A DNA stretch of 37,333 bases from Sedimentisphaerales bacterium (GTDB lineage: Bacteria > Planctomycetota > Phycisphaerae > Sedimentisphaerales > SG8-4), in the NCBI GenBank assembly GCA_016932895.1, contig JAFGCA010000560.1, forward strand, positions 1 through 37,333, given 5' to 3'. Numbering within the stretch: the first letter of the stretch is position 1; every line of letters begins with the position of its first letter. Position numbers and translations under genes: made by a program. Below the pieces are notes generated by a model. It did not search any database. It was not told where the DNA came from and saw only the letters and a list, made by a program, of their open reading frames with translations. Positions 1 through 37,333 of the stretch are shown one piece after another.

Positions 1-312
1 CATGGCGACTTGCGGCCGGGAAATATTTTGGCTCGCTGTGAAGACGGCCACTGGCGCCTGTTCTTCCTGGACAATGAGCGAACACGCAAGTTTCCCTGGG
101 TTCCGCCAAGCCTGCGACGCAAAAACCTCGTGCAGATCGGGATGTTCCTAACGGGCGTCAGCCGCTCCGATCGCCTCCGCTTCTGGCAGGCCTACCTGGC
201 CGAATCGCCCCGGCTTGGGCCCCGGCAAAAGCGCTGGGCCCGGAGGGTGTACGTTAGAACCATGGCACGCCTGAAGAAATACGGACCGCGTGACGAAAGC
301 GTCCCGAGTTGA
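1..312 (+). CDS. LPS core kinase (WaaP/Kdo-kinase family), C-terminal part only
   Basis: The gene is cut by the left edge of the window; its frame is open from base 1 and stops with TGA at 310-312. The first visible residues, HGDLRPGN, are the catalytic loop of the eukaryotic-like kinase fold used by WaaP-type lipopolysaccharide kinases, with the catalytic Asp and metal-binding Asn present. The next motif, FFLDNERTR, fits the metal-binding Asp segment, with Asn in place of the more usual Tyr or Leu. The tail, which has an SRSDRLRFW segment followed by a basic C-terminus, resembles those of the two other kinases in this window. Such proteins phosphorylate sugars of the LPS inner core on the cytoplasmic side. 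The TTG at 10 is inside the catalytic loop and is not a start. Substrate is unknown. Confidence 0.8.
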   Translation, partial: HGDLRPGNILARCEDGHWRLFFLDNERTRKFPWVPPSLRRKNLVQIGMFLTGVSRSDRLRFWQAYLAESPRLGPRQKRWARRVYVRTMARLKKYGPRDESVPS

Positions 313-343
313 ATTCTGCGCGTCGGAGATTCTGGGAATACAG

Positions 344-1117
344 CTAAGGCAGCTTGTAGATGCCCATGACGTGGGCACTCCAGGCCGGCGAATTGTACCG
401 GCGCAGGAAGGCGAGGGGAGATATCAGGCGGTCGAGCGCCTTGAAAGAGTATCGCAGGCAGAGATTCAGGGGCGTGCGGCGTTCGCAGCGTTTGAGGTTT
501 CGTGGCTGAAAGCCCCCGATGTAGCCTTTGAACAGGGCTGTCATCCCGCATTCGTCTTCCAGCATCTGCCAGTTTCGAATATCCATGGCCTCGAGATTGT
601 GGCGCGCGAGCATTTCCGGAGCGGTCCGAGCCAGTATTTTCTGACTGATCCCGCGCAGATTGGGTGCCCCCAGCACGAGGAAACCGCCCTCGCGCAGCAG
701 ACTGACGTGGCGGCGCAAGACTCCCGGCACGTCGCTGAAGTGTTCGATGAACCCAAACGACATCACCACATCGAAACGCGGGAGTTGGGAAAGATCACCG
801 AAGAAATCCTGCTGATACACCGTGACGTCCAGGCCGAGTCGCTTGAAATTCTCGCGGGTTTTGTCGCAGCCGGATTCGGAGTACTCGATGATGCTCGGTC
901 GATATCTGTAATACTTGCTTAGATAGGCGCTGTTACGTCCCGGCGCGCCGCCAATCTCAACAGCCGAGAGATCCCCTTTGGGCAGATGGGTCTCAAACAG
1001 GCGCAACATTTCTCGCGCTACGGGGTGCCGCGTCGTGGGTTCGAGGATGGTTGGCAGTTGGGTTTTGTCCCAACGGTTATCCCAATAATCTCTCTCAGTC
1101 AGTCGTTCTTGTTCCAT
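344..1117 (-). CDS. SAM-dependent methyltransferase (class I)
   Basis: This 257-residue protein has a class I SAM-binding motif, VEIGGAPGR, followed by an acidic segment (IIEYS) and the late motif SFGFIEHFSDV, which is typical of Methyltransf_11/12/23-type enzymes. The frame extends upstream to 1153, but the ATG at 1115-1117 is the natural start because the added residues are not conserved-looking. It ends 32 bp from the convergent kinase fragment on its left and is divergent from the glycosyltransferase at 1360. Among LPS and surface-glycan genes it probably methylates a sugar or a glycan intermediate, but the sequence does not show the substrate. Confidence 0.82.
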   Translation of the reverse strand: MEQERLTERDYWDNRWDKTQLPTILEPTTRHPVAREMLRLFETHLPKGDLSAVEIGGAPGRNSAYLSKYYRYRPSIIEYSESGCDKTRENFKRLGLDVTVYQQDFFGDLSQLPRFDVVMSFGFIEHFSDVPGVLRRHVSLLREGGFLVLGAPNLRGISQKILARTAPEMLARHNLEAMDIRNWQMLEDECGMTALFKGYIGGFQPRNLKRCERRTPLNLCLRYSFKALDRLISPLAFLRRYNSPAWSAHVMGIYKLP

Positions 1118-1359
1118 GCGATACCTTCTACCCGGTGCCCCGCAGGCTGTCAATAGGCCGAGAAGAGATGCGGCTGCCGCCCCCAGTTTGCCGGGCGTCG
1201 CCCAAAGACTCGCACCATTATGTCGAATGTGGTACAGTGTACGTGGTCGATTGACGGCCGACCATCGGCGGCAGCTTGGAGAGACGGCTCTCTTTTCGTT
1301 GGGCTAGGCTAATGGCCTGGAACAACGCGGGCTGGCCAAGGATGATAGAGAGGTTGCGC
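1118..1359. promoter_or_regulatory. Divergent intergenic region, no firm promoter
   Basis: The 242 bp separate a methyltransferase on the minus strand from a glycosyltransferase on the plus strand, so promoters for both must lie here or the genes are read from further away. The only symmetrical element I see is a short palindrome, GTACA-G-TGTAC, at 1232-1242. The Shine-Dalgarno sequence AGAGAGG at 1347-1353 belongs to the right-hand gene. No convincing -35/-10 pair was found. Confidence 0.3.
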
Positions 1360-2541
1360 ATGGATACGCAGCAGCAACAGGGCAAAGACAACGACACATT
1401 AGTGAAGAATAGGATTGTCGTCGCTGTGCTCCGGAAGACGGACGCGGGGACGGCCACATCCACGATCAACGAAGTGCTCGCGGCGCTGGATCGCGATCGC
1501 TTCAAAGTGCTCTTCTTGTTTCTTGGCTCGCGTGGTCCGGTGCGTCGCGAATTTGCTGAGGCGGATCAGGTCTTCCATCTGTCCGAGAGCGCCGCCACGG
1601 GTCTTCAGGCTCTGCCGACGCTCATCCGCCTGGCTCGAGTTCTACGGACTCAGCAGGTGGACTTGCTTCATTGCCATAATCCCAAGGCCAACACGTACGG
1701 GGTCCTGGCGGCAATCATGGCCCGGACCCCGGCCGTTCTGGTCCAGTTTCACGGCTTGAAAAGGACGCGCGGAATACGACGGAAGTTGGCCAATCTCCTG
1801 ATCTTTCGCCGAGCCGCCGCGATCGTGGCGGTGGCAGACGCGGTTCGCAAGGACATCGTCGCAAGCAACTGGCATGTGCCGCACGACCGGTTCCGCCTGC
1901 TGGAGAGTTCCATCGACTTTGCTCGTTTCGCCCATACGGACGCAACCCGATCGGCCGCGCTGCGCCAACTGGGTGTCCCGGCGGACGCAGTTGTCTTGGG
2001 AACCATCGGCCGTCTGGCACCGACGAAGGGATTGTCCTATCTGTTGGAAGCGTTCGGCGCCGTGCGCCAGCAAGTGGCTTCCGCTCATCTGGTGCTGCTG
2101 GGTGATGGGCCGAGTCGCACCGAACTCGAACAGCAGGTCACTCGGACGCCGTATCGCGATGCAGTCCATTTTCTGGGGCACAGATCGAATGTCGCGCAAC
2201 TGCTCCAGGGGTTCGATGTGTTCGTGCTGGCGTCGGTGGCGGAAGGCATGCCGAGAGTGATTCTGGAAGCGATGGCCGCCGGGGTGCCCTGTGTCAGCAC
2301 GGCCGTCGGTGGCATTCCGGAGATGCTCGACGGGGGGAGACTAGGGTCCCTCGTGCCACCACGGGACGTCGGCCAACTGGCCGACGCGCTGTTGAAAATG
2401 GCGACGTTGCCGGAGCAAGATCGTCAGGATCTTATCAACCATGCCAGATGTCACGTACAGACGCGCTATTCGCACGAGGTCATCGGGGCGAAGTTGGCAG
2501 CGCTATACGAACAAGCATATGCGCGATGCGTGAAGGAGTGA
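1360..2541 (+). CDS. Glycosyltransferase family 4
   Basis: The 393-residue protein has the GT4 (GT-B fold) layout. An N-terminal acceptor domain contains DLLHCHNPKAN and a VQFHG segment. The C-terminal donor domain contains LGTIGRLAPTKGLSYLLEAF, HLVLLGDGP, HFLGHRSNVAQLLQGFDVFVLAS and the nucleotide-sugar motif EGMPRVILEAMAAGVPCVSTAVGGIPE with its conserved EGMP and E-x7-E-like spacing. The frame is open from 1276, but AGAGAGG at 1347-1353 sits six bases before the ATG at 1360, which fixes the start. It forms a tight pair with the methyltransferase that follows. Its likely job is sugar transfer onto LPS core or another surface glycan; donor and acceptor are not predictable. Confidence 0.9.
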   Translation: MDTQQQQGKDNDTLVKNRIVVAVLRKTDAGTATSTINEVLAALDRDRFKVLFLFLGSRGPVRREFAEADQVFHLSESAATGLQALPTLIRLARVLRTQQVDLLHCHNPKANTYGVLAAIMARTPAVLVQFHGLKRTRGIRRKLANLLIFRRAAAIVAVADAVRKDIVASNWHVPHDRFRLLESSIDFARFAHTDATRSAALRQLGVPADAVVLGTIGRLAPTKGLSYLLEAFGAVRQQVASAHLVLLGDGPSRTELEQQVTRTPYRDAVHFLGHRSNVAQLLQGFDVFVLASVAEGMPRVILEAMAAGVPCVSTAVGGIPEMLDGGRLGSLVPPRDVGQLADALLKMATLPEQDRQDLINHARCHVQTRYSHEVIGAKLAALYEQAYARCVKE

Positions 2542-2544
2542 AAC

Positions 2545-3171
2545 GTGTTCAGTTCCTTTCGAAGAAGTCTGAAACGAAGGCTTTCGTTTCTCAAGCGGCG
2601 CCTACGCAGGCCGGCCGTCCCTCAAAATGAAGACGGCAAGGTTCTGCTGCATATCGGCTGCGGTCCCGTCAACAGTCCCGAGTTCATCAACATCGACGCG
2701 CTGCCCTATGCCCACGTGCACGTGATCACAGAGAACATCGATGACCTGCCCGATTTTGCCGACGAGACGGTGGACCTGGTCTATATGTGTCATGTGCTCG
2801 AGCATGTCAGGAGGCCGGAAGTCTTGCGCGTCCTGAAGGAGATGAAGAGGGTATTGAAGTCGGACGGCGTTCTGCGGCTCTCCGTTCCGGATTTCGATCG
2901 GCTGATCGAGGTCTACAAGGCCGGCGGCGAGGACGTCGATGTGATTCGCAACCAGTTGATGGGCGGACAGGACTCCGAGTACAACATTCACTATTCCATC
3001 TTCAACCACAAAGGGTTGTCGAATCTGTTGCGCGAGGTTGGCTTCCGGGAGGTCCGTACATGGTCGCCCGCGGACAGTCCGTACCATGATTTCAAGGACC
3101 GGGCTTCCCGCGTCCTAAAGGCCGGCGCGCAATCATTCGCTATCAGTCTGAACCTGGAAGCCATCAAATAA
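2545..3171 (+). CDS. SAM-dependent methyltransferase (Methyltransf_11 type)
   Basis: The 208-residue protein has LLHIGCGPVNSPEFINID as SAM motif I and the acidic segment after it, VDLVYMCHVLEHVRRPE as the catalytic-region motif, and LKSDGVLRLSVPDFDRL as motif III. A basic stretch of about 25 residues (SLKRRLSFLKRRLRRP) precedes the fold and could bind a membrane surface. The start is GTG at 2545; the GGAG at 2535-2538 inside the end of the preceding glycosyltransferase gene is its ribosome binding site, so the two are translationally linked. Proteins of this type are frequent in glycan clusters beside glycosyltransferases. The substrate is unknown. Confidence 0.85.
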   Translation: MFSSFRRSLKRRLSFLKRRLRRPAVPQNEDGKVLLHIGCGPVNSPEFINIDALPYAHVHVITENIDDLPDFADETVDLVYMCHVLEHVRRPEVLRVLKEMKRVLKSDGVLRLSVPDFDRLIEVYKAGGEDVDVIRNQLMGGQDSEYNIHYSIFNHKGLSNLLREVGFREVRTWSPADSPYHDFKDRASRVLKAGAQSFAISLNLEAIK

Positions 3172-3208
3172 CCGGGACATGTTCCGGGCGTATGCGTGTC
3201 AGTCCCGG
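3172..3208. terminator. Possible hairpin between convergent genes
   Basis: CCGGGAC at 3172-3178 pairs perfectly with GTCCCGG at 3202-3208 across a 23-base loop, directly after the methyltransferase stop and before the convergent glycosyltransferase end. The position suits a bidirectional terminator, but the loop is long and there is no T-run, so this is weak. Confidence 0.25.
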
Positions 3209-3227
3209 GGGACAGGGCCGTCTGGAT

Positions 3228-4214
3228 CTAGGAATCTGCTGAGGCCGTTTGCAGAATCAAGTCGCAGAGTCTCTCGCCGACAACAGACCAATCAAAGTCT
3301 CGGGCAAACTCCCGCCCACGTCGGCCCATATCGCGGCGCTTTTGCGGGGCGTCGAGGAGCAGACTGAGCTTCTCCAGCCACTGGTCGGGCGTCGTGGCCA
3401 GGTAGCCCGTGATACCGTCCTTGACATGGTCTGCGTTGGTCCCTACCGGCGAAGCAACCGCTGGGAGCCCTGAGGCGGCGTATTCGAGCACCTTGAACGT
3501 ACATTTGCCCCGCGTGAACGGGTTGTCCGGAAGGGGAGCGAGTCCAATGTCCGCTTCGGCCAGGGTCCGGTAGCGGTTCTCGGGTGTCCAACGGATCTTC
3601 TCGATCGAAACGCCTTTGATGTCGATGAACTCCTCACAAACCAGACGCAGCACAAGATTGGGATACCTCTCGGCAAGTTGTCGGATGACCGGTCGGAGCT
3701 GTTCAATGTAGCCGAGGGTTACGGGACGCCCCACCCAGACGAGGCGCACCTTGCCATCCTCCTGGCGGGTCAAGCTGTTGCCATACCGGGTGGTGTTCAG
3801 CCCGAGGGGGAGAATCTTGACGTTGTTGTGGTACGGGGCGGCCTGCTCGGCCAGATAGGAACTGCCCACGAGCACGGTATCAGCCCGGTCCAGGCTGCGC
3901 TGGAACCGCTTCACGTGAGTTCGGGTGGGGATACCGTCCTGGTTGAACATGACCGCGTCGTCATAGTTGTAGATGACTTTGGCCCGGCGAGGCTTGAAAA
4001 ACATGGCTTCGAGAAAGGTCAGGCACTTCTTGTGGAGCAGCACGGCATCATATCGATCCATCTGTCGATATTGACGGGCACGCTGCACGGGGGATTTGCT
4101 CGGTACTGTGACCGTCGGTACGATTCCCCGGGCGGCCATGATCTCGAAGTATCCGCTGAGCCGGTCGCGGAAACTACCGCGGTCCGGATTGTTGGTGATG
4201 ATGAGTAGTTTCAT
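3228..4214 (-). CDS. Glycosyltransferase (GT4 / Glyco_trans_1_2 type)
   Basis: The 328-residue protein opens with MKLLIITNNPDRGSFRDRLS, the first beta strand and loop of a GT-B glycosyltransferase. It has a middle RLVWVGRPVTLGYIEQLRPVI segment and a C-terminal donor-binding stretch reading GLAPLPDNPFTRGKCTFKVLEYAASGLP, with the conserved K-x-LEY-A-x-G-P pattern of this family. The frame is open to 4484, but the ATG at 4212-4214 begins the fold and has GAGG about ten bases upstream, so the longer version is rejected. It stands alone, convergent with 2545-3171 and divergent from 4518-5480. A perfect TATAAT lies upstream at 4336-4341. Confidence 0.85.
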   Translation of the reverse strand: MKLLIITNNPDRGSFRDRLSGYFEIMAARGIVPTVTVPSKSPVQRARQYRQMDRYDAVLLHKKCLTFLEAMFFKPRRAKVIYNYDDAVMFNQDGIPTRTHVKRFQRSLDRADTVLVGSSYLAEQAAPYHNNVKILPLGLNTTRYGNSLTRQEDGKVRLVWVGRPVTLGYIEQLRPVIRQLAERYPNLVLRLVCEEFIDIKGVSIEKIRWTPENRYRTLAEADIGLAPLPDNPFTRGKCTFKVLEYAASGLPAVASPVGTNADHVKDGITGYLATTPDQWLEKLSLLLDAPQKRRDMGRRGREFARDFDWSVVGERLCDLILQTASADS

Positions 4215-4517
4215 GAGTTCCGCCTCAGCGTGAGGAATCGCATCTCTTGATTGTCGCAACTCGAATCGCGAAGGCCCGTGCCCGGACGTGCTGTTGCCCG
4301 GAGAAAACCATTTCGCCGTCGATTTCAAAGGCGTGATTATACCGTACTCTCGGGAAAAGGGAAGTCTGCTTGCAACATCGTGCGTCCTCCGGTATCGTAT
4401 GGGGGTCGTGAAGAATAGAATGGCCGGGACCGGCACAGGATTTCCAGATGTTCTCAACACGGAGGCCGTCCTCTTATTGGGCAAGCCTTACGAGATTAAT
4501 GTTCAGGAGGACTCGAT
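4215..4517. promoter_or_regulatory. Divergent intergenic region of about 300 bp
   Basis: No gene is visible. On the minus strand a perfect TATAAT (plus-strand 4336-4341) with TTCCCT 16 bases upstream (4358-4363) could drive the glycosyltransferase, leaving a leader of roughly 115 bases. On the plus strand TTGCAA (4370-4375), a 17-base spacer and TATCGT (4393-4398) could drive the pyruvyl-transferase family gene. Both are only pattern matches; the minus-strand -10 is the better of the two. Confidence 0.35.
4504..4510 (+). promoter_or_regulatory. Ribosome binding site that selects a GTG start
   Basis: CAGGAGG ends seven bases before the GTG at 4518. An ATG at 4516-4518 overlaps that GTG in another frame, but it reaches a stop after five codons (TGA at 4531-4533). 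The GTG frame gives the full family-length protein, so the GTG is the true start. Confidence 0.7.
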
Positions 4518-5480
4518 GTGGACTACGGAGTGATGACGTATGGCTTTCAGGACCGCATCAATGTGGGAGACTATATCCAGAGCATCGCGGCCCGTCAATT
4601 TCTGCCGCGGGTAGATCGGTACATCTGTCGTGAAGAACTCCATACATACGCCGGGCCACCCACGAAGGTGATTATGAACGGACATTTCATGCGCTATCCC
4701 GTGCACTGGCCTCCTTCCCCCAACATTGTTCCGCTCTTTACCTCGTTTCACATCAACATTCGCCGGGCCGACGGTATGCTCACGGACAAAGGCGTCGGCT
4801 ACCTCAAAGAGCATGAACCCATCGGTTGTCGAGACCTCAGCACGCTGCAGTTGTTGCAGGATAAGGGAATTGAAAGCTACTTCTCCAGTTGCCTCACGCT
4901 CACGCTGGGCCACAGCTTTCGCCACCAGTCCGACGAGGACGTTTTCTTTGTGGACGTCCTGTTCCGGTATCCCACTTGGCGGAGTGTCTTTGGCAGTCTC
5001 AACCGTCTTCGGAAGGCGATTGAGAGCCGAGAGATCTTTTTGCTGGGCAAACAAGAGAGACTCCTGGATGCGCTCTTTGGCGCGAATCTCGTCGACGCCG
5101 CGGAACGAGTGACCCACGTCTATTCGGCGATGACCCTTTCGGCGGAGGACAGTCGGTTTGATCTGGCTGAGAGCCTCCTGAGACGCTATGAGAAGGCCAA
5201 ACTCGTGGTCACGTCGCGCATCCACTGCGCGCTGCCTTGCCTGGCCATGGGCACACCCGTCATCTTCGTCAACGGGGGCTTCCGACAGGCCCAGGCCCGC
5301 CGTTTCACGGGCAACAGCCGGCTATTCAACATGGTTGAGATCGCAGACAGCGGTGCTATTGAAGCCAATTTTGATTTGGATAGCGTCAAAACGAGCATGA
5401 CGGCGCCGGTGAAAAACGAACACACCGAGTATGTCGAGGCATTGGTAGACCGATGTAAACAGTTTGTGCGGGAGGCGTAA
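4518..5480 (+). CDS. Polysaccharide pyruvyl transferase family protein
   Basis: The 320-residue protein begins DYGVMTYGFQDRINVGDYIQS, the usual opening of polysaccharide pyruvyl transferase family proteins (GT-B-like fold), and follows it with AARQFLPRVDRYICREEL. The later segments VVTSRIHCALPCLAMGTPVIFVNGG form the conserved donor-side motif (S-R-x-H-x-A-L-P-x-L-x-x-G-P), with the His in place. Known members transfer pyruvyl groups from phosphoenolpyruvate to sugars in surface polymers, although many family members have unproven activity. The start is GTG at 4518 with a strong ribosome binding site. The gene is followed after 133 bp by an FkbM methyltransferase on the same strand. Confidence 0.82.
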   Translation: MDYGVMTYGFQDRINVGDYIQSIAARQFLPRVDRYICREELHTYAGPPTKVIMNGHFMRYPVHWPPSPNIVPLFTSFHINIRRADGMLTDKGVGYLKEHEPIGCRDLSTLQLLQDKGIESYFSSCLTLTLGHSFRHQSDEDVFFVDVLFRYPTWRSVFGSLNRLRKAIESREIFLLGKQERLLDALFGANLVDAAERVTHVYSAMTLSAEDSRFDLAESLLRRYEKAKLVVTSRIHCALPCLAMGTPVIFVNGGFRQAQARRFTGNSRLFNMVEIADSGAIEANFDLDSVKTSMTAPVKNEHTEYVEALVDRCKQFVREA

Positions 5481-5613
5481 TGGCGGCTGGCGTGTGCTGG
5501 CGCAGGCCTTCGGGCGTTCGAATCGGCTCGGGCCAGATGCGTGGAGACAGCCACGTTGGCCACGGTAGGAACAAGAGAGATGGTAGGGACACTGTTTCAG
5601 AGATGAGGACACT

Positions 5614-6345
5614 ATGTCGAATCGTTTTGGCACGTTCCTGAAGAAGTCGCTTCTGGGCAAGAAAGACAACTTGGTCTCGCTGGATGACCCCTTCGCCGTC
5701 ATGCCGCGATTGCTTGGTCACTGCGAAATCACCGGAATCCTGGATGCCGGTGCCAGCAACGGGCGCATCTCGAAGCGTTTGCTCCGCCGGTTCCCGGGGG
5801 CCCAGGCCTTTGCGTTCGAGCCCAACCCCCTGTATGCTCAGAGTCTCAAGCAGTATGCTGAGACGGAACCTCGCTTCCATCCGTGTTTTGTGGCCCTGTC
5901 CGATGAGAAAGGCCATGCGTTATTGAATGTCACCAACTCGGTCGGATCGACGTCGTTGTTGACGCCTGGGCGTCGCATGCAAGAGTTGTTGGCCGAAGGC
6001 GTTTCCGTGTCGCACCGTGAGGATGTGGAGCTCACCACGATCGACGAATGGGCTGGGTCGAACGGAGACCCGGCGATTCAGCTTATGAAGTTCGACATTC
6101 AGGGAGCGGAACTCAAGGCGCTGAAGGGCGCCGTTCAAATGCTACAAACATCGGCCCTGTTGGTCTACACGGAGATCTGGTTCAATTCGGGGTATGAGGG
6201 TGGGGCGCTCTACGGCGAGGTCGATGCTTTCTTGAACCAGCACGGGTTCGTGCTCTACGATTTCTACAAACCCAAGTACGACGCCCACGGTTTGTTGACC
6301 TGGGCGAACGCTATTTTTCTGCACGCCGAGCGTGTGCAGAAGTGA
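5614..6345 (+). CDS. FkbM family methyltransferase
   Basis: The 243-residue protein matches the FkbM methyltransferase pattern: ILDAGASNGRISKRLL as the SAM-binding loop, AFAFEPNP as the acidic loop that holds the ribose, VELTTIDEW and then LMKFDIQGAELKALKGA, the signature K-x-D-x-Q-G-x-E segment. The ATG at 5614 has GAGG nine bases upstream (5602-5605). FkbM enzymes methylate hydroxyl groups of sugars and natural products. In this context a glycan sugar is the likely target. Its last 35 bases overlap the end of the convergent kinase gene. Confidence 0.9.
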   Translation: MSNRFGTFLKKSLLGKKDNLVSLDDPFAVMPRLLGHCEITGILDAGASNGRISKRLLRRFPGAQAFAFEPNPLYAQSLKQYAETEPRFHPCFVALSDEKGHALLNVTNSVGSTSLLTPGRRMQELLAEGVSVSHREDVELTTIDEWAGSNGDPAIQLMKFDIQGAELKALKGAVQMLQTSALLVYTEIWFNSGYEGGALYGEVDAFLNQHGFVLYDFYKPKYDAHGLLTWANAIFLHAERVQK

Positions 6346-7171
6346 CCTGTTCTGGGCCGGAGGGCGGACACGGACCGGTGTTGGCATACGCGTGTTTTTG
6401 CAGCCAGCGCGTGCCGCTCTTTCTCATCATTCGACGCAATGTGTTTCTCAGGGTGCGGCGTTCCTTTGGGGCATAAGCGCGCAGGAACCGCAGTCGGTCC
6501 CGGAGCGATACATATCCGATGACGCGCTCGTGCAGATGGTGCAGGTTGTCCAGACGCCGGCGATCACTGACGTTGGAGGCGAAGCGGGCATCCTCGTAGT
6601 CCAGCAGGACAAACCGACCGTTGGCGTCGGACGGGTCCAGCAGGATGTTGCGCGGGGACAGATCGGTGTGCCAGACGCCTCGGTCGTGCAGGTCACGAAT
6701 GAAGCGGGCCAAGGCCAGGACGATGGGGCGGGGCGCGCCATGCTCAAGGGCCCAGAGGTCCAGACGGATGTAGCCCTCGGCCAGTTCGGTCACGATCATC
6801 GCAGGGCCAAGGGGCCTGCGTTCGGCATAGCCCAACATGCGTGGACATGAAATGCCGACCTCTTCGAGGCGAACGCCGTTACGGTAAGCACGCCGGCCCT
6901 TGGAGCATCCCAGGGCGACCCTCAGTTTCGTTCGGAGTCGTTCATCGTAGAAGAGTTTGACGCAGGCGACTCGGCCGTCGATCCGAACGCCCAGGACACC
7001 GGCTCGACCTCCGAAGGAAATCGACCAGATCTCGTCCGATTTCGGCAATGACCAGCGTGAGCTCTCCCCGCAATAGCAGGCATAGACCCTCTGGGCGATG
7101 TGGCGAATGTAATCGAGATCGCTTTCTTGCCTGCTGCAGAACGCAATGTCGCCGACCTTGTGGAGTTGCAT
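6311..7171 (-). CDS. LPS kinase family protein (WaaP-like)
   Basis: This 286-residue protein has the small-kinase fold typical of LPS core kinases. A glycine-containing N-lobe leads to RVACVKLFYDERLR with the ATP-binding Lys. A hinge follows (MIVTELAEGYIRLD), then the catalytic loop WHTDLSPRNILLD with Asp and Asn, and the metal-binding segment FVLLDYEDARF. It is more distant from E. coli WaaP than the kinase at 8431-9345, so a different core position or sugar is plausible. It lies 71 bp downstream of the WaaG-like gene and is probably the last gene of the LPS operon, although the start has no clear Shine-Dalgarno sequence. Confidence 0.82.
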   Translation of the reverse strand: MQLHKVGDIAFCSRQESDLDYIRHIAQRVYACYCGESSRWSLPKSDEIWSISFGGRAGVLGVRIDGRVACVKLFYDERLRTKLRVALGCSKGRRAYRNGVRLEEVGISCPRMLGYAERRPLGPAMIVTELAEGYIRLDLWALEHGAPRPIVLALARFIRDLHDRGVWHTDLSPRNILLDPSDANGRFVLLDYEDARFASNVSDRRRLDNLHHLHERVIGYVSLRDRLRFLRAYAPKERRTLRNTLRRMMRKSGTRWLQKHAYANTGPCPPSGPEQVTSAHARRAEK

Positions 7172-7242
7172 GAGATTTCAATTCTCGCCGTATGGCTTCT
7201 CGTTACCGCGTGAAGGATCGCGGCGATCTGCAATTGCGCCGG

Positions 7243-8430
7243 TCATGACGGTTTTCTCCTGTTGAGTATCGATTCATAGAGCGCATTCAGCTCGCCGGCC
7301 ACACGATGCGTGGATATCCCGCTCTTCAGGTCATCATCGGCGATCGCTCTCGCGGCCTTGTTAAGATGGGCGGTTGCCGTGAAATAAGCAATCGCCTCGG
7401 CCAGGGCTTCAGCGTTCTCGGGCGAGTCGACGACGAGGCCGTGGCGGCCGTCGACGAACTGATCGGTGGCACCGTTGAATCGGGTGGTGATGACCGGTTT
7501 GCCAGCCGCGAGGGCTTCGAGGATGAACCGGCTGGCCGGGTCGTAAAACGTGGGTAGAACCCCGACGTGGCTGATGGACAGGGCCTCTTGCACGTTCTGA
7601 GCCCGGCCTGGAAAGACAATGTGCTTCTCGACGCCGAGTCGTGCAGCGAGACGACGGTAGGGGCCGGCCTTTCCGCCACCCATGACGATTAAGTAAGGTT
7701 TTCGCTCCGTCGCTGTGTCAATCGCTGCCGGCAGTGCCCTGATCAGGCGGTCCAGGCCCTTGAGACGGAAGTTGTGGGCCGCGAACAGCAGAAGCAGAGG
7801 ATCGGCTGTTTTTTCGAGGTCCAGCATCTCGTAGACCTTCGCGCGCAGCCGGTCTGCCGCCTGGGAATCCGCCTGGCGATCGGTCGCCACGCCGTTGGGC
7901 GTCAAGACGATTCGTTTCGGATCGGTTCCGTAGTGTGTCTTGAACTGCTCGACCACATAGTGCGAGAGGCCGGCGATGATCGGGCCGTTTGCATTCCGGC
8001 AAAGCGAACGCTCGGCCTCCAGCAATTGCGCTCGCCGCCTGTTTGCAAACACCATCACGCTCTTGCACAAGCGCTGGAGTCGACCAGGGTAGCTGGCTGC
8101 GTTTTGACGCTGGGCCTCGGCGTATGTGCCGCCACGCGGTTGATACACGTCGGCGAAGTCGAAGGGTAGGACGCTGTGGATGATATCGTAGCGGTTCCGC
8201 GCGAGATGGCGCTTCAGCGCCTTCTCGAAGACCTTCAGGCTCACGCGCTTGCTTGGCACGTCGGCGCAGAGGACGTGGACGTTGCTTGCCTGGCCGGTCC
8301 CTTTGGCAGCCAGGAGGTGCGTTTCCCAGTCACAGTCGGAGAGGGCCTTGGCTACCTCGAACATGGATCGCTCGGCGCCGCCCAGGGCGACGTCGGCTCG
8401 CTCAACAATGATGGCGACTCGTCCGGACAT
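7243..8430 (-). CDS. Glycosyltransferase family 4, WaaG-like
   Basis: The 395-residue GT-B enzyme starts with GRVAIIVERADVALGGAERSM, where GGAER is the N-terminal acceptor-domain motif. Its donor domain contains LLFAAHNFRLKGLDRLIRAL, YLIVMGGGKAGPYRRLAARLGV, HIVFPGRAQNVQEALSISHVGV and FYDPASRFILEALAAGKPV. The F-x-x-KGLDRLI and Y-D-P-x-S-x-x-x-LEA patterns are those of LPS core glucosyltransferase WaaG. The WaaP-type gene stops one base before this ATG, so the two are translationally coupled, echoing the waaG-waaP neighbourhood of enterobacteria. It probably adds the first hexose to the heptose region of the core. The exact sugar cannot be read from the sequence. Confidence 0.88.
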   Translation of the reverse strand: MSGRVAIIVERADVALGGAERSMFEVAKALSDCDWETHLLAAKGTGQASNVHVLCADVPSKRVSLKVFEKALKRHLARNRYDIIHSVLPFDFADVYQPRGGTYAEAQRQNAASYPGRLQRLCKSVMVFANRRRAQLLEAERSLCRNANGPIIAGLSHYVVEQFKTHYGTDPKRIVLTPNGVATDRQADSQAADRLRAKVYEMLDLEKTADPLLLLFAAHNFRLKGLDRLIRALPAAIDTATERKPYLIVMGGGKAGPYRRLAARLGVEKHIVFPGRAQNVQEALSISHVGVLPTFYDPASRFILEALAAGKPVITTRFNGATDQFVDGRHGLVVDSPENAEALAEAIAYFTATAHLNKAARAIADDDLKSGISTHRVAGELNALYESILNRRKPS

Positions 8431-9345
8431 TCAGCATCTCTCGCTTGCTCGGTCGAGGAACGGGACCGGGATGCGATGCTTTCGGTTGTGACGGACCATG
8501 CGCATGGCCTTCCTCACCACGGCGGCAATCAAGGTCCGGTCAGTGGCATCCAATTCGCTCCGGCCACAATACGACAGGTAGAAACGCAACCGGTCCGTTG
8601 CCGAGAAGTGCTCGCGCGGTGCCGAGTAGTGCAGTTGGGCCAGGTCCTTGATTTGAAAGCGCCGGCGCAGGATCGGTCGAAAGGCGCGGGCCAGGTCGAT
8701 CAGGCAGAACGAACCGGTCGTCGAGTAGAAGATATGCGACAGGTAGAGATCGCGGTGGCGGTAGCCCGTTTCGTGGAAGCGTTTGACGAACAGCCCCAGT
8801 CGGCGGATGAAGTCGCGCCGCTGTCGGGGTGCTTCGGGCGTTGCCGGGCCGGTGAAACAGACCGGCAGTTTGCGTTCGAGCGAGTCCGAGTCGGCGACTT
8901 CGCGAGTCATCAGGAAGCTTCTCTTTTCGAACAAGAGACCCCACTGTTGACCACACGTCACCGTCTGGGGGGTGTCGATTCCGGCGGTCGCCAAACGGCA
9001 GGCCGTTTCGTGTTCGCCCTGTCCGAAGCTGATGCGATGGCCGTGGGCGAGCCAGTATCGCAGTTGCTGCAGGCGAGGGGGGCGGTCGTAGCGCTTGAGA
9101 TAGAGTTTCGTCGGGTGCGTGGTGTCTGGAAGCGTTGTCTCCAGTTGGAACCGGCGTCGGTGGGTGCCGATATTGTCTTTGACCAGGTCCTTACCTCCAT
9201 CGAAGGCAAAGACCGCGTCGAGCGAGGTGAGGCTGAGCGCGTTGAGTGCGGCCTGAAATGGCGGTGCAACCAGGATGTCTCCCGAGGCTTGAAGGGCGTC
9301 GCGAGGATGGAGCCTGTCGTGTTTCGTCGTTGCATTCGATGTCAT
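8431..9345 (-). CDS. waaP: LPS core heptose kinase, WaaP type
   Basis: The 304-residue protein is the closest of the three kinases here to E. coli WaaP. It shares an N-lobe LYLKRYDRP with the ATP-binding Lys, a GEHETACRLATAGIDTP segment equivalent to the WaaP E-x-x-x-x-x-L-x-x-x-G-x-x-T region, SFLMTREV as the hinge, the catalytic loop YRHRDLYLSHI and the metal motif FCLIDLARAF. WaaP phosphorylates the first heptose of the inner core at the cytoplasmic face, which strengthens the outer membrane. The TGA stop directly abuts the ATG of the WaaG-like gene. The first 35 or so residues look poorly conserved. Confidence 0.88.
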   Translation of the reverse strand: MTSNATTKHDRLHPRDALQASGDILVAPPFQAALNALSLTSLDAVFAFDGGKDLVKDNIGTHRRRFQLETTLPDTTHPTKLYLKRYDRPPRLQQLRYWLAHGHRISFGQGEHETACRLATAGIDTPQTVTCGQQWGLLFEKRSFLMTREVADSDSLERKLPVCFTGPATPEAPRQRRDFIRRLGLFVKRFHETGYRHRDLYLSHIFYSTTGSFCLIDLARAFRPILRRRFQIKDLAQLHYSAPREHFSATDRLRFYLSYCGRSELDATDRTLIAAVVRKAMRMVRHNRKHRIPVPFLDRASERC

Positions 9346-9362
9346 CTGAGATAAGTTAACAA

Positions 9363-9379
9363 GTCACACTGAGAGTGAC
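9363..9379. other. Small inverted repeat in an operon junction
   Basis: GTCAC at 9363-9367 pairs with GTGAC at 9375-9379 in the 47-bp gap between the radical SAM gene and waaP. Read on the minus strand it is followed by a loosely T-rich stretch. It could slow transcription or protect an mRNA end, but the stem is short. Confidence 0.25.
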
Positions 9380-9392
9380 CAAGATTTTCCGT

Positions 9393-10910
9393 TTACGGGT
9401 CCGTGAGAAAATAGTCGGAGATTACACCCATGAAGCGGTTGTATTTGACGGCGTAGTGGGACAGACCCTTCTCGCAATGGAGCCGCGAGTATTCCTTGTC
9501 GCGGTCGAGGAGTCCGCCGGAGACGCGATCCCATTCTGTTTCGTCCATGGCCAGAAGCGCTTCGATTTTCTCTCGGTAGAAGTCGGCAACGGGAAGATCG
9601 GAGTGGGCGTTGACGAACCACGGCATGATCCGGCCGATTTTTTTCAGCAGGAAGTTGTGCTCGGCGCCGAATTCCAGGCACGTCTCGTCGGTGAAGTTCT
9701 TAAGTCGCTCCATCTTCTCGGTGTTGATGAAGCCACCGTCGAGACTGATCTGGTGGGCCCTGGTGCCGGGGAAGGGGAAGAAGAACGTCCAGCGGAAGCG
9801 CCCGGGCTTGGCTCGGCCCAGCAGTTCGATTGTTTCGAATACGTCGGCTTGCTCCTCGTGGGGAAAGCCGATGATGATGAAGACCGAACTGTGCATGCCT
9901 TGACGACGCACGGTGGCGATCGCCTCGACGATGTTGTCGTTGGTCATGTGCCGGTTCAGGATCGTGCGACGCACCCTGGGACTGCCCGATTCGACCCCGA
10001 ACTTGACGATCTTGCAGTTGGCCTCCGCGAGGTACCCGGCACAGGCGTCGTCGAAGAATCCTACGTGGGCGTTGACAACGAACGGGATATCGCAGACCTT
10101 GCGATACGCGTCACAAAACTCTTTGACGTAGTCTTTATCGAAGGTGAAAAGATCGTCGTCGAAGATGAACATGCGAATGTTGCGATAGTGCTTGAGGAGA
10201 TACTTGATCTCGTCGATCATTTGCCCGACCGTGAATCGCCGGATGTAGTTGAGTTCCCGGAAGCTGCACCGGCGGTCTTTCTTGTACGCTTCGACCATGA
10301 CGTGATTGAAGCAGTACGTGCACGAGAAAGGACAACCGCGCGACGCCATGAGTCCAACCCAGCCGTTTTTCGCGTCGATCAGCCGCTGGAAATCCATGCT
10401 CTCGTAGTCTTTCAGCGGCAGCCGCGTGAGTTCGGGCAAGGGGCCAACCGGATTGATTTTGATCCGGCCTTCCTCGGCCCAGGCAAGATTCGGGACGTTC
10501 GCAACGCTCTCGGCGCGCTGCATCTTTTCGGCGAATTCCGCGAAGGCGTCCTCGCATTCGCCCCGGAAGACGTAGTCAAACAGCCCGGTCTTGAGGATCT
10601 CTTCGGCGTTGGCGAGCGTGTGAATACCGCCGATGACGAAGGGGGCGGAAGTTCCTTTTCTCGCCCACCTGGCGAGAGTCTGCGTGTAGGCCCACTGGTT
10701 TGTCACCACGGAGAACGCGAGCATGTCGGGTTTCTCTCGCGCGAGGCGTCCGAGGAATCCCTGCTCCGACGGCAACGGCTCGATGTCTTCGCAGAGCTGC
10801 CAGAACGCGATTTCATGTCCGGCCCTTTTGAGGATGGCGGCCATGTGCGCCACGCCGTAGTTGAAGCCCAACTGAGAGTCTGTGGATGGATATATGAACA
10901 GTATCTTCAT
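9393..10910 (-). CDS. Radical SAM protein with B12-binding-like N-terminal domain
   Basis: The 505-residue protein has two domains. Residues 1-150 form a Rossmann-like fold (MKILFIYPS, YGVAHMAAILKRAGHEI, FVIGGIHTLANAEEIL, YVFRGECE) of the cobalamin-binding type, but I do not see the D-x-H-x-x-G motif that ligates cobalt. The radical SAM core follows, with cluster cysteines C193, C197 and C200 (RGCPFSCTYC), FDDDLFTFD and KFGVESGSPRVRRTI. The start at 10910 is chosen because MKILFIYPS opens the fold. Enzymes of this architecture make methyl transfers and other difficult modifications. Its place between LPS genes suggests a lipid A or core modification, but the reaction is not predictable. Confidence 0.85.
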   Translation of the reverse strand: MKILFIYPSTDSQLGFNYGVAHMAAILKRAGHEIAFWQLCEDIEPLPSEQGFLGRLAREKPDMLAFSVVTNQWAYTQTLARWARKGTSAPFVIGGIHTLANAEEILKTGLFDYVFRGECEDAFAEFAEKMQRAESVANVPNLAWAEEGRIKINPVGPLPELTRLPLKDYESMDFQRLIDAKNGWVGLMASRGCPFSCTYCFNHVMVEAYKKDRRCSFRELNYIRRFTVGQMIDEIKYLLKHYRNIRMFIFDDDLFTFDKDYVKEFCDAYRKVCDIPFVVNAHVGFFDDACAGYLAEANCKIVKFGVESGSPRVRRTILNRHMTNDNIVEAIATVRRQGMHSSVFIIIGFPHEEQADVFETIELLGRAKPGRFRWTFFFPFPGTRAHQISLDGGFINTEKMERLKNFTDETCLEFGAEHNFLLKKIGRIMPWFVNAHSDLPVADFYREKIEALLAMDETEWDRVSGGLLDRDKEYSRLHCEKGLSHYAVKYNRFMGVISDYFLTDP

Positions 10911-10954
10911 GGTGGCTGCGCGACTGCGTCGATTCACGCGATCGCAGAGAACTC

Positions 10955-12526
10955 CTATGTCGCGGACTTTTCTTCCGTCGCTTCGGGTTTTCGGCTGCGG
11001 CGGACTTCCTTGTATCGCGACGGCGATTTCGGAGTCCTTTCCGCACGCTCCTGCATGATGCGCGAGATGATTTCGTTGAGCCTTACATGCTCCGGGTCGG
11101 TCAGCGTATTGACGTGTACGATTCTACAGTCGGTTTCCCCGCACGCGCTCCAGCGGCGGACGAAATTCTTGTTGTTGCTGCCGGCAAAGACCGTGAGGGT
11201 GGGGGTGCGCGCCGCCGCCGCGATGTGCTGACAGGCCGAGTCGTATCCGATGCACTCGTCACTGTGGGCGATGAGAGCCGCCATTTCTCCAATGGAGGAC
11301 TCGACGGCTACCACGCCGTGCGAAAACGAGGGGAAGTCCGCTTTCGCAAAAGGCACTTCCACGCACGGAAATCCGCAGGTTTGCATGTCGTTGGCCAGCA
11401 TGGTGGAACGGTAGACCTCATCGGCCCCAAACCCGCGGTCCAGGACCACGACCGTTCCGGGGATCGCTACCAGCGTGCGCAACAGGCGTTTTTCGAATTC
11501 GAGGCCGACTCGTTTCCTCGGATTCTGTCCTACGCCGAAGTTCACCGCGATGACCCGGCTGGCTCCGGCGGCTCGCAACGCGGCGACTTTTTCCTGGGCC
11601 GCTTTCATGGTGGAATCCGGCACCCAAACGGTTGGATAGCAGAAGTCCGCTTCGCCGAATACGGCGTCCATCCATTCGTTTGTCCATTCCGCCACGCACT
11701 TGCCGCTGGCCGAGAGCACGTGGTCGCGCGTGTTTACGAACAGGTAGTTGTCCCGGTCGGTGACCGGCAGAACGCCAAGCTGCGAGATACGCGAATCGGG
11801 ATCGATCAATAGAACATCGTCGGCGCTGAGGTCTGCGCTTTCCTCCCGCAGGATGTCGAGAGTCGCGTGCCAACTGGCGAATCGCTCGAAAAGCCCGCCG
11901 CGACGGGCGTAGCTCAACTCGCGCAGGCGCAGTTCCGGATTGCCCCCGAAAAGGCCGTGCAGTTTGCGGTTGCCCACGACGAGCATGTCGGCTTCGGGAA
12001 AGAGGTGCTTGAGCCGCTGAATCATGACGCTCAGGATCGCCACGTCGGCGCCCAGAGTCACGCGCGACAAAAGGACGATCAGACGCGGGCTCCTGGTCCC
12101 TTTGTACCGGTACCGGTGCGTATGGGTGGAAACCGCCCGCTTGTACAATTGTTCGAGCGAGGTGATGCCGAACCGGGTCAACTGCCGGTCGAGACTCTTG
12201 CCCGCCGGTACGCCCCGGCAGTTCGTGACTACCTGGCACATCACCCGGCTGTACACCTGGACCGGGAGGTCCTCGAAGTCGTCGCACAGCTTCTCCACGA
12301 TGATGCTGAAAAGGGCGGACGAGGCGATGTTGTTCAGGTCCGTCTTCGCAAAGAAGGTGGCCATTTCGCAGAGAAGATCGATGTACGCCGACACGTATCT
12401 GCCGCTTTGGAAGTACTTGTCAATGAAAGAGAAGGCCACCTGACGCGACAGTTGCCCAAGGGCCTCTGAATCGGCCTTGCCTTCGCGTAGTTTGTGCCAT
12501 CGTTGCTGGTAAATCGCGGGATCCAT
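10955..12526 (-). CDS. GT9-like (heptosyltransferase-related) protein with N-terminal extension
   Basis: The C-terminal two thirds of this 523-residue protein resembles ADP-heptose:LPS heptosyltransferases of family GT9. RLIVLLSRVTLGADVAILSVMIQRLKHLFPEAD corresponds to the N-terminal GT-B domain, while VIAVNFGVGQNPRKRVGLEFEKRLL and IAHSDECIGYDSACQHIAAAARTPTLTVFAGS match the donor domain (usual form G-x-D-S/T-G-P-x-H-x-A-A-A). Here the usual G-P reads A-C. About 140 residues of predicted helical sequence precede the fold and a basic, lysine- and arginine-rich tail ends it, so it is longer than the usual 330-380 residues. It ends the four-gene run gmhA-gmhB-waaF-this protein with only a 4-bp gap to waaF. 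Confidence 0.72.
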   Translation of the reverse strand: MDPAIYQQRWHKLREGKADSEALGQLSRQVAFSFIDKYFQSGRYVSAYIDLLCEMATFFAKTDLNNIASSALFSIIVEKLCDDFEDLPVQVYSRVMCQVVTNCRGVPAGKSLDRQLTRFGITSLEQLYKRAVSTHTHRYRYKGTRSPRLIVLLSRVTLGADVAILSVMIQRLKHLFPEADMLVVGNRKLHGLFGGNPELRLRELSYARRGGLFERFASWHATLDILREESADLSADDVLLIDPDSRISQLGVLPVTDRDNYLFVNTRDHVLSASGKCVAEWTNEWMDAVFGEADFCYPTVWVPDSTMKAAQEKVAALRAAGASRVIAVNFGVGQNPRKRVGLEFEKRLLRTLVAIPGTVVVLDRGFGADEVYRSTMLANDMQTCGFPCVEVPFAKADFPSFSHGVVAVESSIGEMAALIAHSDECIGYDSACQHIAAAARTPTLTVFAGSNNKNFVRRWSACGETDCRIVHVNTLTDPEHVRLNEIISRIMQERAERTPKSPSRYKEVRRSRKPEATEEKSAT

Positions 12527-12530
12527 AAGA

Positions 12531-13580
12531 TTATTTGCATTTCCTCAGAAGTTGCTCTGCGGCGGCGAAGACCTCTTCCGGCTCAATGGCTCTCATGCAC
12601 TCGTGGTCTCTGGGACAGACTTTCTTGTGGCAGGGAGAGCAGTCGAGTTCCTTTCGTACGACGACGGTACGGTCCAGGTTCGCGTTGGTATATCGCGGGT
12701 CGGTCGGTCCCATGATGACAACGACCGGCACGTTGAGCGCCACGGCGTAGTGGCGCGGGCCGGTGTCGTTGGTAATCATGAGATCGCATCGTTGCACAAA
12801 CGGCTTGAGCATTTCCAGGTCAATCTGATCCGCCGGCGGGCAGATGATCTCGACCTGTGCCTGGCGGAGGATTGCCTGCGCGATGTCTTCCTCGCCGGGC
12901 CCGGAGAAGAGGGCGATTTTGGCGTGGAGGTGCTTCTGGCACAGTTCCGCCACCCGGGCAAAGGACTCGGCGGGCCAGCATTTCGACGAGCCGAAGCTGG
13001 CGCCGGGATTCAGCCCGACCAGGAAATCCCCGGTGTTGATGCCATATTTCTGCAGGAGTCTCTGTCCCCGAGCGGCCAGTTCGGCGCCGATGTAAAGCTT
13101 GGGTTCCGGAGGCTCCGAGCAGACAAAGCCAAGCCAGCGGCAGATTTCGAGGTAGTAGTCCGCCATGGGAGCGGGCACCGCCTTGTGCCCGTTGCGTGTG
13201 GGAGCCGGACCGCCCGCCAGCAACAGATCCCGCCACTGACGCCGGTAGCCGTAAATCCGTTTGATCCCGCTCAATCGCATCGTCAGCGCCGAGCGCATCG
13301 AGTTGGTCAGAACGATAGCCGCGTCCGGCTTGATCGTGCCGAGCTCTTTCCGCAGGTGTTGGAAACCGGACCACGATTTGTCATGGGTGTCCACGAAATC
13401 GTCGAACCAGGGACTGTCCCGGAGAATGCCCTGGGCGTTCTTTCGGAGCAGGCCGACGATTCGGGTCTGCGGGAGATTGCGGCGCAGACACTCGAACACC
13501 GGCGTCGCCATCACGACGTCACCTACCCAGTTGGGGCAGCGAATCGCTAATGTCTGGATGTCTCCCAGGACTGACTTCAT
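12531..13580 (-). CDS. waaF: ADP-heptose:LPS heptosyltransferase II
   Basis: The 349-residue protein has the full set of WaaF motifs: LAIRCPNWVGDVVMATPVFECLRRNLP at the N-terminus (a D-x-x-x-x-T/A-P segment), GLNPGASFGSSKCWPAESFA, and MITNDTGPRHYAVALNVPVVVIMGPTDPRYT, with the conserved N-D-T/S-G-P-x-H of GT9 donor binding. Length is normal for the family. WaaF transfers heptose from ADP-heptose to the growing inner core at the cytoplasmic face of the membrane. It sits directly after the ADP-heptose synthesis genes hldE, gmhA and gmhB, which supply its donor. The C-terminal Cys-rich segment (CSPCHKKVCPRDHECM) is also common in this family. Confidence 0.92.
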   Translation of the reverse strand: MKSVLGDIQTLAIRCPNWVGDVVMATPVFECLRRNLPQTRIVGLLRKNAQGILRDSPWFDDFVDTHDKSWSGFQHLRKELGTIKPDAAIVLTNSMRSALTMRLSGIKRIYGYRRQWRDLLLAGGPAPTRNGHKAVPAPMADYYLEICRWLGFVCSEPPEPKLYIGAELAARGQRLLQKYGINTGDFLVGLNPGASFGSSKCWPAESFARVAELCQKHLHAKIALFSGPGEEDIAQAILRQAQVEIICPPADQIDLEMLKPFVQRCDLMITNDTGPRHYAVALNVPVVVIMGPTDPRYTNANLDRTVVVRKELDCSPCHKKVCPRDHECMRAIEPEEVFAAAEQLLRKCK

Positions 13581-13606
13581 CGTTGTCTCTTTTTCTTGCT
13601 CCTTTT

Positions 13607-14581
13607 CTATCGAGGACCTCGCATGAGGTAAAACGTCAACGCCATCAACTGCAATACCGCGGCGAAACCAAGCGCTACCAGGATTCCGCCATTCTGGTAA
13701 TCCGAACTGATTAGGAGCCAGAGCGCGACCAACAGGCAGAACGGCACGAACACCTGTACGACGCCCGCCAGCAGCCGCAGAAGAGAGAACTCCCCGAACA
13801 TTTCCGATTTCTGCATTCGCTTCAATTGTTCCAGAATGCTCGAAAGCAATTCTTCCACGTCGGGGCCGGATACGGCAGGCTCGGCCGGCACCGAAGGCGC
13901 CTGGGCCTGAGGTGATGCGGGTCTGTCTTTCCTTTCCGGCGCGGCGTTCTGGGGAAAGCGTGCGACGGGTGCTCCCTCATCCTCCGTGATTGGCAAGGCT
14001 TCGGCACGACTCTTCTGGTTGGCACGATGATTCTTCTTGATGATGTTGATCGCCTCGCGGATATTGACTGCGACGTGATCGGGGCGGGTTTCCTCCGCTT
14101 CCTCGCGGCCCGCCTGTGTCGAACGTATGAGGATGGTTGCACAGCCGGCGCTGCGGCCGGCCTCAATGTCACGGTTGCTGTCTCCCACCATCCACGATTT
14201 GGCCAAATCAAGATCCAGCTCCTTCGCAGCCGCCAGGAGCATGCCCGGTTCGGGCTTGCGCCAGTCGCTGTCCTTGCGATACCGGGCGATCGCGCCGTCG
14301 GGATGGTACGGACAATAGTAGATCCGATCGAGGGACGCTCCCTTCTGAGCGAGCAGTTCCTCCAACCTTCCGTGGATTCTCTCCAACGTTTCTTCGGTAA
14401 TCATTCCCCGGGCGACGCCCGACTGATTCGAAACGACGACCGCTTTGTAACCGAGGAGCTGCAACTCCTTGAGGGCCTCGGCCGCCCCGTCCAGTAGTTC
14501 GACCTGGTCGGGATGGCTAAGATACCCGGGATCGTGGATCAACGTTCCGTCTCGGTCAAAAAATACCGCGCTGTTCGACAT
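13607..14581 (-). CDS. gmhB: Heptose bisphosphate phosphatase GmhB fused to a two-helix membrane anchor
   Basis: Residues 1-170 are a HAD-IIIA phosphatase: FFDRDGTLI holds the nucleophile and acid Asp, VVVSNQSGVARG the Ser/Thr motif, WRKPEPGM the Lys motif and GDSNRDIEAG the last Asp motif. It removes the 7-phosphate of heptose-1,7-bisphosphate, the step between HldE kinase and nucleotidyltransferase. In E. coli GmhB, a loop zinc is held by Cys92, His94, Cys107 and Cys109. Here the region reads C90-P-Y-H93 and S105-D-W107, so most of that site is gone. Residues from about 175 to 255 are a Pro/Ala/Glu-rich linker. Two hydrophobic helices follow (about 268-292 and 299-319), which is not normal for GmhB. 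Gaps to its neighbours are 20 and 26 bp. Confidence 0.85.
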   Translation of the reverse strand: MSNSAVFFDRDGTLIHDPGYLSHPDQVELLDGAAEALKELQLLGYKAVVVSNQSGVARGMITEETLERIHGRLEELLAQKGASLDRIYYCPYHPDGAIARYRKDSDWRKPEPGMLLAAAKELDLDLAKSWMVGDSNRDIEAGRSAGCATILIRSTQAGREEAEETRPDHVAVNIREAINIIKKNHRANQKSRAEALPITEDEGAPVARFPQNAAPERKDRPASPQAQAPSVPAEPAVSGPDVEELLSSILEQLKRMQKSEMFGEFSLLRLLAGVVQVFVPFCLLVALWLLISSDYQNGGILVALGFAAVLQLMALTFYLMRGPR

Positions 14582-14601
14582 AGCTTTCTGTACCCGTCAT
14601 G

Positions 14602-15186
14602 CTACCCGCAGAAACATCGTTCCACGAGGTCGCAGATTATGTGATACGCCAATTGGTGGATTTCCTGACTCCGGGCCGTTAGCGGCGCGTCGGCGCAAAG
14701 GCAAACGTCGGCCAAGGCTTCCAGCGGGCTGTTCGGTCGGCCCGTGAAGGCAATGACCTGGGCGCCTTTGTCCCGGGCGGCCTCGGCGGCCTTGAGCACG
14801 TTGGCCGAGGTCCCGCTCGTCGAGAAACCCCACAAGATGTCATTTTCTTTCACGTACGCCTCGACCTGCCGGGCGAACACGGTACTGTAATCATAGTCGT
14901 TTGCGATGCAGGTCAATACGGAGGTATCGGTGGACAGCGCCACGGCGGGCAGGGCCTTTCTGTCCGCTCGGAAGCGTCCGACGAACTCCCCGGCGAGGTG
15001 CTGCGCGTCCGCCGCCGAGCCGCCGTTGCCACAGAGGTACAACGTACCTCCCCGCCTGAACGTTCGGGTGATGGCTTCGGCTGCGGCGACTACGGCGTTC
15101 GTGCCGGTACGCTCAAACTCGGCCACCATCCGTTGGTGGGCATCGAGAGCTTCCCGGATTGTCTCCCGGTCCATCGCGCTGGTCAT
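14602..15186 (-). CDS. gmhA: Sedoheptulose-7-phosphate isomerase
   Basis: The 194-residue SIS-domain protein shows GNGGSAADAQHLAGEFVGRF and STSGTSANVLKAAEAA, the phosphate-binding and active-site segments of GmhA, together with PLTARSQEIHQLAYHIICDLVE near the C-terminus, which contains the conserved E-x-H pair. GmhA converts sedoheptulose-7-phosphate to D-glycero-manno-heptose-7-phosphate, the first committed step of ADP-heptose synthesis. Its ATG overlaps the stop of hldE by four bases (ATGA at 15183-15186), so the two are translationally coupled. Confidence 0.95.
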   Translation of the reverse strand: MTSAMDRETIREALDAHQRMVAEFERTGTNAVVAAAEAITRTFRRGGTLYLCGNGGSAADAQHLAGEFVGRFRADRKALPAVALSTDTSVLTCIANDYDYSTVFARQVEAYVKENDILWGFSTSGTSANVLKAAEAARDKGAQVIAFTGRPNSPLEALADVCLCADAPLTARSQEIHQLAYHIICDLVERCFCG

Positions 15187-16670
15187 GTCTCACTCCGCAA
15201 CGCCTTCATTTTCTCTATGGTGGCGGTCGAGCTCTTGCCCTTGACCAGCGGGGCGAGCATGACCTTGCCCCCGTACGATTCCACCAGTTCGTGGCCCACG
15301 ACGCTTTTCTTGCTGCCCCAGTCGCTGCCTTTGATGAGGATGTGGGGGCGAATCCGTTCGAGCAGGGACGTCGGCGTTGGCTCTTCGAAGATCGTGACAA
15401 AATCGACGCTCTCGAGCCCGGACAGCACGGTGGCCCTGTCGATCTGGTTGTTGATGGGTCTGCCTTCTCCTTTCAGGCCGCGAACCGACCCGTCGCTGTT
15501 AAGGCCGACCACGACGACGTCGCCTTGCGCTTTGCAGAATTGCAGGTACTCGATGTGCCCGCGATGGATGACGTCGAAACACCCGTTGGTAAAGACGATG
15601 GTTTGTCCGCGCTCCCGCCGCCCTTTGAGCTCGTCCAAAAGTGAATTGAGCGAGCGCAGCTTCGTGTTCGTCGCGCCAAATCGTTCGGCGATTTCGTGCA
15701 CCATCTCCGACACCGTCACCGTAGCGGTGCCGAATTTCTCGACCGCGATGCCGCCGGCAATGTTGGCCAGATGCACGGCCATGAGGTAGTCACTGTCGGC
15801 CGCCAGGCTTACAGCCAGCGTCGCGAGCACGGCGTCCCCGGCGCCCGTCACGTCGTATACGTTTCGTGGCTTGACGGGCACCAGGTCGTTGATGTCTGCG
15901 GTAGCCAGATAGGCGCCCTCCTTGTCGAGCGTGATGACGACGGCATCGAGGGCCAGGTCCCGGCGCAGACGACATGCCGCCTCGGCCGCTTCGGCAGTGC
16001 TCTCGATCGCATGCCCCACAGCCGCTGCCGCTTCCCGGCGATTCGGCGTCAACACGGTCGCGCCGGAGTATGGGGCGTACGCCGACCCGAGGGCCGGATC
16101 CACCAGGACCCGCGTGCCCATCTCCCGCGCCAGACCGATCATCTGCTGGCACAGCCGGGGCGCGAGCATGCCCTTGTCGTGATCCTGCAGGCACACGATG
16201 TCCACCTCGCGCACACGTTCCCGGTAATGTTGGACAATGCGCTGACGAAGATCGAGCGATAACGGTTCCGTCGGCTCCCGGTCGATTCGCATCAGTTGCT
16301 GCTTGTGCCGATGCTGGGCCAGACCGATGAGCCTTTGCTTGGTTATCGTGGGGCGACCGGGAACCTCCTGCAGGCCCGTCAGGTCCGCGCCAAGTTCCGC
16401 CAGGCTGTCCCTGAGCATCGTGCCGTGGGCGTCTTGTCCGATCGCGCCGATGCAGACGGGCGTTGCTCCCAATGCCGCCACGTCGGCCGCCACGGAGGCC
16501 GCCCCCCCGCAACGGTATTGGGTTTCGGTTACCTTCAGCACCGGCACGGGGGCCTCGGGGCTGATGCGCACGGCGTCACCGTAGACGTACGCGTCAAGCA
16601 TGAAGTCGCCGACCACCAGGATCCTGGGGGCGCCGAGGTTTCCTATCGTTTTGAGCAGTTGTTCGTACAT
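15183..16670 (-). CDS. hldE: Bifunctional heptose-7-phosphate kinase / heptose-1-phosphate adenylyltransferase
   Basis: This 495-residue protein carries both ADP-heptose enzymes. Residues to about 330 are a PfkB-type sugar kinase with ILVVGDFMLDAYVYGDA, RCGGAASVAADVAALGA and the catalytic DVTGAGDAV segment. From about 355 there is a nucleotidyltransferase domain with FTNGCFDVIHRGHIEYL, where H-x-G-H is the catalytic signature, and ILIKGSDWGSKKSVVGHELVE. Domain order and length match E. coli HldE (477 residues). It phosphorylates heptose-7-phosphate at C1 and, after GmhB, makes ADP-D,D-heptose. Its start lies 28 bp inside lpxK and its stop overlaps gmhA, so all three are one transcription unit. 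Confidence 0.95.
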   Translation of the reverse strand: MYEQLLKTIGNLGAPRILVVGDFMLDAYVYGDAVRISPEAPVPVLKVTETQYRCGGAASVAADVAALGATPVCIGAIGQDAHGTMLRDSLAELGADLTGLQEVPGRPTITKQRLIGLAQHRHKQQLMRIDREPTEPLSLDLRQRIVQHYRERVREVDIVCLQDHDKGMLAPRLCQQMIGLAREMGTRVLVDPALGSAYAPYSGATVLTPNRREAAAAVGHAIESTAEAAEAACRLRRDLALDAVVITLDKEGAYLATADINDLVPVKPRNVYDVTGAGDAVLATLAVSLAADSDYLMAVHLANIAGGIAVEKFGTATVTVSEMVHEIAERFGATNTKLRSLNSLLDELKGRRERGQTIVFTNGCFDVIHRGHIEYLQFCKAQGDVVVVGLNSDGSVRGLKGEGRPINNQIDRATVLSGLESVDFVTIFEEPTPTSLLERIRPHILIKGSDWGSKKSVVGHELVESYGGKVMLAPLVKGKSSTATIEKMKALRSET

Positions 16671-17782
16671 TTTCCATCGTCGGATCGGGATGCCTCCTGC
16701 CTCCCGGATCTCTGCAAAACTTGTATTCTATCAGCCAGGGCGCGTTCGATCAAGACCGCAAACTCTGCGGCTCCTTGCCTCAACTCGAGTTTGACCGTCA
16801 GGCAGGCAAAACGGGGCTCTTGGGTCGGTCGGGGCAGGGGGGCGATCTTCGTCCAGTCTTTCTGCGTGGTCGCCACGAGTTCGGCGCCGCATTGTTTCGC
16901 CTTCTCGTGGATTTCGCGAAGGCATCGCTCGGTGTAGTGGTAATGGTCGTCGAAGCCAAGCGATCCCACCAGAACGCATCCCAAACGCTGGAGGGTGTCA
17001 AAAAAGGCCTTGGGATTTCCTATGCCACAGAAGGCGAGGACTTTCTTGTTCCGCAGTTCCCGGAGGTCGATATCGTCGCCTTGGTCCATCCGGGCGCCGA
17101 CGGGAGCGTGGACGGATGCAGCGATCACCAACTCCCTGTGGATACGCCGAAGGCGTTTTTCGATTCGCAGCCGTTGGTCGTCGGTGACCAGGTCGCAGCG
17201 GGTCAGGACCACCGCATGGGCTCGGGCCAGGCCGGCCAGAGGCTCGCGCAACAGGCCCGCCGGCAGCAGCCTGCCGTAGCCGAACGGCAGCGTTGCGTCC
17301 ACGGTCAGAATGTCCAGATCGCGTGCAAGCCGACGGTGTTGGAACCCGTCATCGAGGAGCAGGACTTGGGCGCCGTGGTTGCGGACGGCCTCGGCGGCTC
17401 CTGCCACGCGGTCCGGATCGATCACCACCGGCACCTGCGGACACATCGCCGCAAGCTCGGCCGGCTCGTCGGAGGGCGCGTCCTTCTGCGTCTTGTAGCC
17501 GCGTGTGAGTATAGCAGGGTGAATGTGCCTGTCTCTGAGGAACTGTGCCAGCCAGGCGACCAGGGGGGTTTTTCCGGTACCGCCGGCCGTCAGGTTGCCG
17601 ACACTGATCACCGGCGCCTCGGCCGCGTGAGTGGCGAGCCATCCTCTCGAATAGAGCCCGTTTCTCACCCGCACAACCGCCCCGTAGGGCCATGAGAGGC
17701 CGCGAAGCGAAAGCCGTGCCAGGGCGGCGCCGAAGCCTCGTGCCTGCCCGGACAGAATGTTACGGTACGTCTGCTGGTTCAC
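16643..17782 (-). CDS. lpxK: Tetraacyldisaccharide 4'-kinase
   Basis: The 379-residue protein has an N-terminal hydrophobic, amphipathic stretch, the modified Walker A motif VGNLTAGGTGKTP (about 61-73) and LLLDDGFQHRRL (about 141-152), the two signatures of LpxK. It phosphorylates the 4'-position of tetraacyldisaccharide-1-phosphate in the Raetz pathway, at the inner membrane. The start is GTG at 17780-17782 with AGGAA seven bases upstream. The 3' end overlaps hldE by 28 bp. The last 30 residues are polar and variable. It is the first gene of the LPS run; the 117-bp gap upstream of it shows no convincing promoter. Confidence 0.93.
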   Translation of the reverse strand: MNQQTYRNILSGQARGFGAALARLSLRGLSWPYGAVVRVRNGLYSRGWLATHAAEAPVISVGNLTAGGTGKTPLVAWLAQFLRDRHIHPAILTRGYKTQKDAPSDEPAELAAMCPQVPVVIDPDRVAGAAEAVRNHGAQVLLLDDGFQHRRLARDLDILTVDATLPFGYGRLLPAGLLREPLAGLARAHAVVLTRCDLVTDDQRLRIEKRLRRIHRELVIAASVHAPVGARMDQGDDIDLRELRNKKVLAFCGIGNPKAFFDTLQRLGCVLVGSLGFDDHYHYTERCLREIHEKAKQCGAELVATTQKDWTKIAPLPRPTQEPRFACLTVKLELRQGAAEFAVLIERALADRIQVLQRSGRQEASRSDDGKCTNNCSKR

Positions 17783-17899
17783 GTTGCGGTTCCTGTGCGA
17801 GTCGTACAGTCTCTCTCACGCAATCCGGGGGTACTACTCGTGATTGCTCTCACCCGTCGCGTGCCTGCCGCACGCTGAGGTTGCCCGGGCAGTCTTGGG

Positions 17900-18454
17900 C
17901 TACGCGCCGACGAGCATGGCCTTGCCGATCTCATTGGCTGTGTCCGGGCCGAAGAGCAGTTCCACCAGCTTCAGGGCGAATTCGATGGCCATGGCCGGAC
18001 CTTGGCTCGTTATGCAGTTGCCGTCGACGACCACGCGCTCATCGGAGGCGCAGGCCGGGTCCAGTTCGTCGCGCATCGACGGGTAGCAGGTTGCCCTGGT
18101 ATTTTCGAGGAGGCCGTAGGATTGCAATACGACTGCCGGTGAAGCGCAGATGGCGGCATACAGCCGTCCCGCCGCCTTCTGCTCTTTGAGCTTGTCGATC
18201 AAATCACTGCAATCCCGCAGGTGTTCGGCGCCGGGCATTCCTCCGGGCAGGGCGATGCAATCGTAGGTCTCATTCATGCAGTCCGAAAGACGCGCATCGG
18301 CCACGAGCTTGACGCCGCGACTGGCGGTTACCTCGGGTTGGCCGACCGAGGCGACGGTGACGTCGGCACCGGCCCGCCTCAGCGTGTCAATGATGCAAAC
18401 CGCCTCGATTTCCTCCGTTCCATCGGCGATTGGAACGAGCACCTTCTTGCCCAT
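17900..18454 (-). CDS. DJ-1/PfpI family protein (YajL-like)
   Basis: The 184-residue protein is a full-length DJ-1/PfpI member. VLVPIADGTEEIEAVCIIDTLRRAGADVTVAS contains the Glu (E15) that assists the catalytic cysteine, CIALPGGMPGAEHLR is the conserved oxyanion segment, and YAAICASPAVVL carries the nucleophilic Cys at about 103. The length and EEIEAV start match the YajL/DJ-1 branch rather than the PfpI protease branch. Proteins of this branch have been linked to glyoxalase-type or oxidative-stress protection of proteins; which activity applies here cannot be said. It lies 37 bp downstream of the isocitrate dehydrogenase gene on the same strand and may share its transcript. Confidence 0.9.
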   Translation of the reverse strand: MGKKVLVPIADGTEEIEAVCIIDTLRRAGADVTVASVGQPEVTASRGVKLVADARLSDCMNETYDCIALPGGMPGAEHLRDCSDLIDKLKEQKAAGRLYAAICASPAVVLQSYGLLENTRATCYPSMRDELDPACASDERVVVDGNCITSQGPAMAIEFALKLVELLFGPDTANEIGKAMLVGA

Positions 18455-18491
18455 ATCCGATTCCTTTCCTGCTCGGGTACGCCTGCCCGCT

Positions 18492-19571
18492 CTACGCTTC
18501 GATTTTCCTGATGATCGCGTCGGCCATTTCGCTGGTTCCCACGGCGGTCGGGTCGTCGCGGTCCGGCTTCATGTCGTAGGTCACGTCTTTGCCCTCGGCG
18601 ATGACCGCGGCCACGGCGTTCTCCAGTTTATCGGCCTCGGCTGTCTTGCCAATATAGCGGAGCATCAGGACACCGCTCAGGATCAACGCAGTGGGATTGA
18701 CTTTGTTCTGGCCCTTGTACTTCGGGGCGCTGCCGTGCGTGGCTTCGAAGATGGCGGCCTTGTCACCGATGTTGGCCCCGGGCGCGACGCCGAGTCCGCC
18801 GACCAGGCCGGCGCACAGGTCGCTGAGAATGTCGCCGTAGAGGTTGGGCAGCACGATCACGTCGTAGAGTTCGGGTTTCTGGATGAGCTGCATGCACATG
18901 TTGTCGACGATGCGGTCCTCGAACTCGATGTCGGGGAAGTCTTTGGCGACCTGCCGGCTGACCTCGAGCCACAGACCGTCGGAGAATTTCATGATGTTGG
19001 CCTTGTGCACGCTGGTGACCTTCTTGCGGCCCATCTTGCGGGCGTATTCAAAGGCGAAGCGGACGATGCGATCCGTGGCGGTCACCGAGATCGGTTTGAT
19101 GCTTACGCCGGCGTCCTGGGTGATGGTGCGCTTGCTGTGCTTGTTGAGCCAGTCGATCAACTCGAGCGTATCGCCCTTGCCCTTCTCGAACTCGATCCCC
19201 GCGTACAGGTCCTCGGTGTTCTCGCGGACGACGACCAGATCGATATCCTCGTACCGGCTGCGCACACCGGCATAGCTCTTGCAGGGCCGCAGGCAGGCGT
19301 AGAGGTCCAGGCTCTGCCTCAGGTGCACGTTGATGCTGCGAAATCCCGTGCCTACGGGCGTGGTGATCGGGGCCTTCAGTGCGACCCCGTCGCGCTTGAT
19401 GGATTCGACCGTCGCATCGGGCAGGGGGGTGCCTTCCCGCTCCATCACGTCCGTTCCGGCTTCGGCAATATCCCACTGAATCTGGGCGCCCGTGGCGTCG
19501 ATACACCGCCTGGTGGCTTCCGCAATCTCCGGGCCGATTCCATCCCCGGTGACCAGTGTTACATTTGTCAT
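18492..19571 (-). CDS. Isocitrate dehydrogenase, NAD-dependent type
   Basis: The 359-residue protein belongs to the isocitrate/isopropylmalate dehydrogenase family. [12 protein letters not shown] is the N-terminal signature, [23 protein letters not shown] the substrate site with the conserved Ser and Arg residues, [15 protein letters not shown] the second substrate loop, and [21 protein letters not shown] the metal-binding Asp segment. The form of the substrate loop and the short length match the NAD-type enzyme (IDH3-like) better than E. coli Icd. It makes 2-oxoglutarate from isocitrate. An isopropylmalate or homoisocitrate role is less likely but not excluded. Its start overlaps an arm of a perfect inverted repeat described separately. 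Confidence 0.88.
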
Positions 19572-19618
19572 TTCTGAGTACTCCTAATCGCTCTAAAAGG
19601 ATGTATCGTACTCAGAAA
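19571..19618 (-). promoter_or_regulatory. Perfect 11-bp inverted repeat flanking the isocitrate dehydrogenase start
   Basis: TTTCTGAGTAC (plus strand, 19571-19581) and GTACTCAGAAA (19608-19618) are exact inverted copies separated by 26 bases. On the minus strand the right-hand arm overlaps the candidate -10 and the left-hand arm fills the space between the Shine-Dalgarno AGGAG and the ATG. The likely roles are an operator with two half-sites or, if transcription starts further upstream, a hairpin that covers the ribosome binding site. Confidence 0.6.
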
Positions 19619-19633
19619 CGGCGTGCCGGTCAA
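19605..19633 (-). promoter_or_regulatory. Candidate promoter of isocitrate dehydrogenase
   Basis: On the minus strand TTGACC (plus 19628-19633) is followed after exactly 17 bases by TACGAT (plus 19605-19610). The -35 matches five of six consensus bases and the -10 four of six. The -10 overlaps the arm of the inverted repeat by three bases. Confidence 0.5.
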
Positions 19634-19686
19634 CCACCAACCACCTGTCGAACGCCGCCGCACCTGCGGCCGTCGCAGCGGGTCGA

Positions 19687-21372
19687 TTAGTCCAATTTGG
19701 TCAGGTAGAGGCTGCGAAAGCGATGTTGTCCGCCGCCGGGCACCTCGGCCTGGAGGGCGATGTACCCTTTCTCGGGGCCCGCCAGTCCGTCCGCTGTCCA
19801 AGCGGGCGTACCGTTGATTTCCAGCGAGGCTCTGGTGCCTTCCACCGTAAGCTTGAAACGGTTCCATTGGCTCGCCTTGATGAGTCCTTCGCAACGGGCC
19901 TCGGGCAAGGAACCGACGTTACCTTCCATGCCCTGCCTCAGGTTGACCTGGTAGCGGTCAGGCCAGGGGCGGTCCTGGGGGACAGAGTCGTAGCGGAAAT
20001 AGACGCCGCTGTCCCATTGGTTGTCTCGCAACGGTTTCCATTCGAATTCCAGAACGAAATCTCCATATTGCTCTTGGGTTTGCACCAGTCCGTTGCCCGC
20101 GACGATGAGAATATCCCCGTCGTCGGCGGTCGCTTCGCACTTGAGGACCGTCCAGCCGTCCAGGCTCTTGCCGTCGAACAGCGCCACGCGCTCGCTACCG
20201 GAAATCGACCGGGCGGCAATCCATGTGCCGGCGACGTACGTGCCGACCACGCTGCCTACGTTGGCCAGAGCTACGACCAGCAGGATGCGCGTCACAGGGT
20301 TGGTCCAGAAGCCTTTCATCGTACTGATGGCGTCGGGCAAGTCTTCGAGGTCGCTGACCTTGGGTTTCTTGATCACGGCCTGTACAATTCCCGCTACCCA
20401 GCCGGCGGCGAAGAAGGGATTCAGGCTCGTCAAAGGGGCGGCCAGAAACGCCGAGAGAATCGTCAGCGGATGCGCCAGCGCCAACGCGGCGCCGATCGCC
20501 GAGAGCGCGCCGTTGACGAGGAACCAGATGTAGATGTTCTCGATGCCGTGGGCGGTGCCCTTGGTAAACCCGTACAACAGCAGAGCGATGATCGAAAGAG
20601 GAATCCCCCACTTGAGGATCACGGGCCAACGGGATTTCGGGGGCAGCTCCTTGAGCTCGTCGAGGCAATGGTCCTGCTGAATCTGCTCGACGATGCCGGG
20701 AACGTGCCCGGCCCCGACGACGGCCACGACCGTTTCGCCCGGGGCGGTGCGGATCTCCTGGGCCAGGTAGGTATCGCGCTCGTCGATCAGCCTTCTCTTG
20801 ATCTCCGGGAATTTGCCGGCGAATTCCTCCATGACCGCCTCAAGCTGGTCCTTCTTCTTGAGGTTCTCGATCATGTCGGTGTCGATTTCTTCGCGGGTGA
20901 AGATCCCCAGCATGAGCTGCATCATGAGCTTGAGCTTGTTCCAGAAGCCCAGATATCCCCAGACGCGTTTGAGGGTGATTTCGATATCCCGGTCGGCCAG
21001 GACGAGTTGGGCCCCGGTTTTCTCGGCCATATTGATGCCTTCGAGCATCTCGGCGCCCGGCTGGACGCCGAGCTTTTCGCCGAGCCGTCGGTAGAAGGAG
21101 GTCATGATCAACTGGGCCAGCAGGAACACCGCCTTTTTCTGCCGGATCACCTTGAAGATGTTCATTTTGCTCCAGTTGTCCGCCTGGGTCATCGCCTGAT
21201 GCCGGGCCTTGCACAGCTCCACGCAGATCGCCTTGGGCTGCGTCTGCTCGACGGTGCTGCGAACGTCTTCGACGCTCTCTTTGGACAAATGGGCGGTGCC
21301 CACCAGATACACGTCTTTTTCGCCTACCTTCACGTGGGTCACTCGCGCCGGCAATGTCATGTTATCGGTCAT
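19687..21372 (-). CDS. TraB/PrgY family membrane protein fused to a DUF1080 domain
   Basis: The 561-residue protein joins two families. Residues 1-230 are TraB/PrgY-like: VYLVGTAHLSKES with the conserved GTAH, EIDTDMIENLKKKD, and VVAVVGAGHVPGI with the conserved GAGH. Residues 245-400 hold about five hydrophobic segments (for example WGIPLSIIALLLYGF and ILLVVALANVGSVVGTYVAG). From about 405 to the end is a DUF1080 (3-keto-disaccharide hydrolase-like) beta-sandwich: VALFDGKSLDGWTV, EFEWKPLRDNQWDSGVYFR, WNRFKLTVEGTRASLEINGTPAW, GYIALQAE. The two halves share one frame with no stop. The start at 21372 is preceded by AGGAG. TraB-family proteins are proposed metalloproteases; DUF1080 proteins bind or cleave sugars. 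Confidence 0.85.
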   Translation of the reverse strand: MTDNMTLPARVTHVKVGEKDVYLVGTAHLSKESVEDVRSTVEQTQPKAICVELCKARHQAMTQADNWSKMNIFKVIRQKKAVFLLAQLIMTSFYRRLGEKLGVQPGAEMLEGINMAEKTGAQLVLADRDIEITLKRVWGYLGFWNKLKLMMQLMLGIFTREEIDTDMIENLKKKDQLEAVMEEFAGKFPEIKRRLIDERDTYLAQEIRTAPGETVVAVVGAGHVPGIVEQIQQDHCLDELKELPPKSRWPVILKWGIPLSIIALLLYGFTKGTAHGIENIYIWFLVNGALSAIGAALALAHPLTILSAFLAAPLTSLNPFFAAGWVAGIVQAVIKKPKVSDLEDLPDAISTMKGFWTNPVTRILLVVALANVGSVVGTYVAGTWIAARSISGSERVALFDGKSLDGWTVLKCEATADDGDILIVAGNGLVQTQEQYGDFVLEFEWKPLRDNQWDSGVYFRYDSVPQDRPWPDRYQVNLRQGMEGNVGSLPEARCEGLIKASQWNRFKLTVEGTRASLEINGTPAWTADGLAGPEKGYIALQAEVPGGGQHRFRSLYLTKLD

Positions 21373-21424
21373 AGATCTCCTGCTCTGTTGCGGTCCGGAC
21401 TTTTCCGTACTTTATCGGCTCAGG

Positions 21425-21453
21425 ATTATACGCGATTTACCACAAATCGCGAA
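21425..21453 (-). promoter_or_regulatory. Candidate promoter with a palindromic operator
   Basis: On the minus strand TATAAT (plus 21425-21430) is a perfect -10. The 17-base spacer and the candidate -35 TTCGCG (plus 21448-21453) are occupied by a perfect palindrome, CGCGATTT-ACCAC-AAATCGCG (21431-21451). Transcription would start near 21418, giving a leader of about 46 bases before the TraB-DUF1080 ATG. The palindrome lies where a repressor would block polymerase. Confidence 0.55.
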
Positions 21454-21598
21454 ATGGATTCATGGTACGCCGGGGGGCGACCAAGCGTGCGGGAGAGCGG
21501 AGCCGTCTCTTGTCACGGGCCGATGCGCCGGCTACAATCGGCGTTCGCCGGCTTGATGCTCGGCGGAATGGATTGTCAGTGCAGCAGGAAGGATTCTT

Positions 21599-23875
21599 AT
21601 GACGATGCGACGTTCTTTGTTGTTGGGGAGCCTGATACTCCTTTTTGCGGGCGGCAGCCGCGTACGGGCCGACGAGCCGAACGATCCCTCGGTTCTCACC
21701 GTCAAACGCATCTTCGATTCCGAGGACTTCAACGGAGAATCTCTGGGTGCGACGCGCTGGCTCAAGGACGGCTCGGGCTACACGGCCCTGGAGGATTCGG
21801 AGAACACGGAAGGCGGCAAGGACATCGTGCGGTACGACCCGGCGACGGGGCAGCGCGAGGTGTTGGTGCCCGCCGCGTCGCTGGTGCCGCCGGAGCAGTC
21901 CAAACCGCTGGGTATAGACGCCTACACCTGGTCACAGGACGGCACGAAGCTCCTGATCTTCACCAACAGCAAACGCGTGTGGCGTCAGAACACCCGAGGC
22001 GACTATTGGGTGCTCGACCTCGCCGACGGCACCCTTCAGAAGCTCGGAGGCCAGGCCGAGCCGTCCACGCTGATGTTCGCGAAGTTCTCGCCGAACGGTC
22101 GCCACGTTGCCTACGTGCGCGAAAACAATCTGTACGTGCAGAAGCTCAAGACGCTGGAGATCACGCCATTAACCCACGACGGGTCCGACACGATCATCAA
22201 CGGCACGAGCGACTGGGTGTACGAGGAGGAATTCGGTCTGCGCGACGGATTTCGCTGGAGCCCGAACGGCAAGTGGATTGCCTACTGGCAGTTCGATACC
22301 GCCGGCGTGCGCAAGTTCCGCATGATCAACAACACCGACGCCCTCTACCCGAAGATCACCACGTTCAATTATCCCAAGGTCGGCCAACAGAATTCCGCCT
22401 GCAGGGTCGGCGCCGTGCGAATCGTTGGAGGCCCGACGCACTGGTTCGAGCTGTCCGACGACAGTCGCAATCACTACATCCCCAAGATGGACTGGGCGGA
22501 CAATTCGAGGGAGATCGTCGTTCAGCAGCTCAACCGGCTCCAGAACACAAAAGAGGTCATTCTTGCCAACGTCCGCACAGATACGGCCCGAACGGTCTTT
22601 ACCGACCGCGACGAGGCTTGGCTCGACGTTACCGACGCGCTCACGTGGCTCGACGATGGGAAGCGTTTCACCTGGCTCAGCGAGCGGGACGGCTGGCGCC
22701 ACCTGTACACCGTTTCTCGTTCGGGCAAGAAGGTGACGCTTACTACGCCGGGATCGTTCGACGTGATTCGTCTGGTGCGGATCGACGACCAGGGGGGGTG
22801 GGTTTATTACATCGCCTCGCCCGAGGACCCCACGCAGCAGTATCTATACCGAAGCGCATTGGCCGGCGACGACCGAATCGAGCGGATCACGCCTGCCGGC
22901 CAGGGAGGAACCCATTCCTACGACGTTTCCCCGGACGCGAAGTGGGCGTTCCACACGTATTCGGCTTTTGGCGTGCCCTCGGTGACGGAACTGGTTTCCT
23001 TACCCGACCACAAAACGGTGCGCGTGTTTGCGGACAACTCGGAGTTGCGTGAGAGGCTGGCCGAATTGAAGATCGGCCCCACGGAGTTCTTCCGGGTCGA
23101 TATCGGCGATGGCGTCGAATTGGACGGCTGGTGTATCAAGCCGCCCGATTTCGATCCGGATAAGAAGTACCCATTGCTGTTTCACGTCTACGGCGAGCCG
23201 GCCGGCCAGACCGTCCTGGATCGCTGGGGCGGAAAAGGCTATCTCTGGCATCAGATGCTCGCCCAGCGCGGCTACGTTGTGATGAGCGTGGACAATCGCG
23301 GCACGCCCGCCCCGCGCGGCAGACAATGGCGAAAGTGCGTCTATCGCCAGATCGGCATCCTGGCCTCGGCCGACCAGGCCGCGGCTGTCCGACGGATCAT
23401 CGAGACCCGGCCCTATGTAGACGCCAACCGCATCGGCATCTGGGGTTGGAGCGGCGGCGGCTCCATGAGTCTCAACGCGATCTTCCGCTATCCCGACCTC
23501 TATCATACCGCTATGGCGATTGCCTTTGTGAGCAATCAGCGCTTCTATGACACGATCTATCAGGAGCGCTACATGGGGCTTCCCAAGGACAACGCCGACG
23601 GATTCAAGAACGGCTCCCCGATCACCTTCGCCCATCAGCTCAAGGGCAACCTGCTGCTGGTGCACGGAACCGCCGACGACAACGTGCATTTCCAGAGCTG
23701 CGAGGCCCTGGTCAACGAGCTCATCGAGCAGAACAAGCATTTCACGATGATGGCCTATCCGAATCGATCGCACGGCATCCACGAAGGGAAAAATACCCGG
23801 CTTCATCTCTACACGCTCCTGACCCGCTATCTACGAGAGAACCTGCCGCCGGGCCCGCTGCCGGCCGACCGGTGA
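21599..23875 (+). CDS. Secreted dipeptidyl-peptidase IV-type serine peptidase (S9 family)
   Basis: The 758-residue protein has a signal peptide of about 24 residues (MTMRRSLLLGSLILLFAGGSRVRA), an N-terminal beta-propeller domain (DPPIV_N) and a C-terminal alpha/beta hydrolase domain (Peptidase_S9). The propeller has SDWVYEEE, the double-Glu motif that binds the N-terminus of substrates in DPP IV enzymes. The catalytic triad is in place: S618 in GWSGGG, D694 in HGTADDNVH and H725 in NRSHGIHEG. Such enzymes remove N-terminal dipeptides (often X-Pro) from peptides in the periplasm. AGGAAGGA at 21586-21593 supports the ATG at 21599. It is divergent from the TraB-DUF1080 gene and convergent with a pseudopilin gene. 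Confidence 0.93.
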   Translation: MTMRRSLLLGSLILLFAGGSRVRADEPNDPSVLTVKRIFDSEDFNGESLGATRWLKDGSGYTALEDSENTEGGKDIVRYDPATGQREVLVPAASLVPPEQSKPLGIDAYTWSQDGTKLLIFTNSKRVWRQNTRGDYWVLDLADGTLQKLGGQAEPSTLMFAKFSPNGRHVAYVRENNLYVQKLKTLEITPLTHDGSDTIINGTSDWVYEEEFGLRDGFRWSPNGKWIAYWQFDTAGVRKFRMINNTDALYPKITTFNYPKVGQQNSACRVGAVRIVGGPTHWFELSDDSRNHYIPKMDWADNSREIVVQQLNRLQNTKEVILANVRTDTARTVFTDRDEAWLDVTDALTWLDDGKRFTWLSERDGWRHLYTVSRSGKKVTLTTPGSFDVIRLVRIDDQGGWVYYIASPEDPTQQYLYRSALAGDDRIERITPAGQGGTHSYDVSPDAKWAFHTYSAFGVPSVTELVSLPDHKTVRVFADNSELRERLAELKIGPTEFFRVDIGDGVELDGWCIKPPDFDPDKKYPLLFHVYGEPAGQTVLDRWGGKGYLWHQMLAQRGYVVMSVDNRGTPAPRGRQWRKCVYRQIGILASADQAAAVRRIIETRPYVDANRIGIWGWSGGGSMSLNAIFRYPDLYHTAMAIAFVSNQRFYDTIYQERYMGLPKDNADGFKNGSPITFAHQLKGNLLLVHGTADDNVHFQSCEALVNELIEQNKHFTMMAYPNRSHGIHEGKNTRLHLYTLLTRYLRENLPPGPLPADR

Positions 23876-23943
23876 AGACGAGGTCAGGAACTTGCGTCGT
23901 TTCGATCTTGCGTAACACAGTGGCCGTGAGCCGGTGAATGCGG

Positions 23944-24879
23944 CTAACGCAGACCGGTGCGGGGCAGATAGAATGTACCCGGTCCCATGCCGCGGGTATA
24001 GGGCTCGTTCAGCTCCGTGTCGCAAATCACTGCCATGGGGACCGTATCCGACGGGAAGTAGGCCTCGACGTGTCCGTCTATGTATCCGGCATGAAGCTTG
24101 ACTCGCAGCCGGTCCCAGTCAGGCGGCGTCCCCGGGCTGCCCCGGGGGCGGGACCAGTATGCCGAGGAGATGCCGGTGCCTTCCGTTATTTCGGCTTCCC
24201 GGAACCTCTCGCAGCTTCCGTAGGCGTTGAGACTGCGCCAGTGGTCATATCCGAAGTAATCGGTCACGGCGATTTTACTTTCCCGAGAGGCGCGAACCGG
24301 TCCGCTGGGGCCCCGGAAAAGCCCGCGTCGCTCGCCGAGGGTGCCGATGTAGTTCCAGTAGAAGCAGTACGCGCCCATCAGGGCGTCGGGCGTCGCTTCC
24401 GTGTCGGGATTGTCCCAGTCTTCGCCGGCCTGCCACGCACGCTGGAGGTACTTGTACCGAAGCGGCGCATTGGGACAGAACATGACGCTCGCGTCTTCGA
24501 TGTAGGCGCGAAGGTACGAGCTCATCGCCCGGTGCGTGGAGGGGCTGCGTTTGAGATATCCCGTCAGCATCGTCGGTTCCTGCCAGTTCCAGTCGTCTCC
24601 GAAGCCGATGGTCGCCACGGAGGGCGGGTACCTGCCGTCGCCGTCAGAGGCGAAGCAGTTCACCGCCGCCGTGATCTGTCGCTGGTTCTCCACGCTTACG
24701 ATGCTCCGGGCCTGGCGGCGCACTTGCGTCAAGGCGGGCAGCAGGGTGGCCATCAGAACGGAGATGATGCCGAGCACGACCAGAAGCTCGACGAGGGTGA
24801 ACCCGGGCGGTCCACGCCTCAACGGCGTAGTCTTGCCATCCCGCCAGCCGAACCGGTTTTCTCGCGTCGCAGCACGCAT
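23944..24879 (-). CDS. Type II secretion pseudopilin-like protein
   Basis: The 311-residue protein has a prepilin-type leader, RRGPPG followed by FTLVELLVVLGIISVLMATLLPAL, with the cleavage Gly, Phe+1 and Glu+5 all present. This is the N-terminal helix found in pseudopilins and in the large planctomycete DUF1559-like family. The rest includes WYxNYIG-like aromatic stretches, GTGISSAYWSRPRG and KLHAGYIDGHVEAYF, the last related to the H-x-DG tail motif of that family. The frame continues to 24948, but the ATG at 24921 is inside a promoter -10, so the ATG at 24877-24879 is the likely start. Prepilin peptidase would process it. Function is unknown. Confidence 0.82.
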   Translation of the reverse strand: MRAATRENRFGWRDGKTTPLRRGPPGFTLVELLVVLGIISVLMATLLPALTQVRRQARSIVSVENQRQITAAVNCFASDGDGRYPPSVATIGFGDDWNWQEPTMLTGYLKRSPSTHRAMSSYLRAYIEDASVMFCPNAPLRYKYLQRAWQAGEDWDNPDTEATPDALMGAYCFYWNYIGTLGERRGLFRGPSGPVRASRESKIAVTDYFGYDHWRSLNAYGSCERFREAEITEGTGISSAYWSRPRGSPGTPPDWDRLRVKLHAGYIDGHVEAYFPSDTVPMAVICDTELNEPYTRGMGPGTFYLPRTGLR

Positions 24880-24919
24880 TCTGGTTCCCGCTGTTCGCTT
24901 TTCAAATCCACCTGAAATC

Positions 24920-24948
24920 ATGATATGCCAAGACCGGGTGCACGTCAA
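24920..24948 (-). promoter_or_regulatory. Sigma-70-like promoter of the pseudopilin gene
   Basis: On the minus strand TTGACG (plus 24943-24948), a 17-base spacer and TATCAT (plus 24920-24925) match the consensus in five of six bases each. The predicted start of transcription is near 24913, leaving a leader of about 34 bases before the ATG at 24879. The ATG at 24921 overlaps the -10, which rules it out as a translation start. Confidence 0.65.
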
Positions 24949-25101
24949 GCCTTGCCCCCGGATTTATTGATCCTGGGTGTGGGATCTCCGTCATTACGCG
25001 TGTGGCCCATGATCGCTCTCTTGGCTGCGAGTCGAGTTTCCTCCTTCTTTTACGCTCTTCAGCGGCGCAGGCAGTGTTTTCGTTATGTCGTCTGCACAGC
25101 C

Positions 25102-27834
25102 TTATCGGCGGGGCTCGGGCGTTTCAGGGGGCTCTTCCGGTCGGGGGATCCCCACCTCAGATGTCGACCACGCGGTCATATTGCCGTACCCGTCTCGTGC
25201 CATGACGCGAAACCGGAGGGCCTGGTTTTCCCGGCCGACCAGGACGGTGTAGGACGGATCGGTTTGCCAGCCGCTGCTCAGGCCGTCGGGAACGACGCCT
25301 GGGTAATCCCGGCACTCGAAGAAGTACTCAACCGGCCCGCTGGGATCGACCGCTTCGACGGCCTTCATCTCGACCCAATAGTCGTTCCAGCCACCGCCGC
25401 CGGAAAACTCACGGGGCAAGCCGTACTCGTCCCATTGGGCGGGGTCCGGTTGCGGGGCAGCCGCGTCTCCCGAGGACGGCCCCGGCGCTCCCGCCAGCCT
25501 CATGAGCCATTGATCGGAGACGATCGCCAGGTCGCGCAGGTCCACGATTCCGTCATGGTTGATGTCCGCTGCCAGGGGCCATTCGCTCATGCTCGCCTCC
25601 GCCGTACCGCCGAAAGCGCCCATGTTGATCCGGCCCCCGTTGGGCATACGCTCGGCGCCCACGTCCACCGCCGGATCGCCGGCGTCGACGCAGGGACTGG
25701 TTCTCGTGTCGAACGACCAGAGTCCGTAGGCCGGAACGTACCGCCCCTTTTCGGCGAGCAGGTGGTAATCCCCGCCGGCGGTGTCGGCAAGAAGCGGGTC
25801 GGTGCTAATGTTGCCCTGGCCTTCGGCGCCCTGCTCGACGCAACTGAAGCGGGTCGTGCAACCGAACAGATCGCCCTCCAGGTTGCCCCAGATGACGCAG
25901 TTGCTGATATCGGGATTGGCGCCGGCGTACGCGGCGATGCCGAATTCATTATTGGCGAGCGTCACGTTCCGTATCGTGGGTGAGCTGCCCGCGATGAAGA
26001 TGCCCGTATCGCTGTTCTGGATAACGAAGTTCTGGAGAACGCTGCCCGGGCCTTCCGCCGAGTAGAACGAGACGGCGTAATCGCCCGGCGCCTCCAGAAC
26101 GGGTGCGCCGCCCACACCCATGACGGTGATGTCCTTGCCCTGAAATTCGATTTCCTCGGTGTAGAGGCCGGGCAGGACCATCACGGTGTATCCATCCAGG
26201 GCGGCATCGATGCCTCTCTGAATCGTGGCAAACGGTTTTCCGGGGCTTCCGCCCGGGTTGGAATCGTCGCCCCGAATCGCATCGACGTAGAAGTGGAACG
26301 GTCCGTGGAACTCATACGCGCCCATATCGACGCGCCCGTCGGCAACGCGCGGGTAGCCCGCCAGGTCGGTCTCGTCCAGTGATTGCACCGCTTTATTGTT
26401 TCCGGTGTCGATGCAGAGCGAGCCCAGCGAGAGTCGAAGATCATCGTCGAGGGTGCCGGCAATGCCGTCGGGGCCGACGGGGTCGCGGAACTGCGGGTCG
26501 GCGTCGATATTCATCTCGCTGCCGGAGCCGAAGTAGCCGCCCTGGATGTCATTGTAGCGTACAGGCCCGCTCGTGCTGTCGTCGGCCAGCCGCAGCTCGT
26601 TGGGGGTGTTGGCCCAGAAGATACAATTCTGGACGTTGCGGCCGGTGCCGGTCTGGTAAACGGCGCCGCCGTCCTCGGAAGCGTGATTCGCCGTCACCGT
26701 GCAGTTGGCCAGAGACAGCACCCCCTCCTGCTCGAAGAACAGGGCGCCGCCAAACCGTGCGGTGTTGCCGTTAAACACGCAGTTGCTTATGGTGGGGCTG
26801 CCGGTGAAACAGGCGATGGCTCCACCCTCTCCGTCGGCGGTGTTGCCGGTAAACCAGCATCGGGTCAGCGCGGGATCGGCCTCGAAACTGGCGATCGCGC
26901 CGCCGCCGCAAGGAGCGTCGAGACTGGCGACGATATTGCCGGAAAAGGTGCAATTCACGAACTGCGGATCGCAGGCCGATACGAGGGCCCCGGCGCCGTA
27001 GCCGGCGGAAGCGTGGCCGAAGACGATGTTGCCCTCGAAAGAGCACTGGCGGAAGGTCGGGCTGGTGCCCTCGCCGGAGCATGCCACACCGGCGCCGCCG
27101 ACGGCGCCTTGCAGGGCGGCCCGCGTCACGTTCCGGTAGAACCGGCAGCGAATGAGCGTCGCGGTGGTGTTGGCCAGGAACGCGCCGGCCCCGTCGGTGG
27201 CGGGATGCGGCACGGGCGCTTCCCCGGCATGGGGCCAGCCTTCGATTGCCCCGTCGGCGAATCCGCCCGTGATCGTCAGCCCGTCCAGGACGGTATTGCT
27301 GTCGGGCCCGTCGTCGAGGGTGAGGACGGTTAGACTGTTGTCGGCCAGGCTCGGGTGCGTGACGTACTCGAGAACATCCTGCGCCCCGTCACCTGCGAAT
27401 TCGATATCGTTGCCCTTCAAATCTCCGCTCAGGATGGTCTGATAGCGTTCGATGTCCCTCTCGTCCGGATTCGCGGCGCCGTACCCGGCGTAGCCTCCCT
27501 TGACAACCGCCCCGGGGCGGATGTTGAAAGTGGCGTTGCGATCCCCGGTGATGACGACATGGCGTCTGCTCGAGCCGCGCAGAGGTTGTGCCTCCCGGTC
27601 GGGTTGGTAGACGCCCTGGGCGACGCGAACCTCGGACCCCGCTCCTGCCATGGCGAGGGCCCATTCGAGGCACAGGTAGGCCTCGCGCCAGCTTGAGCCG
27701 TCGCCGTCGCCGAGGTTTTCGCTGCGCGGATCGCAATAGATGGTCCGGCCGGCGGCCGGAGGCGACACCCCGGCACAGACCGTCAGAGCGATGCCCGCAA
27801 CCAGACGAATGAGCACGCGTTTTTCCGTTTTCAT
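25102..27834 (-). CDS. Secreted right-handed beta-helix protein with a dockerin motif
   Basis: The 910-residue protein starts at ATG 27834, with the strong Shine-Dalgarno GGAGCGGAGG just upstream; the TTG at 27888 is not used. A signal peptide (about 26-30 residues) is followed by YCDPRSENLGDGDGSSWREAYLCLEWAL, a common opening of secreted parallel beta-helix proteins. Many short turns of NCTFSGNI / CWFTGNTADGEGG type repeat through about 200-480, and a second helix block runs 540-700 (DDSNPGGSPGKPFATIQRGI). A dockerin-type calcium motif, DINHDGIVDLRDL, lies at about 752-764, with one clear repeat. The C-terminal FRVMARDGYGNMTAWST segment is fibronectin-like. It may bind or act on polysaccharide outside the cell; no catalytic residues are identifiable. 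It follows the sigma-fusion gene by 50 bp. Confidence 0.85.
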   Translation of the reverse strand: MKTEKRVLIRLVAGIALTVCAGVSPPAAGRTIYCDPRSENLGDGDGSSWREAYLCLEWALAMAGAGSEVRVAQGVYQPDREAQPLRGSSRRHVVITGDRNATFNIRPGAVVKGGYAGYGAANPDERDIERYQTILSGDLKGNDIEFAGDGAQDVLEYVTHPSLADNSLTVLTLDDGPDSNTVLDGLTITGGFADGAIEGWPHAGEAPVPHPATDGAGAFLANTTATLIRCRFYRNVTRAALQGAVGGAGVACSGEGTSPTFRQCSFEGNIVFGHASAGYGAGALVSACDPQFVNCTFSGNIVASLDAPCGGGAIASFEADPALTRCWFTGNTADGEGGAIACFTGSPTISNCVFNGNTARFGGALFFEQEGVLSLANCTVTANHASEDGGAVYQTGTGRNVQNCIFWANTPNELRLADDSTSGPVRYNDIQGGYFGSGSEMNIDADPQFRDPVGPDGIAGTLDDDLRLSLGSLCIDTGNNKAVQSLDETDLAGYPRVADGRVDMGAYEFHGPFHFYVDAIRGDDSNPGGSPGKPFATIQRGIDAALDGYTVMVLPGLYTEEIEFQGKDITVMGVGGAPVLEAPGDYAVSFYSAEGPGSVLQNFVIQNSDTGIFIAGSSPTIRNVTLANNEFGIAAYAGANPDISNCVIWGNLEGDLFGCTTRFSCVEQGAEGQGNISTDPLLADTAGGDYHLLAEKGRYVPAYGLWSFDTRTSPCVDAGDPAVDVGAERMPNGGRINMGAFGGTAEASMSEWPLAADINHDGIVDLRDLAIVSDQWLMRLAGAPGPSSGDAAAPQPDPAQWDEYGLPREFSGGGGWNDYWVEMKAVEAVDPSGPVEYFFECRDYPGVVPDGLSSGWQTDPSYTVLVGRENQALRFRVMARDGYGNMTAWSTSEVGIPRPEEPPETPEPRR

Positions 27835-27884
27835 GACCTCCGCTCCTTTCTCAAGGTCGTTTCGCCGTATTTCTGATGTTGATC

Positions 27885-29768
27885 TCAACGTTCCTCGGCG
27901 AGTTGGCTCAGCCAGAGCATGCCGGGCTCGTGGCGGAAGACGCCTGCGGAAACGCTCCTCGGCGGGGCGGCAAACGAATCCTCGATTCGGTCGATGTCCT
28001 GGATGTAATCGAAGTGCAACTCCCCGATACGCTTGGTTCCCTGCGTGGCCTTGCGCAAGAAGACAATCTCCTTGATGACGTCGGTTTCCATGTCCACGGT
28101 GTAGACCAGATCGAGAGGTTCGGCGTGCACCGTGACGCTCGCGTAGCCGGTGTCTGCGTCGTAGGCCGTCTCAAAGCGCAATTGCCGCTCGGCGGCGTCG
28201 CGCCGAATCGTGTCGATACAGTGCAGGCCGAGCCAGGGTCGCCCCAGGCCTTTGAAGAAGCTCCCCCCCGGGTAGCGTACCGCGATGCGGTCATGGCCCT
28301 CGGCGATATGCGCGCCCTCCGGCGTATCGACGAACAGGAGATTCCCCCCCACGCGCAACTTGAGCCAGGGGGCGTGCCCGGCCCGGGCGGCGTAGACGAA
28401 CGGCATTCGGCCGTTGCCGGAGATGGGGGTGCCGTTTAGCTCCCCGTCGATGCGGAAATACGTCCATCCGCGCTGGTGCATCGCGTCCCGGCGATCGACG
28501 GTTCTTGTGCTCTCGGGCCAGCTATGTTGGAAGTACTCTTCCGCCAGCGCGTTGATACGCCGTTCGATCCGCCAGATCCGGGTTCCCTTTCGCCCCTGGC
28601 GTTTGCACAGGATCAGCAGACCGCTCCTTCCGCTTGCGGTCAGTTCCATATCCGAGGGCCGTCCTTCGACCTGCGCGATGAACTCGCTCAGAGCGGCGCT
28701 GTCCGTGGGCAATCGCTTGACCGACAGGTCGGGTTTCCACGCCCGGTGGTTGTCGATGCGAACGGCCTTTTGCCGGTGGTCATAGTGGTAATTGGCGTAC
28801 TGGTTCTCGAGGATGCGGCAGCAGGGCGTCGCGCCGGGCGAGTCGTATTCCAGCAGGCGGGTCATGACCGCACCGTCGGGTCCCTGCGGGAAGTAGTGCC
28901 AGCATTCCTGCTCGGCCGTGCCGGGTTGGTTCGTCCAGGGCGCCGCCGGCAGCGCTTCGGAGCCGACGAACCTCGAAGCGACCACCGAGCCCGGTGCCCG
29001 GTAGTGGCCGACCGTTACCGAACCCGCGATAAGCGCCGCGGCGCTCAAGGCTGTGATAACGGTCGCCTTGCCCGTGAGCAGGGCCACCAGGGCCGCCAGC
29101 GGACCGACCGTTACCGTGGGCGCCGTCACGGAGACCTGCGCTGCGGCCGCTTCGCTGGTAGCCGTGACCTTCCCGAACACCACCAGAGCCAGAAGCAGCG
29201 AATGCCTGCCCAGGCCGTGCGCCGACAAACGCCGGGCCAGGGCTTTCTTGGCGCGATAGAACAGGGCCCGCACGGCGATCTCCGACCGGTGCATCAGACG
29301 TGCGATTTGGGCATACGACATCTGGTCGTAGCAGCGCATGCTCAGGACCGCCCGGTGCCGGGGCTCCAACTCGCCGATGCACTGGAGCACGATCTGCCGA
29401 AGCTCGGCGGTGACGGCCTCCGCCAAAGCGTCACCGCCGCCGGCGCCCCGGGGCTCGTAGCCCACCTCGGAGAAGCAGCGCGTTTTCTGCCGCCAGCGCT
29501 TCCCGTAGTGGTTGCGCACCTTGTTGAAGGCGATGCCGTACAGCCAGGGCCAGAACTTCTCGCGCCGCCGCAGGTTCTCAAAGATCCGTAACATCTCCAG
29601 AATCGTCTCCTGTACGATATCCTGCGTCAAATCCTCTTGCAACGTCAGGCGAAACACGTATTCGTGCAGGCGGACCCTCGCCGCTTCAGCCAGGCGATTC
29701 AGACTCTCGGTGTCGCCGAGCTGTGCTTTCCGGGCCAACTCAACAGTGTCTTCAACGCTGCCAGACAT
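27885..29768 (-). CDS. ECF-type sigma-70 factor fused to membrane segments and a large C-terminal domain
   Basis: The 627-residue protein has sigma-70 region 2 at about 25-90 (LTQDIVQETILEMLRIFENL, KFWPWLYGIAFNKVRNHYGKR) and region 4 at 130-180 (ELEPRHRAVLSMRCYDQMSYAQIARLMHRSEIAVRALFYRAKK), a complete ECF sigma factor. Hydrophobic segments follow at about 189-206 and 222-252, and then some 370 residues of unknown fold containing Tyr- and Trp-rich strands and the end MLWLSQLAEER. ECF sigma factors of this size with C-terminal extensions are known from Planctomycetes. The start is taken at MSGSVED; the upstream MKKP frame has no better ribosome binding site. The ligand is unknown. It is followed by the beta-helix gene. 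Confidence 0.82.
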   Translation of the reverse strand: MSGSVEDTVELARKAQLGDTESLNRLAEAARVRLHEYVFRLTLQEDLTQDIVQETILEMLRIFENLRRREKFWPWLYGIAFNKVRNHYGKRWRQKTRCFSEVGYEPRGAGGGDALAEAVTAELRQIVLQCIGELEPRHRAVLSMRCYDQMSYAQIARLMHRSEIAVRALFYRAKKALARRLSAHGLGRHSLLLALVVFGKVTATSEAAAAQVSVTAPTVTVGPLAALVALLTGKATVITALSAAALIAGSVTVGHYRAPGSVVASRFVGSEALPAAPWTNQPGTAEQECWHYFPQGPDGAVMTRLLEYDSPGATPCCRILENQYANYHYDHRQKAVRIDNHRAWKPDLSVKRLPTDSAALSEFIAQVEGRPSDMELTASGRSGLLILCKRQGRKGTRIWRIERRINALAEEYFQHSWPESTRTVDRRDAMHQRGWTYFRIDGELNGTPISGNGRMPFVYAARAGHAPWLKLRVGGNLLFVDTPEGAHIAEGHDRIAVRYPGGSFFKGLGRPWLGLHCIDTIRRDAAERQLRFETAYDADTGYASVTVHAEPLDLVYTVDMETDVIKEIVFLRKATQGTKRIGELHFDYIQDIDRIEDSFAAPPRSVSAGVFRHEPGMLWLSQLAEER

Positions 29769-29922
29769 CCGTACCTGTAAGTAAGTCTGACGATCCCGCT
29801 CTATGTGACGCCATCCAGCAGGTTTTTTCACGATTTTTTTGCGGGATGGACGCGGAGAGTCGCCGGGCGCAGATCGTCCCGCCGTTGGCCTTCCGGGGGC
29901 GTGGTTTCTTACGGCCGTAGCC
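29769..29922. other. Intergenic gap with A/T tracts
   Basis: The 154-bp gap separates the pseudopilin/serpin-like gene from the sigma-fusion gene, both on the minus strand. It has two T-runs on the plus strand (29822-29827 and 29834-29840), read as A-runs in the direction of transcription. They could be an UP-like element for a promoter of the sigma-fusion gene, but no -10 stands out. They are not a terminator in the direction of these genes. Confidence 0.3.
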
Positions 29923-31947
29923 TCATGGATGCGAGGAGCCGCTTCGCGTCGGCGTATCGTACCGCTGCATCAGCTCAGCGTTATCCACCCACATGACGAA
30001 GAAGGGCTTTGCATCGGGTTGACGCTTGCGGACATAGATCAAGAACGGCCGGTCGAAGGTGAAGTATCGCGGCTTGTCTACGGGGTCGTCGCGTCGGGCC
30101 GGTGGCATTACGATACGGGCCTCGGATTTCAGGATTACGCCCGTTCGGCTCAGGGCGAAGTCGATCTTCTGCCTGGCTTCGACGATAAAATAATCTACCC
30201 CACCCGGATTTCCATTGACCAGAAACTTGTCCAAGAGTTCCACAAAATCATGCGTCAGTTCGTAAAGAACGTCCGGGACAGTCAAACGGTCGATAGGACG
30301 GAGCTTGCGCAGAGCCTCGTACTCGGCCCGGTCTCGGAACGCCGCGATTTCTCTTTCAACGTCAGCCAGCGTGGCACGCAGCGTGTTCCCACGTGGCGCC
30401 CGGGCGAGCACGACCTGATAGGGCTGTGTGTGCTTGCACAGATCCACCGCAGACTCGGCTGTGTTTCGATTCTCCCCGGACCTGTAGTAGAGATTCTCAA
30501 CCTGCTCGCGCACCGCCGCCACGTTAGCAGAGGGCGATTCGTTGAGCGCCCGAAAGGATGCGACGTTCGTGCGGACGGCATTTGAATCCTGAAACCTGAA
30601 TGCCTGATTGTTCACGTAGAACGGATGTGCAAAGCCGACGTCCACGTTCAGGTAGGCGTAGGAGATGATGGTCGGACCTGGAAATTCGTTGTACCGTTTT
30701 CCAAATATCGGCTGGAGCTCGCCGGGAAACTGCCTGGCCATGTCGCGGTGGATTTGCTCGATGACGCCGTCCTTGATCAGGCCGGCGGTTGTGTAGAACG
30801 ATTCGGCTTCGAGGGCGTCGGGCGGAAACGGGGCGGCGTTCAGACGCGCGGCCATGTTGGGCTCGTCGTGAAGCTGGATGGGCTCGCCGATGATGTCCTC
30901 TCTGAGTTTGTCCCAGGCCATTTGAAACGTCCCACACCAGACGACGTTCTTGTGTGGCGACAGGGGGCAATCGAGCGTTGCGACCACGGCAGTCTGCGCG
31001 AGGTCTCGGGTGTCAACGCGCTGCGGCTCGGCGGTTCTTATCGTGGGCTTCTGCGGGGCCGGGTCGTGAACAAGGACCGAATCATGCCGGTTCGACGGAT
31101 CGAAGTGGCTGGCCGGGGGAGCCGTGCCAAACGAATCGCCCGTGTCCATGTTGTTGCTGATCGTGTAGATGTTATCGTCGTTAAGGCTGCAATACGCGCG
31201 TTCTTCAAAGGCGACGTGACCGTCCAGGAACAAGACGTTCTGACCTTCCTGGCCGTGGCTGAGGGTGTTGCCTTCGCGGGCCTGTTCCGCTGTGCCGTGC
31301 CATGGCGGGATATCGGGCATGAATCGGCCCATGGTCTCGCCCTTGGCAGCCGGGCTGCGCAGCCACGGGTTTCGGTCCGCAGCAACCGCCATGCACGGAT
31401 CGTGATGGGCGGTCGTCAAGGCGTACAGGCCGAATGGCATGTGGTAGGCGTAGCTGCAATGGCGATACGCCTCGGGCCCGAAATCCCAGGCGTCGGTCAG
31501 CTCGAAATCCGCCGGCAGGTCTGGGACTTCCGCCAGTTCGAAGGCCGTCGTTCCCGCATCGTCCGGACATACAAACTCAGCAGGAGCCATGCCCGCGTAC
31601 CTGACGAGCAGGTAGAAGCACGAGCTGATCGTGGCGGTGCCGCCGGTGTTGTCAGATCGAGCGATTCCGAAGGCGTCGTAGCGATCCCCCGCCCGCCAGT
31701 TGCGGACCACTCCCCAGCATGTGCTACGCCCTCCCGCGCGAGGCAGCGCGCCGTCATAATCGTTGGCATAGACGAGCATCGCCTTGCCGATCTGCATCAA
31801 GTTCGCCGCACAGCGCACCCGCGCGGCGTCGGATTGAGCCTTTCGGCCCGCAACGGGCACTGCGACCAGAAGAAACGCTCCCACCAGTGTCACGACGACG
31901 ACTTCGATGTGTGTAAGACCGCGCGAATTGTCTCGATTCGCGACCAT
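29923..31947 (-). CDS. Pseudopilin-like N-terminus fused to a serpin-like domain
   Basis: The 674-residue protein starts at ATG 31947 after GGAGGGAAG. Residues 10-35 form a prepilin-like helix (G followed by LTHIEVVVV, Glu+5 kept). Residues 230-250 contain HGQEGQNVLFLDGHV, the tail motif of planctomycete DUF1559-like proteins. From about 315 to 660 the order of motifs recalls serpins. KNVVWCGTFQMAWDKL resembles the first serpin strand-helix, and TIISYAYLNVDVGFAHPFYV the N-A-x-x-F-x-x-x-W strand region. YQVVLARAPRGNTLRATL is followed by RLTVPDVLYELTHDFVELL, and the final FTFDRPFLIYVRKRQPDAKPFFVMWV has the conserved F-x-D-x-PF-x-x-x-R ending. The hinge (S600-R-T-G-V-I-L-K) lacks the small residues of inhibitors, so protease inhibition is unlikely. 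Alternative: an unrelated beta-rich domain. Confidence 0.7.
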   Translation of the reverse strand: MVANRDNSRGLTHIEVVVVTLVGAFLLVAVPVAGRKAQSDAARVRCAANLMQIGKAMLVYANDYDGALPRAGGRSTCWGVVRNWRAGDRYDAFGIARSDNTGGTATISSCFYLLVRYAGMAPAEFVCPDDAGTTAFELAEVPDLPADFELTDAWDFGPEAYRHCSYAYHMPFGLYALTTAHHDPCMAVAADRNPWLRSPAAKGETMGRFMPDIPPWHGTAEQAREGNTLSHGQEGQNVLFLDGHVAFEERAYCSLNDDNIYTISNNMDTGDSFGTAPPASHFDPSNRHDSVLVHDPAPQKPTIRTAEPQRVDTRDLAQTAVVATLDCPLSPHKNVVWCGTFQMAWDKLREDIIGEPIQLHDEPNMAARLNAAPFPPDALEAESFYTTAGLIKDGVIEQIHRDMARQFPGELQPIFGKRYNEFPGPTIISYAYLNVDVGFAHPFYVNNQAFRFQDSNAVRTNVASFRALNESPSANVAAVREQVENLYYRSGENRNTAESAVDLCKHTQPYQVVLARAPRGNTLRATLADVEREIAAFRDRAEYEALRKLRPIDRLTVPDVLYELTHDFVELLDKFLVNGNPGGVDYFIVEARQKIDFALSRTGVILKSEARIVMPPARRDDPVDKPRYFTFDRPFLIYVRKRQPDAKPFFVMWVDNAELMQRYDTPTRSGSSHP

Positions 31948-31984
31948 GTTTCTTCCCTCCACTGGTCTCTCCGCAGGCGAAGGT

Positions 31985-34387
31985 TTAGTCCTGTACGGTG
32001 GTTTCGTATCGGACACCTTCGGGTACAGGGACGGGTACGGCGACGGAGACGCCGTGATCGCCCTGGGTTCGGTGGGCGGAATCGACGGCGACGAAGGCGG
32101 TGTAGGCGCTCATGAGGCCGTACTCGAGGGCGACCTGTCGGATCTCGCCGGGCAGGTCGGGGTTGTTGTCGTAGGTGGCCCGGCCGGCCAGGTCCTCGAT
32201 CCGCTTGCGGGCCCAGACGCAGGCGACGCCGGTGTGGGTGGCGTCGTCGTCGTCGAAGGTCACGGGGATGGTGATCTCCTTCGAGAAATCGCCCAGGCTG
32301 CCGGTGACGCGGATGGTGGTGTCCTGGCGTCCGTTGAAGCGGCCGGTGACGATCAGGGGCCGGCCGACGAACAGGTCGGGCGTGCGGGCCGGGTAGACGC
32401 CGGTCACTTCGAGGGAGCCCCAGTCGATCTCGACGTCCGTCAGGGCGGGGTGGCTGATGCAGTCGTAGAACCGATCCACGATGTCACTGGAGCTGTCGTT
32501 GAGTCCGACGTAGGCGACGGCGCCCTTGCCCAGCTTGGCCATGCGGTCGAGCAGGTAGCGGTTGACCGAGGAGCCGACGCCGAAGCTGAAGATGCGACTG
32601 GAGCCGAGCTTGTCGTGGACGGCGCCGAGGATCTGGGCCTCGTTGCCGATGTACCCGTCGGTCAGGAAGGAGACCAGGCGGAAGCGTCGCGGGTCGTGTG
32701 GAAAATCGAGCGCCGCCTTGACGCCCTCGATCATCATGGTCCCGCCGCCGCCGTGCAGGGCATCGACGTACTCGAGCGCCTTACGCACGTTCTCGGGTGT
32801 GGCCGGCACCGGGTCCGGGCCGAACTGCGAGGCGCTCTGCGAAAAGCGAATGACCTGGAACGTGTCGTCGGGCTCGAGCTTGCGGAGGGCTCGCTTGACG
32901 GCGTCCTTGGCCTTGGCGATGGGCTCACCGCTCATGCTGCCCGAACAGTCGAGCACGAAGACCATCTCCATGGGGGCACGCTTGAGGTGCCGCAGGTCGT
33001 CGGGCGGATAGAGCATGAGCGTGAAGAAGCCGCCCCGCTCGTCGGTGTGGGTGACCAGCGCCGACTTGATTCGCTTGCCCGCCACCTTGTAGCGCAGGAC
33101 GAAGTCTTTGTTGGGGATGCTGTCGAGTTCGCTGAGGCGGATATGAGCCTTCTCCGGCGTCGATTTGCTGTTCCTGATCGCGTGGCTGGGGGAGGCGATT
33201 GCCTCGATTGTGACGCCTGCGTCGATGTCCACCGCCACGGCGATGTCGTGTCCGCTGCGCTCGTTGGGCTTGAGGTACTGGACCTCGGTTTCCTGGCCCG
33301 AGAGGCCCGCCTTGCCTCGTCCCACGGCGCCGACGCCGTCGGTGGTGCCGGGAGGGTTGAATCGCGGCCCGACCACCATCGGAAAGACGAATTCGTACCA
33401 GCCGTCCACGTAGGCCAGCGTGTTGAAATACTTGATATCGACGTCGATTTTCTTGCCCGGCTCGATGTTGGCGACCTTCTGCGTGAAGATGTTGGGTCGC
33501 TCCTGGGTCAGCAGCGAGGCGACGTGGCCCTGCCTCCGCGCCTCCTGATAGATAGCCTCGGCCTCCTGGCGCTCGCGGATGATCCCGCGGATGCGCCGCT
33601 CGCCGATGACCATGACGAACTCGTTGACCGCGGCGTTCTGGGGCAGCGGGAAGACGTACACCGCCTCGATCTTCTCGTCGTAGGGATTGTGGAACTGCTG
33701 GATGACGTGAACGGTGGCGATGTAGCCGCTGATCTGCCCCTTGACGTCCGTATGCTTGAGCGGCAGGGCAATCTCTTCTTCCTCGACCTTCGTCAGCATC
33801 GCCCCGCAGCCGGGCGTGTCGTACTCGGTGCCGGCCGGCGGCGCTTCGGCCTTGGCGATCACCCAGATCTCATCGGCCGTGACATAGGCCAGATCGACAG
33901 GGACGCGCCCCGCCGGCGCATATCGCGGCCCCGCCGGCGTTCGCCCGCGCGCCGAGGGTCGGGCAGCCAATCCCCTCATTCCGCCCCCGTAGCCTCCCAT
34001 GCCCCCCATGTCTCCCATCATGCCGTCGTCGTCGCGGTAAGCATCGTGATACCAGAAGTGGGCGCCGGCGGTGGGCTTGTCGCCCAGGGCTGGTATCCTT
34101 GTCCGGGGCCGGCTCAGGGGCTTCGGTCTTCCGGTCGTTGCCGCGGGCGCGCGGTCCACGTCAGGTTTGGGTCCGGCTTCCGAATCGCGGATGTCTTTCC
34201 AGTCAGTCGGGTATGTCGTCTCCTGCACTGCCGGTGGCCCATCGACGCCTTCGGCCGCCGCTTGTGGTTGCGTTGGCTTCGCAGGCGAAGGGGAGTGGGA
34301 GCTGCAGCTCAGTGACGGGATGAACAATGCCGTCAGCAGGAGTGCCAGCGTGACTGCGATGGACGTGACAAGGATGGCCCGCTTCAT
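31985..34387 (-). CDS. VIT and von Willebrand A domain protein
   Basis: The 800-residue protein has an N-terminal hydrophobic segment ending at LSC (Cys28 could be lipidated, though the lipobox is imperfect). A Pro/Ala/Gly/Met-rich linker with many MG repeats runs to about 165. A VIT domain (about 203-335) contains QFHNPYDEKIEAVYVFPLPQNAAVNEF and IIRERQEAEAIYQEARRQGHVASLL. A VWA domain (about 473-650) has the MIDAS D480-x-S482-x-S484 in MVFVLDCSGSMSG and a later FLTDGYIGNE. This architecture resembles VIT/VWA surface proteins such as inter-alpha-trypsin inhibitor heavy chains and proteobacterial sortase targets, but no sortase motif is present. It binds metal and probably another protein. The start overlaps the cohesin-like stop in ATGA. 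Confidence 0.9.
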   Translation of the reverse strand: MKRAILVTSIAVTLALLLTALFIPSLSCSSHSPSPAKPTQPQAAAEGVDGPPAVQETTYPTDWKDIRDSEAGPKPDVDRAPAATTGRPKPLSRPRTRIPALGDKPTAGAHFWYHDAYRDDDGMMGDMGGMGGYGGGMRGLAARPSARGRTPAGPRYAPAGRVPVDLAYVTADEIWVIAKAEAPPAGTEYDTPGCGAMLTKVEEEEIALPLKHTDVKGQISGYIATVHVIQQFHNPYDEKIEAVYVFPLPQNAAVNEFVMVIGERRIRGIIRERQEAEAIYQEARRQGHVASLLTQERPNIFTQKVANIEPGKKIDVDIKYFNTLAYVDGWYEFVFPMVVGPRFNPPGTTDGVGAVGRGKAGLSGQETEVQYLKPNERSGHDIAVAVDIDAGVTIEAIASPSHAIRNSKSTPEKAHIRLSELDSIPNKDFVLRYKVAGKRIKSALVTHTDERGGFFTLMLYPPDDLRHLKRAPMEMVFVLDCSGSMSGEPIAKAKDAVKRALRKLEPDDTFQVIRFSQSASQFGPDPVPATPENVRKALEYVDALHGGGGTMMIEGVKAALDFPHDPRRFRLVSFLTDGYIGNEAQILGAVHDKLGSSRIFSFGVGSSVNRYLLDRMAKLGKGAVAYVGLNDSSSDIVDRFYDCISHPALTDVEIDWGSLEVTGVYPARTPDLFVGRPLIVTGRFNGRQDTTIRVTGSLGDFSKEITIPVTFDDDDATHTGVACVWARKRIEDLAGRATYDNNPDLPGEIRQVALEYGLMSAYTAFVAVDSAHRTQGDHGVSVAVPVPVPEGVRYETTVQD

Positions 34388-34848
34388 TTTACGTCTCCTC
34401 TTTCCAGGTTGAGTTTGGCAGGGAGTTCTCGGCCGTCGGCGTCGGCGGCGACGGCGAGGTCGAGTTCATACTCGGGCTCGGCGGCGCCGAGGATTTGCAG
34501 ATGGACGGTGGCGATGCGCGTCCGGCCTTTCGGCAGGTCACGGCCCGTGTTGAAGGCGGCGATGATGATGCGGTCCTTCGCCAGGGCCGCCGGGTCGTAG
34601 TAGGGGGCTTCTTTGAACGCGGCGTGCTCTCCGCCTTCGACGCCCACGATCTTGATCTTGCCGGTCGTGGCTCTCAGCTCGAACTGATACGCCGCCAGCG
34701 GCTTACGGCCCGAATCGAGGTAGATGTGCACGGGGGCAAACCGCACTCGAGGCTTTGCAGGAACGGCGGCGGGGGCGATTCGGGTGGCGGTAAGCAATGT
34801 CGCCACGCACGCGCCGATCAGGCCGATCACCATCCATCGTTTCATCAT
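34384..34848 (-). CDS. Small secreted cohesin-like protein
   Basis: The 154-residue protein has a signal peptide of about 25-28 residues (MMKRWMVIGLIGACVATLLTATRIAPAA). The mature part of about 125 residues is a single all-beta domain: VHIYLDSGRKPLAAYQFELRATTGKIKIVGVEGG, then RIIIAAFNTGRDLPKGRTRIATVHLQILG, then YELDLAVAADADGRELPAKL. This order, with a long AYQFEL strand and the late R-I-A-T-V-x-L strand, is that of cohesin domains. Cohesins bind dockerins, and a dockerin protein lies directly upstream. The start codon shares a base with the stop of that gene and the stop overlaps the next ATG. Assignment rests on pattern only. Confidence 0.6.
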   Translation of the reverse strand: MMKRWMVIGLIGACVATLLTATRIAPAAVPAKPRVRFAPVHIYLDSGRKPLAAYQFELRATTGKIKIVGVEGGEHAAFKEAPYYDPAALAKDRIIIAAFNTGRDLPKGRTRIATVHLQILGAAEPEYELDLAVAADADGRELPAKLNLERGDVK

Positions 34849-35321
34849 TAGACCCCTTTATTCAGGCGGACGGCGGCCCGCGCCACCTGGTCTACATCGT
34901 CGCGATTGACGAGGCCGTCGCCGTTGATGTCCCACGTTCGCTTCGTCGGGCTTGCCGACTCGATGTGCCGGGCCAGGCGGAAGGCGTCGATGATGTCCAC
35001 GCGGCCGTTGCGGTCGATGTCGGCTCGCTTCATATCGGCCGCGACCCGGGTGGCGTGCGGCGCGGGACCCCGAAGCCCCGGCACATAAACGGTCCAGACG
35101 ATGACCGCCGCAGCGGTCGTAGCAGCGGCAACCGCCCAGCGGACCCACCAGAGCCTCCGGGGCTGCCGGCTGAAGTGCCCGCGGGCCGCCTCCGCGACGG
35201 CCCGATCGATATCTTCCGGCACCTGCCCCTGCGGGCCGAAGATCGCTCCGAGGTCTTTTGAAAAGCGCGGCGACACGCTCAAGCCCATTTCATCATCGTG
35301 ATGTTCTTTGCGTTCGGTCAT
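34848..35321 (-). CDS. Single-pass membrane protein with an extracytoplasmic dockerin
   Basis: The 157-residue protein has three parts. Residues 1-56 are a polar, cytoplasmic-type region (MTERKEHHDDEMGLSVSPRF, then VPEDIDRAVAEAARGHF). A transmembrane helix follows at about 57-80, with RQPRR before it, which places the N-terminus inside the cell. Residues 95-157 are a two-repeat type I dockerin: D101-I-D103-R-N105-G-R-V-D109 and D131-I-N133-G-D135-G-L-V-N139, both calcium loops complete. This layout, directly downstream of an ECF sigma gene, is that expected of an anti-sigma factor or other membrane regulator, but no known anti-sigma motif is visible. It precedes the cohesin-like protein. Confidence 0.78.
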   Translation of the reverse strand: MTERKEHHDDEMGLSVSPRFSKDLGAIFGPQGQVPEDIDRAVAEAARGHFSRQPRRLWWVRWAVAAATTAAAVIVWTVYVPGLRGPAPHATRVAADMKRADIDRNGRVDIIDAFRLARHIESASPTKRTWDINGDGLVNRDDVDQVARAAVRLNKGV

Positions 35322-35368
35322 AATTGCATCTCCATCTCGTTAAGCACACGAGCAGGGCAAAAGGTTCA

Positions 35369-35400
35369 TTGCGTCTGAGATTTTTCTCGCCCCGACGCAA
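35369..35400. terminator. Hairpin in the gap after the ECF sigma gene
   Basis: TTGCGTC (35369-35375) pairs with GACGCAA (35394-35400), with an inner GAG/CTC pair, giving a two-part stem with an A/T loop. It starts eight bases after the sigma stop, in the 86-bp gap before the dockerin gene. No T-run follows on the minus strand, so it may be a processing or attenuation hairpin rather than a full terminator. Confidence 0.3.
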
Positions 35401-35407
35401 ATTTGTC

Positions 35408-35953
35408 TCATTCAAGGAAATACTCGCGCGTCCGGGGATCGTCGCGCAGCTTGCGCAGGGCGTTGTGGAGGCGGGATTTGGCCGTACCGAGGGGAATGTC
35501 CAGGCTCGCGGCGATCTCCTCCAGACTCATACCGTCGACGAAACGCATGAGTACGACCTCGCGCTGCTCGCTCGACAAGGACGCCATGGCCGCGGCCAGC
35601 TCCGCCCGCGATGATTCAGGCGGTTCGGGGGCCGGGATCTCGTCGAAAGCTACTTCGTCCAATGGCCTGGCGGCGCGCCTGCGGCGTACGTTCAGCGACA
35701 GGTGCTTGACCACGGGGTAGAGAAACGTTGTCATCGAGGCCGTCAGCCGAAAGCCGGGGAACTTTTTGAGCAGGTACACAAATGTCTCCTGGACCACGTC
35801 CAGGGCGTCCTGCGGATTGCCCGTAAAGCGCCAGGCGAGGTGGTACACCCAGTCACGGTGGCGGTGGTAGAGGCGCTCGAAGGCCTCGGCCTGTCCTCCA
35901 TTGGCCCGCTCGATCAACTCCTCGTCGCTTTCCACGTTTCGCTCCGCACACAC
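35408..35953 (-). CDS. ECF-family RNA polymerase sigma factor
   Basis: The 181-residue protein is a normal-length ECF sigma factor. Region 2 has DALDVVQETFVYLLKKFPGF (-10 recognition helix area) followed by MTTFLYPVVKHLSLNVRRRR. Region 4 has LSSEQREVVLMRFVDGMSLEEIAASLDIPLGTAKSRLHNALRKLRDD, a standard helix-turn-helix. The long start is GTG at 35953; another GTG at 35935 has GGAG seven bases upstream and is a good alternative. ECF sigma factors redirect polymerase to genes of envelope and stress responses, usually held by an anti-sigma partner. The next gene codes for a membrane dockerin protein that could be that partner. Confidence 0.9.
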   Translation of the reverse strand: MCAERNVESDEELIERANGGQAEAFERLYHRHRDWVYHLAWRFTGNPQDALDVVQETFVYLLKKFPGFRLTASMTTFLYPVVKHLSLNVRRRRAARPLDEVAFDEIPAPEPPESSRAELAAAMASLSSEQREVVLMRFVDGMSLEEIAASLDIPLGTAKSRLHNALRKLRDDPRTREYFLE

Positions 35954-36027
35954 TACAACAGAATTCGCTTCAAACCGGTTTCACGTGACTTATACAGATC
36001 AGGAAACACTCTTGAGCGATGAGGCTT

Positions 36028-36129
36028 TGTCATCCTAAGCCGCCGGCGAAGGATCTGGCCTCCGACGGGCAAGTACTCCAAAGCCGCGGCCCAGATCCTC
36101 CACTTCGCCACGCTGCATTCAGGATGACA
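36028..36129. repeat. Long imperfect palindrome of a dispersed intergenic type
   Basis: The left arm starts TGTCATCCTAAG and contains GGCGAAGGATCTGG (36028-36060). The right arm contains the matching CCAGATCCT and ends AGGATGACA (36088-36129). The outer arms and the GGATCTGG/CCAGATCC blocks pair exactly; the middle is imperfect. Elements of GTCATCCTGAGC...GAAGGATCTGG type occur as scattered intergenic repeats in many bacteria. As RNA it would form a long hairpin; it may be a non-autonomous mobile repeat. Confidence 0.65.
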
Positions 36130-36291
36130 TCCTGCGCGCGACTGAATCAGAATCCGTATTATAGGCGACGGCTATTCTACCGCGGCGGAAAGCTCTGTAC
36201 ACGCATGTTCTGGGCGAGCCTGTGCCGCTGCCCATCGCAACGTCCGGTAACGCGGCACTGAAAAATGGAGATGTTGGCCGTACAATATCTA

Positions 36292-36319
36292 TTGACAAAT
36301 CGGCAGAAAGGTATATCAT
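36292..36319 (+). promoter_or_regulatory. Sigma-70-like promoter of the lipoprotein gene
   Basis: A perfect TTGACA (36292-36297) is followed after 16 bases by TATCAT (36314-36319). Transcription would start near 36326 and run through a leader of about 120 bases to the ATG at 36449. A small GCGAC-GGC-GTCGC hairpin (36341-36353) lies in that leader. Confidence 0.7.
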
Positions 36320-36448
36320 GTGAGAGCCATGGACAGGCCGGCGACGGCGTCGCTTCGGCGCGGATCGGCCTCTTATTACGCGTGGCAATCGCGAGGAGGC
36401 AGGGTGGTTGGGGGGCTTGAGTGTGAACCGAAGTCAGGGAGAATCGTC

Positions 36449-37210
36449 ATGAGAACAAGTGTAACAGTTGCAGTTTTGTCGGTTTTGATTCTTGTGGCAG
36501 GGGGGTGCGAGGAACCGTCGCGTCAGGCGAGTACGGTGGCTCCGGATGTTCCCGCGGTTGCGTCAGAGAAGCCGCAGGCTTCCGGCACGTTGACACTCTC
36601 GGTGGAGCAGTTGGCGATGCTTGACTGGAGCCGGCCGGCGGCGTCCCGCCCGAAAGTGGTGGCCCGGCGCGTCGTCAAGGGGGTTGGCGTTGACTTCGAC
36701 ATTCAGTTTCCGAGCAATCGCCCGGGGTCTCGTGCGATCGACTACATCTCCTCCGGCTCCGGCGGTCGCGGCGCCATGATCGGACTCGATGTGCAGGGAT
36801 ATGAGGCGTTTGCGCTGAAATTCACACTGCTGTCGGTCGATAGAGCGGCCGGATCGGCACTTCCGCACCAGGTGGTGGTGGGAGCTCTCTTCGGCCCGAC
36901 CGGGGACGGAAAAATCTTCGGGTACGAGCCTCTGTCGCTCTCTTTCGCTTCAAATGCCGAGGCCGGGGTCGCGCAGACACCGTTGGCGTCGGAAAGGATT
37001 AACCAGATCGGATTCCACGTCCACATGGCGAATCCGCAGGTTTGGGATCCTCACACGACGGTGCTGACACTGCGTGTCGAACCGGCTCCCGGTGCGGCCG
37101 TTCTGGATACGACTTCGGTGGTCCAGGAGGAACCTCAGCAGAAGAGTCGCTCTGGTCCGAGAACGACCGAGAGTCCCGATATGGGGCCGGCCCGACTCGG
37201 CGCCTGGTGA
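36449..37210 (+). CDS. Lipoprotein of unknown function
   Basis: The 253-residue protein starts at ATG 36449, with AGGGAG at 36436-36441; the open frame from 36320 begins at the promoter -10 and is not the start. The N-terminus MRTSVTVAVLSVLILVAGGC is a lipoprotein signal peptide with Cys20 as the lipidation site. After a Ser/Pro/Ala-rich spacer the mature part shows beta-strand-like segments (GVDFDIQFPSNRPGSRAIDYISSG, MIGLDVQGYEAFALKFTLLSVD, INQIGFHVHMANP), which recall a carbohydrate-binding-module-like beta-sandwich. No catalytic motif is seen. It is likely anchored in the membrane facing the periplasm. It is divergent from the ECF sigma gene and may be one of its targets. Confidence 0.75.
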   Translation: MRTSVTVAVLSVLILVAGGCEEPSRQASTVAPDVPAVASEKPQASGTLTLSVEQLAMLDWSRPAASRPKVVARRVVKGVGVDFDIQFPSNRPGSRAIDYISSGSGGRGAMIGLDVQGYEAFALKFTLLSVDRAAGSALPHQVVVGALFGPTGDGKIFGYEPLSLSFASNAEAGVAQTPLASERINQIGFHVHMANPQVWDPHTTVLTLRVEPAPGAAVLDTTSVVQEEPQQKSRSGPRTTESPDMGPARLGAW

Positions 37211-37333
37211 GTGGACCCTTGCCGATTGCGGATTGCCGATTGGAGATTCGCGCCACAAGAGCACGTCAATTCCCAATCTCCGATCCGAATTTCCCCATCG
37301 AGAATCTGATCGATCGCGGGGATTGTCTGAAGA
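37211..37333. repeat. Short-repeat and inverted-repeat sequence after the lipoprotein gene
   Basis: The sequence contains three near-copies of GATTGC in a row (about 37223-37241) and a 7-bp inverted repeat, GGAGATT (37242-37248) with AATCTCC (37275-37281). It may be a dispersed intergenic repeat or a weak terminator. The window ends at 37333, so its full extent is not visible. Confidence 0.35.

Follow-up and report, generated by a model that had tools for sequence, protein, structure and literature searches.

What could control a sigma factor whose gene lies beside genes for a membrane-bound dockerin, a secreted cohesin-like protein and a VIT/VWA protein? The question is raised by a cluster in the 37,333-nucleotide stretch of Sedimentisphaerales DNA analysed here (the window). 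Pairs of ECF sigma and anti-sigma factors are a main bacterial means of sensing the envelope, and to our knowledge the ligands of many anti-sigma outer domains are not known. Dockerins and cohesins, which fit together as plug and socket, are best known from cellulose-degrading machines. In the present cluster, a docking module can be recognised in the outer domain and its likely partner is the product of the adjacent gene; the signal step thus becomes directly testable with two small soluble domains. We propose that the cluster probably encodes a switch of the ECF sigma/anti-sigma kind, with a cohesin–dockerin pair as its outer sensor.

Gene content and conservation of the cluster

The four minus-strand genes described in the initial annotation, encoding an ECF sigma factor, a membrane dockerin, a cohesin-like protein and a VIT/VWA protein, are all present in the window (Table 1). 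Their reported overlaps of one base (dockerin/cohesin) and four bases (cohesin/VIT) were also recovered, while the 86-base gap between the sigma and dockerin genes contains a promoter-like element absent from that annotation. The identity of the sigma factor was confirmed by the models of Sigma-70 regions 2 and 4 (Sigma70_r2, E=2.8e-15; r4_2, E=2.6e-17) and by TIGR02937 (95.6 bits against a cut-off of 42.9); translation may in fact begin at an internal GTG at 35935. In the VIT/VWA protein, the VIT (E=1.1e-35) and VWA_3 (E=4.5e-19) models were matched, and the MIDAS site described as intact agrees with a MIDAS-type DxSGSMxG motif in 73 of the 74 relatives of at least 600 aa.

Table 1. Features of the sigma–dockerin–cohesin–VIT/VWA cluster in the window
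Feature	Positions	Strand	Basis
VIT/VWA protein, 800 aa; VIT residues 210-320, VWA residues 474-623	31985..34387	-	Pfam
Secreted cohesin-fold protein, 154 aa; cohesin domain residues 33-150	34384..34848	-	
Membrane dockerin protein (putative anti-sigma), 157 aa	34848..35321	-	Dockerin_1, 35.1 bits vs 22.9
Cytoplasmic part, residues 1-58, proposed reduced two-helix anti-sigma domain	35148..35321	-	Alignment with zinc-finger relatives
Membrane-spanning helix, residues 62-80	35082..35138	-	Hydropathy scan
Dockerin domain, two calcium-type loops, residues 100-148	34878..35024	-	Pfam; PDB dockerins by profile
ECF-type promoter-like element TGAAC-N19-CTTAA, 47 bases upstream of the dockerin gene	35340..35368	-	
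ECF sigma factor, 181 aa	35408..35953	-	Pfam Sigma70_r2/r4 above cut-off

Sixty-one relatives have 2.5 kb or more of sequence upstream of the VIT gene, and the gene order was found again in 50 of them, a repetition that places the four-gene order beyond chance. This conservation reaches well beyond the Phycisphaerae, the group in which the initial annotation had proposed to look for it. Among these 50 loci, the sigma gene lies on the same strand in 42 and is divergent in 8. Three of the 61 loci carry the VIT/VWA gene without a dockerin or cohesin, and in six more the sigma gene was not found within the span searched. An apparent sigma–cohesin fusion in L146 (a 648-aa frame) was discarded as a frame artefact, since its sigma portion ends prematurely and the dockerin is encoded in a different frame.

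The association was also observed from the cohesin alone. A cohesin-only search of 199 Planctomycetota genomes returned 22 matches in 21 genomes, with a homologue of the dockerin protein adjoining the cohesin in 20 of the 22 matches. Sister modules that have no VIT/VWA homologue in the stretches examined consist only of the sigma factor, the anti-sigma-dockerin protein and the cohesin, and the signalling role earlier suggested for the VWA protein found no direct support. The cluster operon encodes no enzyme recognised by Pfam and contains one cohesin and no scaffoldin.

The dockerin protein, its zinc-finger relatives and the cohesin

The view of the dockerin protein as a single-pass protein with a two-loop dockerin is upheld by the Dockerin_1 model (PF00404), by one hydrophobic segment and by PDB dockerins matched by profile (best E=3.3e-9). 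Its short cytoplasmic part was likewise recovered, with about 58-60 residues rather than the 56 first proposed, because the hydrophobic segment begins at about residue 62. In a hydropathy scan of 64 dockerin proteins, 58 showed one hydrophobic segment and 6 none, and the dockerin model matched 51 of 65 at E<=0.01. The loop residues are well kept, in loop 1 for instance the first Asp (63/65) and the twelfth residue (64/65). In the same loop, Ile occupies position 10 in 60/65 and Leu position 11 in 48/65, a pattern that one dedicated partner would explain. The second calcium loop is lost in some members from Gammaproteobacteria and Binatia, in which the helices and the cohesin remain, and the first loop is broken in L026, L031 and L065; calcium-dependent docking could therefore not be universal. 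In the sister modules L111, L112 and L134, the dockerin falls under the Pfam cut-off or was not found. Elsewhere in the window, a beta-helix protein contains one dockerin-like loop.

Comparison of sequences strongly supports reading the dockerin protein as a putative anti-sigma factor, with relatives carrying the zinc motif HxxxCxxC on the homologous dockerin protein. The earlier placement of a membrane dockerin in the anti-sigma position is thus favoured by these relatives but not by the window protein itself, which lacks the motif; HxxxCxxC is also absent from the 65-row alignment (in the case of L065 only because its start was trimmed) and from the 120 homologues listed. Three of these proteins, from L114, L116 and L133, pass the Pfam cut-offs for both zf-HC2 and Dockerin_1; zf-HC2 scores below cut-off in L113, L134, L140 and L143 and is not listed for L111, L112, L115 and L136. 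Three VIT-linked modules, L065, L143 and L146, keep HxxxCxxC and match the anti-sigma model NF052375 below its cut-off (E=1.5e-5, 3.2e-11 and 1.5e-8, respectively). The window protein matches this model weakly and below cut-off (E=0.0032, residues 39-101), as do four of six further window-type proteins (E 0.00069 to 0.059), the other two giving no match. The zinc and window types align over the juxtamembrane helix, the membrane helix and the dockerin; when the two dockerin-protein families are compared as profiles, the dockerin part alone aligns and the cytoplasmic parts do not.

The sigma factors also group together. In each of the nine genomes searched, the best match of the window sigma was a module's own sigma, and a branch with a support of 91 separates module sigmas of both types, zinc and window, from 20 other ECFs, with the L065 sigma standing first among the VIT modules in this comparison.

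For the small secreted protein, a signal-like N-terminus was observed, and the structure search returned the cohesin fold that the initial annotation had expected; the PDB cohesins and dockerins matched are by title mostly cellulosome scaffold parts. By sequence, the window cohesin has no Pfam match, PF00963 included, and a search against the PDB gave one match at E=1.2 with the single sequence and none with the profile. PF00963 matched 4 of 76 cohesin members weakly (best E=0.0049), and the cohesin of sister L115 reached 24.8 bits against a cut-off of 24.1. Among 2911 candidates, 2065 cohesin homologues were detected at E<=0.001, and none of the 120 listed carries a Pfam domain. Two natural dockerin–cohesin fusions, 79% identical, were also found and are suggestive of a binding pair. 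A model of one of them (L069; pTM 0.55) predicts cytoplasmic helices at residues 12-25 and 33-56 with moderate confidence; no PDB fold was found for these helices among the matches listed, which one domain made up. The model gives no evidence on docking and was set aside for that use.

Promoter-like element

Of 64 upstream regions, that of the window among them, 57 scored above the 99th percentile of random windows with a matrix of the promoter-like element, a figure obtained on the matrix's own training sequences. The fairer cross-group test recovered 19/19 and 33/45 regions, the reverse-trained matrix missing 12 of the 45 Planctomycetota regions. A strict pattern found eight perfect sites in 6 of 16 genomes, compared with one for the reversed control pattern. 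Six of the eight sit at modules, four before the dockerin gene and two before the sigma gene (L053 and L073). The site in L083 is antisense inside a peptidase gene and was taken as chance. In L081, the site lies across the stop of a carbon-nitrogen hydrolase gene; about 80 bases on, a gene for a glycine-zipper outer-membrane lipoprotein follows on the same strand, so that this Binatia genome may have a genuine second target. Ten of the 16 genomes contain no perfect site, though nearly all were picked for holding a module; the strict pattern is therefore unfit to map the regulon.

Proposed switch, alternative explanations and known systems

We infer that the dockerin protein of the window binds the sigma factor through its two-helix cytoplasmic part and holds it as an anti-sigma factor, with one helix crossing the inner membrane and the dockerin placed in the periplasm. 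The secreted cohesin from the next gene would dock on this dockerin with calcium and act as a periplasmic co-anti-sigma subunit, so that the anti-sigma stays intact and the sigma held. If the cohesin were drawn off by the VIT/VWA protein, by its surface ligand or by calcium loss, the anti-sigma would be inactivated and the sigma freed. The freed sigma would then start the dockerin–cohesin–VIT/VWA operon at the promoter before the dockerin gene, and transcription would resupply anti-sigma and cohesin, closing the loop. We more tentatively suggest, as a possibility falling somewhat short of even, that in several phyla the cohesin–dockerin lock, otherwise familiar from scaffolds, has come to serve as the outer switch for an ECF sigma family of its own, with an anti-sigma that ends in a dockerin and a cohesin encoded by the following gene; one branch would have gained the VIT/VWA surface protein as its input, whether mechanical or dependent on metal, and its anti-sigma domain would meanwhile have been reduced from a zinc finger to two helices.

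The cluster could instead build a surface anchor, an unlikely reading in which the membrane dockerin tethers the cohesin in the envelope, and by way of the cohesin the VIT/VWA protein, and the sigma, controlled otherwise, just turns on the operon. The cellulosome scaffold origin of most PDB matches would suit such a role, as would the three loci without dockerin or cohesin. The VIT/VWA protein scores 497.3 bits with TIGR03788, over profile positions 3-595 of 629, and falls below the cut-off of 551.65. A C-terminal LPXTG with a membrane helix defines the sortase targets of this marine proteobacterial family; neither LPXTG nor a C-terminal helix was found in any of the 74 VIT/VWA relatives, which makes another anchor plausible. 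A marine sortase was detected in 3 of 12 genomes, above cut-off in one, and sortase replacement was therefore rejected as the main account and kept as a comparison only. An anchor leaves unexplained why homologues of the dockerin protein bear zinc anti-sigma motifs and why some modules have no VIT/VWA homologue in the stretches examined.

The conserved loop-1 residues would also fit a calcium or metal sensor in which the EF-type dockerin loops respond directly to calcium and move the anti-sigma, with the cohesin acting as a stabiliser or directed at something else. We consider this improbable: helices and cohesin persist where the second loop is lost, and the natural fusions argue for a pair. 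Less probable still, to the point of being very doubtful, is a cellulosome-like degrading complex (the proposed planctosome) whose enzyme genes the sigma regulates. The available part of one report describes cohesin and dockerin modules in freshwater Nemodlikiaceae (PMC6461901), and the dockerin-like loop of the beta-helix protein points the same way; against it stand the perfect promoter sites, which outside the modules mark only one lipoprotein and one antisense position, and an operon without recognised enzyme or scaffoldin.

The cohesin–dockerin switch that we favour would have the logic of RpoE-RseA-RseB, in which a sigma, a membrane anti-sigma and a periplasmic partner share one operon, the partner here being a cohesin and not an RseB-type protein. 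If true, it would give a regulatory role to the non-cellulosomal cohesins and dockerins of Planctomycetota and a name to the protein family of the 2065 cohesin homologues. A dockerin-tipped anti-sigma with an adjacent cohesin would point to an unusual form of bacterial surface sensing. Planctomycetes cohesins and dockerins outside cellulose degradation are likewise described in the available part of PMC6461901, which assigns them no anti-sigma role. Biomass sensing by SigI/RsgI in Clostridium thermocellum and its relatives also pairs a sigma gene with a membrane anti-sigma bearing an outer binding module, with a link to cohesin/dockerin biology; the accessible portions of these reports name CBMs, PA14, GH and the like as RsgI outer modules, and no dockerin (PMC6056542, PMC3413522, PMC11557425). 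The cluster differs in its dockerin as outer module, in the cohesin encoded next door and in its sigma, which scores as ECF and not SigI; the Pfam matches in the window, taken to E<=1, include no RsgI domain. The module relatives share HxxxCxxC with class I zinc anti-sigmas, and the putative sigma-binding protein is distinguished from both class I and CnrY by its outer dockerin. In class II CnrY, according to the part of the source available, two helices stand where class I has helix 1 and helix 4 (PMC7406223), and the window type, with two predicted cytoplasmic helices, may resemble this arrangement.

Gene cluster and conservation of its order

All four minus-strand genes of the initial annotation (ECF sigma factor, membrane dockerin, small secreted protein and VIT/VWA) are present in the order described, and the overlaps of 1 and 4 bases among the last three were confirmed. 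The sigma and dockerin genes are separated by 86 bases containing TGAACCTTTTGCCCTGCTCGTGTGCTTAA, which, judged from its sequence, has the layout of an ECF promoter.

Features of the window and of two related loci
Feature	Locus	Position	Strand
ECF sigma factor gene	window	35408-35953	-
TGAACCTTTTGCCCTGCTCGTGTGCTTAA, promoter-like element	window	35368-35340	
Single-pass membrane protein gene, dockerin at its end	window	34848-35321	-
Small secreted protein (cohesin) gene	window	34384-34848	-
VIT/VWA protein gene	window	31985-34387	-
Prepilin-like protein, weak DUF1559; overlaps stop of VIT/VWA gene	window	29923-32016	-
Second ECF sigma gene, 648 aa in all	window	27885-29831	-
Beta-helix/choice-of-anchor Q surface protein	window	25102-27888	-
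TraB/PrgY/GumN domain joined to 3-keto-disaccharide hydrolase domain in one protein	window	19687-21372	-
Cluster resembling lipopolysaccharide-type glycan synthesis	window	~1276-17782	
DUF4349 protein	L113	5971-7188	+
Perfect promoter consensus	L081	1501-1529	-
Glycine-zipper outer-membrane lipoprotein gene	L081	940-1422	-

Further downstream than the cluster, the second sigma frame goes on to encode a hydrophobic segment and a long C-terminal region to which no Pfam model matched. Within the C-terminal part of the surface protein lies one dockerin-like loop (DINHDGIVDLRD), and Dockerin_1 was not significant in its Pfam search (E=0.052). The glycan cluster includes LpxK, GT9 heptosyltransferases, SIS, PfkB-cytidylyltransferase, a HAD phosphatase, two Kdo/WaaP-type kinases and further glycosyltransferases.

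The VIT/VWA relatives came from contigs representing one genome per species, and of 91 confirmed stretches 80 were retained; by title all are MAG records, some possibly mis-binned, from Planctomycetota, Verrucomicrobiota, Gammaproteobacteria (including Woeseiaceae), Binatia and a few others. At least 2.5 kb lies upstream of the VIT gene in 61 loci, where a fixed script rule called the cohesin in 57, the dockerin protein in 56 and a sigma gene in 52. A search for the same gene order in relatives, suggested as a check, found it kept with all three partners in 50 of these 61 loci, reaching well beyond Phycisphaerae, with sigma on the same strand in 42 and divergent in 8. Two of the 61, L069 (a natural dockerin-cohesin fusion) and L072 (VIT frame called too long), have the genes and failed the rule. 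Dockerin and cohesin are both absent at L004, L060 and L079 (3 of 61), and the L004 genome has two modules elsewhere; sigma was not found within the span searched at L002, L005, L009, L018, L062 and L078. The 19 loci with less room showed the cohesin in 12, the dockerin protein in 8 and sigma in 3, with all in 3. Relatives of the prepilin-like gene were found next to VIT at just 2 of the 80 loci, and this gene is not part of the core.

Sister branch and anti-sigma evidence

A VIT-independent search, with the cohesin profile alone against 199 Planctomycetota genomes, gave 22 places in 21 genomes, a set sharing several genomes with the VIT-led one. A dockerin-protein homologue adjoins the match in 20 of the 22 places, and the stretches, short as fetched, contain sigma in 13 and a VIT/VWA homologue in 12. 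The weaker matches represent a sister branch with sigma, membrane dockerin protein and cohesin, the last mostly with a lipobox-like signal; the longer regions retrieved around L111-L117 and L157-L161 showed no VIT/VWA homologue. VIT/VWA was added in one branch. Between the two cohesin families an alignment spans 117 columns (probability 99.7), and the L115 sister cohesin exceeds the Pfam Cohesin cut-off (24.8 vs 24.1). A second search, with the sister cohesin, matched in 37 of 392 genomes. In the zinc-type module L113, the DUF4349 gene follows next after the cohesin, in place of VIT/VWA. In L042, L044, L074, L048 and L058 (Binatia, Gammaproteobacteria), the second calcium loop of the dockerin is gone and its last helix kept, and the paired cohesin is a distinct variant with an ENGDS motif.

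The proposal that the membrane dockerin protein is an anti-sigma factor is supported by homologues with HxxxCxxC or zf-HC2; in the window's own protein the zinc motif is absent. Most of the sister branch carries HxxxCxxC at the cytoplasmic end of this protein (L117 does not). Both zf-HC2 and Dockerin_1 exceed the Pfam cut-off in the same protein in L114, L116 and L133 (zf-HC2 38.0, 23.3 and 29.4). zf-HC2 falls below it in L113, L134 and L140 and is not listed for L111, L112, L115 and L136 despite their HxxxCxxC motif; the dockerin domain fails to reach its cut-off in L111 and L112, and L134 has no listed match to it. A scan of collected frames found HxxxCxxC followed by a calcium-loop motif in proteins of 12 of the 37 sister-search genomes and in L065. 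Such proteins of L065, L143 and L146 stand in modules with a VIT/VWA homologue; they match the anti-sigma profile NF052375, all below its cut-off (E=1.5e-5, 3.2e-11 and 1.5e-8), and the three modules carry the promoter-like element (scores 29.0, 28.0 and 19.2).

For the window's dockerin protein, the match to NF052375 is confined to the later section of the model (profile 55-125, E=0.0032), comprising the juxtamembrane and membrane helices. In the joint alignment, the window type lacks the zinc part and retains a pre-membrane helix with P-x-x-x-D; profile comparison of the dockerin-protein families did not link their cytoplasmic parts. According to PMC7406223, class I anti-sigma domains bind sigma through helix 1 and helix 4, helix 2 not being critical, and the class II factor CnrY achieves the same binding with two helices. 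Two helices are likewise predicted ahead of the membrane in the L069 model, and the window-type cytoplasmic part would fit such a reduced, CnrY-like form.

Promoter-like element and sigma factors

Of 64 regions upstream of dockerin genes, which were also its training set, a two-block matrix scored 57 higher than the 99th percentile of random windows. Trained on the 45 regions titled Planctomycetota, the window among them, it recognised 19 of 19 regions outside that set, 18 of them with other titles and one, L065, with no phylum given; the reverse training recognised 33 of the 45. Such an element precedes 7 of 55 sigma genes, and none was found upstream of the window's. Of 11 sister-branch modules, 2 score above 11 and the others lower. 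In the Binatia genome of L081, the perfect consensus lies ~80 bases before the lipoprotein gene, which may be another target for the sigma factor of the module.

A quick, unrooted tree of the window sigma, 29 VIT-module sigmas (out of 55), 9 from the sister branch and 20 other ECFs, in which several rows are long (sister row L115 very long), has a branch (support 91) parting module sigmas from other ECFs. VIT modules form a marked group (97), and L065, still carrying the zinc motif, stands at the base of this group. From this unrooted tree we infer that the zinc part was probably lost in the window-type anti-sigma factor. Queried with the window sigma, all 9 genomes searched returned a module's own sigma as best match, mostly by a wide margin (244.9 vs 62.4 bits in G003); the smallest was in G160 (104.5 vs 90.5 bits), where the second sigma has no adjoining dockerin gene. 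The module sigma thus appears to be a dedicated one.

Proposed switch and known systems

On this computational evidence, with relatives that are MAGs named by title, the cohesin would be a periplasmic partner holding the anti-sigma factor in its sigma-holding state, and its removal would free sigma, which would then refill the operon. The proposed role is modelled on RseB, which as periplasmic partner keeps RseA holding its sigma factor. The opposite sign, with cohesin binding itself the release signal, could also apply. The loss of calcium loops in some members counts against the proposed switch, as do the missing zinc motif of the window's own protein and the profile comparison that left the cytoplasmic parts unlinked. 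That VIT/VWA provides an input to the switch is a guess.

As described in the available portions of PMC6056542, PMC3413522 and PMC11557425, RsgI-type sensors resemble the proposed dockerin protein in joining an anti-sigma factor to an outer binding module, but their modules are of kinds other than dockerin. The accessible portions of the literature pairing dockerin with anti-sigma, by title mostly on cellulosomes or biomass and with key ECF catalogues outside its coverage, showed no dockerin as outer domain. We file the module among ECF sigma/anti-sigma systems, as a variant that appears to be new.
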